Origin: Chamaelirium japonicum
Taxonomy: Eukaryota; Streptophyta; Magnoliopsida; Liliales; Melanthiaceae
DNA: 64,000 nt
Assembly: GCA_947650365.1 (NCBI GenBank)
Contig: CANTAL010000130.1
Location: 558,001-622,000, forward strand
Direction: 5' to 3'
This document shows positions 1 through 64,000 of this stretch, piece by piece (the first letter of the stretch is position 1; each line of letters opens with the position of its first letter). The notes below the pieces were generated by a model. The model saw only the letters and a program-made list of their open reading frames with translations. It did no database searches and had not been told where the DNA came from. The position numbers were made by a program, and so were the translations under genes.

Positions 1-279
1 TGGATTGTGCGAATGAATTAGAATGGACCGTATGAATGAATTAGACGTACGAATGAATTAGAATGGATACATTCGTGCGAATAAATAAGAATGGATCATA
101 CGAATGAGTAAGAATGGATCGTGCGAATGAATTAGAATGGATCGTGCGAACGAATTAGAATGGATCGTACGAATGAATTAGAATGGATCGTACGAATGAG
201 TAAGAATGGATCGTACGAATGAAATAGAATGGATTGTACGAATGAATTAGAATGGATTCGTATGAATGAATTAGAATGG

Positions 280-450
280 ATACATTCGTGCGAATGAATT
301 AGAATGGATCATACGAATGAGTAAGATTGGATCGTACGAATGAAATAGAATAGATTGTACGAATGAATTAGAATGGATCCTACGAATGAATTAGAATGGA
401 TCGTGTGAAAGAATTAGAATGGATTGTATGAATTAATTAGAATGGATCGT
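280..450 (+). repeat. Higher-order satellite phrase, about 170-190 bp (example copy)
   Basis: An ordered string of variant monomers: a 28-bp unit, a CATAC-linker unit, a GAGTAAG unit, a GAAATAG unit, a TGTAC-linker unit, a CCTAC-linker unit, then a unit followed by GTGTGAAAGAATTAG. The same order recurs near 3655-3830, 6045-6160, 7215-7330, 16260-16430, 21645-21810, 25665-25800, 26030-26170, 34605-34760, 35540-35700, 55965-56120 and 63750-63910, and in reverse complement in R blocks. Fixed order over many copies means the phrase, not the monomer, was the copied unit. Confidence 0.75.
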
Positions 451-1334
451 ATGAATGAATTAGAATGGATCGTACGAATGAATTAGAATGGATACATTCG
501 TGCGAATGAATTAGAATTGATCGTACGAATGAATTAGAATAGATATATTCGTGCAAATGAATTAGAATGGATCGTATGAATGAATTAGAATGGATCGTAT
601 GAGTGAATTAGAACGGATCGTACGAATGAAATAGAATGAATTAGAATTGATCGTACGAATGAAATAGAATGGATTGTACGAATGATTTAGAATGGATCGT
701 ACGAATGAATTAGAATGGATCGTACGAATGATTTAGAATGGATACATTCGTGCGAATGAATTAGAATGGATCATACGAATGAGTAAGAATGGATCGAACG
801 AATGAAATAGAATGGATTGTACGAATGAATTAGAATGGATTCGTACGATTGAATTAGAATGGATACATTCGTGCGAATGAATTAGAATGGATCGTACCAA
901 TGAGTAAGAATGGATCGTACGAATGAAATAGAATGGATTGTGCGAATGAATTAGAATGGATTGTGCGAATGAATTAGAATGGATCGTACGAATGAATTAG
1001 AATGGATCATACGAATTAATTAGAATGGATCATACGAATGAATTAGAATGGATCGTACGAATGAATTAGAATGGATCGTACGAATGAATTAGAATGGATC
1101 GTACGAATGAATTAGAATGGATTATACGAATTAATTAGAATGGATCATACGAATGAATAAGAATGGATCGTACGAATGAATTAGAATGGATCGTACGAAT
1201 GAATTAGAATGGATACATTTGTGCGAATGACTTAGAATGGATCGTACGAATGGATTAGAATGGATCGTACGAATGGATTAGAATGGATACATTCGTGCAA
1301 ATGAATTAGAATGGATTGTATGAATGAATTAGAA

Positions 1335-1350
1335 TGGATCGTACGATCCA
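1335..1350. repeat. Perfect palindromic F-to-R switch point
   Basis: TGGATCGTACGATCCA reads the same on both strands. The satellite is F before it and R after it. An identical switch lies at 13202-13217. The palindrome is what results when one F linker is fused head-on to an R monomer. Confidence 0.9.
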
Positions 1351-2159
1351 TTCGAATTCATTCACATGATCCATTCTAATTCATTCGTACGATCCATTCT
1401 AATTCATTCATACGATCCATTCTAATTCATTCGTACGATCCATTCTAATTCATTCGTATATTCCATTCTAATTCATTCGTACGATCTATTCTATTTCATT
1501 CGTACGATCCATTCTTACTCATTCGTATGATCCATTCTAATTCATTCGAACGAATGTATCCATTCTAATTTATTCGTACGATCCATTCTAATTCATTCGT
1601 ACGATCCATTCTAATTCATTCGTACGATCCATTCTTACTCATTCGGATGATCCATTCTAATTCATTCGTACGATCCATTCTAATTCATTCGCTCGAATGT
1701 ATCCATTCTAATCCATTCGTACGATCTATTCTAATTCATTCGTACGATCCATTCTAATTCATTCGCACGATCCATTCTAATTCATTCGTACGATCCATTC
1801 TTATTCATTTGTACGATCCATTCTAATTCATTCGTAAGATCCATTCTAATTAATTCGTATGATCCATTCTAATTCATTCGTACGATCCATTCTAATTCAT
1901 TTGCACGAATATAATTCATTCGTACGATCCATTCTAATTCATTCGCACGAATGTAACCATTCTAATTCATTCATACGATCCATTCTAATTAATTCGTATG
2001 ATCCATTCTAATTCATTCGTACGGTCCATTCTAATTCATTCATACAATCCATTTAGATTCATTCACACAAATGTATCCATTCAAATTCATTCGTACGATG
2101 CATTCTACGATCCATTCTAATTCATTCGTATATTCCATTCTAATTCATTAGTACGATCC

Positions 2160-3150
2160 ATGCTAATGAATTAGAATGGATCGTACGATCCAATCTAATT
2201 CATTCATAGGATCCATTCTTACTCATTCGTATGATCCATTCTAATTCAATCGTACGATCTATTCTAATTCATTTGTACGATCCATTCTAATTCCTTCGTA
2301 CGATCCATTCTAATTCATTCGTACGATCCATTCTTACTCATTGGTATGATCCATTCTAATTCATTCGCACGAATGTATCCATTCTAATTCATTCGTACGA
2401 ATCCATTCTAATTCATTCGTACAATCTATTCTATTTCATTCGTACGATCCATTCTAATCCATTCTAATTCATTCGTACGATCCATTCTTACTCATTCGTA
2501 CGATCCATTCTAATTCATTCGTTCGATCCATTCTAATTCATTCGCACGATCCATTCTAATTTATTCGTATGATCAATTCTAAGTCATTCGTACGATCCAT
2601 TCTAATTCATTCATCCGATCCATTCTAATTCATTCGCACGAATGTATCCATTCTAATTCATTCGTACGATCCATTCTAATTCATTCGTACGATCCATTCT
2701 AATTCATTCGCACGAATGTATCCATTCTAGTTCATTCGTACGATCCATTCTAATTCATTCGTACGATCCATTCTAATTCATTCGCACGATCCATTCTAAT
2801 TCATTCGTACGATCAATTCTAATTCATTCGTGCAATCCATTCTATTTCATTCGTACGATCCATTCTTACTCATTCGTACGATCCATTCTAATTCATTCAC
2901 ACGAATGTATCCATTCGTACGAATGAATTAGAATAGATTGTACGAATGAATTAGAATGGATCGTACGAAGGAATTAGAATGGATCGTACGAATGAATTAG
3001 AATGGATCGTACGAAGGAATTAGAATGGATCGTACGAATGAATTAGAATGGATCGTACGATTGAATTAGAATGGATCATACGAATGAGTAAGAATGGATC
3101 GTATGAATGAATTAGATTGGATCGTACGATCCATTCTAATTCATTAGCAT
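2160..3150. repeat. Inverted pair of micro-inversion blocks
   Basis: Around 2041-2280 an R array carries a short F piece beginning at CATGCTAATG. The reverse complement of this whole stretch, including its rare monomers (one ending GGAATATACG, one truncated to GATCGTAGAATGG), appears around 3060-3290. Near-identity over about 230 bp in opposite orientation shows copying by inversion after the micro-inversion formed. Confidence 0.75.
2913..2924. repeat. Recurring R-to-F junction ATTCGTACGAAT
   Basis: The palindrome joins an R array to an F array, with asymmetric flanks (CACACGAATGTATCC on the left, an AGATTGTAC-type unit on the right). The same junction with the same flanks occurs at 14052-14063, 57252-57263 (one base different) and 62284-62295. 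Its reverse complement occurs at 19411-19422, 20898-20909, 23809-23820 and 31371-31382. That is eight copies of one ancestral event, four per orientation. Confidence 0.85.
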
Positions 3151-5699
3151 GGATCGTACTAATGAATTAGAATGGAATATACGAATGAATTAGAATGGAT
3201 CGTAGAATGGATCGTACGAATGAATTTGAATGGATACATTTGTGCGAATGAATCTAAATGGATTGTATGAATGAATTAGAATGGACCGTACAAATGAATT
3301 AGAATGGATCATAGGAATGAATTAGAATGGATCGTGCAATTGAATTACAATGGATACATTCGTGCGAATGAATTAGAATGGATCGTGCGAATGAATTAGA
3401 ATGGATCGTACGAATGAATTAGAATGGATATATTTGAAAGAATAAATTAGAATGGATCATACGAATGAATTAGAATGGATCGTATGAATGAATTAGAATG
3501 GATAGTGCGAATGAATTAGAATCGATCATACGAATGAATTAGAATGGATCGTACGAATGAATTAGAATGGATCATACGAATGAGTAAGAATGGATCATAC
3601 GAATGAATTAGAATGGATCGTACGAATGAATTAGAATGGATCGTACGAATAAATTAGAATGGATACATTCGTCCGAATGAATTAGAATGGATCATACGAA
3701 TGAGTAATAATGGATCGTACGAATGAAATAGAATAGATTGTACGAATGAATTAGAATGGATCCTACGAATGAATTAGAATGGATCGTGTGAAAGAATTAG
3801 AATGGATTGTATGAATGAATTAGAATGGATCGTATGAATGAATTAGAATGGATCGTGCGAATGAATTGGAATGGATCATACGAATTCATTCTAATTCATT
3901 CATACAATCCATTCTAATTCTTTCACACGATCCATTCTAATTCATTCGTACGTTCCATTCTAATTCATTAGCACGATCCATGCTAATTCATTCGTTCAAT
4001 CAATTCTAATTCATTAGCACGATCCATTCTAATTCATTCGTACGATCCATTCTAATTCATTCGCACGATCCATTCTAATTCATTCATAGGATCCATTCTA
4101 ATTCATTCATACGATCTATTCTAATTCTTACGCACGAATGTATCCATTCTAATTCATTCGCACGAATGTATCCATTCTAATTCATTCGTACAATCCATTC
4201 TAATTCATTCGTACGATCCATTCTAATTCATTCATACGATCTATTCTAATTTATTCATACAATCCATTCTAATTCTTTCACACGATCCATTCTAATTCAT
4301 TCGTACGATCCATTCTAATTCATTCGCACAATCCATTCTATTTCATTCGTACGATCCATTCTTACTCATTGGTATGATCCATTCTAATTCATTCGCACGA
4401 ATGTATCCAAAATGGATCATACGAATGTGTAAGAATGGATCGTACGAATGAAATAGAATGGATTGTGCGAATGAATTAGAATGGACCGTACGAATGAATT
4501 AGAATGGATACATTCGTGCGAATAAATTAGAATGGATCATACGAATGAGTAAGAATGGATCGTCATTCTAATTCATTCGTATGATCCATTCTAATTCATT
4601 TGTATCCATTCTATTTCATTCGCACGATCCATTCTAATTCATTTGCGCAATCTATTCTAATTCATTCGTACGATCCATTCTAATTCATTCGTACGATCCA
4701 TTCTAATTCATTCATACAATCCATTCTAATTTATTCGCACGAATGTATCCATTCTAATTCATTCGTACGATCCATTCTAATTCATTCGCACAATCTATTC
4801 CAATTCATTCATACGATCCATTCTAATTCATTCGCACGAATGTATCCATTCTTATTCATTCATACGATCCATTCTACTTCATTCGTACTATCCGTTCTAA
4901 TTCACTCATACGATCCATTCTAATTCATTCATACGATCCATTCTAATTCATTCGTACGAATATATCCATTCTAATTCTTTCGTACGATGCATTCTAATTC
5001 ATTCGTACGATCCATTCTAATTCATTCATTTGATCCATTCTAATTCATTCGTACGATCCATTCTAATTCATTCGTCCGATCCATTCTAATTCATTCGCAC
5101 GTATGTATCCATTCTAATTCATTCGTATGATCCATTCTAATTCATTCGCACGATCCATTCTAATTCATTCGTACGATCCATTCTAATTCATTCATACGAT
5201 CTATTCTAATTCATTCATACAATCCATTCTAATTCTTTCACACGATCCATTCTAATTCATTCGTACGATCCATTCTAATTCATTCGCACAATCCATTCTA
5301 TTTCATTCGTACGATCCATTCTTACTCATTGGTACGATCCATTCTAATTCATTAGCACGATCCATTCTAATTCATTCGTACGATCCATTCTAATTCATTC
5401 GCACGATCCATTCTAATTTATTCGTACGATCCATTCTAATTCTTTCACACGATCGATTCTAATTCATTCGTACAATCCATTCTAATTCATTCGTACGATC
5501 TATTCTAATTCATTCGTACGATCCATTCTAATTCATTCGTACGATCCATTCTAATTCCTTCGTACGATCCATTCTAATTCATTCATACAATCTATTCTAA
5601 TTCATTCATACAATCCATTCTAATTCTTTCACGCGATCCATTCTAATTCATTCGTACGATCCATTCTAATTCATTCGCACAATCCATTCTAATTCATTC

Positions 5700-6600
5700 G
5701 CACGAATGTATCCATTCTAAATCATTCGTACAATCCATTCTATTTCATTCGTACGATCCATTCTTACTCATTGTACGAATGAATTAGAATGGATCCTACG
5801 AATGAATTAGAATGGATCGTGTGAAAGAATTAGAATGGATTGTACGAATGAATTCGAATGGATCGTACGAATGAATTAGAATGGATCGTGTGAAAGAATT
5901 AGAATGGATTGTATGAATGAATTAGAATGGATCGTACGAATGAATTAGAATAGATCGTACGAATGAATTAGAATGGATCGTACGAATGAATTAGAATGGA
6001 TCTTACGAATGAATTAGAATGGATCGTACGAATGAATTAGAATGGATACATTCGTCCGAATGAATTAGAATGGATCATACGAATGAGTAAGAATGGATCG
6101 TACGGATGAAATAGAATAGATTGTACGAATGAATTAGAATGGATCCTACGAATTAATTCGAATGGATCGTACGAATGAATTAGAATGGATCATATTAATG
6201 AACTAGAATGGATCGTACGAATGAAATAGAATGGATACATTCGTGCGAATGAATTAGAATGGATCGTGCGAATCAATTAGACTGGATCGTGCGAATGAAT
6301 AAGAATAGATCATACGAATGAATTAGAATGGATCATATGAATGAATTAGAATAGATCGTACGAATGAATTAGAATGGATCGTACGAATAAATTTGAATGG
6401 ATACATTTGTCCGAATGAAGTAGAATGGATCATACGAATGAGTAAGAATGGATCGTACGAATGAAATAGAATAGATTGTACGAATGAATTAGAATGGATC
6501 CTACGAATGAATTAGAATAGATCGTGTGAAAGAATTAGAATGGATTGTATGAATGAATTAGAATGGATCGTGCGAATGAATTAGAATGGATCGTACGAAT
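5700..6600 (+). repeat. Satellite segmental duplication, block P copy 1
   Basis: Begins with a short R piece reading CATTCTTACTCATTGTACG into F, then a fixed run of variants including CATATTAATG, a rare GACTGGATCGTGCG unit and GAATAAGAATAGATC. The same run is at 6815-7700 and 10975-11850. The copies differ by point changes and whole-monomer gains or losses. Confidence 0.75.
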
Positions 6601-6814
6601 GAATTAGAATGGATACATTTGTGCGAATGAATTAGAATGGATCGTACGAATGAATTAGAATGGATCGTATGAATAAATTAGAATGGATCGTACGAATGAA
6701 TTAGAATGGATCGTACAATGAATTAGAATGGATCGTACGAATGAATTAGAATTGAATCGTACGAATGAATTAGAATGGATCGTACGAATGAATTAGAATG
6801 GATCCTACGAATGT

Positions 6815-7700
6815 ATCCATTCTAAATCATTCGTACAATCATTCTATTTCATTCGTACGATCCATTCTTACTCATTGTACGAATGAATTAGAATAGATCC
6901 TACGAATGAATTAGAATGGATCGTGTGAAAGAATTAGAATAGATTGTACGAATGAATTAGAATGGATCGTACGAATGAATTAGAATGGATCGTACGAATG
7001 AATTAGAATGGATCGTGTGAAAGAATTAGAATGGATTGTATGAATGAATTAAAATAGATCGTATGAATGAATTAGAATGGATCGTACGAATGAATTAGAA
7101 TGGATCGTACGAATGAATTAGAATGGATCGCACGAATGAATTAGAATGGATCTTACGAATGAATTAGAATGGATCGTACGAATGAATTAGAAGGGATCGT
7201 ACGAATAAATTAGAATGGATACATTCGTCCGAATGAATTAGAATGGATCATACGAATGAGTAAGAATGGATCGTACGAATGAAATAGAATAGATTGTACG
7301 AATGAATTAGAATGGATCCTACGAATGAATTTGATTGGATCGTACGAATGAATTAGAATGGATCATATTAATGAATTAGAATGGATCGTACGAATGAATT
7401 AGAATGGATACATTCGTGCGAATGAATTAGAATGGATACATTCGTGCGAATGAATTAGAATGGATCGTGCGAATCAATTAGACTGGATCGTGCGAATGAA
7501 TAAGAATAGATCATACGAATGAATTAGAATGGATCATATGAATGAATTAGAATGGATCGTACTAATAAATTAGAATGGATACATTCGTCCGAATGAAGTA
7601 GAATGGATAATACGAATGAGTAAGAATGGATCGTACGAATGAAATAGAATAGATTGTATGAATGAATTAGAATGGATCCTACGAATGAATTAGAATAGAT
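6815..7700 (+). repeat. Satellite segmental duplication, block P copy 2
   Basis: Matches copy 3 at an offset of 4160 bp on its left side and 4109 bp on its right side. The 51-bp change of offset equals one 28-bp plus one 23-bp monomer. The adjoining F array to about 8000 also matches the array after copy 3. Confidence 0.75.
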
Positions 7701-8194
7701 CGTGTGAAAAAATTAGAATGGATTGTATGAATGAATTAGAATGGATCGTGCGAATGAATTAGAATGGATCGTACGAATGAATCAGAATGGATACATTTGT
7801 GCGAATGAATTAGAATTGATCGTACGAATGCATTAGAATGGATCGTATGAATGAATTAGAATGGATCGTACGAATGAATTAGAGTGGATCGTATGAATGA
7901 ATTAGAATGGATCGTGCGAATGAATTAGAATGGATCGTACGAATGAATTAGAATGGATACATTTGTGCGAATGAATTAGAATGGATCGTACGAATGAATT
8001 AGAATGGATCGTATGAATGAATTAGAATGGATCGTACGAATGAATTAGAATGGATCGTGCGAATGAATTAGAATGGATCGTACGAATGAATTAGAATGGA
8101 TCGTACGAATGAAATAGAATGGATACATTCGTGCGAATGAATTAGAATGGATCGGACGAATGAATTAGAATGGATCGTACGAATGAATTAGAAT

Positions 8195-8450
8195 GGGTCA
8201 AATGAATGAATTAGAATGGTCACATTCATGCGAATGAATTAGAATGGATCATACGAATGGATTAGAATGGATACATTCGAGCAAATGAATTAGAATGGAT
8301 CGTACGAATGAATTAGAATGGATCGTACGAATGGATTAGAATGGATCCTACGAATGGATTAGAATGGATACCTTTGTGCATATGAATTAGAATGGATCGT
8401 ACGAATGAATTAGAATGGATCATATTAATGAATTAGAATGGATCGTACGA
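8195..8450 (+). repeat. Rare-variant satellite phrase C, forward
   Basis: Contains in order a GGATCAAATG linker, a GGTTACATTCATGCG unit, GAATGGATTAG cores, an ATTCGAGC linker, a CCTACGAATGG unit, the rare GGATACCTTTGTGCATATG unit, and a CATATTAATG unit. Other forward copies are at 12470-12870 and 24720-24990, with partial ones near 8890-9000 and 37445-37560. Reverse-complement copies lie at 18520-18790, 30440-30700, 33510-33790 and 59260-59530. Confidence 0.75.
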
Positions 8451-8799
8451 ATGAATTAGAATGGATCGTACGAATTAATTAGTATGGATACATTCATGCG
8501 AATGAATTAGAATGGATTGTATGAATGAAATAGAATGGATCGTACGAATGAATTAGAATGGATCATACGAATTAATTAGAATGGATCATACGAATGAATT
8601 AGAATGGATCGTACGAATGAATTACAATGGATCGTACGAATGAACAAGAATGGATCGTACGAATGAACTAGAATGGATATATTCGCGCGAATGAATTAGA
8701 ATGGATCGTATGAATGAATTAGAATGGATCGTACGAATGAATTAGAATGGATCTTACGAATGAATTAGAATGGATCGTACGAATGAATTAGAATGGATC

Positions 8800-10010
8800 G
8801 TACGAATGAATTAGAATGGATACATTCGTGCGAATGAAGTAGAATGGGTCGGACGAATGAATTAGAATGGATCGTACGAATGAATTTGAATGGATCAAAT
8901 GAATGAATTAGAATGGTTACATTCATGCGAATGAATTAGAATGGATCGTACGAATGGATTAGAATGGATCGTACGAATGGATTAGAATAGATACATTCGT
9001 GCGAATGAATTAGAATGGATTGTATGAATGAATTAGAATGGATCGTACGAATGAATTAGAATGGATCGTATGAGTGAATTAGAATGGATACGAAGGAATT
9101 AGAATGGATCATACGAATGAAATAGAATGGATCGTACGAAGGAATTAGAATGGATCGTACGAAGGAATTAGAATAGATCGTACGAATGAATTAGAATGGA
9201 TATATTCGTGCAAATGAATTAGAATGGATCGTATGAATGAATTAGAATGGATCGTATGAGTGAATTAGAACGGATAGTACGAATGAAGTAGAATGGATCA
9301 TATGAATGAATTAGAATAGATACATTCGTGCGAATGAATTAGAATGGATCGTATGAATGAATTAGAATAGATTGTGCGAATGAATTAGAATGGATCGTAC
9401 GAATGAATTAGAATGGATACATTCGTGCGAATAAATTAGAATGGATTGTATGAATGAATTAGAATGGATCGTACGAATGAATTAGAATAGATTGCGCGAA
9501 TGAATTAGAATGGATCGTGCGAATGAAATAGATTGGATACAAATGAATTAGAATGGATCATACGAATGAATTAGAATGATGATCCATTCTTACTCATTCG
9601 TATGATCCATTCTAATTTATTCGCACGAATGTATCCATTCTAATTCATTCGTACGTCCAATTCATTCGTACGGTCCATTCTAATTCATTCGCACAATCCA
9701 TTCTATTTCATTCGTACGATCCATTCTTACTCATTCGTATGATCCATTATGGATACATTCGTGCGAATGAATTAGAATGGATCATACGAACGAGTAAGAA
9801 TGGATCGTACGAATAAAATAGAATGGATTGTGCGAATGAATTAGAATGGATCGTACGAATGAATTAGAATGGATCGTGTGAAAGAATTAGAATGGATTGT
9901 ATGAATGAATTAGAATAGATCGTATGAATGATTTAGAATGGATCGTACGAATGAATTAGAATGGATCGTACAAATGAATTAGAATGGATCGTACGAATGA
10001 ATTAGAATGG
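8800..10010 (+). repeat. Satellite segmental duplication, block Q copy 1
   Basis: About 1.2 kb including the F-to-R switch near 9580 and the R-to-F switch CCATTATGGATAC near 9747. The whole arrangement, with rare units such as AACGGATAGTACG and GAATGAAGTAG, recurs at 37390-38610, offset about 28.6 kb. Confidence 0.75.
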
Positions 10011-10974
10011 ATATATTCGTGCAAATGAATTAGAATGGATCATATGAATGTATTAGAATGGATCGTATGAGTGAATTAGAATGGATCATACGAATTAATT
10101 AGAATGGATCATACGAATGAATTAGAATGGATCGTACGAATGAATTAGAATGGATCGTACGAATGAATTAGAATGGATACATTCGTGCGAATGAATTAGA
10201 ATGGATTGTGCGAATGAATAAGAACAGATCGTGCGAATGAATTAGAATGGATCGTACGAATAAATTAGAATGGATCGTGCGAATGAATTAGAATGGATCG
10301 TACAAATGAATTAGAATGGATACATTTGTGCGAATGAATTAGAATGGATCGTACGAATGAATTAGAATGGATCGTATGAATGAATTAGAACGGATCGTAC
10401 GAATGAATTAGAATGGATCGTGCGAATGAATTAGAATGGATCGTACGAATGAATTAGAATGGATCGTACGAATGAACTAGAATGGATACATTCGTGCGAA
10501 TGAATTAGAATGGATCGTACGAATGAATTAGAATGGATCGTACGAATGAATTAGAATGGATACATTTGTGCGAATGAATTAGAATGGATCGTACGAATGA
10601 ATTAGAATGGATCGTATGAATGAATTAGAATGGATCGTACGAATGAATTAGAATGGATCATACGAAGGAATTAGAATGGATCGTACGAATGAATTAGAAT
10701 GGATATATTCGTGCAAATGAATTAGAATGGATCGTATGAATGTATTAGAATGGATCGTATGAGTGAATTAGAATGGATCGTGCAAATGAATTAGAATGGA
10801 TTGTATGAATGAATTAGAATGGATCGTACGAATGAATTTGAATGGATCATACGAATTAATTAGAATGGATCATACAAATGAATTAGAATGGATCGTATGA
10901 ATGAATTAGAATTGAATCGTACAAATGAATTAGAATGGATCGTACGAATGAATTAGAATGGATCCTACGAATAT

Positions 10975-11850
10975 ATCCATTCTAAATCATTCGTACAATC
11001 ATTCTATTTCATTCGTACGATCCATTCCTACTCATTGTACGAATGAATTAGAATGGATCCTACGAATGAATTAGAATGGATCGTGTGAAAGAATTAGAAT
11101 GGATTGTACGAATGAATTAGAATGGATCGTACGAATGAATTAGAATGGATCGTACGAATGAATTAGAATGGATCATGTGAAAGAATTAGAATGGATTGTA
11201 TGAATGAATTAGAATGGATCGTACGAATGAATTAGAATGGATCGTACGAATGAATTAGAATGGATCGTACGAATGAATTAGAATGGATCTTACGAATGAA
11301 TTAGAATGGATCGTACGAATGAATTAGAATGGATCGTACGAATAAATTAGAAGGGATACATTCGTCCGAATGAATTAGAATGGATCATACGAATGAGTAA
11401 GAATGGATCGTACGAATGAAATAGAATAGATTGTACGAATGAATTAGAATGGATCCTATGAATGAATTCGAATGGATCGTACGAATGAATTAGAATGGAT
11501 CATATTAATGAATTAGAATGGAAAGTACGAATGAATTAGAATGGATACATTCGTGCGAATGAATTAGAATGGATCGTGCTAATCAATTAGACTGGATCGT
11601 GCGAATGAATAAGAATAGATCATACGAATGAATTAGAATGGATCATATGAATGAATTAGAATGAATCGTACGAATGAATTAGAATGGATCGTACGAATAA
11701 ATTAGAATGGATACATTCGTCCGAATGAAGTAGAATGGATCATACGAATGAGTAAGAATGGATCGTACGAATGAAATAGAATAGATTGTACGAAGGAATT
11801 TGAATGGATCCTACGAATGAATTAGAATAGATCGTGTGAAAGAATTAGAA
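10975..11850 (+). repeat. Satellite segmental duplication, block P copy 3
   Basis: Third copy of the 5.7-kb and 6.8-kb blocks, starting with the same 68-bp R piece (10970-11037). The parallel to copy 2 continues to about 12.1 kb. Confidence 0.75.
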
Positions 11851-13819
11851 TGGATTGTATGAATGAATTAGAATGGATCGTGCGAATGAATTAGAATGGA
11901 TCGTACGAATGAATTAGAATGGATACATTTGTGCGAATGAATTAGAATGGATCATACGAATGAATTAGAATGGATCGTATGAATGAATTAGAATGGATCG
12001 TACGAATGAATTAGAAATGATCGTGCGAATGAATTAGAATGGATCGTACGAATGAATTAGAATGGATACATTTGTGCGAATGAATTAGAATGGATCGTAC
12101 GAATGAATTAGAATGGATACATTTGTGCGAATGAATTAGAATGGATCGTACGAATGAATTAGAATGGATCGTATGAATGAATTAGAATGGATCGTACGAA
12201 TGAATTTGAATGGATCGTGCGAATGAATTAGAATGGATCGTACGAATGAATTAGAATGGATCGTACGAATGAACTAGAATGGATACATTCGTGCGAATGA
12301 ATTAGAATGGATCGTACGAATGAATTAGAATGGATCGTACGAATGAATTAGAATGGATCTTACGAATGAATTAGAATGGATCGTACGAATGAATTAGAAT
12401 GGATCGTACGAAAGAATTAGAATGGATCTTACGAATGAATTAGAATCGATCATACGAATGAATTAGAATGGATCAAATGAATGAATTAGAATGGTTACAT
12501 TCATGCGAATGAATTAGAATGGATCGTACGAATGGATTAGAATGGATCGTACGAATGGATTAGAATGGATACATTCGAGCGAATGAATTAGAATGGATCG
12601 TACGAATTAATTAGAATGGATCGTACGAATGAATTAGAATGGATCAAATGAATGAATTAGAATGGTTACATTCATGCGAATGAATTAGAATGGATCGTAC
12701 GAATGGATTAGAATGGATCGTACGAATGGCTTAGAATGGATACATTCGAGCGAATAAATTAGAATGGATCATACGAATGAATTAGAATGGATCGTACGAA
12801 TGGATTAGAATGGATCCTATGAATGGATCGTACGAATGAATTAGAATGGATCATATTAATGAATTAGAATGGATCGTACGAATTAATTAGAATGGATACA
12901 TTCGTGCGAATGAATTAGAATGGATCGTGCGAATACATTAGACTGGATCGTGCGAATGAATAAGAATGGATCATACGAATGAATTAGAATGGATCGTACG
13001 AATTAATTAGAATGGAAACATTCGTGCGAATGAATTAGAATGGATTGTATGAATGAATTAGAATGGATCGTACGAATGAATTAGAATGGATCATACGAAC
13101 TAATTAGAATGGATTATACGAATGAATTAGAATGGATCGTACGAATGAATTAGAATGGATCGTACGAATGAACTAGAATGGATCGTACGAATGAACTAGA
13201 ATGGATCGTACGATCCATTCTAATTCATTCGTACGATCCATTCTAATTCATTCGTACGATCCATTCTAATTCATTCATCCGATCCATTCTAATTCATTCG
13301 CACGAATGTATCCATTCTAATTCATTCGTACGATCCATTCTAATTCATTCGTATGATCCATTCTAATTCATTCGTAAGATCCATTCTAATTCATTCGTAC
13401 GATCCATTCTAATTCATTCGTACGATCCATTCTAATTCATTCGCACGAATGTATCCATTCTAGTTCATTCGTACGATCCATTCTAATTCATTCATACAAT
13501 CCATTCTAATTCATTCGCACGAATGTATCCATTCTAATTCATTCGTACGATCAGTTCTAATTCATTCACAAAATCTATTCTAATTCATTCATACGATCCA
13601 TTCTAATTCATTCACACGAATGTATCCATTCTAATTCATTCATACGATCCATTCTAATTCATTCGTACGATCCATTCTAATTCACTCATATGATCCATTC
13701 TAATACATTCATACGATCCATTCTAATTCATTTGCATGAATATATCCATTCTAATTCATTCGTACGATCCTTTCTAATTCCTTCGTACGATCCATTCTAA
13801 TTCATTCGTACGATCTATT

Positions 13820-15207
13820 CTAATTCATTCGTACGATCCATTCTAATTCCTTCGTACAATCCATTCTAATTCATTCGTACGATCCATTCTAATTCATTCA
13901 TACAATCCATTCTAATTCTTTCACACGATCCATTCTAATTCATTCGTACGATCCATTCTAATTCATTCGTGCAATCCATTCTATTTCATTCGTACGATCC
14001 ATTCTTACTCATTCGTACAATCCATTCTAATTCATTCACACGAATGTATCCATTCGTACGAATGAATTAGAATAGATTGTACGAATGAATTAGAATGGAT
14101 CGTACGAATGAATTAGAATGGATCGTACGAAGGAATTAGAATGGATCGTACGAATGAATTAGAATGGATCGTACGAATGAATTAGAATGGATCGTACGAA
14201 GGAATTAGAATGGATCATACGAATGAATTAGACTAGATCGTACGAATGAATTTGAATGGATACATTTGTGCGAATGAATCTAAATAGATTGTATGAATGA
14301 ATTACAATGGATCGTACGAATGAATTAGAATGGATCGTACGAATGAATTAGAATAGCTCATACGAATGAATTAGAATGAATCGTATGAATGAATTAGAAT
14401 GGTTACATTCGTGCGAATGAATTAGAATAGATCGTACGAATGAATTAGAATGGATCGTACGAATAAATTAGAATGGATCGTGGGAATGAATTAGAATGGA
14501 TCGTACGAATGAATTAGAATGGATCCACCGAATGAGTTAGAATGGATCATACGAATGAATTAGAATGGATTGTACGAATGAATTAGAATGGATTGTGCGA
14601 ATGAATTAGAATGGATCGTATGAATGAATAAGAATGGATCATACGAATGAATTAGAATGGATCGTGCGAATGGATTAGCATGAATCGTACGAATGTATTA
14701 GAATGGATCGTACGAATGAATTAGAATGAATCATACGATCCATTCTAATTCAATCGTCCGATCCATTCTAATTCATTCGCATGAATGTATCCATTCTAAT
14801 TCATTCGTACAATCCATTCTATTTCATTCGTACGATCCATTCTTAATCATTCGTATGATCCATTCTAATTCATTCGTATGATCCATTCTAATTCATTCGT
14901 ACGATCCATTCTAATTCATTCATACGATCCATTCTAATTCATTCGCACGATCCATTCTAATTTATTCATACGATCCATTCTAATTCATTCCTACAATCCA
15001 TTCTAATTCATTCGCCCGATCCATTCTAATTCATTCATACGATCCATTCTATTCGAATGGATCATGCGATCCATTCAAATTCATTCGCACGATCCATTCT
15101 AATTCATTCATACGATCCATTCTAATTCATTCATACAATGCATTCTAATTCTTTCACACGATCCATTCTAATTCATTCATACGATCCATTCTAATTCATT
15201 CGTACAA
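13820..15207 (+). repeat. Satellite segmental duplication, block A copy 1
   Basis: R, then F from 14058, then R from 14735, ending at the gene island. It includes the rare dyad TCTATTCGAATGGATCATG near 15048 and the ACAATGCATTC unit near 15136. The same order is found at 62030-63296 and, reverse-complemented, at 19710-21060 and in part at 29560-30060. Copy 1 is about 130 bp longer than the 62-kb copy through extra monomers near 14350-14500. Confidence 0.8.
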
Positions 15208-15870
15208 CTCCTTCCTAGCGGCCTCTCTGGCAGTGACGGCCTCGTCCCGCTCCGCCACGGCCTTTTTGAGGTCGTCGGAGGACTTGAGCTGGGACGCCTC
15301 CAGCTCGGCCATGCCCGACACCAGGGTCGCGACCCTCTGCCGAAGCTCCTCCGCCTCTTTCAGAGCCACGGCATGTGAAGCCCGCTGGAGCTCGTGGATG
15401 TGCTCGTCCACCTTGCGCTCAGACCCCCAAAGGGAATCATCGAACAAGGCGGCCAATGCCTTCCCGGCCCCAGCGGCCAGCGCCTGGCTCTGTTTCTCCG
15501 CCTACATAAGGAAGATGAAAAAGTTAGCGAGAATTAACATTTTTGGCGTAAGGGCAGAGAGGGCAAGAGGTACCTCGGCCAGGCGTTCGCTTATGGAAGC
15601 GAAGGGGGCTCGGACGAAGACGTTGCGGCCCAGCAGCTGCCGCACGTAGTAGGGCGCCCTCCCCTCCTCCGCAGAGGAGCCCGCGCTGGGACCCCCCGGA
15701 GCGTCGGTTGGAGGCGGCACGCCGGGAGAAGGAGTGGGGGGTGGCGCCTCTCCTGGGCGAGCTCCGGCTGCTGGCGGGCTCGGAGGGTCCGCCCTAGCCC
15801 CTTTGGCCTCCGACTCCGAGCTGAAGGACTCAGAGTCGGAGCCAATGTCCACGAAGCTAGGGGACCTATA
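15208..15870 (-). pseudogene. Fragment of an intron-bearing antisense gene from a Tat-like LTR element
   Basis: GC-rich island, unlike the AT-rich satellite on both sides. On the minus strand the upstream part (from about 15852) is acidic/Ser-rich (DIGSDSES), then Pro-rich, then a conserved block ending GRNVFVRAPF. A 72-bp GT-AG intron follows, then a predicted coiled coil with VDEHIHELQRA. Both blocks match the antisense gene of the outer LTR element (GRNIFARTPY and VDEHIHQLRQA, around 43.1-43.4 kb) without being identical, so the source is a different family. Both ends run straight into satellite. I see no target duplication, no LTR and no start or natural end. The satellite is R to the left and F to the right, so the island sits exactly at a strand switch. 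The paralogous satellite copy near 63296 lacks it. Function of the parent protein is unknown. Confidence 0.75.
15502..15573 (-). other. Putative 72-bp intron in the captured fragment
   Basis: Minus-strand reading gives GAG|GTACCTC at the donor and CTTATGTAG|GCGGAG at the acceptor, in phase 0. AT content is higher than in the flanking exons, as in plant introns. It lies between the GRNVF block and the coiled coil, the same place and phase as the putative intron at 43256-43346 in the outer LTR element. Confidence 0.65.
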
Positions 15871-18800
15871 GAATTAGAATCGAATATACGAATGAATTAG
15901 AATGGATCGTACGAATGAATTAGAATGAATTAGAATGGATCGTGCAAATGAATTAGAATGGATACATTCTTGCGAATGAATTAGAATGGATCGTGCGAAT
16001 GAATTAGAATGGATCGTACGAATGAATTCGAATGGATATATTTGAACGAATAAATTAGAATGGATCATACGAATGAATTAGAATGGATCGTACGAATGAA
16101 TTAGAATGGATAGTGCGAATGAATTCGAATCGATCGTACGAATGAATTAGAATGGATCGTACGAATGAATTAGAATGGATCATACGAATGAGTAAGAATG
16201 GATCGTACGAATGAATTAGAATGGATCGTACGAATGAATTAGAATGGATCGTACGAATAAATTAGAATGGATACATTCGTCCGAATGAATTAGAATGGAT
16301 CATACGAATGAGTAAGAATGGATCGTACGAATGAAATAGAATAGATTGTACGAATGAATTAGAATGGATCCTACGAACGAATTAGAATGGATCGTGTGAA
16401 AGAATTAGAATGGATTGTATGAATGAATTAGAATGGATCGTATGAATGAATTAGAATGGATCGTGCGAATGAATTCGAATGGATCGTACGAATTCATTCT
16501 AATTCATTCATACAATCCATTCTAATTCTCACACGATCCATTCTAATTCATTCGTACGTTCCATTCTAATTCATTAGCACGATCCATGCTAATTCATTCG
16601 TTCGATCAATTCTAATTCATTAGCACGATCCATTCTAATTCATTCGTACGATCCATTCTAATTCATTCGCACGATCCATTCTAATTCATTTATAGGATCC
16701 ATTCTAATTCATTCATACGATCTATTCTAATTCTTTCGCATGAATGTATCCATTTTAATTCATTCGCACGAATGTATCCATTCTAATTCATTCGTACGAT
16801 CCATTCTAATTCATTCGTACGATCCATTCTAATTCATTCGTACGATCCATTCTAATTCATTCATACGATCTATTCTAATTCATTCATACAATCCATTCTA
16901 ATTCTTTTACACGATCCATTCTAATTCATTCGTACGATCCATTCTAATTCATTCGCACAATCCATTTTATTTCATTCGTACGATCCATTATTACTCATTC
17001 GTATGATCCATTCTAATTCATTCGCACGAATGTATCCATAATGGATCATACGAATGAGTAAGAATGGATCGTACGAATGAAATAGAATGGATTGTGCGAA
17101 TGAATTAGAATGGACCGTACGAATGAATTAGACGTACGAATGAATTAGAATGGATACATTCATGCGAATAAATTAGAATGGATCATACGAATGAGTAAGA
17201 ATGGATCGTCATTCTAATTTATTCGTATGATCCATTCTAATTCATTTGTATCCATTCTATTTCATTCGCACGATCCATTCTAATTCATTCGCGCAATCTA
17301 TTCCAATTCATTCGTACGATCCATTCTAATTCATTCGTACGATCCATTCTAATTCATTCATACAATCCATTCTAATTTATTCGCACGAATGTATCCATTC
17401 TAATTCATTCGTACGATCCATTCTAATTCATTCGCACAATTTATTCTAATTCATTCATACGATCCATTCTAATTCATTCGCACGAATGTATCCATTCTAA
17501 TTCATTCATACGATCCATTCTACTTCATTCGTACTATCCGTTCTAATTCACTCATACGATCCATTCTAATTCATTCATACGATCCATTCTAATTCATTTG
17601 CACGAATATATCTATTCTAATTCATTCGTACGATCCATTCTAATTCCTTTGTACGATCCATTCTAATTCCTTCGTACGATCCATTCTATTTCCTTCGTAC
17701 GATCCATTCTATTTCATTCGTATGATCCATTCTAGTTCCTTCGTACGATCCATTCTAATTCCTTCGTATCCATTTTAATTCACTCATACGATCCATTCTA
17801 ATTCATTCGTACGATCCATTCTAATTCATTCATACAATCCATTCTAATTCATTCGCACGAATGTTTCCATTCTAATCCATTAGTACGATCCATTCTAATC
17901 CATTCGTACGATCCATTCAAATTCATTCGCATGAATGTAACCATTCTAATTCATTCATTTGATCCATTCTAATTCATTCGTACGATCCATTCTAATTCAT
18001 TTGTCCGATCCATTCTAATTCATTCGCACGAATGTATCCATTCTAATTTATTCGTACGATCCATTCTAATTCATTCGAACGATCCATTCTAATTCATTCG
18101 TAAGATCCATTCGAATTCATTCGTACGATCCACTCTAATTCATTCATACGATCCATTCTAATTCATTTGCACGAATGTATCCATTCTAGTTCATTCGTAC
18201 GATCCATTCTAGTTCATTCGTACGATCCATTCTAGTTCATTCGTACGATCCATTCTAATTCATTCGTATTATCCATTCTAATTAATTCGTATGATCCATT
18301 CTAATTCATTCGTACGATCCATTCTAATTCATTCATACAATCCATTCTAATTCATTCGCACGAATGTATCCATTCTAATTAATTCGTACGATCCATTCTA
18401 ATTCATTCGTATGATCCATTCTTATTCATTCGCACGATCCAGTCTAATGGATTCGCACGATCCAATCTAATTCATTCGCACGAATGTATCCATTCTAATT
18501 CATTCGTACGATCCATTCTAATTCATTAATATGATCCATTCTAATTCATTCGTACGATCCATTATAATTCATATGCACAAAGGTATCCATTCTAATCCAT
18601 TCGTAGGATCTATTCTAATCCATTCGTACGATCCATTCTAATTCATTCGTACGATCCATTCTAATTCATTCGCTCGAATGTATCCATTCTAATCCATTCG
18701 TACGATCCATTCTAATCCATTCGTACGATCCATTCTAATTCATTCGCATGAATGTAACCATTCTAATTCATTCATTTGATCTATTCTAATTCATTCGTAC

Positions 18801-19709
18801 GATCCATTCTAATTCATTCGTCCGATCCATTCTAATTCATTCGCACGAATGTATCCATTCTAATTCATTCGTACGATCCATTCTAATTCATTCGTACGAT
18901 CCATTCTAATTCATTCGTAAGATCCATTCTAATTCATTCATACGATCCATTCTAATTCATTCGTACGATCCATTCTAATTCATTCGCACGAATGTATCCA
19001 TTCTAGTTCATTCGTACGATCCATTCTAATTCATTCGTACGATCCATTCTAATTCATTCGCACGATCCATTCTAATTCATTCGTACGATCAATTCTAGTT
19101 CATTCGCACGAATGTATCCATTCTAATTCATTAATACGATCCATTCTAATTCATTCGTACGATCCATTCTAATTCACTCATACGATCCATTCTAATACAT
19201 TCATACGATCCATTCTAATTCATTTGCACGAATATATCCATTCTAATTCACTCGTACGATCCATTCTAATTCCTTCGTACGATCCATTCTAATTCATTCA
19301 TATGATCTATTCTAATTCATTCGTACGATCCATTCTAATTCCTTCGTACGATCCATTCTAATTCATTCGTACGATCCATTCTAAGTCATTCGTACAATCT
19401 ATTCTAATTCATTCGTACGAATGGATACATTCGTGTGAATGAATTAGAATGGATCGTACGAATGAGTAAGAATGGCTCGTACGAATGAAATAGAATGGAT
19501 TGCACGAATGAATTAGAATGGATCGTACGAATGAATTAGAATGGATCGTGTGAAAGAATTAGAATGGATTGTATGAATGAATTAGAATGGATCGTACGAA
19601 GGAATTAGAATGGATCGTACGAAGGAATTAGAATGGCTCGTACGAATGAATTAGAATGGATCATACGAATGAATTAGAATAGATCGTACGAATGAATTAG
19701 AATGGATCG

Positions 19710-21060
19710 TACGAAGGAATTAGAATGGATCGTACGAATGAATTAGAATGGATCGTATGAATGAATTAGAATGCATTGTATGAATGAATTAGAATGGATC
19801 GTATGAATGAATTAGAATGGATCGGGCGAATGAATTCGAATGGATCGCATGATCCATTCGAATAGAATGGATCGTATGAATGAATTAGAATGGATCGGGC
19901 GAATGAATTAATATGGATTGTAGGAATGAATTAGAATGGATCGTATGAATGAATTAGATTGGATCGTATGAATGAATTAGAATGGATCGTGCGAATGAAT
20001 TAGAATGGATAGTACGAATGAATTAGAATGGATCGTACGAATGAATTAGAATGGATCGTACGAATGAATTAGAATGGATCATACGAATGAGTAAGAATGG
20101 ATCGTACGAATGAAATAGAATGGATTGTACGAATGAATTAGAATGGATACATTCATGCGAATGAATTAGAATGGATCGGACGATTGAATTAGAATGGATC
20201 GTACGATTCATTCTAATTCATTCGTACGATCCATTCTAATATATTCGTACGATTCATGCTAATTCATTCGCACGATCCATTCTAATTCATTCGTACGATC
20301 CATTGTTATTCATTCATACGATCCATTCTAATTCATTCGCACAATCCATTCTAATTCATTCGTACAATCCATTCTAATTCATTCGTATGATCCATTCTAA
20401 CTCATTCGGTGGATCCATTCTAATTCATTCGTACGATCCATTCTAATTCATTCCCACGATCCATTCTAATTTATTCATACGATCCATTCTAATTCATTCA
20501 TACGATCTATTCTAATTCATTCGCACGAATGTAACCATTCTAATTCATTCATACGATTCATTCTAATTTTTTCGTATGAGCTATTCTAATTCATTCGTAC
20601 GATCCATTCTAATTCATTCGTACGATCCATTGTAATTCATTCATACAATCCATTTAGATTCATTCGCACAAATGTATCCATTCAAATTCATTCGTACGAT
20701 CCAGTCTAATTCATTCGTACGATCCATTCTAATTCCTTCGTACGATCCATTCTAATTCATTCGTACGATCTATTCCTAATTCATTCATACGATCCATTCT
20801 AATTCATTCGTACGATCCATTCTAATTCCTTCGTACGATCCATTCTAATTCATTCGTACGATCCATTCTAATTCATTCGTACAATCTATTCTAATTCATT
20901 CGTACGAATGGATACATTCGTGTGAATGAATTAGAATGGATCGTACGAATGAGTAAGAATGGATCGTACGAATGAAATAGAATGGATTGCACGAATGAAT
21001 TAGAATGGATCGTACCAATGAATTAGAATGGATCGTGTGAATGAATTAGAATGGATCGTA
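19710..21060 (-). repeat. Satellite segmental duplication, block A inverted copy
   Basis: Reverse complement of 13.8-15.2 kb. It carries the dyad GCATGATCCATTCGAATAG near 19848, the ATGCATTGTATG unit near 19771, the GACGATTGAATTAG unit near 20178 and the R-to-F junction at 20898, all in mirrored order. Confidence 0.8.
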
Positions 21061-24000
21061 TGAATGAATTAGAATGGATCGTACGAATGAATTAGAATGG
21101 ATCGTACGAAGGAATTAGAATGGGTCGTATGAATAAATTAGAATGGATCGTACGAATGAATTAGAATAGATCGTACGACTGAATTAGAATGGATCGTACG
21201 AAGGAATTAGAATGGATCGTAGGAATGAATTAGAATGGATATATTCGTGCAAATGAATTAGAATGGATCGTATGAATGTATTAGAATGGATCGTATGAGT
21301 GAATTAGAATGGATCGTACGAATGAATTAGAATGGATCGTATGAATGAATTAGAATGGATACATTCGTGTGAATGAATTAGAATGGATCGTATAAATGAA
21401 TTAGAATAGATTTTGTGAATTAATTAGAACTGATCGTACGAATGAATTAGAATGGATACATTCGTGCGAATGAATTAGAATGGATTGTATGAATGAATTA
21501 GAATGGATCGTACGAATGAACTAGAACGGATACATTCGTGCGAATGAATTAGAATGGATCATACGAATGAATTAGAATGGATCGTACGAATGAATTAGAA
21601 TGGATCGTACGAATAAATTAGAATAGATCGTACGAATAAATTAGAATGGATACATTCGTCCGAATGAATTAGAATGGATCATACGAATAAGTAAGAATGG
21701 ATCGTACGAATGAAATAGAATAGATTGTACGAATGAATTAGAATGGATCCTACGAATGAATTTGAATGGATCGTGTGAAAGAATTAGAATGGATTGTATG
21801 AATGAATTAGAATGGATCGTATGAGTGAATTAGAATGGATCGTACGAATTCAGTCTAATTCATTCATACAATCCATTCTAATTCTTTCACACGATCCATT
21901 CTAATTCATTCGTACGTTCCATTCTAATTCATTAGCACGATCCATGCTAATTCATTCGTTCGATCAATTCTAATTCATTAGCACGATCCATTCTAATTCA
22001 TTCGTACGATCCATTCTAATTCATTCGCACGATCCATTCTAATTCATTCATAGGATCCATTCTAATTCATTCATACAATCCATTCTAATTCATTCGCACG
22101 AATGTATCCATTCTAATTCATTCGTACGATCAGTTCTAATTCATTCACAAAATCTATTCTAATTTAGTCATACGATCCATTCTAATTCATTCACACGAAT
22201 GTATCCATTCTAATTCATTCATACGATCCATTCTAATTCATTCGTACGATCCATTCTAATTCACTCATACGATCCATTCTAATACATTCATACGATCCAT
22301 TCTAATTCATTTGCACGAATATATCCATTCTAATTCATTCGTACGATCCATTCTAATTCCTTCGTACGATTCATTCTAATTCATTCGCACGAATGTATCC
22401 ATTCTAATTCATTCGTTCGATCAATTCTAATTCATTAGCACGATCCATTCTAATTCATTCGTACGATCCATTCTAATTCATTCGCACGATCCATTCTAAT
22501 TGATTCATTGGACCCATTCTAATTCATTCATACGATCTATTCTAATTCTTTCGCACGAATGTATCCATTCTAATTCATTCGCACGAATGTATCCATTCTA
22601 ATTCATTCGTACGATCCATTCTAATTCATTCGTACGATCCATTCTAATTCATTCATACGATCAATTCTAATTCATTCATACGATCTATTCTAATTCATTC
22701 ATACAATCCATTCTAATTCTTTCACACGATCCATTCTAATTCATTCGTTCGATCAATTCTAATTCATTAGCACGATCCATTCTAATTCATTCGTACGATG
22801 CATTCTAATTCATTTGTACGATTCAATTCTAATTCATTCGTACGATCCATTCTAAAACATTCGTATGATCCATTCTAATTAATTCGTTTGATCCATTCTA
22901 ATTCATTCGTACGATCCATTTTAATTCATTCATACAATCCATTCTAACTCATTCGCACGATCCATTCTAATTCATTCGTAGGATCCAGTCTAATTCATTC
23001 GTACAATCTATTCTATTTCATTCGTACGATCCATTCTTACTTATTCGTATGATCCATTCTAATTCATTCGGACGAATGTATCCATTCTAATTTATTCATA
23101 CGATCCTTTCTAATTCATTCGTACGATCCATTCTAATTCATTCGTCCGATCCATTCTAATTCATTCGCACGAATGTATCCATTCTAATTCATTCGTATGA
23201 TCCATTCTAATTCATTCGTCCGATCCATTCTAATTCATTCGCACGAATGTATCCATTCTAATTCATTCGTACGATCCATTCTAATTCATTCGTAAGATCC
23301 ATTCTAATTCATTCGTACGATCCATTCTAATTCATTAGTACGATCCATTCTAATTCATTCGCACGAATGTATCCATTCTAGTTCATTCGTACGATCCATT
23401 CTAATTCATTCGTACGATCCATTCTAATTCATTCGCACGATCCATTCTAATTCATTCGTACGATCAATTCTAATTCATTCGCACGAATGTATCCATTCTA
23501 ATTCATTCATACGATACATTCTTATTCATTCGTACGATCCATTCTAATTCACTCATACGATCCATTCTAAGACATTCATACGATCCATTCTAATTCATTT
23601 GCACGAATATATCCATTCTAATTCATTCGTACGATCCATTCTAATTCCTTCATACGATCCATTCTAATTCATTCGTACGATCTATTCTAATTCATTCGTA
23701 TGATCCATTCTAATTCATTCGTACGATCCATTCTAATTCCTTCGTACGATCCATTCTAATTCATTCGTACGATCCATTCTAATTCATTCGTACAATCTAT
23801 TCTAATTCATTCGTACGAATGGATACATTCGTGTGAATGAATTAGAATGGATCGTACGAATGAGTAACAATGGATCGTACGAATGAAATAGATTGGATTG
23901 CACGAATGAATTAGAATGGATCGTACGAATGAATTAGAATGGATCATGTGAAAGAATTAGAATGGATTGTATGAATGAATTAAAATGGATCGTACGAAGG

Positions 24001-26242
24001 AATTAGAATGGATCGTACGAAGGAAATAGAATGGATCGTACGAATGAATTAGAATGGATCGTACGAATGAATTAGAATAGATCGTACGAATGAATTAGAA
24101 TGGATCGTACGAATGAATTAGAATGGATATATTCATGCAAATGAATTAGAATGGATCGTATGAATGTATTAGAATGGATCGTATGTGTGAATTAGAATAG
24201 ATCGTACGAATGAATTAGAATGGATCGTATGAATGAATTAGAATGGATACATTCGTGTGAATGAATTAGAATGGATCGTATGAATGAATTAGAATAGATT
24301 TTGTGAATGAATTAGAACTGATCGTACGAATGAATTAGAATGGATACATTCGTGCGAATGAATTAGAATGGATTGTATGAATGAATTAGAATGGATCGTA
24401 CGAATGAACTAGAATGGATACATTCGTGCGAATGAATTAGAATGGATCGTACGAATGAATTAGAATGGATCTTACGAATGAATTAGAATGGATCGTACGA
24501 ATGAATTAGAATGGATCATATGAATGAATTAGAATGGATACATTTGTGCGAATGAATTAGAATGGATCGTACGAATGAATTATAATGGATCTTACGAATG
24601 AATTAGAATGGATCGTACGAATGAATTAGAATGGATCGTACGAATGAATTAGAATGGATACGTTCGTGCGAATGAATTAGAATGGATCGAACGAATGAAT
24701 TAGAATGGATCGTACGAATGAATTAGAATGGATCAAATGAATGAATTAGAATGGTTACATTCTTGCGAATGAATTAGAATGGATCGTACGAATGGATTAG
24801 AATGGATCGTACGAATGGATTAGAATGGTTACATTCGAGCGAATGAATTAGAATGGATCGTACGAATGAATTAGAATGGATCGTACGAATGGATTAGAAT
24901 GGATCCTACGAATGGATTAGAATGGATACCTTTGTGCATATGAATTAGAATGGATAGTACGAATGAATTAGAATGGATCATATTAATGAATTAGAATGGA
25001 TCGTACGAATGAATTAGAATGGATACATTTGTGCGAATGAATTAGAATGGATCGTGCGAATCAATTAGACTGGATCGTGCGAATGAATAAGAATAGATCA
25101 TACGAATGAATTATAATGGATCGTACGAATTAATTGGAATGGATACATTCGTGCGAATGAATTAGAATGGATTGTATGAATGAATTAGAATGGATCGTAC
25201 GAATGAATTAGAATGGATCACACGAATGAATTAGAATGGATCATACGAATGAATTAGAATGGATCGTACGAATGAATTAGAATGGATCGTACGAATGAAT
25301 TAGAATGGATCGTACGAAGGAATTAGAATAGATACATTCGTGCGAATGAATTAGAATGGATTGTGCGAATGAATAAGAACAGATCGTGCGAATGAATTAG
25401 AATGGATCGTACGAATGAATTAGAATGGATCGTGCGAATGAATTAGAATGGATCGTACGAATGAATTAGAATGGATCGTGCGAATGAATTAGAATGGATC
25501 GTACTAATGAATTAGAATGGATCGTACGAATGAACTAGAATGGATACATTCGTGCGAATGAATTAGAATAGATCGTACGAATGAATTAGAATGGATCGTA
25601 CGAATGAATTAGAATGGATCTTACGAATGAATTAGAATGGATCGTACGAATGAATTAGAATGGATACATTCGTCCGAATGAATTAGAATGGATCATACGA
25701 ATGAGTAAGAATGGATCGTACGAATGAAATAGAATAGATTGTACGAATGAATTAGAATGGATCCTACGAATGAATTAGAATGGATCGTGTGAAAGATTTA
25801 GAATGGATCGGACGAATGAATTAGAATGGATACATTCGTGCGAATGAATTAGAATGGATCGGACGAATGAATTAGAATGGATCGTACAAATAAATTAGAA
25901 TGGATCTTATGAATGGATTAGAATGGATACATTCGTGCGAATGAATTAGAATGGATCGGACGAATGAATTAGAATGGATCGTACGAATGAATTAGAATGG
26001 ATCGTACGAATGAATTAGAATGGATACATTCGTCCGAATGAATTAGAATGGATCATACGAATGAGTAAGAATGGATCGTACAAATGAAATAGAATAGATT
26101 GTACGAATGAATTAGAATGGATCCTACGAATGAATTAGAATGGATCGTGTGAAAGATTTAGAATGGATTGAATTAATGAATTAGAATGGATCGTATGAAT
26201 GAATTAGAATGGATCGTGCGAATGAATTCGAATGGATCGTAC

Positions 26243-26248
26243 GAATTC
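26243..26248. repeat. Recurring GAATTC switch junction
   Basis: F satellite ending in an ATTCGAATGGATCGTAC unit meets R satellite at GAATTC, followed by an R unit with the ATACAATCC linker. Copies in this orientation are at 3882, 16490, 21846, 26243, 34822 and 63981. The reverse-complement form is at 28643, 32401, 35709 and 56134. The shared flanks show a single origin followed by segmental copying. Confidence 0.85.
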
Positions 26249-28379
26249 ATTCTAATTCATTCATACAATCCATTCTAATTCTTTCACACGATCCATTCTA
26301 ATTCATTCGTACGTTCCATTCTAATTCATTAGCACGATCCATGCTAATTCATTCGTTCGATCAATTCTAATTCATTAGCACGATCCATTCTAATTCATTC
26401 GTAAGATCCATTCTAATTCATTCGCACGATCCATTCTAATTTATTCATAGGATCCATTCTAATTCATTCATACGATCTATTCTAATTCTTTCGCACGAAT
26501 GTATCCATTCTAATTCATTCGCACGAATGTATCTTTTCTAATTCATTCGTACGATCCATTCTAATTCATTCGTACGATCCATTCTAATTCATTCGTACGA
26601 TCCATTCTAATTCATTCATACGATCTATTCTAATTCATTCATACAATCCATTCTAATTCTTTCACACGATCCATTCTAATTCATTCGTACGATCCATTCT
26701 AATTCATTCGCACAATCCATTCTATTTCATTCGTACGATCCATTCTTACTCATTGGTACGATCCATTCTAATTCATTCGCACGAATGTATCCATTCTAAT
26801 TCATTCGTACGAATCTATTCTAATTCATTCATACAATCCATACTATTTCATTCGTACGATCCATTCTTACTCATTCGTATGATCCATTCTAATTCATTCG
26901 CACGAATGTATCCATTCTAAATCATTCGTACGATCCATTCTAATTCATTCGTACAATCCATTCTATATGATTCATACAATCCATTCTATTTCATTCGTAC
27001 GATCAATTCTAATTCATTAGCACAATCCATTCTAATTCATTCGTACGATCCATTCAAATTCATTCGCACGATCCATTCTAATTCATTCGTACAATCCATT
27101 CTATTTCATTCGTACGATCCATTCTTACTCATACGTATGATCCATTCTAATTCATTCGCACGAATGTATCCATTCTAAGCCATTCGTACGATCCATTCTA
27201 ATCCATTCGTACGATCCATTCTAATTCATTCGCATGAATGTAACCATTCTAATTCATTCATTTGATCCATTCTAATTATTCGTACGATCCATTCTAATTC
27301 ATTCGTCCGATCCATTATAATTCATTCGCACGAATGTATCCATTATAAACCATTCATACGATCCATTTTAATTTATTCGTATGATCCATTCTAATTCATT
27401 CATAAGATCCATTCTAATTCATTCGTACGATCCATTCTAATTCATTCATACGATCCATTCTAATTCATTCGCACGAATGTATCCATTCTAGTTCATTAGT
27501 ACGATCCATTCTAATTCATTCGTACGATCCATTCTAATTCATTCGCACGAATGTATCCATTCTAATTCATTTGTACATATGATCCATTGTAATTCATTCG
27601 CACGAATGTATCCATTCTAATTCATTTGTATAATCCATTCTATTTCATTCGTACGATCCATTCTTACACATTCGTATGATCCATTCTAATTCATTCGCAC
27701 GAATGTATCCATTCTAATTCATTCGTACGATCCATTCTAATTCATTCGCACGATCCATTCTAATTCATTCGTAAGATCCATTCTAATTCATTCGTACGAT
27801 CCATTCTAATTCATTCGTACGATCCATTCTAATTCATTCGCACGAATGTATCCATTCTAATTCATTCGTACGATCCATTCTAATTCATTCGCACGATCCA
27901 TTCTAATTCATTCGTACGATCAATTCTAATTCATTCGCACGAATGTATCCATTCTAATCCATTCGTACGATCCTGAATTAGAATGGATCGTACGAATGAA
28001 TTAGAATCGATCGTGCGAATGAACTAGAATAGATTCATTCGTGCGAATGAATTAGAATGGATCGTACGAATGAATTAGAATGGATCGTATGAATGAATTA
28101 GAATGGATCATCTGAATGAATTAGAATGGATCATACGAATGAGTAAGAATGGATCGTACGAATGAAATAGAATGGATTGTACGAATGAATTAGAATGGAT
28201 CGTACGAATGAATTAGAATGGATCATGTGAAAGAATTAGAATAGATTGTATGAATGAATTAGAATGGATCATATGAATGAATTAGAATGGATCGTGCGAA
28301 TGAATTCGAATGGATCGTACGAATGAATTAGAATGGATCGTACGAATGAATTAGAATGGATACATTCGTGCGAATGAAT

Positions 28380-28650
28380 TAGAATGGATACATTCGTGTG
28401 AAAGAATTAGAATAGATCGTATGAATGAATTAGAATGGATCCTATGAATGAATTAGAATGGATCGTGCGAATGAATTAGAATGGATCGTACGAATGAATT
28501 AGAATGGATCGTGCTAATGAATTAGAATTGACGAACAAATGAATTAGCATGGATCGTGCTAATGAATTAGAATGGAACGTACGAATGAATTAGAATGGAT
28601 CGTGTGAAAGGATTAGAATGGATTGTATGAATGAATTAGAATGAATTCGT
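28380..28650 (+). repeat. Island-free paralogue of the outer element's insertion site
   Basis: The sequence up to 28456 matches 38640-38715, the left flank of the outer LTR element. The sequence from 28452 on matches 55649-55828, its right flank, including rare units with GTGCTAATG, GCATGGATCGTGC and GGAACGTACG. The ATTAG that is duplicated around the element occurs once here, at 28452-28456. Confidence 0.85.
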
Positions 28651-29559
28651 ACGATCCATTCGAATTCATTCGCACGATCCATTCTAATTCATTCATACGA
28701 TCCATTCTAATTCATTCATACAATCCATTCTAATTCTTTCACATGATCCATTCTAATTCATTCGTAGGAACCATTCTAATTCATTCGTACAATCTATTGT
28801 ATTTCATTCGTACGATCCATTCTTACTCATTCGTTTGATCCATTCTAATTCATTCGGACGAATGTATCCATTCTAATTTATTCGTACGATCCATTCTAAT
28901 TCATTCGTACGATCCATTCTAATTCATTCGTACGATCCATTCTTACTCATTCATATGATCTATTCTAATTCATTCGTACGATCCATTCTAATTCATTCGT
29001 ACGATCCATTCTAATTCATTCGCACAATCTATTCTAATTCATTCGTTCGTCAATTCTAATTCATTTGCACGATCCATTCTAATTCATTCGTACGATCCAT
29101 TCTAATTCATTCGCACGATCCATTCTAATTCATTCATAGGATCCATTCTAATTCATTCATACGATCTATTCTAATTCGTTCGCACGAATGTATCCATTCT
29201 AATTCATTCGCACGAATGTATCCATTCTAATTCATTCGTACGATCCATTCTAATTCATTCGTACGATCCATTCAAATTCATTCGCACGATCCATTCGTGC
29301 GAATGAATTAGAATGGATTGTATGAATGAATTAGAATGGATACATTCGTGCGAATGAATTAGAATGGATCATACGAATGAGTAAGAATGGATCGTACGAA
29401 TGAAATAGAATGGATTGTACGAATGAATTAGAATGGATCGTACAAATGAATTAGAATAGATCGTACGAATGAATTAGAATGGATCATACGAATGAGTAAG
29501 AATGGATCGTACAAATGAAATCGAATAGATTGTACAAATGAATTAGAATGGATCGTACG

Positions 29560-30060
29560 AATAAATTAGAATGGATCGTGTGAAAGAATTAGAATGCATT
29601 GTATGAATGAATTAGAATGGATCGTATGAATGAATTAGAGTGGATCGTGCGAATGAATTCGAATGGATCGCACTATCCATTCGAATAGAATGGATCGTAT
29701 GAATGAATTAGAATGGATCGGGCGAATGAATTAGAATGGATTGTAGGAATGAATTAGAATGGATCGTATGAATGAATTAGAATAGATCGTGCGAATGAAT
29801 TAGAATGGATCGTACGAATGAATTAGAATGGATCGTACGAATGAATTAGAATGGATCATACGAATGAGTAAGAATGGATCGTACGAATGAAATAAATGGA
29901 TTGTACGAATGAATTAGAATGGATACATTCATGCGAATGAATTAGAATGGATCGGACGATTGAATTAGAATGGATCGTACGATTCATTCTAATTCATTCG
30001 TACGATCCATTCTAATACATTCGTACGATTCATGCTAATTCATTCGCACAATCCATTCTA
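29560..30060 (-). repeat. Satellite segmental duplication, block A partial inverted copy
   Basis: Repeats the left part of the 19.7-kb copy (ATGCATTGTATG unit, short CCATTCGAATAG dyad near 29672, GACGATTGAATTAG unit, then the switch near 29990) and leaves the shared order near 30065. Confidence 0.7.
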
Positions 30061-33000
30061 ATTCATTCGTATGTATGTATCCATTCTAATTCATTCGTAC
30101 GATCCATTCTAATTCATTAATATGATCCATTCTAATTCATTCGTACGATCGATTCTAATTCATTTGCACTATCCATTCTAATTCATTTGTGCATATGAAT
30201 TAGAATGGATCGTACGAATGAATTAGAATGGATCGTACGATTCATTCTAATTCATTCGTACGATCCATTCTAATACATTCGTACGAATAAACTAGAATGG
30301 ATACATTCGTGCGAATGAATCGTACGAATGAATTAGAATGGATCGTACGAATGAACTAGAATGGATACATTCGTGCGAATGAATTAGAATGGATCGTGCA
30401 TGAATGTATCCATTCTAATTCATTCGTACGATCCATTCTAATTCATTAATATGATCCATTCTAATTCATTCGTGCGATCCATTCTAATTCATATGCACAA
30501 AGGTATCCATTCTAATCCATTCGTAGGATCCATTCTAATCCATTCGTACGATCCATTCTAATTCATTCGTACGATCCATTCTAATTCATTCGCTCGAATG
30601 TATCCATTCTAATCCATTCGTACGATCCATTCTAATCTATTCGTACGATCCATTCTAAATCATTCGCATGAATGTAACCATTCTAATTCATTCATTTGAT
30701 CCATTCTAATTCATTCGTACGATCCATTCTAATTTATTCGTCCGATCCATTCTAATTCATTCGCACGAATGTATCCATTCTAATTCATTCGTACGATCCA
30801 TTCTAATTCATTCGTACGATCCATTCTAATTCATTCGTACAATCCATTCTAATTTATTCGCACGAATGTATCCATTCTAATTAATTCGTACGATCCATTC
30901 TAATTCATTCGTATGATCTATTCTTATTCATTCGCACGATCCACTCTAATTGATTCGCACGATCCATTCTAATTAATTCATAGGATCCATTCTAATTCAT
31001 TCGTACAATCCATTCTAATTCTTTCACACGATCCATTCTAATTCATTCGTACGATCCATTCTAATTCATTCATACAATCCATTCTAATCATTCGTACGAT
31101 CCATTCTAATTCACTCATACGATCCATTCTAATACATTCATACGATTCATTCTAATTCATTTACACAAATATATCCATTCTAATTCATTCGTACGATCCA
31201 TTCTAATTCCTTCGTACGATCCATTCTAATTCATTCGTACGATCTATTCTAATTCATTCATACGATCCATTCTAATTAATTCGTAGGATCCATTCTAATT
31301 CCTTCGTACGATCCATTCTAATTCATTCGTACGATCCATTCTAATTCATTCGTACATTCTATTCTAATTCATTCGTACGAATGGATACATTCGTGTGAAT
31401 GAATTAGAATGGATCGTACGAATGAGTAAGAATGGATCGTACGAATTAAATAGAATGGATTGCACGAATGAATTAGAATGGATCGTACGAATGAATTAGA
31501 GTGGATTGTGTGAAAGAATTAGAATGGATTGTATGAATGAATTAGAATGGATCGTACGAATGAATTAGAATGGATCGTACGAAGGAATTAGAATGGATCG
31601 TACGAATGAATTAGAATGGATCGTGCTAATGAATTAGAATTGATCGAACGAATGAATTAGCATGGATCGTGCATTCGTACGATCCATTCTAATTCATTCG
31701 TAAGATCCATTCTAATTCATTCGTACGATCCATTCTAATTCATTCGTACGATCCATTCTAATTCATTCGCACGAATGTATCCATTCTAGTTCATTCGTAC
31801 GATCCATTCTAATTCATTCGTACGATCCATTCTAATTCATTCATATGATCTATTCTAATTCATTCATACAATCCATTCTAATTCTTTCACACGATCCATT
31901 CTAATTCATTCGAACGATCCATTCTAATTCTTTCGCACAATCCATTCTATTTCATTCGTACGATCCATTCTTACTCATTCGTATGATCCATTCTAATTCA
32001 TTCGCACGAATGTATCCATAATGGATCATACGAATGAGTAAGAATGGATCGTACGAATGAAATAGAATGGATTGTGCGAATGAATTAGAATGGACCGTAC
32101 GAATGAATTAGAATGGATACATTCGTGCGAATGAATTAGAATGGATCGGACGAATGAATTAGAATGGATCATACGAATGAATTAGAATGGATCGTACGAA
32201 TGAATTAGAATGGATCGTACGAATGAATTAGAATGGATACATTCGTCCGAATGAATTAGAATGGATCATACGAATGAGTAAGAATGGATCGTACGAATGA
32301 AATAGAATAGATAGTACGAATGAATTAGAATGGATCCTACGAATGAATTAGAATAGATCGTGTGAAAGAATTAGAATGGATTGTATGAATGAATTAGAAT
32401 GAATTCGTACGATCCATTCGAATTCATTCCCACGATCCATTCTAATTCATTCATACGATCCATTCTAATATATTCATACAATCCATTCTAATTCTTTCAC
32501 ACGATCCATTCTAATTCATTCGTAGGATCCATTCTAATTCATTCATACAATCTATTCTATTTCATTCATACGATCCATTCTTACTCATTAGTATGATCCA
32601 TTCTAATTCATTCGGACGAATGTATTCATTCTAATTTATTCGTACGATCTATTCTAATTCATTCGTACGATCCATTCTAATTCATTCGTACGATCCATTC
32701 TAATTCATTCGTCCGATCCATTCTAATTCATTCGCACGAATGTATCCATTCTAATTCATTCGTACGATCCATTCTAATTCATTCGTACGATCCATTCTAA
32801 TTCATTCGTAAGATCCATTCTAATTCATTCGTACGATCCATTCTAATTCATTCGTCCGATTCATTCTAATTCATTCGCACGAATGTATCCATTCTAATTC
32901 ATTCGTACGATCCATTCTAATTCATTCGTATGATCCATTCTAATTCATTCGTAAGATCCATTCTAATTCATTCGTACGATCCATTCTAATTCATTCGTAC

Positions 33001-36000
33001 GATCCATTCTAATGCATTCGTACGATCCATTCTAATTCATTCGCACGAATGTATCCATTCTAGTTCATTCGTACGATCCATTCTAATTCATTCCCACGAT
33101 CCATTCTAATTTATTCGTACGATCCATTCTAATTCATTCGTACGATCTATTCTAATTCATTCGCACGAATGTAACCATTCTAATTCATTCATACGATTCA
33201 TTCTAATTCATTCGTATAAGCTATTCTAATTCATTCGTACGATCCATTCTAATTCATTCGTACGATCCATTGTAATTCATTCATACAATCCATTTAGATT
33301 CATTCGCACAAATGTATCCATTCAAATTCATTCATACGATCCAGTCTAATTCATTCGTATGATCCATTCTAATTCATTCGCACGAATATATCCATTCTAA
33401 TTCTTTCGTACGATGCATTCTAATTCATTCGTACGATTATCCATTCGTGCGAATGAATTAGAATGGATCGTGCACGAATGTATCCATTCTAATTTATTCG
33501 TACGATCCATTCTAATTCATTAATATGATCCATTCTAATTCATTCGTACGATCCATTCTAATTCATATGCACAAAGGTATCCATTCTAATCCATTCGTAG
33601 GATCCATTCTAATCTATTCGTACGATCCATTCTAATTCATTCGTATGATCCATTCTAATTCATTCGCTCGAACGTATCCATTCTAATCCATTCGTACGAT
33701 CCATTCTAATCCATTCGTACGATCCATTCTAATTCATTCGCATGAATGTAACCATTCTAATTCATTCATTTGATCCATTCTAATTCATTCGTACGATCCA
33801 TTCTAATTCATTCGTCCGATCCATTCTAAGTCATTCGCACGAATGTATCCATTCTAATTCATTCGTACGATCCATTCTAATTCATTAATATGATCCATTC
33901 TAATTCATTCGTACGATCCATTCTAATTCATTCGTACGATCCATTCTAATTCATTCGTAAGATCCATTCTAATTCATTCATACGATCTATTCTAATTCAT
34001 TCGTACGATCCATTCTAATTCATTCGCACGAATGTATCCATTCTAGTTCATTCGTACGATCCATTCTAATTAATTCGTACGATCCATTCTAATTCATTAA
34101 TATGATCCATTCTAATTCATTCGTACGATCCATTCTAATTCATATACACAAAGGTATCCATTCTAATTCATTCGTACGATCCATTCTAATTGAGGATCGT
34201 ACGAATGAATTAGAATGGATACATTCGTGCGAATGAATTAGAATTGATCGTACGAATGAATTAGAATGGATCGTGCGAATGAATTAGAATGGATCGTGCG
34301 AATGAATTAGAATGGATCGTACGAATGAATTAGAATGGATCGTACGAATGAACTAGAATGGATATATTCGTGCGAATGAATTAGAATGGATCGTACGAAT
34401 GAATTAGAATGGATCGTACGAATGAATTAGAATGGATCTTACGAATGAATTAGAATGGATCGTACAAATGAATTAGAATGGATCGTACGAATGAATTAGA
34501 ATGGATATATTCGTGCGAATGAATTAGAATGGATAGGACGAATGAATTAGAAATGGATCGTACGAATGAATTAGAATGGATCGTACGAATGAATTAGAAT
34601 GGATACATTCGTCCGAATGAATTAGAATGGATCATACGAATGAGTAAGAATGGATCATACGAATGAAATAGAATAGATTGTACGAATGAATTAGAATGGA
34701 TCCTACGAATGAATTATAATGGATCGTGTGAAAGAATTAGAATGGATTGTATGAATGAATTAGAATGGATCGTATGAATGAATTAGTATGGATCGTGCGA
34801 ATGAATTCGAATGGATCGTACGAATTCATTCTAATTCATTCATACAATACATTCTAATTCTTTCACACGATCTATTCTAATTCATTCGTAGGATTCATTC
34901 TAATTCATTCGTACAATATATTCTATTTCATTCGTACGATCCATTCTTACTCATTCGTATGATCCATTCTAATTCATTCGGACAAATGTACCCATTCTAA
35001 TTTATTCGTACGATCCATTCTAATTAATTCGTACGATCCATTCTAATTCATTCGTACGATCCATTCTAATTCATTCGTCCGATCCATTCTAATTCATTCG
35101 CACGAATGTATCCAATCTAATTCATTCGTACGGTCCATTCTAATTCATTCGCACAATCCATTCTATTTTATTCGTACGATCCATTCTTACTCATTCGTAT
35201 GATCCATTATGGATACATTCGTGCGAATGAATTAGAATGGATCATACGAATGAGTAAGAATGGATCGTACGAATGAAATAGAATGGATTGTGCGAATGAA
35301 TTAGAATGGATCGTACGAATGAATTAGAATGGTTCGTGTGAAAGAATTAGAATGGATTGTATGAATGAATTAGAATAGATCGTATGATTGAATTAGAATG
35401 GATCGTACGAATGAATTAGAATGGATCGTACGAATGAACTAGAATGGATACATTCGTGCAAATGAATTAGAATGGATCATACGAATGAATTAGAATGGAT
35501 CGTACGAATGAATTAGAATGGATCGTACGAATAAATTAGAATGGATACATTCGTCCGAATGAATTAGAATGGATCATACGAATGAGTAAGAATGGATCGT
35601 ACGAATGAAATAGAATAGATTGTACGAATGAATTAGAATGGATCCTACGAATGAATTAGAATAGATCGTGTGAAAGAATTAGAATGGATTGTATGAATGA
35701 ATTAGAATGAATTCGTACGATCCATTCGAATTCATTCGCACGATCCATTCTAATTCATTCATACGATCCATTCTAATTCATTCATACAATCCATTCTAAT
35801 TCTTTCATACGATCCATTCTAATTCATTCGTAGGATCCATTCTAATTCATTCGTACAATCTATTATATTTCATTCGTACGATCCATTCTTACTCATTCGT
35901 ATGATCCATTCTAATTCATTCGGACGAATGTATCAATTCTAATTTATTCGTACGATCCATTTTAATTCATTCGTACGATCCATTCTAATTCATTCGTACG

Positions 36001-37389
36001 ATCCATTCTAATTCATTCGTACGATCCATTCTAATTCATTCGTCCGATCCATTCTAATTTATTCGCACGAATGTATCCATTCTAATTCATTCGTACGATC
36101 CATTCGCACAATCTATTCTAATTCATTCATACGATCCATTCTAATTCATTCGCACGAATGTATCCATTCTAATTCATTCATATGATCCATTCTACTTCAT
36201 TCGTACTATCCGTTCTAATTCACTCATACGATCCATTCTAATTCATTCATACGATCCAATCTAATTCATTTGCACGAATATATCCATTCTAATTCCTTCG
36301 TACGATCCATTCTAATTCCTTCGTACGATCCATTCCAATTCCTTCGTACAATCCATTCTATTTCATTCGTATGATCCATTCTAATTCCTTCGTACGATCC
36401 ATTCTAATTCCTTCGTATCCATTCTAATTCACTCATACGATCTATTCTAATTCATTCGTACGATCCATTCTAATTCATTCATACAATCCATTCTAATTCA
36501 TTCGCACGAATGTATCCATTCTAATCCATTCGTACGATCCATTCTAATTCATTCGCACGAATGAATTAGAATGGATCGTACGAATGAAATAGAATGGATC
36601 GTACGAATGAATTAGAATGGATCGTACGAATGAATTAGAATGGATCGTACGAATAAATTAGAATGGATACATTCGTCCGAATGAATTAGAATGGATCATA
36701 CGAATGAGTAAGAATGGATCATACGAATGAAATAGAATAGATTGTACGAATGAATTAGAATAGATTCGTACGAATGAATTAGAATGGATACATTCATGCG
36801 AATGAATTAGAATGGATCGTACCAATGAGTAAGAATGGATCGTACGAATGAAATAGAATGGATTGTGCGAATGAATTAGAATGGATCGCACGAATGTATC
36901 TATTCTAATTCATTCGTACGATCCATTCTAATTCATTCGTACGATCCATTCTAATTCATTCGTACGATCCATTCTAATTCACTCATACGATCCATTCTAA
37001 TACATTCATACGATCCATTCGAATTCATTTGCACGTACGAATGAATTAGAATGGATCGTACGAATGAATTAGAATAGATGTTTCGAATGAATTAGAATGG
37101 ATCGTACGAAGGAATTAGAATGGATCGTACGAATGAATTAGAATGGATATATTCGTGCAAATGAATTAGAATGGATCGTATGAATGTATTAGAATGGATC
37201 GTATGAGTGAATTAGAATAGATCGTACGAATGAATTAGAATGGATTGTATGAATGAATTAGAATGGATCCTACGAATGAATTAGAATGGATCGTGTGAAA
37301 GAATTAGAATGGATTGTACGAATGAATTAGAATGGATCGTACGAATGAATTAGAATGGATCGTACGAATGAATTAGAATGGATACATTC

Positions 37390-38610
37390 GTGCGAATGAA
37401 TTAGAATGGATCGGACGAATGAATTAGAATGGATCGTACGAATGAATTAGAATGGATCAAATGAATGAATTAGAATGGTTACATTCATGCGAATGAATTA
37501 GAATGGATCGTACGAATGGATTAGAATGGATCGTACGAATGGATTAGAATGGATACATTCGTGCGAATGAATTAGAATGGATTGTATGAATGAATTAGAA
37601 TGGATCGTACGAATGAATTAGAATGGATCGTATGAGTGAATTAGAATGGATACGAAGGAATTAGAATGGATCGTACGAAGGAATTAGAATGGATCATACG
37701 AATGAAATAGAATGGATCGTACGAAGGAATTAGAATGGATCGTACGAAGGAATTAGAATGGATCGTACGAATGAATTAGTATGGATATATTCGTGCAAAT
37801 GAATTAGAATGGATCGTATGAATGAATTAGAATGGATCGTATGAGTGAATTAGAACGGATAGTACGAATGAAGTAGAATGGATCGTATGATTGAATTAGA
37901 ATGGATACATTCGTGCGAATGAATTAGAATGGATCGTATGAATGAATTAGAATAGATTGTGCGAAAGAATTAGAATGGATCGTACGAATGAATTAGAATG
38001 GATACATTCGTGCGAATAAATTAGAGTGGATTGTATGAATGAATTAGAATGGATCGTACGAATGAATTAGAATGGATCGTACGAATGAATTAGAATAGAT
38101 TGCGCGAATGAATTAGAATGGATCGTGTGAATGAAATAGAATGGATGCAAATGAATTAGAATGGATCATACGAATGAATTAGAATGACGATCCATTCTTA
38201 CTCATTCGTATGATCCATTCTAATTTATTCGCACGAATGTATCCATTCTAATTCATTCGTACGTCTAATTCATTCGTACGGTCCATTCTAATTCATTCGC
38301 ACAATCCATTCTATTTCATTCGTACGATCCATTCTTACTCATTCGTATGATACATTATGGATACATTCGTGCGAATGAATTAGAATGGATCATACGAATG
38401 AGTAAGAATGGATCGTACGAATAAAATAGAATTGATTGTGCGAATGAATTAGAATGGATCGTACGAATGAATTAGAATGGATCGTGTGAAAGAATTAGAA
38501 TGGATTGTATGAATGAATTGGAATAGATCGTATGAATGAATTAGAATGGATCGTACGAATGAATTAGAATGGATCGTACGAATGAATTAGAATGGATCGT
38601 ACGAATGAAT
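37390..38610 (+). repeat. Satellite segmental duplication, block Q copy 2
   Basis: Second copy of the 8.8-10.0 kb block, ending about 100 bp before the outer LTR element. The switches at 38188 and 38355 correspond to those at 9580 and 9747. Confidence 0.75.
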
Positions 38611-38710
38611 TAGAATGGATACATTCGTGTGAATGAATTAGAATGGATACATTCGTGCGAAAGAATTAGAATAGATCGTATGAATGAATTAGAATGGATC
38701 CTATGAATGA

Positions 38711-38715
38711 ATTAG
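38711..38715 (+). repeat. Target-site duplication ATTAG, left
   Basis: Five bases of satellite core directly before the outer 5' LTR; the same five follow the 3' LTR at 55649-55653. Confidence 0.9.
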
Positions 38716-38984
38716 TGTTGGTGGTAGTCAAAAACCACATATCTTGGATAGTATTGCAAACACCTGAGATAGAGTTCTCGAAGGAGCCCGTCCAGGAGTT
38801 GGAACCCTCGGAAGCCGAGCGTGCCCCCTTTCCAGCTCGCAAGGAGCTCGACCTCTCAGCCCATCAGAAGCTCGCCCCCACAGGGAGCTGGATGGACACC
38901 TTGTATCTGAGTGCAGCTCACTAAATCATCTTGACAGTGGAGCGAGATCCACATTGGGCTGAAGGGGCCCAAGGCCAAGAGCTC

Positions 38985-39275
38985 GCTAAGGAGCTCGCCC
39001 ACGCTCGCACAGGAGCTCGCCCAAGTTCGCTCATGAGCTCGCCTAGCTCGCGCATGAGCTCGCCTAGCTCGCGCAAGAGCTCGCCCATGTTCGCTCAGGA
39101 GCTCGCCTAGCTCGCGCAGGAGCTCGCCCAAGATCGCCAGGAGCTCGCCCCAGCTTGCTCAAGAGCTCGCCTAGCTCGCGTAGGAGCTCGCCCATGCTCG
39201 CTCAGGAGCTCGTCTAGCTCGCGCAGGAGCTCGCCCATGCTCGCTCAGGAGCTCGCCCAAGCTCGCCTAGACCCC
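38985..39275 (+). repeat. GC-rich minisatellite in the LTR, 21/22-bp units
   Basis: Alternating units of the types AGGAGCTCGCCTAGCTCGCGC (given as its 21-base pattern around GAGCTCGCC) and a 22-base form containing CCATGCTCGCTC. The 3' LTR has the same array at about 54870-55120 with one unit fewer. It lies in U3 upstream of the TATA box, so it could act as a promoter-proximal enhancer array; that role is inference. Confidence 0.85.
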
Positions 39276-39582
39276 TGTTTCTCGAAGAGGTTGCTCCCGC
39301 GAGGTCCGACTCTTGATAAATATGGACGAAAGGGCGGAGCAGTGCAGGCCGAGCCTGCCTTTGTTTTCTCCCTGAGACCGCCCAGACTTGAACATTCCAG
39401 AATAGCCACCTGGCCGCGACAAGAAAGATGCTCTTCCCCACTCAAACCGCCTAGCAGGCTTGACGACAGAATGTCAGGACGCGAGTACCAAGGTCTGTCA
39501 GACCCACGCGAGCCAGAACGTGGGGGTCTAGAAGGCCCTGGAAGAATCTCTACGTGTCGGGCCATCATAGGCCGCCAATGTC

Positions 39583-39588
39583 TATAAA
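39583..39588 (+). promoter_or_regulatory. LTR TATA box (outer element)
   Basis: TATAAA preceded by GCCGCCAATG about 10 bases upstream. The same site is at 55445-55450 in the 3' LTR. Transcription would start about 30 bp downstream, leaving a short R-U5. Confidence 0.7.
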
Positions 39589-39788
39589 TGCACACCCCCA
39601 AGCTCCAAAGTACAGGTTCGAATCCCATTTCCCTACCACTTTGGTATACAACAGCTCGCCGTTGTGCACCCGTGACTGACTTGAGCGTCGGAGGGTCTGC
39701 GCTCCTAAGGGAGCCAGCCGTTCTCATGTTCTCTTTTCTTTGTCTTGCAGGTGGCTCGCAAGGATCAGTGAAAAATCCCCCAAACATT

Positions 39789-39805
39789 TGGCACCGTCTG
39801 TGGGA
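39789..39805 (+). other. Primer-binding site, outer element
   Basis: TGGCACCGTCTGTGGGA begins two bases after the 5' LTR. It differs by one base from TGGCGCCGTCTGTGGGA, the form in the inner element and one commonly reported for Tat-lineage elements. The matching tRNA is not certain from this window. Confidence 0.8.
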
Positions 39806-39876
39806 TATTCGACTGGTTCCTGCGAGAACGCCCACGACCGCACGGTTGAACACTGTCGGCTCTCGTAAACCCAAAG

Positions 39877-41790
39877 ATGGCTCCGGCGATAAGGGGACGC
39901 AGGCGGACGAGGGCCCGTATGGGGTCTGTGCACAGCGAACCCCCCGCTGAGACTCCCCATCCCCTTGTCCCGCTCAGTGACCAGCTCCTGTTGGAGATGT
40001 TGGCCACCCAGCGGGCAATGATGAAGGAGTTGACGTGCTTGCGTCAGGCCCCGGCGGCGAGCCGGCGATCGGGACCATCGAGGCCCGCATCCCCTGCGCG
40101 ACCTCCCGTCTCGTCGCGTCTGCCCACGACCATACCAGCACGGCGAACTTCCCGTCCGGAACCCCCGGTTGAGAGGACGGCCGTGCGTGGAGCGAAGGAG
40201 ACCCCACTCACCAGGTTACAGAAGCTTGTAACCCAGCGGTCTAGCAACCAGGCGACCTCGCACGCGACCATCCCTCGCCGCCGCAGCCGGAGCGTCGACT
40301 CTGACGGGTCGGAGGCAAGGTCTCAAGAGAGGGATCGCGACCCGCACCATCGGCGACGAGGGAAAGAGCCCGCGGTGGCTATACCTTCCGAACCTCGAGA
40401 GGCGATGGCCTCCCATAGACCAACCGCCACGCTGAAGGGATCCGCAGGCGAGCAGCCAGGAGGCTGCCGATCGGTGGCCCCCGAGGGTCGCCGCGGGGTG
40501 GATCTGAACCTCCCTAGAGGGAGTGCACACGGCCGCCTAGGACCTGCGCAGCCGCCTTCGGGATTTCTCCCCGGGCACTGGCAGCGATCTAGTGCGCCAG
40601 TGGATTTACTGGAGGATCTCGCCGCCCACGGAGGAAGCTCGCCCTTCACCAGCGAGGTCCACCAAGGGGGTTTTCCGCACCATTGGACCCCCCAAAGTTT
40701 GTTTTGTTCGACGGGTCGCAGGATCCTGTTGACCACCTCTTGGCCTACAGAAAGCTTCTATTTTTCCGGGACCAGGACCACGTCTTGTGCCGAGCGTTCC
40801 CGAGCAGTCTGACTGGATCGGCGTTGAATTGGTTCCACAAGTTGTCATCCGGCGTGATTCCCGACTTTCCAACTCTCTCTAGGCTATTCCTGGAGCAGTA
40901 TCGCTGCAATAGGCAGCCCCCAAAGAGGATCGAGTCTCTGTTTACATTGGCCATGGGAGCTCGCGAAACGCTTCGGTGCTTCGCAACACGATTCCGAAGC
41001 GCCTACCTCGCTCTGGAAGACGCAGCGGGCCAAGATCGTACCGTGGTGAGTGCTTTCAGAAGCACCCTCCCCGAGGGGGGTAAGCTTCATGACGCCTTAG
41101 TGATCAAGGACCCTCGCACAATGGTTGAACTATTCGCGCTGGTCCAGCAACACATCAAGCTCGAAGATGTGGTGCTGGATCGGAAGGGAAAGGCAGTGGA
41201 GCAGCGACCTCCTCCGGTTCTGCGACCTCTTGTCGTTAAGGCCGTGGAGAGGAGGGAGGTGCCACTTACGGTAACTTTGCCCGGACCGTCCGCAGCTCCT
41301 GCAGTACAGCCCGCTGAAGCCCCCGCGGCGGCCGCTGGAAGGCCGGCGAACTGGCGCCTGCCTCCGAGACCCGGGGAGCGGGACTTCACCGTGCTGACCC
41401 ACTCGCCGGGACAAATCTTCCATCAGATTCGGAATGAGCCTTTCTTCCAGTACCCGCCACCCCTACAGGTCGGAGAGCCCGGCTCTACCGACAACTCGCG
41501 GTGGTGCGCTTTTCATCGAAGCCCTGGGCATCACACTAACAGATGCCGGGCTCTGAAGAACCACCTGGAGGATTTGGTCACCTTGGGGCACTTGAACCAA
41601 TTCATCTCGCCCCCGAGGAGGTTCGAGGTGATTCCAGAACGAGCCCCTCGGGAGGGAGATCGCCCAGGACTCGCGGAGCCCGCCTTACCTCCGCCTCCCC
41701 CGGGAGGACCGGCGATCTACCACACTATTAGCGGATGGCTGAGCGGCCCGAGATCCAGTAATGAAGCCCGCCGACGAGTCAGGGAGATGG
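39877..41790 (+). pseudogene. gag region of the outer element
   Basis: Starts soon after the primer-binding site. The first third is Arg/Pro/Ser-rich with a short Leu-rich segment (LSDQLLLEMLATQ). The middle, about 40.68-41.2 kb, is a Retrotrans_gag-type capsid domain (FDGSQDPVDHLLAY, GSALNWFHKL, FLEQY). Near 41505-41550 a zinc-knuckle-like pattern C-x2-H-x4-GH-x4-C (CAFHRSPGHHTNRC) is followed by LKNHLEDL, a layout typical of Tat-type gag. The product would package element RNA in cytoplasmic particles. The region is fossil, with few breaks; its central and later parts are openly readable. Confidence 0.85.
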
Positions 41791-41799
41791 AGCGGGCGC

Positions 41800-42377
41800 A
41801 GAAGGTATTTTCCGTCTCACTAACTCCTACTTTACTCCAAGCACTAAGGGTGGAAGCCCGCGATTTCCTCTGGTTTTCAGAAGATGACATGTCTGGGGTC
41901 GTCACGCCCCACAATGACCCCCTCGTCATACGCCTAATGATGGCTAACATCGAGGTGAGGCGAGCTCTGGTTGATTCGGGGAGCGCCGTTGACATCCTTT
42001 TTCTGTCGGCCTACCTGCGAATGGGGTTGAGACTTGCCGACCTGTCTCCCTCGACGAGCTCCCTCAGTGGATTCACCGGTGAGGTCGCCAAAGTGGCAGG
42101 AGAGATAACCCTTACCGTGACCGCGGGCCCGGAGGCTCGCCAAGTCCGCTTCGTGGTAGTGGACGGGAATTCCGCCTTTAATGCCATCCTTGGGCGGCCT
42201 TGGATAAGGCAGATGAAGGCAGTATCTTCACCCAACCATCAGGCCCTCAAATTCCCAACCACGAGCGGGGTCGTAGTTATTCGGGGGGATCAGGTAACCG
42301 CAACCAGATGCGAGCAGGATGTCCCTCACCTCATGGACATGGAGGTCGCCGAGGCCAAGAGGCCCGCACCCTCCTAG
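41800..42377 (+). pseudogene. Retropepsin-type aspartic protease region of the outer element
   Basis: Directly continues gag. It shows the active-site motif VDSGSAVD (codons near 41970-41993) with hydrophobic LFLSAYLRMG after it, and the second conserved stretch AILGRPWI near 42183-42206. DSG in place of DTG is usual in plant Tat-type proteases. The domain spans about 150 residues, normal for the family. It would cleave the gag-pol product inside the particle. Confidence 0.85.
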
Positions 42378-42467
42378 CAATTACTGCCCGATACGAGCGA
42401 GCTCCTGGGGAGCCCGCTGGGGGCCTCCTCGCCTAAGTCCCCTACTCCATCCTCGGGTGGGAGCGGT

Positions 42468-42690
42468 ATGGATCTTAAGTTGGAGGAAGGTCGCCTAGCA
42501 ACCCCCAAGAGAGGAAGTTTTCGGGTTGCCGAACCACTTCAAGAGATCGACATTGGCGGCAACGAGGGGCCGAGAATTGTTAGTCTCGGGACCTCGTTAA
42601 CCGAGGGCGAGGTCCTAGCCATAACCAACTTACTCAGGGAATACCGCGACGTATTCGCCTGGAGCTTCGCGGACAAAAAAAAAAAATTAC
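42468..42690 (+). pseudogene. Start of a pol region (pre-RT segment), outer element
   Basis: About 70 codons resembling the stretch before reverse transcriptase in Tat-type elements: EYRDVFAWSFAD is the usual lead-in to the RT domain. No RT, RNase H or integrase domain follows in this element; an antisense gene takes its place. Confidence 0.75.
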
Positions 42691-42720
42691 AAGGAGATAC
42701 AGCCTAAGCTGGGCCCGCGC

Positions 42721-44423
42721 CAGCACCCTCATCGTCGCCACCGCACTTCCTCTTTTTCGACCTTTCGGCCTTGTATTTCTCGATGGCGTCCAGCGCGCCC
42801 TTCTTGAGAAGCTCGTCCAGCTACGACTGGAGGCGCTCTCGCTGGGAGTTGAGGTCGCGAAGATGTGCCTCCTTCAGCATCGCGATCTCGTCCCGGGAGG
42901 CCGCCACCTGGCTGCGGAGCTCGACGATCTCTTTCTGGGCGGCCTCTTTGGCTTTGGTCGCCTCTTGTAGGTCTGCGAGGGTGCGGGCTTGGGCGTCCTT
43001 GACTGAGGCTAGCCCCATGGTGAGAGTGGCAGCCCGCTGGCGCAGTTGGGCAACCTCTGTATCAACAGAGGCGGCTTGCTGGCGCAACCGGTCCACCTCA
43101 GCTCGGAGCTCGCCGGATCGGTCCGCCTGGCGAAGCTGGTGGATGTGCTCGTCTACTCTCCTCTCCGAGCTGTGGAGAGTGTCATCGTATAGAGCAACTG
43201 TGTCCCCTGCGACACCAGCGACCTCATCGGCGAGGGCCCGGCTGACTCGCTCCACCTGCGCCAAGGTGAAACAGTTAGAGAAAGTCTTAGAAGAAATTTA
43301 GAACAAGAGAAGGATTCAAAGCGGAGAAGTGTGCAGGTAATCTTACCTCGAGGAGCCGGTTGATGAGGGCGATGTAGGGAGTCCGTGCGAAAATGTTGCG
43401 CCCTAGGATCTCCCGCGTGAAGTAGGGGACGCGCTCGGGGTCGCCTGAGGATGAGCCCGCCTGGCTCACCTCGTTTGCGGCAGCCGGGGAAGGCGCATCG
43501 ACGGCAGTGGCGGCGGGCTCGCCCCCTTGAGCGCCGGCGCCTCCTTCCTTGGTAAGGGGAGGCACGGCTGGTTCCGAGGCCTCCGAGCTGGAGATTGGAA
43601 AGTCGTCCAGGATGGCCCCCAGGTCCGGAGACCAGTAGACCAGCCCGCCAAGCTCCGGGAGAGGAGGAACCTCAAGAAGGGCAGGCGCGGGCTCGGGCGT
43701 GGGCGCACTGATAGCCTGCGCAGGCGCGGGCTCGGGCGCGGGCGCACTGAGGACAGGCGCAGGCGCGAGCGCGGGTTCGGGCGCAGGCGTGTTGGCAGGC
43801 GCGGGCTCAGGCGCGAGCTCGGGCACAGGCGCAGGCGCGGGCTCGGGGGCAGCAGGCGCGGGCTCGGGCACGGGCTCGGGCGCAGGCGCAGGCGCGGGCT
43901 CGAGCACGGGCTCGGGGGCCGTAGGTGCGAGCTCGGGCACAGGCGTGCTGGCAGGAGAGGGCGCAGGCGCAGGCACGGGCATGCTGGGAGCAGGCGCGGC
44001 CGGTGTTGGTGCCGCGCTCGGAGCAGGCGGAAGGGTTGAGCCCGCCGGAGCCGGTCCCTCGAAGGGCGGGGAAGGCCCCGCAGTTGCAGTCGCGGGCTCA
44101 TCTTCCGAAGCCCGCTCCTCGTCATCGGAGCTAGAGGTCGTGCTGAGATCATCGGCTGATCCCAAGCCCGCCTCCGCGAGGGCGGCCTTCCTCCGCTCCT
44201 CGATGACTCGCTGGAAGGCTTCACGAGCCTCCCGAACAATGGTGTCCTCTCCCGACGGGCGGGCTGGAGGAGTCTTTTTCTTCTTCGACTTCTTCCGTGA
44301 AGCGCCCTCCTCTGGGTTCATCACCGCAACAAAGAGAGTTTTAGTCAGGTCGCCCGGGAATCCGCGCATCAGCACTTCAGCCATTGGGGACTCCACTTCC
44401 GCCATGCTGAGAAGAAGCTCGAC
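42721..44423 (-). pseudogene. Antisense gene of the outer element, downstream part
   Basis: Minus strand, lying between the pol start and the inner element, which split this gene. Reading down the minus strand: a Lys-rich patch (KKSKKKK), an acidic Ser/Asp stretch, a long Pro/Ala/Glu-rich repeat of PAPEP type (about 43690-44030), an EVSQAGSSS segment, a conserved GRNIFARTPY block, a 91-bp putative intron, then about 140 residues of predicted coiled coil rich in Ala, Glu, Arg and Leu heptads. It belongs with the plant proteins often annotated as 'putative gypsy type transposon' (Transposase_28); this is from memory, not a search. Function unknown. Fossil, with some breaks. Confidence 0.7.
43256..43346 (-). 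other. Putative 91-bp intron in the outer antisense gene
   Basis: Donor GAG|GTAAGA and acceptor GGCGCAG|GTGGAG with a pyrimidine-rich run before it, phase 0, AT-rich against GC-rich exons. It sits immediately before the coiled-coil exon, as do the introns at 15502-15573 and 48429-48501. Confidence 0.7.
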
Positions 44424-44428
44424 GCGCG
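44424..44428 (+). repeat. Target-site duplication GCGCG, left (inner element)
   Basis: Five bases before the inner 5' LTR; repeated after its 3' LTR at 52645-52649. The insertion is in the antisense gene of the outer element. Confidence 0.85.
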
Positions 44429-44461
44429 TATGGGTGCAAATTTTGGTAAGGAGGTTGCCAG

Positions 44462-44618
44462 CAGCGGGACCCACCGGCCCTGCCTGGTGGGCCCCCGGAG
44501 ACCACAGCGGGACCCACCGGCCCTACCTGGTGGGCCCCCGGAGACCACAGCGGGACCCACCGGCCCTGCCTGGTGGGCCCCCGGAGACCACAGCGGGACC
44601 CACCGGCCCTGCCTGGAG
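44462..44618 (+). repeat. 43-bp tandem repeat in the inner LTR
   Basis: Three full units (starting 44462, 44505 and 44548) and one partial, each with GGGACCCACCGGCCCT and GGTGGGCCCCCGGAGACCA. The 3' LTR has the same array from 52037. The GGGCCC and ACCGG-type palindromes give strong secondary structure. It lies about 60-200 bp upstream of the TATA box. Confidence 0.9.
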
Positions 44619-44676
44619 GATCCCCAGATACGGCAGCAGAAACCGCCATTTACCCAGGAAATCCTCCCCAGAAGTC

Positions 44677-44684
44677 TATAAATA
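44677..44684 (+). promoter_or_regulatory. LTR TATA box (inner element)
   Basis: TATAAATA; the same site is at 52252-52259 in the 3' LTR. Confidence 0.75.
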
Positions 44685-45071
44685 GCAGAGCCTTCGAATG
44701 TAAAAGGATCGAACTCTCAGTTCTAAAAAACCAGAGCTCTGGGATTTCCAACTTCCCATCTTCCACCTCTCTTTAATCTTCTTTCTTTCGAAGAGATCAG
44801 AGTATTTTCGGTGATACTCGGCCTGTCGAGATCACTTCAATATAAGTGTTAGTGAATTCGGGTTGCTCCCTATAGCACGGAGACGTAGGCTTCGGCTGAA
44901 CTCCGAGATCACATCTCGTGTCAACAATCTCTCTGATTGCATCTCTCTGTTTACATATCAAAGACTTCAACTTCAATCAACAGATCGAACAACGATCTCC
45001 TCGAATCGAACCTTCAATTGACTGGTGCTGCGAGAGTCTTCGGGTCGGCACGAAGATTTTCCCCCACAGTT

Positions 45072-45088
45072 TGGCGCCGTCTGTGGGA
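45072..45088 (+). other. Primer-binding site, inner element
   Basis: TGGCGCCGTCTGTGGGA starts three bases after the 5' LTR. This sequence is widely seen next to 5' LTRs of plant Tat-type elements. Confidence 0.85.
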
Positions 45089-45225
45089 TCCGAGCAAAAA
45101 GTCGAGCTCTCTACTACTTGATCGGTTGAACCTACAACCGATCTTGATAGTCAAAACTTCCTCGCCCTCTCGGTTGATCAGACAACTGATCGAGTGGAAC
45201 TCTCGTTGCACCTTTCGCTCTCTGA

Positions 45226-46947
45226 ATGGCGAGGACAAAACATCAAGGTCAACCAGAAGGAAGTAACACTCAACAACAACCTCGTCCTGAGACTCGTTCA
45301 ATGAGTCAAAGGCTCAACTTCGGACAGCCCCTTGCTGTCCTCGAGATGGGGGTTCGTTCAGGGAGTGGCAAATCTGTCGATCGACCTATCGCCCACCCCG
45401 CGCGACAGTCGATTGGGCAAACAACACCCGCTCCTGCTGAAGACTCTCCATCAACCTACCAAATCTCTGCAGTCGACTTCCAGCTGCTCCAATTGGCAAA
45501 GCAGAATGCCACCCTCACTGCTGAGAGGGATGCTCTGAAGAAGGCAGCCTCCGAGGCTGGAATCGCTCTTCCGATCCCCTCCACAAGTGAGAGGGTCGAT
45601 CTTCCTCGATATTCCATCCACTCCGAACAACGGAGGTCAATGGGTACTACTGCCCTCGAGAGGATTCGACGTGATCCAACTCCCTCTGCTACCCCCTGGA
45701 AGCAGAGTGTTTGGGACTGTCTCGATGACGAGTCTTCTCAATCTTCTTCTGGCCGCAACTGTGACAAGAGGACACCTTCAAAACTCAACATACCAAGGAA
45801 GCACCAAATGAAAGGCGCTCCTTCAAAGAGTCGACTTTCCCCATCCATTCCACTTCAACGTGGACTTGGACCGGACCTTCGACACCGACTTCAACTGACA
45901 AATACTTCAATGCTTGAGCAAGACCTTGCGATCTTGCCTCTTGACCCACCTCTAGGTCGGGGACATGGTCGTAGAGATGGGTATTCATCCGCCGGACCTC
46001 TCCATCGAAGTCTCTTCGAGACAACATTTCCAAGGGGATAGAGAACTCCTATCCTCCCCAAATTCAACTGCGTCAGAGGAGATCCAACTCTCCATATACT
46101 TGCCTTCAAGCAAGCCTTGACACCATACGAAGAAGAAAACAACGTGCTTTGTCGCACTTTCGCCGGAAGTCTCGATGAGCCATCACTCGACTAGTATCAC
46201 AATCTCCGAGCTGGGTCCATCACCCAGTTCGATGTTTTGGCAAACCTTTTCGTGCAACATTATCAGCTCAATCTGAAGCCAGAAAAGAAGCTCGACTCCC
46301 TCTATCGGTTGAGGATGGGTGCTGACGAGACTCTCCGCAGTTTCACAAGAAGATTTCGCAACGAGCATGCTGCCCTCTCAGGGAGACATCTGGATGACGA
46401 AGCTATCATGTTATCTTTCCAGAACGCCCTCCGTTTCGATCTACACATCTACAACGACTTCATTCGCAATCCCCCTCCTTCCCTGGGTTTAATGTTTGAT
46501 CGAATTCAGAGGGAGATTGAGGTTGAAGATGATCAAGTGGCCCGAAAAGGGAGAGAGTCGAAGCGAAGGCCCTCGGAAAGAGAAGCTCCGAAGTATGCTG
46601 CCAAAGCTCACAACGCTGAGGCAGCAGCTCCCCCAGTCAACAAACGGTCAAAGAATGACGGGCGTCGATCTCCAACGAAGACCACTTTCACCGAGTGGAA
46701 TCTACCAATCGAGCAAATCCTCGATCGCATTCAGCACGAAGAGTTCCTTCGATGGCCTAATCCACTGCAGCCCGACACCAAGTTCACTGCAGATAAAACA
46801 GTCTACTGTGATTTCCATCGCAGTCATGGACATTCTACCGATCAATGCCACCGGCTAAAGTATCATTTGGAAGATCTGCTACGTATAGGACATCTCCAAG
46901 AATTTATCAAAGGCAGGCAAGATCATTCCGTCAAGCATCGACAGTGA
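45226..46947 (+). pseudogene. gag region of the inner element
   Basis: Begins MARTKHQGQPEG about 140 bp after the primer-binding site. The first part is Gln/Arg/Ser-rich with a helix-prone segment. The capsid-type part near 46.2-46.55 kb has LFVQHYQLNLKPEKKLDSL and a GADETLRSFTRRF block. It ends in the zinc-knuckle-like pattern CDFHRSHGHSTDQC near 46806-46850 followed by LKYHLEDLLRIGHLQEFI, the same layout as the outer gag (CAFHRSPGHHTNRC, LKNHLEDL). Fossil, few breaks. Confidence 0.85.
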
Positions 46948-47016
46948 AGATCTCCCTTGAGACTGACAGATCTAGGGGTTAGAGATGGTCAACTTCCAAG
47001 CAACCATTCGTATTGC

Positions 47017-47149
47017 CAGAGAACACAACAGCAAGAAACTAGCTCCCAACTGGGAAAGTCCGTACATAGTCAAATCAGGAGGAAGCAAAGGATCCTATCG
47101 ATTGCCACGAGCATGGAAAGCTAGATATCTCAAAATGTTCTATCCTTGA
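47017..47149 (+). pseudogene. Integrase C-terminal-tail-like stretch
   Basis: About 40 codons reading KLAPNWESPYIV, then GSYRLPRAWKARYLKMFYP and a stop. This matches the usual last residues of plant gypsy polyproteins (KLAPNWEGPY, GAYRL, LPRPWNA-HLKKFY). It follows gag almost directly, so nearly all of pol is absent in this element. Confidence 0.7.
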
Positions 47150-47265
47150 TGTAAATTCCAAGCTGAATAAAGATTGCTTTCAAATGTTCATCTTGGTGAT
47201 TCAAATTCTGGAGCAGTTTCAAATTATCTACATTCAAGTTCAAAGCTATCAGCATTCAAATTACT

Positions 47266-47700
47266 AGGTCGTTTAACAAGTTTGGGTGCTTGAGTTGCGA
47301 CTCGACCCCTTACAGGCAAATGTTAAACGGTTTCGGATTGTGCTACAACACAACCTTCAAGTCACTGGTCATTTAACGAGTTTGGGAGTTTGTGTTGCGA
47401 CACTACCCCTTACGTGCAAACGTTAAATGACTTTCAATTTCAATATCGTCTAACAAGTTTGGGTGCTTGAGTTGCGACTCAACCCCTCACATACAAATGT
47501 TAACGATTTCAAGTTGTGCTACAACACAACCTTCAATTTCAAATATCGTCTAACAAGTTTGGGTGCTTGAGTTGCGACTCAACCCCTCACATACAAATGT
47601 TAACGATTTCAAGTCGTGCTCCAACAAAGTTCAATTTTCAAGTTACTCAACAGTTTGGGTGATCGAGTTGCGACTCATCCCTTTACATTCAAGTGTGTAT
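47266..47700 (+). repeat. About 90-100-bp tandem repeats after the pol remnant
   Basis: Five diverged units, each with AACAAGTTTGGGTGCTTGAG, then TTGCGACTC, then CCCCT-ACA-GCAAATGTTAA. The third and fourth units (from about 47442 and 47541) are nearly identical; the first, second and fifth are older. It separates the sense coding part from the 3' end of the antisense gene, where a transcription terminator for both would be expected. I do not recognise it otherwise. Confidence 0.8.
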
Positions 47701-48428
47701 ATGTATTCAAATATTTCAATACCATCCAGAACACAGCATTCAAAGAGTTCAAACACAAGAGATTCAATTTTTAAACACCAAAAAGATCTTTTGATTATCA
47801 AAACTTGTCAAATACAATGATGAGCTGCTACATATCAAGAGTTTACAAGTGTAAACAACCAAGAAAAGGAAGAAATACATCAGGGCTTGGCTACGCTTGG
47901 AGCACGTGACTTTTCTCCTTCAGATTCACCACGAGGCTTGCTCGCAACCGAAGCTTTAGAAGATCGGACGCTGCTAACATGTTCCCTGAGTGCCTCTGCC
48001 GCTTTCTCGGCTGTTTCTTTGTAACTCTTGCATTCAGACAATGCATGCTCCAATGCCTTCTTGGAAGTCTCCTCCCTGGCAGTAAAAGCAGCATGTTGAG
48101 CAGCAAGACGTTCTTTCAGCTCCTTGATCTCGTTAGTGCGACCGCAGGACACGTCCTCAACCTTGGAGAGTCGATTCTTCAAGGATTCAAGCTCGTGACT
48201 CTGTGCCTCACAACGATCCTGCAGCCCCTTGATCTCCAGCTTCCCCTTGCGAAGATCCTCAATCTTGGCTTTGAGAGAGGTTTTCTTCGAAGTCAGGAGC
48301 TCTCTCAGCTCATCTCTCTCCGTGCTCACAGCCTTCAGTTCAGCTGTCAAACGAGATACCTCAGAGGCGGCCTCTCGTTCTCCTGCCTTCCTGGAGAGCT
48401 TGCTTGCAATTCTCAAACAGGCTGAGTT

Positions 48429-48501
48429 CTGCAAATAGACAAAGAGTTAGAATTATTCTGAAGATTCAACTCGAACAATTGATCAAAGCATATGCACATA
48501 C
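48429..48501 (-). other. Putative 73-bp intron, inner antisense gene
   Basis: Donor GTTGTG|GTATGTG and acceptor TTTGTCTATTTGCAG|AACTC with a good pyrimidine tract, phase 0. It lies directly before the coiled-coil exon. Confidence 0.8.
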
Positions 48502-48638
48502 CACAACTTCAAGCCGATCGAAGGCTTCTTCAAAAGTAGCTCCCGGAAGGTTGCAAAGCTTTCGGATCACGCTGGTCGAGTGGTTGATGTCAACATCACC
48601 CAAGCTCTTCATCTTCGGAGTCGAGCCAACAGGCGCAC

Positions 48639-48723
48639 CTGCAAGCAACAAGAGATCAAAGTGTTAGAATATTTTCAAGCTTCAAAGACAAGACAGCCAA
48701 TCAAGACAAGTTAGTACAGATAC
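48639..48723 (-). other. Putative 85-bp intron, inner antisense gene
   Basis: Donor CTTCAG|GTATCTG, acceptor TTGTTGCTTGCAG|GTGCGCC, T-rich inside, phase 1 on both sides. The exon between this and the next intron is about 137 bp. Confidence 0.8.
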
Positions 48724-49249
48724 CTGAAGCCTCGACTTGAGGAGCCTTTCCCTTTCCACGATCGGAGCTCTTACCCTTGGGGGTTGATTTCTCCTCGATA
48801 GGGGTTGGCTCTAGCAAGGGTTGAGGAGTAGCTTCACCAACCCGACTTCCTCTCTCCAAATGAGCAGGAGAGGGAACGTCTCGAGGAGGTGAAGCTCCCC
48901 CTTCGTCCTCGTGCCCGCTCGAATGATCGAGCCCTGCCACCATGGCAGCTACCTCTTCAGCCAGAGATCGTGAGGGGGGTGGGGGTTGTTCAACCTCCAC
49001 ACCCCCACTTGTAGTTGCCCCTTCCAGGTGGGGAATCTCGGGAGGTATCTGATCGAGGGGTGTAGGGTTGCTTCCAACCCCACCACTCCCCGATATCCTG
49101 ATCTTGAAGCGCAGGGGGTTCTTCTTCAATTCCCCGAAGTCATAAGTAGGAATCACCTTGGGGCCATCGCCCGTGGCGTCCATAACTCACTCCATCCTGC
49201 GAGCCTTACCCTCGTCTATGAGGATAGGCTGCGATTCCTCGTCAGCATC

Positions 49250-49345
49250 ACCAGTGGGGGTGGGAGGAATTTCTTCCTCGCCACCCCCATGTCCTTGACC
49301 ACCATCAGTGGGGGTGGGAGGAATCTCTTCCTCACCACCCCCATC
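49250..49345 (-). repeat. Tandem duplication in the acidic part of the inner antisense gene
   Basis: Two copies of about 60 bp sharing AGTGGGGGTGGGAGGAAT, each coding for an EEEIPPTPT-type motif on the minus strand. Confidence 0.8.
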
Positions 49346-50756
49346 TTCATCATCATCATCATCTCCATCTTCCCCGTCGCTGCCAGTGCCCTCTTCCTCC
49401 TCATCTCCGCCCTCCACCTCCCTCTCTACTTCCTCTTCAATTTCCTCATCCTTTTTCTTCTCATCCTCCTGCTGCTGCTTGGTGGGGATTTTCCTCTTCT
49501 TTGCTGGGCCTTGGCGAGGTATCACCAGTTTCTCCTCTGAGGGAAGTGCGCGCCTGGCTCCATAAGCCTTCTTCTCGAATCGAAGCCTTCTAACAATTTT
49601 TCCAGACTGAGGGTCCTCCTCGTAATCAGAGTAGATGACCTCATTGTCTTCATATCGAAGCTTCGATCGATGGAGGAGGTTGGCCTTGCCGTGTCGGACT
49701 GGGCAATTTGAGAATTGCTTCCAAGATCGGGTCCCATACGTCAACTCCAAGAAGAGGTTATCGAGGGCCCCTACTCGCTCTGGAGGCCAAGAGAGAGCTC
49801 CTCCTGTGCAGTACATGTCGGTCTCCTTGTGCACCTTGTATCGAGGAACCTCCGGAACAGATATAGGAGTCCAGGCACCCGATATCGACAACGGCCAGTC
49901 AGTATAGAGCTTGTCGGAACCAATGGTGTCGAAAATCGGGCGGAGGGCAGTGACACCTGTCAGATAGTAGAACGGGCTATCCTTCCTCCAGGCCCATCGG
50001 TAGTGATAAAAGAAATATCCCAGCTCGATTCGGGCTTCATCACCTTCAGGGATGCTGGAATAGCATTCCCTAAGTTCCTTCTGGAAGTCTGACTCTACGC
50101 GGCAGAAAGCGTAGATGATCCTCCAGGAGTTCCCAGTTACCTGCCCGGGACAGAGATCGGAAACGTTCAGCAGCCTCGCGGCGAAAGGAGGCAGTGGAAG
50201 GCGCAGTCCACAGTTGAGCTGGCCGATCGTGACGATAGTTCCCATCACTTGCTCCTTGCTCGCCCATGAAACAAAGACTGTCCGCCTATCAACGCCAAAA
50301 GCAGATAAAACCGGAAGCGCTGGTCGAGCCTTTCCCTCTGTGAAACATGACAGCAACTCATGCAGCTTCTCCCTCTTTGCATCTGTAAGCTTACTGCCGA
50401 TGTTGTACCCAAACTCAGGCTCCGCCTCCAAAGGTAGCTACGGGTAGAGAACAAACTTTGCTTTGGGGATCTGCTCTGGCCTTGATGGAGCTGAAGCAAA
50501 TCCAACTCCCTGGTGCCTCTTGCCCAGTTGGCCAAGCTCGATCAATTCGGCCCTGCCTTTGCCTCGGCCCTTCGGAGCAGAAGAGACCTCGACAACTTCC
50601 TTCCCCTTTCTCTTGGATGGAACAGCACTCTTCTTCGAACTGCCCGAAGATGCCATTTGACCGATCGAAAGGAAATGAACAAGAGATGGGAAGCAAAGAA
50701 TCTGGACTTCGAAAAATTTTCTGAAAGCGTGAGGCGAAAAATGACAGCAAGAAAAA

Positions 50757-50764
50757 CTTATATA
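50757..50764 (-). promoter_or_regulatory. TATA box of the inner antisense gene
   Basis: TATATAAG on the minus strand, about 100 bp before the ATG at 50656. A start site near 50730 would give a 5' leader of roughly 70-75 bp. Confidence 0.7.
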
Positions 50765-50796
50765 CCCGGGGTAAAACAGGCGCGCAAATCAAGAAA

Positions 50797-50845
50797 GACA
50801 CGTGTCTTCACCATATCAAATCGCGTGTTTTTGTAGGTACACGTG
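50797..50845 (-). promoter_or_regulatory. Two G-boxes upstream of the inner antisense TATA
   Basis: GACACGTGTC (50797-50806, a perfect palindrome) and CACGTG within ACACGTGGC (50840-50845). CACGTG is the binding core of plant bZIP and bHLH factors; ACACGTGGC is also the classic ABRE form. They are 35 and 76 bp upstream of the TATA box. Confidence 0.65.
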
Positions 50846-51109
50846 GCATCCATCCATAGCAAGCGCAAAACCAGACGAACAGTCAGGGCCAGACGAAGCG
50901 TCAGACCACCGATCCACTCAAACCACCAGACCAAGCAAACCACCGGTCCGAGTGAACCGGACCGCCGGTTCAATGTTACATTCAGGCAAACCGAAGATTC
51001 AGAGCAGAAAAAATCAAACTCCATCGATATTCAAGACTGCCAAAAGATCAAAGGAAAAGTGCAAGCTATACCACTTCCTCAAAAGTACAGGTTCAAGACT
51101 AACCTTGAC

Positions 51110-51890
51110 CGGCTGATTTTAGCCGAACAGTCAAAATTGACCGTTCGGTCAAAATCAACCGATCGGTCAATTTTCTACTAGATCAGGCGAAAAACCGAGG
51201 GTTTTTGCCGATCACCCAAACCTTGACCGGCTGATTTTAGCCGAACGGTCAAACTTGACCGTTCGGTCAAAATCAATCGATCGGTCAAAATTCCACTGGA
51301 TCGGTCAAAAAACCATGTTTTTTGATCGATCACCCAATCCTTGACCGGTTGAAATTGACCGTTCGGTCAAATTTAACCGATCGGTCAAATTTGACCGATC
51401 GGTCAAAATTGACCGATCGGTCAAAATCAACCGATCGGTCAAATTTCCACTAGATCGGTCAAAAAACCATGTTTTTTGACCGATCACCCAATCCTTGACC
51501 GGTTGAAATTGACCGTTCGGTCAAATTTAACCGATCGGTCAAATTTGACCGATCGGTCAAAATTGACCAATCGGTCAAAATCAACCGATCGGTCAAATTT
51601 CCACTGGATCGGTCAAAAAACCATGTTTTTTGACCGATCACCTAATCCTTGACCGGTTGAAATTGACCGTTCGGTCAAATTTAACCGATCGGTCAAATTT
51701 GACCGATCGGTCAAAATTGACCGATCGGTCAAAATCAACCGATCGGTCAAATTTCCATTGGATCGGTCAAAAAACCATGTTTTTTGACCGATCACCCAAT
51801 CCTTGACCGGTCGAAACTGACCGTTCGGTCAAAATTGACCGTTCGGTCAAATTTGACCGTTCGGTCAAAATTGGCCGATCAGCCTTTTTT
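51110..51890. repeat. 154-bp tandem repeat packed with GACCGATCGGTC palindromes
   Basis: Four regular units of 154 bp (the CATGTTTTTTG marker at about 51314, 51468, 51622 and 51776) preceded by a more diverged part. Each unit has several 12-bp palindromes GACCGATCGGTC and near-palindromes GACCGTTCGGTC, separated by A/T-rich spacers. It lies between the antisense promoter and the polypurine tract. It could be an upstream array for the antisense promoter or a structured 3' end of the sense RNA. Minus-strand frames here reading DRLILTDRS are repeat shadows. Confidence 0.85.
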
Positions 51891-51991
51891 ATACTAACAT
51901 TTCGATAAGCCTCTTTGTGCCTTTTCTAGACAGGGGGTTGTTGTTTTTTGCACCAAAATCCAAGCCAGCTAAAGTAGCCTCTAGCTAACTT

Positions 51992-51999
51992 GGAGGGGG
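51992..51999 (+). other. Polypurine tract, inner element
   Basis: GGAGGGGG, four bases before the 3' LTR; second-strand priming site. Confidence 0.75.
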
Positions 52000-52003
52000 T
52001 AAC

Positions 52004-52644
52004 TGTGGGTGCAAATTTTGGTAAGGAGGTTGCCAGCAGCGGGACCCACCGGCCCTGCCTGGTGGGCCCCCGGAGACCACAGCGGGACCCACCGGCCCTA
52101 CCTGGTGGGCCCCCGGAGACCACAGCGGGACCCACCGGCCCTGCCTGGTGGGCCCCCGGAGACCACAGCGGGACCCACCGGCCCTGCCTGGAGGATCCCC
52201 AGATATGGCAGCAGAAACCGCCATTTACCCAGGAAATCCTCCCCAGAAGTCTATAAATAGCAGAGCCTTCGAATGTAAAAGGATCGAACTCTCAGTTCTA
52301 AAAAAACCAGAGCTCTGGGATTTCCAACTTCCCATCTTCCACCTCTCTTTAATCTTCTTTCTTTCGAAGAGATCAGAGTATTTTCGGTGATACTCGGCCT
52401 GTCGAGATCACTTCAATATAAGTGTTAGTGAATTCGGGTTGCTCCCTATAGCACGGAGACGTAGGCTTCGGCTAAACTCCGAGATCACATCTCGTGTCAA
52501 CAATCTCTCTGATTGCATCTCTCTGTTTACATATCAAAGACTTCAACTTCAATCAACAGATCGAACAACGATCTCCTCGAATCAAACCTTCAATTGACTG
52601 GTGCTGCGAGAGTCTTCGGGTCGGCACGAAGATTTTCCCCCACA
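52004..52644 (+). repeat. 3' LTR of the inner element, 641 bp
   Basis: Starts TGTGGGTGCAAATTTTGG, ends CCCCCACA, followed by GCGCG. Almost identical to the 5' copy. Confidence 0.92.
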
Positions 52645-52649
52645 GCGCG
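52645..52649 (+). repeat. Target-site duplication GCGCG, right (inner element)
   Basis: Matches 44424-44428. Confidence 0.85.
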
Positions 52650-53742
52650 GATCCTCGGGCTCGACGAAGGAAATGCGACGTCGCCGAGGCTCCGGGACTG
52701 GGGCCCTCGGAGAAATGAGAGAAAGAGAGGTCGCCTGACCTGTGGCTGCTTCGCGGGTTGGTGGCGGCGGTGGCGCGACATCCTCCTCGTGGAGCATCTC
52801 GAGGGTGTCCTTGTCGGCGACCTGGATGGGGGAAGCCCGCTTCTTCCCCTTCTTCGCCAAGGTCCCCGCAACGGAGGTCACGGCAGCAGGCCGGGAGACC
52901 GCAACCTTCTTCCGCATCACCTTCTACCGGGTGGTGATGGTTCCGGTCCGTAGATCCTTCCAGAGAAAGGCGAAGTCCGGCGGGAGGACCTTCTCGAGGT
53001 TCGACCCCCGAGGAAGTCCAGAATCGCCTCGTCGAGCGATCTTTCGCGGGCTGCGGCGATGCACTTCTTACCCTTGGGCCGGTATTTCCGCGATCTCCTT
53101 GAGGACAGGGAGAGGCGGTCTGCCAGGAAGAGAGGGGACGCCGACTTGAGGACCACGCCAGTCGCCGTCGATCACGAACGGATACTATTTCCAGTACCGG
53201 TCCTTGTTCTCAACGGCGGTGAACGAAAGTACCTCGCCGGTGCGACCAGTGAGATAAAACTGGCCGCAGCCCGCCTCAATGAAGGCGGTCCCTGGCTTGA
53301 GGAACCACTTCTTCAGGAGGTAGGCAAGGGGGATCCTCACGTTGAGGGCTTCCTCAATTCGAGAAAGCCCGTAGAGGATCCCCTATGAGTTTCCTGGAAG
53401 CTGAGCAGGGCACAAGCCCGCCAGTTCCAGTAGCTCGCTGGCAAGGTGGTTCAGGGGTAGCCGGAGCCCTGACCAAATCTGCCCCACGGAGATCGCCGTA
53501 CCGGAGAGCGGCCTCCCCGAGTGCGGGAAGGGCAGGATGGCGAGCTCCTGAGGAATGTTCACCGCGGAGCGTAAGCTAGCAGGGATCGGCGCCCCGCCGA
53601 TGTCATTAAACCAGACAACGGCGGGCTCCCTTGAGGGAACCTCCTCGCTGCCAGGTTCAAGCACCGAAATTGGGGCGACGTTGAGAGGTTCCTCATGAGA
53701 GGAAGCGGCAGCAGCAGAAGAAGCAGCAACAGAAGAAGCCAT
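52650..53742 (-). pseudogene. Antisense gene of the outer element, upstream part
   Basis: Minus strand from ATG at 53742 (MASSVAASSAAAASS), on the far side of the inner element from the downstream part. It shows a Ser/Ala-rich start, then GLRLPLNHLASELLELAGLC and PAQLPGNS, clearly homologous to GLRLPLPPFAARLL and PGQVTGNS of the inner antisense gene. A basic MRKK segment and Pro-rich PPPPPTREA follow. Same Transposase_28-like family by memory. Fossil: more breaks than the inner copy, as expected for an older element. Confidence 0.7.
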
Positions 53743-53848
53743 AAGAGCAAGGGGGTGTGAGCGAGCTGCGAGCTGCGAGCTGAAAGCAGAAGCAGAAGGA
53801 GAAGGGAGAGCTATTTTTCACGCGATGGTAAAAATCGTCCCCCTTCCC

Positions 53849-53857
53849 CTATTTATA
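53849..53857 (-). promoter_or_regulatory. TATA box of the outer antisense gene
   Basis: TATAAATAG on the minus strand, about 110 bp before the ATG at 53742, the same spacing as in the inner element. Confidence 0.7.
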
Positions 53858-53967
53858 GGCAAGTGAGAGACAGGTGAATCGACCCGCAGTTAATGCCCGA
53901 GCGCGCGTGGCGAGGCGACGTGACGGCAATCGAAGCGACAGCTCGCTTCTCTCCAATCGTCGAGCGC

Positions 53968-54054
53968 CACGTGGACCACGCGTGGAAAAAGCTGTGCCGG
54001 CGCCGACACTGTTCTTTATTGACAGAAAAAGAGCGAATAAGGAGGAGACACGTG
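53968..54054 (-). promoter_or_regulatory. Two G-boxes upstream of the outer antisense TATA
   Basis: GCCACGTGG (core 53968-53973) and GAGACACGTGTCTC (core 54049-54054, a 14-base palindrome). The second contains the GACACGTGTC also found in the inner element. Positions are about 110 and 190 bp upstream of the TATA box. Confidence 0.65.
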
Positions 54055-54182
54055 TCTCACGCCGATCAGGATCTCATGATGAGATTCGCTGTATCAGCAT
54101 TGAGCCTCGCGCCGCAGTTAAGGTGAAGCGACCGTTGGAGATTTGGCGTGATACCCAAGTCACAAGACCGCTCGCGGCAGGT

Positions 54183-54470
54183 GCCCGCAGCTCGCCCGAC
54201 GTAGACCCTGACCCGTGTGACAAGCTCGCACCGGAAGGAGATCGCTCGTGGCTGACGCTCCCGGCCCGCCCAGCGTTGGAAAAGTACTGAGAGTCAAAGC
54301 TCTCGACGCAGATCGCTCCCGGCTGGAGCCCGCAGCTTGCCCGACGCAGACCCTGACCCGTGTGGCAAGCTCGCACCGGAAGGAGATCGCTCGTGGCTGA
54401 CGCTCCCGGCCCGCCCAGCGTTTATGAAATACTGGCAGTCAAAGCTCTCGGCGCAGGCCGCCCATGGCTA
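54183..54470 (+). repeat. Two 145-bp direct repeats before the outer 3' LTR
   Basis: Copies start at 54183 and 54328, each with GCCCGCAGC, a TAGACC/CAGACC CTGACCCGTG stretch and GGAAGGAGATCGCTCGTGGC. They lie between the antisense promoter and the polypurine tract, the same relative place as the 154-bp array of the inner element. Confidence 0.8.
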
Positions 54471-54586
54471 CAATCTCCGTCCCGCCAGAAAACTGTTGCA
54501 GCAGACATTGATATCAAGCACATTACCAGGGATAGGAGCTCACTAAGACTCCTGAGCTAGAGTCGAGTTTCCTCGATCACTCCCTC

Positions 54587-54595
54587 AGGAAGGGG
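54587..54595 (+). other. Polypurine tract, outer element
   Basis: AGGAAGGGG, three bases before the 3' LTR. Confidence 0.75.
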
Positions 54596-54598
54596 TAA

Positions 54599-55648
54599 TG
54601 TTGGGGGTAGTCAAAAACCACATATCTTGGATAGCATTGCAAACACCTGAGATAGAGTTCTCGAAGGAGCCCGTCCAGGAGTCGGAACACTCGGAAGCCG
54701 AGCGTGCCCCCTTTCCAGCTCGCAAGAAGCTCGCCCTCTCAGCCCATCAGAAGCTCGCCCCCACAGGGAGCTGGATGGACACCTTGTATCTGAGTGCAGC
54801 TCACTAAATCATCTTGACAGTGGAGCGAGATCCACATTGGGCTGAAGGGGCCCAAGGCCAAGAGCTCGCTAAGGAGCTCGCCCACGCTCGCACAGGAGCT
54901 CGCCCAAGTTCGCTCATGAGCTCGCCTAGCTCGCGCAGGAGATCGCCCATGTTCGCTCAGGAGCTCGCCTAGCTCGTGCAGGAGCTCGCCCAAGATCGCC
55001 AGGAGCTCGCCCCAGCTTGCTCAGGAGCTCTCCTAGCTCGCGCAGGAGCTCGCCCATGCTCGCTCAGGAGCTCATCTAGCTCGCGCAGGAGCTCGCCCAT
55101 GCTCGCTCAGGAGCTCGCCCAAGCTCGCCCAGACCCCTGTTTATCGAAGAGGTTGCTCCCGCGAGGTCCGACTCTTGATAAATATGGACGAAAGGGCGGA
55201 GCAGTGCAGGCCGAGCTTGCCTTTGTTTTCTCCCTGAGACCGCCCAGACTTGAACATTCCAGAATAGCCACCTGGCCACGACAAGAAAGATGCTCTCCCC
55301 CACTCAAACCGCCTGGCAGGCTTGACGATAGAATGTCAGGACGCGAGTACCAAGGACTGTCAGACCCACGCGAGCCAGAACGTGGGGTTCTAGAAGGCCC
55401 TGAAAGAATCTCCACGTGTCGGGCCATCATAGGCCGCCAATGTCTATAAATGCACACCCCCAGGCTCCAAAGTACAGGTTCGAATCCCATTTCCCTACCA
55501 CTTTGGTATACAACAGCTCGTCGTTGTGCACCCGTGACTGACTTGAGCGTCGGAGGGTCTGCGCTCCTAAGGGAGCCAGCCGTTCTCACGTTCTCTTTTC
55601 TTTGTCTTGCAGGTGGCTCGCAAGGATCAGTGAAAAATCCCCCAAACA
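54599..55648 (+). repeat. 3' LTR of the outer element, 1050 bp
   Basis: Starts TGTTGGGGG, ends CCAAACA, followed by ATTAG. It has the same minisatellite, TATA box (55445-55450) and U5 as the 5' copy, with one 21-bp unit fewer. Confidence 0.92.
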
Positions 55649-55653
55649 ATTAG
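55649..55653 (+). repeat. Target-site duplication ATTAG, right (outer element)
   Basis: Matches 38711-38715; the satellite core resumes in register after it. Confidence 0.9.
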
Positions 55654-58600
55654 AATGGATCGTGCGAATGAATTAGAATGGATCGTACGAATGAATTAGA
55701 ATGGATCGTGCTAATGAATTAGAATTGATCGAACGAATGAATTAGCATGGATCGTGCTAATGAATTAGAATGGAACGTACGAATGAATTAGAATGGATCG
55801 TGTGAAAGAATTAGAATGGATTGTATGACGAATGAATTAGTAAGAATGGATCGTACGAATGAATTAGAATGGATACATTCGTGCGAATGAATTAGAATGG
55901 ATCGGACGAATGAATTAGAATGGATCGTACGAATGAAATAGAATGGATCGTACGAATAAATTAGAATGGATACATTCGTCCGAATGAATTAGAATAGATC
56001 ATACGAATGAGTAAGAATGGATCGTACGAATGAAATAGAATAGATTGTACGAATGAATTAGAATGGATCCTATGAATGAATTAGAATAGATCGTGTGAAA
56101 GAATTAGAATGGATTGTATGAATGAATTAGAATGAATTCGTACGATCCATTCGAATTCATTCGCACGATCCATTCTAATTCATTCATACGATCCATTCTA
56201 ATTCATTCATACAATCCATTCTAATTCTATCACACGATCCATTCTAATTCATTCGTAGGATCCATTCTAATTCATTCGTACAATCTATTCTATTTCATTC
56301 GTACGATCCATTCTTACTCATTCGTATGATCCATTCTAATTCATTCGGACGAATGTATCAATTCTAATTTATTCGTACGATCCATTCTAATTCATTCGTA
56401 CGATTCATTCTAATTCATTCGTACGATCCATTCTAATTCATTCGTCCGATCCATTCTAATTTATTCGCACGAATGTATCCATTCTAATTCATTCGTACGA
56501 TCCATTCGCACAATCTATTCTAATTCATTCATACGATCCATTCTAATTTATTCGCACGAATGTATCCATTCTAATTCATTCAAACGATCCATTCTACTTC
56601 ATTCGTACTATCCGTTCTAATTCACTCATGCGATCTATTCTAATTCATTCATACGATCCATTCTAATTCATTTGCACGAATTAATCCATTCTAATTCATT
56701 CGTACGATCCATTCTAATTCCTTCGTACGATCCATTCTAATTCCTTCGTACGATCCATTCTATTTCATTCGTATGATCCATTCTAATTCCTTCGTACGAT
56801 CCATTCTAATTCCTTCGTATCCATTCTAATTCACTCATACGATCCATTCTAATTCATTCGTACGATCCATTCTAATTCATTCGCACGAATGTATCCATTC
56901 TAGTTCATTTGTACGATCCATTCTAATTCATTCGTACGATCCATTCTAATTCTTTTTTACGATCCATTCTAATTCATTCGTATGATCCATTCTAATTCAT
57001 TCATACGATCCATTCTAATTCATTCGTACGATCCATTCTAATTCATTCGCACAAATGTATCCATTCTAATTCCTTTGTACGATCCATTCTAATTCATTTA
57101 TACAATCCATTCTAATTCTTTCACACGATCCATTCTAATTCATTCGTACGATCCATTCTAATTCATTCGTGCAATCCATTCTATTTCATTCGTACGATCC
57201 ATTCTTACTCATTCGTACGATCCATTCTAATTCATTCATACGAATGTATCCATTCGTATGAATGAATTAGAATAGATTGTACGAATGAATTAGAATGGAT
57301 CGTACGAATGAATTAGAATGGATCGTACGAAGGAATTAGAATGGATCGTACGAATGAATTAGAATGGATCGTACGAATGAATTAGAATAGATCGTACGAA
57401 TGAATTAGAATGGATCGTACGAAGGAATAAAAAAGGATCGTACGAATGAATTAGAATGGATATATTCGTGCAAATGAATTAGAATGGATCGTATGAATGT
57501 ATTAGAATGGATCGTATGAGTGAATTAGAATGGATCGTACGATTGAATTAGAATGGATTGTATGAATGAATTAGAATGGATCGTATGAATGAATTAGAAT
57601 GGATCGTATGAATGAATTAGAATTGATCGTACGAATGAATTAGAATGGATCGTGCGAATGAATTAGAATGGATCGTACGAATGAATTAGAATGGATCGTA
57701 CGAATGAACTAGAATGGATACATTCGTGCGAATGAATTAGAATGGATCATACGAATGAATTAGAATGGATCGTACGAATGGATTAGAATGGATCGTACGA
57801 ATGAATTAGAATGGATCGTGCGAATGAATTAGAATGGATCGTGCGAATGAATTAGAATGGATCGAACGAATGAATTAGAATGGATATATTTGAGCGAATG
57901 AATTAGAATAGATCGTAGGAATGAATTAGAATGGATCATACGAATGAATTAGAATGGATCGTATGAACGAATTAGAATGGATCGTACGAACGAATTAGAA
58001 TGGATCATATGAACAAATTAGAATGGATCGTATGAATGAATTTGAATGGATACATTCGAGCGAATGAATTAGAATGGATCGTACGAATGAATTAGAATAG
58101 ATCATAGGAATGAATTAGAATGGATCGTGCAAATGAATTAGAATGGATACATTTGTGCGAATGAATTAGAATGGATCGTGCGAATGAATTAGAATGGATC
58201 GTACGAATGAATTAGAATGGATATATTTGAACGAATAAATTAGAATGGATCATACGAATGAATTAGAATGGATCGTACAAATGAATTAGAATGGATAGTG
58301 CGAATGAATTAGAATGGATCGTACGAATGAATTAGAATGGATATATTCGTGCGAATGAATTAGAATGGATCATACGAATGAGTAAGAATGGATCGTACGA
58401 ATGAAATAAAATGGATTATACAAACGAATTAGAATGGATACATTCGTGCGAATGAATTAGAATGGATCGTATGTACGAATGAATTAGAATGGATACATTC
58501 GTGCGAATGAATTAGAATGGATCGTACGAATGAATTAGAATGGATCGTGCGAATGAATTAGAATAGATCGTACGAATGAATTAGAATGGATTGTACGAAT

Positions 58601-59259
58601 GAACTAGAATGGATACATTCGTGCGAATGAATTAGAATGGATCGTACGAATGAATTAGAATGGATCGTACGAATGAATTATAATGGATCTTACAAATGAA
58701 TTAGAATGGATCGTACGAATAAATTAGAATGGATCATATGAATGGTTTAGAATGGATACATTCGTGCGAATGAATTAGAATGGATCGGACGAATGAATTA
58801 GAATGGATCGTACGAATGAATTAGAATGGATATATTCGTGCAAATGAATTAGAATGGATCATATGAATGTATTAGAATGGATCGTATGAGTGAATTAGAA
58901 TGGATCGTACGAATGAATTAGAATGGATCGTATGAATAAATTAGAATGGATCGTACGAATGAATTAGAATGACTCATACGAATTAATTAGAATGGATCAT
59001 ACGAATGAATTAGAATGGATCGTACGAATGAATTAGAATGGATCGTACGAATGAATTAGAATGGATACATTCGTGCGAATGAATTAGAATGGATTGTGCG
59101 AATGAATTAGAATGGATCGTACGAATGAATTAGAATGGATCATATTAATGAATTAGAATGGATCGTACGAATGAATTAGAATGGATACATTCGTGCGAAT
59201 GAATTAGAATGGATCGTGCACGAATGTATCCATTCTAATTCATTCGTACGATCCATTCT

Positions 59260-59530
59260 AATTCATTAATATGATCCATTCTAATTCATTCGTACGATCC
59301 ATTCTAATTCCTATGCACAAAGGTATCCATTCTAATCCATTCGTAGGATCCATTCTAATCCATTCGTACGATCCATTCTAATTCATTCGTACGATCCATT
59401 CTAATTCATTCGCTCGAATGTATCCATTCTAATCCATTCGTACGATCCAATCTAATCCATTCGTACGATCCATTCTAATTCATTCGCAAGAATGTAACCA
59501 TTCTAATTCATTCATTTGATCCATTCTAAT
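59260..59530 (-). repeat. Rare-variant satellite phrase C, reverse
   Basis: Reverse complement of the phrase at 8195-8450, read as ATTAATATG, then ATGCACAAAGGTATCC, then CGCTCGAATG, then a GAATGTAACC unit, then TTCATTTGATCC. Three R copies, here and at about 30.4 and 33.5 kb, follow the same GTGCAC or GTGCATG F-to-R junction; the copy at 18.5 kb lies inside a long R block. Confidence 0.75.
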
Positions 59531-62029
59531 TCATTCGTACGATCCATTCTAATTTATTCGTCCGATCCATTCTAATTCATTCGCACGAATGTATACATTC
59601 TAATTTATTCGTACGATCCATTCTAATTCATTCGTACGATCCATTCTAATTCATTCATAAGATTCATTCTAATTCATTCGTACGATCCATTCTAATTCAT
59701 TTGTACGATCCATTCTAATTCATTCGCACGAATGTATCCATTCTAGTTCATTCGTACGATCCATTTTAATTCATTCGTACAGTCCATTCTAATTCATTCG
59801 CACGATCCATTCTAATTCATTCGTACGAACAATTCTAATTCATTCGCACGAATGTATCCATTCTAATTCATTCATACGATCCATTCTAATTCATTCGTAA
59901 GATCCATTCTAATTCATTCGTACGATCCATTCTAATTCATTCGTCCGATCCGTTTTAATTCATTAGCACGAATGTATCCATTCTAGTTCATTCATATGAT
60001 CCATTCTATTTCATTCGTACGATCCATTCTTACTCATTCGTATGATCCATTCTAATTCATTCGGACGAATGTATCCATTCTAATTTATTCGTACGATCCA
60101 TTCTAATTCATTCGTACGATCCATTCTAATTCATTCGTACGATCCATTCTAATTCATTCGTCCGATCCATTCTAATTCATTCGCACGAATGTATCCATTC
60201 TAATTCATTCGTACGATCCATTCTAATTCATTCGTACGATCCATTCTAATTCATTCGTAAGATCCATTCTAATTCATTCGTACGATTCATTCTAATTTAT
60301 TCGTACGATCTATTCTAATTCATTCGCACGAATGTATCCATTCTAGTTCATTCATACGATCCATTCTAATTCATTCGTACGATCTATTCTAATTCATTCG
60401 CACGATCCATTCTAATTCATTCGTACGATCAATTCTAATTCATTCGCACGAATGTATCCATTCTAATTTATTCGTACGATCCATTCTAATTCATTCGTAC
60501 GATCCATTCTAATTCATTCATACAATCCATTCTAATTCTTTCACACGATCCATTCTAGTTCATTCGTAGGATCCATTCTAATTCATTCGTACAATCTATT
60601 CTATTTCATTCGTACGATCCATTCTTACTCATTCGTATGATCCATTCTAATTCATTCGCACGAATGTATCCATTCTAATTTATTCGTACGAATCCATTCT
60701 AATTCATTCGTACAATCCATTCTATTTCATTCGTACGATCCATTCTTACTCATTCGTACGATCCATTCTAATTCATTCGTAAGATCCATTCTAATTCATT
60801 CGTACGATCCATTCTAATTCATTCGCACGATCCATTCTAATTCATTCATACAATCCATTCTAATTCATTCCGTACGATCAATTCTAATTCATTCACTCGA
60901 ATGTATCCATTCTAATCCATTCGTACGATCCATTCTAATTCATTCGCATGAATGTAACCATTCTAATTCATTCATTTGATCCATTCTAATTTATTCGTCC
61001 GATCCATTCTAATTCATTAGCACGATCCATGCTAATTCATTCGTTCGATCAATTCTAATTCATTAGCATGATCCATTCTAATTCATTCGTACGATCCATT
61101 CTAATTCATTCGCATGATCCATTCTAATTCATTCATAGGATCCATTCTAATTCATTCATACGATCTATTCTATTTCTTTCGCACGAATTTATCCTTTCTA
61201 ATTCATTCGCACGAATGTATACATTCTAATTCATTCGTACGAATCCATTCTAATTATTTTGTACAATCTATTCTATTTCATTCGTACGATCCATTCTAGT
61301 TCATTCGTACGATCCATTCTAATTCATTCGTACGATCCATTCTAATTCATTCGTATGATCCATTCTAATTAATTCGTATGATCCATTCTAATTCATTCGT
61401 ACGATCCATTCTAATTCATTCATACAATCCATTCTAATTCATTCGCACGAATGTATCCATTCTAATTAATTCGTGCGATCCATACTAATTCATTCGTATG
61501 ATCCATTCTTATTCATTCGCACGATCCAGTCTAATGGATTCGCACGATTCATTCTAATTCATTCGCACGAATGTATCCATTCTAATTCATTCATACGATC
61601 CATTCTAATTCATTCGTACGATCCATTCTAATTCATTCGCACAAATGTATCCATTCTAATTCATTCGTACGATGCATTCTAATTCATTCGTACGATCAAT
61701 TCTAATTCATTCACAAAATCTATTCTAATTCATTCATACGATCCATTCTAATTCATTCGCACGATCCATTCTAATTCATTCGTACGATCCATTCTAATTC
61801 TTTCACACGATCCATTCTAATTCATTCGTACGATCCATTCTAATTCATTCGCACGATCCATTCTAATTCATTCGTACGATCCATTCTAATTCATTCGTAC
61901 GATCCATTCTAATTCATTTGTACGATCCATTCTAATTCATTCGCACAAATGTATCCAATCAAATTCATTCATACGATCCATTCTTACTCATTCGTATGAT
62001 CCATTCTATTTCATTCGTACGATCTATTC

Positions 62030-63296
62030 TAATTCATTCGTACGATCCATTCTAATTCATTCGTACGATCCATTCTAATTCCTTCGTACGATCCATTCTA
62101 ATTCATTCGTACGATCCATTCTAATTCATTCATACAATCCATTCTAATTCTTTCACACGATCCATTCTAATTCATTCGTACGATCCATTCTAATTCATTC
62201 GTGCAATCCATTCTATTTCATTCGTACGATCCATTCTTACTCATTCGTACGATCCATTCTAATTCATTCACACGAATGTATCCATTCGTACGAATGAATT
62301 AGAATAGATTGTACGAATGAATTAGAATGGATCGTACGAATGAATTAGAATGGATCGTACGAAGGAATTAGAATGGATCGTACGAATGAATTAGAATGGA
62401 TCGTACGAATGAATTAGAATAGATTGTACGAATGAATTAGAATGGATCGTACGAAGGAATTAGAATGGATCGTACGAATGAATTAGACTGGATCGTACGA
62501 ATGAATTTGAATGGATACATTTGTGCGAATGAATCTAAATGGATTGTATGAATGAATTACAATGGATCGTAGGAATGAATTAGAATGGATCGTACGAATG
62601 AATTAGAATGGATCCACGGAATGAGTTAGAATGGATTATACGAATGAATTAGAATGGATTGTACGAATGAATTAGAATGGATTGTGCGAATGAATTAGAA
62701 TGGATCGTATGAATGAATAAGAATGGATCGTACGAATGAATTAGAATGGATCGTGCGAATGAATTAGCATGAATCGTACGAATGTATTAGAATGGATCAC
62801 ACGAATGAATTAGAATGAATCGTACGATCCATTCTAATTCAATCATCCGATCCATTCTAATTCATTCGCATGAATGTATCCATTCTAATTCATTCGTACA
62901 ATCCATTCTATTTCATTCGTACGATCCATTCTTACTCATTCGTATGATCCATTCTAATTCATTCGTATGATCCATTCTAATCCATTCGTACGATCCATTC
63001 TAATTCATTCGCACGATCCATTCTAATTCATTCATACGGTCCATTCTAATTCATTCATACGATCCATTCTAATTCATTCCTACAATCCATTCTAATTCAT
63101 TCGCCCGATCCATTCTAATTCATTCATACGATCCATTCTATTCGAATGGATCATGCGATCCATTCGAATTCATTCGCACGATCCATTCTAATTCATTCAT
63201 ATGATCCATTCTAATTCATTCATACAATGCATTCTAATTCTTTCACACGATCCATTCTAATTCATTCGTACGATCCATTCTAATTCATTCGTACAA
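62030..63296 (+). repeat. Satellite segmental duplication, block A copy 2
   Basis: Direct copy of 13.8-15.2 kb. At its right end the satellite continues past GTACAA into an ordinary R monomer, where copy 1 is joined to the gene island, so this copy keeps the island-free state. Confidence 0.8.
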
Positions 63297-64000
63297 TCCA
63301 TTCTATTTCATTTGTACGATCGATTCTTACTCATTCGTATGATCCATTCTAATTCATTCGTACGATCCATTCTAATTCATTTGTACGATCCATTCTAATT
63401 CATTCGTACAATCCATTCTATTTCATTCGTACGATCCATTCTTACTCATTCGTATGATCCATTCTAATTCATTCGCATGAATGTATCCATTCTAATTCAT
63501 TCATACATTCCATTCTAATTCATTCCGTACGATCCATTCTAATTCATTCGTACGATCGTACGAATGAATTAGAATGGATCGTACGAATGAATTAGAATAG
63601 ATTGTGTGAATGAATTAGAATGGATCGTATGAATGAATTAGAATGGATCGTACGAATGAATTAGAATGGATCATACGAATGAGTAAGAATGGATCGTACG
63701 AATGAATTAGAATGGATCGTACGAATGAATTAGAATGGATCGTACGAATAAATTAGAATGGATACATTCGTCCGAATGAATTAGAATGGATCATACGAAT
63801 GAGTAAGAATGGATCGTACGAATGAAATAGAATAGATTGTGCGAATGAATTAGAATGGATCCTACGAATGAATTAGAATGGATCGTGTGAAAGAATTAGA
63901 ATGGATTGTATGAATGAATTAGAATGAATCGTATGAATGAATTAGAATGGATCGTGCGAATGAATTCGAATGGATCGTACGAATTCATTCTAATTCATTC

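Follow-up and report, generated by a model that had tools for sequence, protein, structure and literature searches.

Structure of the two nested elements

The window (the whole stretch of 64,000 nucleotides of Chamaelirium japonicum DNA that was analysed) contains two LTR retrotransposons, one inside the other: element A (38716-55648) is the host of the nested element B (44431-52644). The plus-strand LTRs of A, 1071 bp at the 5' side (38716..39786) and 1050 bp at the 3' side (54599..55648), have LTR ends and differ by 27 substitutions in 1050 aligned bases (2.57%). The target site duplication ATTAG/ATTAG on either side of A is 5 bp long, a length that fits the Retand lineage. A gag and protease frame on the plus strand (40683..42377) gives a Retrotrans_gag match above the cut-off (E 1.5e-7) and, for the protease part, an Asp_protease_2 match under it (E 0.0013). 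The junction left by the loss of pol lies at 42675..42680 (no strand assigned), a place where the pol-bearing relative L088 has about 4.1 kb.

The LTRs of element B (44431..45068 and 52006..52644, both plus strand) are separated by 3 substitutions in 638 aligned bases, and its flanks, checked for a 5-bp target site duplication, are GCGTA and GCGCG, equal only at 3 of 5 positions. Its gag (45226..46947, plus strand) is an interrupted frame (45226-46041 and 46237-46947), followed on the same strand by a remnant of the integrase C-terminus (47015..47149; tblastn 59% over 51 aa, E 1.4e-13); the other parts of pol are deleted. Two sets of tandem repeats, neither assigned to a strand, are found on the two sides of the antisense gene described below: repeats of about 100 bp between it and the pol remnant (47253..47696), and arrays of 118 and 154 bp upstream of it, adjoining the 3' LTR (51101..51880). 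The integrase remnant, ending at 47149, and the 3' LTR, starting at 52006, are about 4.9 kb apart, within the 2.9-6.6 kb range of Retand elements (PMC11963269).

The antisense genes

In both families an antisense gene lies downstream of the place of pol and ahead of the 3' LTR. A long minus-strand gene with promoter, introns, start codon and end region had been claimed for each of the two elements in a first-pass annotation of this DNA, and this description was borne out: each gene has a TATA box, an ATG, one or more introns and a stop. The gene of A starts with an ATG at 53742, and its exon 1 is interrupted by the insertion of B into a 5' part that holds a TRP28-like domain (53742-52645) and a charged, Pro-rich 3' part (44430-43347). 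A phase-0 intron (43346-43256; GT in 9/11 copies, AG in 11/11) separates it from exon 2 (43255-42704), which is coiled-coil-like and has KKRK, an NLS-like motif present in 10/11 A copies, near the C-terminus. The promoter-like TATA box TATAAATA (53850..53857, minus strand) is found 115 nt before the ATG. The gene of B starts with an ATG at 50656 on the minus strand and runs through three exons and two introns to a stop. Exon 1 (50656-48724) contains the TRP28 domain, an NLS-like basic cluster (such clusters occur in 12/12 readable B copies) and an acidic stretch; it is followed by intron 1 (48723-48639, phase 1), exon 2 (48638-48502), intron 2 (48501-48429, phase 0) and a coiled-coil-like exon 3 (48428-47880), both introns being GT..AG in 14/14 copies. 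Its promoter-like box, TATATAA (50758..50764, minus strand), lies 108 nt before the ATG. Both window copies are broken, that of A by 4 stops in the first 300 codons when read straight, one in exon 2 and the nested insertion, and that of B by two in-frame stops in exon 1.

These gene-like features are not peculiar to the window. The sequence TATA[AT]A occurs 107-116 nt upstream of the ATG in 26/27 A-type copies (0.76 expected by base shuffling; 2 of 29 loci were left out for want of the ATG motif) and 105-125 nt upstream in 13/18 B-type copies (1.22 expected; 12 of the 30 PF04195 loci left out for the same reason). The introns, the start codon and a promoter-like TATA at a fixed distance, all anticipated by the annotation, thus recur across copies.

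Homology of the antisense proteins

The first domains of the two proteins are homologous, as had been proposed, both by BLASTP (47% over 45 aa, E 6e-11) and by profile-profile comparison (probability 98.7%, E 4e-16, 109 columns), and the antisense proteins of the two families are 31-34% identical. In B this domain resembles the Pfam family PF04195 (Transposase_28, TRP28; curated cut-off 26.2 bits). The window copy scores 23 bits (E 9.5e-5), the relative L069 is just under the cut-off (26.1 bits, E 1e-5) and, in the genome search, a B-bearing duplicate on C1 reaches 30.0 bits; this search gave 137 matches among the 150 scored out of 5979 candidates. Among the A proteins, L016 scores 13.4 bits (E 0.097), well under the cut-off, and L085 and L086 give no PF04195 match, so the first domain of A appears to be a divergent TRP28-like version, placed in the family through its likeness to B.

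The likeness does not extend to the other end of the proteins. No homology could be demonstrated between the C-terminal coiled-coil-like parts (hhalign probability 2.5%, E 0.018, with 6 A and 11 B sequences), which agree only in architecture and in the phase-0 intron that precedes them. The coiled-coil end ascribed to both genes in the annotation is therefore common to them as a layout but not as a demonstrable homologue, and the label itself comes only from Pfam matches under the cut-off. A profile search against solved structures gave three weak matches (best E 0.12) and no relative by sequence, and two structure predictions of the protein were too poor for use (mean pLDDT 34.2 and 38.7).

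Loss of pol and lineage of the elements

The annotation had described two unrelated families with strongly different LTRs and gags. The LTRs of A and B do lack similarity, apart from two matches of 10-14 bases, but the gags are clearly homologous (32% over 245 aa, E 1e-37) and the relatives have a common domain order, so that the idea of unrelated families had to be rejected. We have used pol-bearing relatives as a reference for the missing region (LTR 95% alike for that of B, 85-88% for that of A). One such relative was tested per family, and each had the order RT-RH-second RNase H-INT; in L087 an RVT_3/RNase_H domain is found between the RT_RNaseH and integrase domains, and the pieces of L088 follow a matching order. 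A second RNase H of archaeal type, placed after RH and before INT, is described as a feature of Retand, shared with Ogre (PMC6317226). This Retand trait is seen in the relatives, the window copies themselves being without pol. Another one, a TRP28 ORF lying antisense in the region from pol to the 3' LTR, is found in both families, in B by Pfam scores around the cut-off and in A by profile comparison with B.

The antisense gene had also been thought to stand in the place of pol. This is not the case, since in L087 and L088 it lies downstream of pol; the window copies have lost pol by deletion, and in them the gene is found downstream of the former pol site, with the integrase tail retained in B. 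Both window elements are non-autonomous, a pol query matching nothing but this tail. The junction region of the B deletion is common to 40/40 scored copies, and B is a member of an amplified pol-less, non-autonomous branch; the loss in A is a private deletion. A gag-only derivative with related LTRs (L089) keeps the integrase remnant and has no TRP28 gene, and because such an element exists, the gene cannot be an absolute requirement in cis.

Selection and introns across copies

The copy comparisons were all drawn from the same 1.5-Gb genome, in which the three genome-wide first searches returned 8038, 5979 and 9393 candidates, with 150 scored in each. Among repeats, dN/dS is a blend of selection in active lineages and neutral decay after insertion. 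Along the B gene the medians are 0.10, 0.31, 0.285 and 0.15 (36 pairs). In A the median is 0.28 for the first part (433 pairs; 2 of the 435 possible gave no value), 0.59 for the Pro-rich exon-1 tail and 0.17 for exon 2 (55 pairs each). The highest values for a single pair were 1.1 in A and 0.9 in the exon-1 tail of B. The frame therefore recurs in other copies with dN well below dS, the exception being the Pro-rich tail of A; its absence elsewhere, or equal dN and dS, had been named in the annotation as the result that would speak against a gene.

Indels tell a similar story (all as pair counts). Off-triplet indels make up 8/166 in B exon 1, 8 being the number of pairs that contain L070, and 0/16 in B exon 3, while B exon 2 has no indels at all; in A they are 43/511 in the exon-1 tail and 0/30 in exon 2. 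In the introns the corresponding figures are 54/54, 50/50 and 81/107. Mean identity in B is 0.82-0.85 for introns and flanks versus 0.87-0.90 for exons. The first 900 nt of the A gene are open in 14/30 copies (the 30 include L085 and L086, both picked for their long open frame, and exclude L027 and L036, which have no ATG motif); the three opposite-strand frames over the same stretch are closed in 30/30. Many A copies have decayed here, as stops in 16/30 and 476/776 off-triplet pairwise indels indicate (the latter from a count in which the window copy was shifted by one base from its reading frame). Taken together, the comparisons show purifying selection on the antisense gene in A and B alike, and conservation of its start codon, TATA box, reading frame, splice sites and NLS-like motifs.

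Exon-intron junctions were counted 663 and 349 times genome-wide in the two families. The exon-exon junctions of intron-less copies, sought in both, were found 0 and 0 times, the B figure being partial because the exon-3 side of the probe best fits AACTC-type copies. Intron-less retrocopies would have proved antisense splicing, and none was found.

Role and origin of the antisense gene

We are highly confident in the overall picture of two Tat-type Ty3/gypsy families of the Retand lineage, each keeping a selected antisense accessory gene, TRP28. Transcription of this gene would start at a promoter of its own, run against gag-pol and be followed by splicing. As the introns can be read on the antisense strand only, they would stay in the genomic (sense) RNA and could persist through every round of retrotransposition. 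The product is predicted to be a nuclear, probably multimeric protein that binds nucleic acid or chromatin, and it may aid the element that encodes it, the most likely way being to regulate or protect that element's expression or the nuclear step of its cycle. A more tentative proposal, which we hold as possible rather than probable, is that the protein is required by, or favours, its own element, the B branch having kept gag and the antisense gene after losing pol, which autonomous relatives could supply. If so, the TRP28 protein would share with gag a partial preference for acting in cis, perhaps by shielding its own copies from silencing or by steering its own complex in the nucleus.

A rather unlikely alternative, but the one that survives best, is that in the pol-less branch the gene is a passenger, with a low dN/dS that comes from pol-bearing relatives and copies that are refreshed by recombination. 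One pol-less copy is indeed a mosaic, 98% identical to B over the gag end and integrase tail and about 71% in the TRP28 half. In this and a second copy the TRP28 half has a dS of about 1-2.9, versus a divergence of 0.15-0.23 in introns and 3' flank, an excess such as recombination would give, and the gag-only copy without the gene points the same way. Against this, in two pol-less copies that are collinear and have a common junction, 26 of the 48 changes fall at the third codon position and dN/dS is 0.26, and whole-CDS values stay at 0.14-0.26 in 15/15 pairs of six pol-less copies.

It is very improbable that the functional agent is the antisense RNA, acting through double-stranded RNA or interference with gag-pol transcription, and that the open frame is incidental. 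According to the accounts in PMC7264820 and PMC12786077, roles of this sort have been considered for plant aORFs and are known from yeast Ty1. The third-position bias, the triplet length of indels in most parts of the exons and the dN/dS of 0.10-0.31 in the B frame indicate that selection acts on the protein, and introns and flanks of B diverge somewhat faster than exons; the RNA may have an additional role beside the protein. A recent capture (transduction) of a host gene, suggested by the full set of eukaryotic gene parts, introns and a promoter-like TATA box among them, and by the inverse orientation, which would preserve introns in a captured genomic gene, is hardly credible given that two families without LTR similarity share the gene at only 31-34% identity, which makes it old, that genome-wide candidates number 8038, 5979 and 9393 (150 scored each) and that TRP28 is reported to have no similarity outside transposable elements (PMC11963269). 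An ancient capture is possible as its ultimate origin.

Comparison with known systems

The annotation had considered the full gene-like set unusual, which holds only in part. Overall, its observation is confirmed and its interpretation partly supported. An antisense TRP28 ORF was reported in 61/63 Retand clusters (Vicient 2025, PMC11963269), and maize/teosinte Grande gene23 is described as having its own promoter (Gomez-Orte 2013, via PMC7264820). The function of the gene is given as unknown in both PMC11963269 and PMC7264820. The survey of PMC11963269 relied on ORF Finder, the word "intron" is absent from its main text, and among the matches listed no title describes introns in such antisense genes.

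The Retand elements of that survey have, like A and B, a large region separating pol from the 3' LTR, with an antisense TRP28 ORF and tandem arrays in it, and they too include non-autonomous members. Unlike in the survey, the gene here has conserved introns, one in A and two in B, and one of the families is an amplified branch without nearly all of pol. Grande gene23, by its description in PMC7264820, is likewise antisense, downstream of pol, with its own promoter and a nuclear protein. The same source describes an antisense position for Silene latifolia Retand ORF4 and the rice RIRE2 ORFs, from other species, and a Transposase_28 domain for the former. Pfam lists PF04195 as "Putative gypsy type transposon", which the first domain of B resembles at scores around the cut-off and from which the A version diverges. 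The HTLV antisense gene HBZ, named in PMC11963269, is also an antisense gene of an LTR element that codes for a nuclear regulatory protein, an analogy only, with no sequence relation claimed. The antisense TRP28 gene is thus of an already known kind, and three things are added: hundreds of copies retain its conserved introns, two divergent families show selection at the protein level, and it persists under selection in an amplified pol-less branch while one gag-only copy manages without it. The contrast of branches with and without the gene provides a natural experiment on the role of the protein.

Structure and setting of the nested elements

Element A (38716-55648) is an LTR retrotransposon with LTRs of 1071 and 1050 bp that diverge by 2.57%, and with the target duplication ATTAG on both sides. 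Inside its antisense gene a second retrotransposon, element B (44431-52644), has inserted, whose LTR pair has 3 differences in 638 aligned bases. Taking 1.3e-8 substitutions per site and year for plants, the insertions would be roughly 1 million years (A) and 0.2 million years (B) old. A 23-bp tandem-repeat array of GAATTAGAATGGATCGTACGAAT type, with many inverted blocks, surrounds A and fills both flanks (30000-38715 and 55649-64000). The LTRs of A contain a short repeat array of GAGCTCGCC type (38980-39267 and 54863-55132). The genome searched for copies comprised 1.52 Gb, and a second copy of the nested A+B block was found on contig C1 (about 28838573-28855087, ~28.84-28.86 Mb), with matched pieces 97-100% identical; it is either a segmental duplication or redundant assembly.

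Antisense genes and their introns

Both elements carry a minus-strand gene. In B it runs from an ATG at 50656 to a stop ending at 47880, with the TRP28 domain in exon 1 and introns at 48723-48639 (phase 1) and 48501-48429 (phase 0). In A it runs from an ATG at 53742 to a stop ending at 42704, with one recognised intron (43346-43256, phase 0). The window copies are broken, that of B by two stops and that of A by stops and the insertion of B. The first-pass annotation had proposed a gene module shared by both families. This stands for the first domain, which is homologous (BLASTP E 6e-11; hhalign probability 98.7%, 109 columns), and not for the coiled-coil-like ends, for which no relatedness could be demonstrated between A and B; a phase-0 intron immediately precedes this end in both. 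The first domain of B has a match to PF04195 of Pfam (Transposase_28, "putative gypsy type transposon"), scoring just under the curated cut-off. That of A is well under it, so that the A gene is assigned to TRP28 through its homology with B.

Among 14 B-type copies (window included; the pol-bearing relative L087 covered in part only) GT..AG is present at both introns in all 14, and among 11 A-type copies 9 keep the donor GT and all keep the acceptor AG. Expressed as pair counts, in which events are not independent, exon indels mostly kept the triplet: those off it were 8 of 166 in exon 1 and 0 of 16 in exon 3 of B (the eight equalling the number of pairs that include one copy, L070) and, for A, 43 of 511 in the tail of exon 1 and 0 of 30 in exon 2. 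In introns they were 54/54, 50/50 and 81/107. The splice sites kept across copies and the mostly off-triplet intron indels bear out the earlier proposal that the introns are real. Many A copies are decayed, as indicated by the first 900 nt in 30 copies, where 476 of the 776 pairwise indels would shift the frame and 16 copies have stops. An internal stop is absent from 9 of the 13 B-type copies with full exon 1 (three of these nine end at the fetched edge), so copies that read intact do exist.

Genome-wide junction probes, allowing up to 3 mismatches, detected 663 (B) and 349 (A) exon-intron junctions, with 0 for reversed controls; matching exon-exon probes detected 0 for either element. The probes thus revealed no retrocopy derived from a spliced antisense mRNA, and splicing is something that we infer. 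The counts fit copying via a sense RNA, in which antisense introns are unreadable.

Selection and candidate signals

The minus-strand frame recurs in other copies, and most of it is conserved at the protein level. In B (36 pairs among 9 copies), exon 1 has a median dN/dS of 0.10 for its TRP28 half and 0.31 for its tail; the medians for exons 2 and 3 are 0.285 and 0.15. The medians in A were 0.28 for the first 900 nt (433 pairs, 30 copies), 0.59 for the Pro-rich tail and 0.17 for exon 2 (the latter two from 55 pairs, 11 copies), with single pairs reaching 1.1. The opposite-strand frame that shares third positions has similarly low dN/dS, as expected by necessity, and far more stops than the gene frame, except in the short exon 2 of B.

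Upstream of the antisense ATG a TATA box is found at 107-116 nt in 26 of 27 copies of A (0.76 expected by base shuffling of the same stretch) and at 105-125 nt in 13 of 18 B-type copies (1.22 expected by base shuffling). B has an NLS-like basic cluster near residue 385 in 12/12 readable copies, L070 and L087 excluded, and A a KKRK close to the C-terminus in 10/11; judging from these motifs, both may serve as nuclear signals. The antisense genes are conserved in reading frame, splice sites, promoter-like TATA box and NLS-like motifs, and they are under selection.

Loss of pol

The gene had been thought to stand in the place of pol. Two pol-bearing relatives, ~12 kb by LTR spacing, correct this: one has B-type LTRs (L087, 95% identity) and the other A-type (85-88%), both have pol pieces in the order RT, RNase H, second RNase H, integrase, and in both the antisense gene comes after pol. 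Used as query, the pol of the B relative recovers just the integrase tail from B (47015-47143, E 1.4e-13) and gave no convincing match in A. The B junction query matched at least 549 of 551 bases in all 40 scored copies, of 5077 candidates, which places B in an amplified branch without pol. Of the 40 scored matches to the A junction, two span it, namely the window and its duplicate, and 38 end there; among these matches the pol loss in A is therefore private.

Six of the 40 pol-less copies were read downstream (window, L069, L092-L095), and in each of them the antisense gene lies where its distance from the junction predicts, with dN/dS of 0.14-0.26 over their 15 pairs. One of them, L092 (C5:33528360-33531300, beside C5:33527250-33527800), is a mosaic, with identity to B of 98% over the gag end and the integrase tail and of about 71% within the TRP28 half, which suggests that recombination may exchange antisense genes among subfamilies.

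A gag-only derivative of the 6.1-kb class with related (B-type) LTRs, L089 (C3:33310600-33316100), carries a 573-aa gag frame together with an integrase remnant (E 8e-19) and tandem repeats that are about 80% similar to the repeats of the A LTRs. No TRP28 gene was found in it (best chance match E 0.23), which counts against a strict need for the antisense gene. Its internal region is filled by this repeat, similar to the GAGCTCGCC-type array. Four further LTR pairs, spaced 6.0-6.1 kb apart, suggest more elements of this size class.

Possible role and comparison with known elements

The gene is very probably an antisense accessory gene of the Retand lineage (Tat-type Ty3/gypsy). A role as nuclear regulator or protector of its own element is nearly as likely as not, and we propose it tentatively. 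The gene would be transcribed against gag-pol, and its spliced transcript would encode a nuclear protein, the TRP28 part of which might bind nucleic acid or chromatin while the coiled-coil-like end might mediate multimerisation, the protein acting in favour of its own element. Structure predictions of the protein gave no usable fold in support of this role.

In the Retand set described in PMC11963269, antisense TRP28 ORFs occur in all but two of 63 clusters, tandem arrays lie in that region too, and some members are non-autonomous; DNA binding by TRP28 is there a prediction only. According to PMC6317226, 23% of Retand elements have Transposase_28, and both Ogre and Retand have their second RNase H located between RH and INT. 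GENE23 of Grande is reported to have a nuclear location and its own promoter (PMC7264820). The word "intron" is absent from the main text of PMC11963269 and PMC7264820, and we claim no novelty for the introns. Set against these Retand elements, the gene of A and B is of an already known kind; the part most worth following is the pol-less branch that bears an antisense gene under selection.
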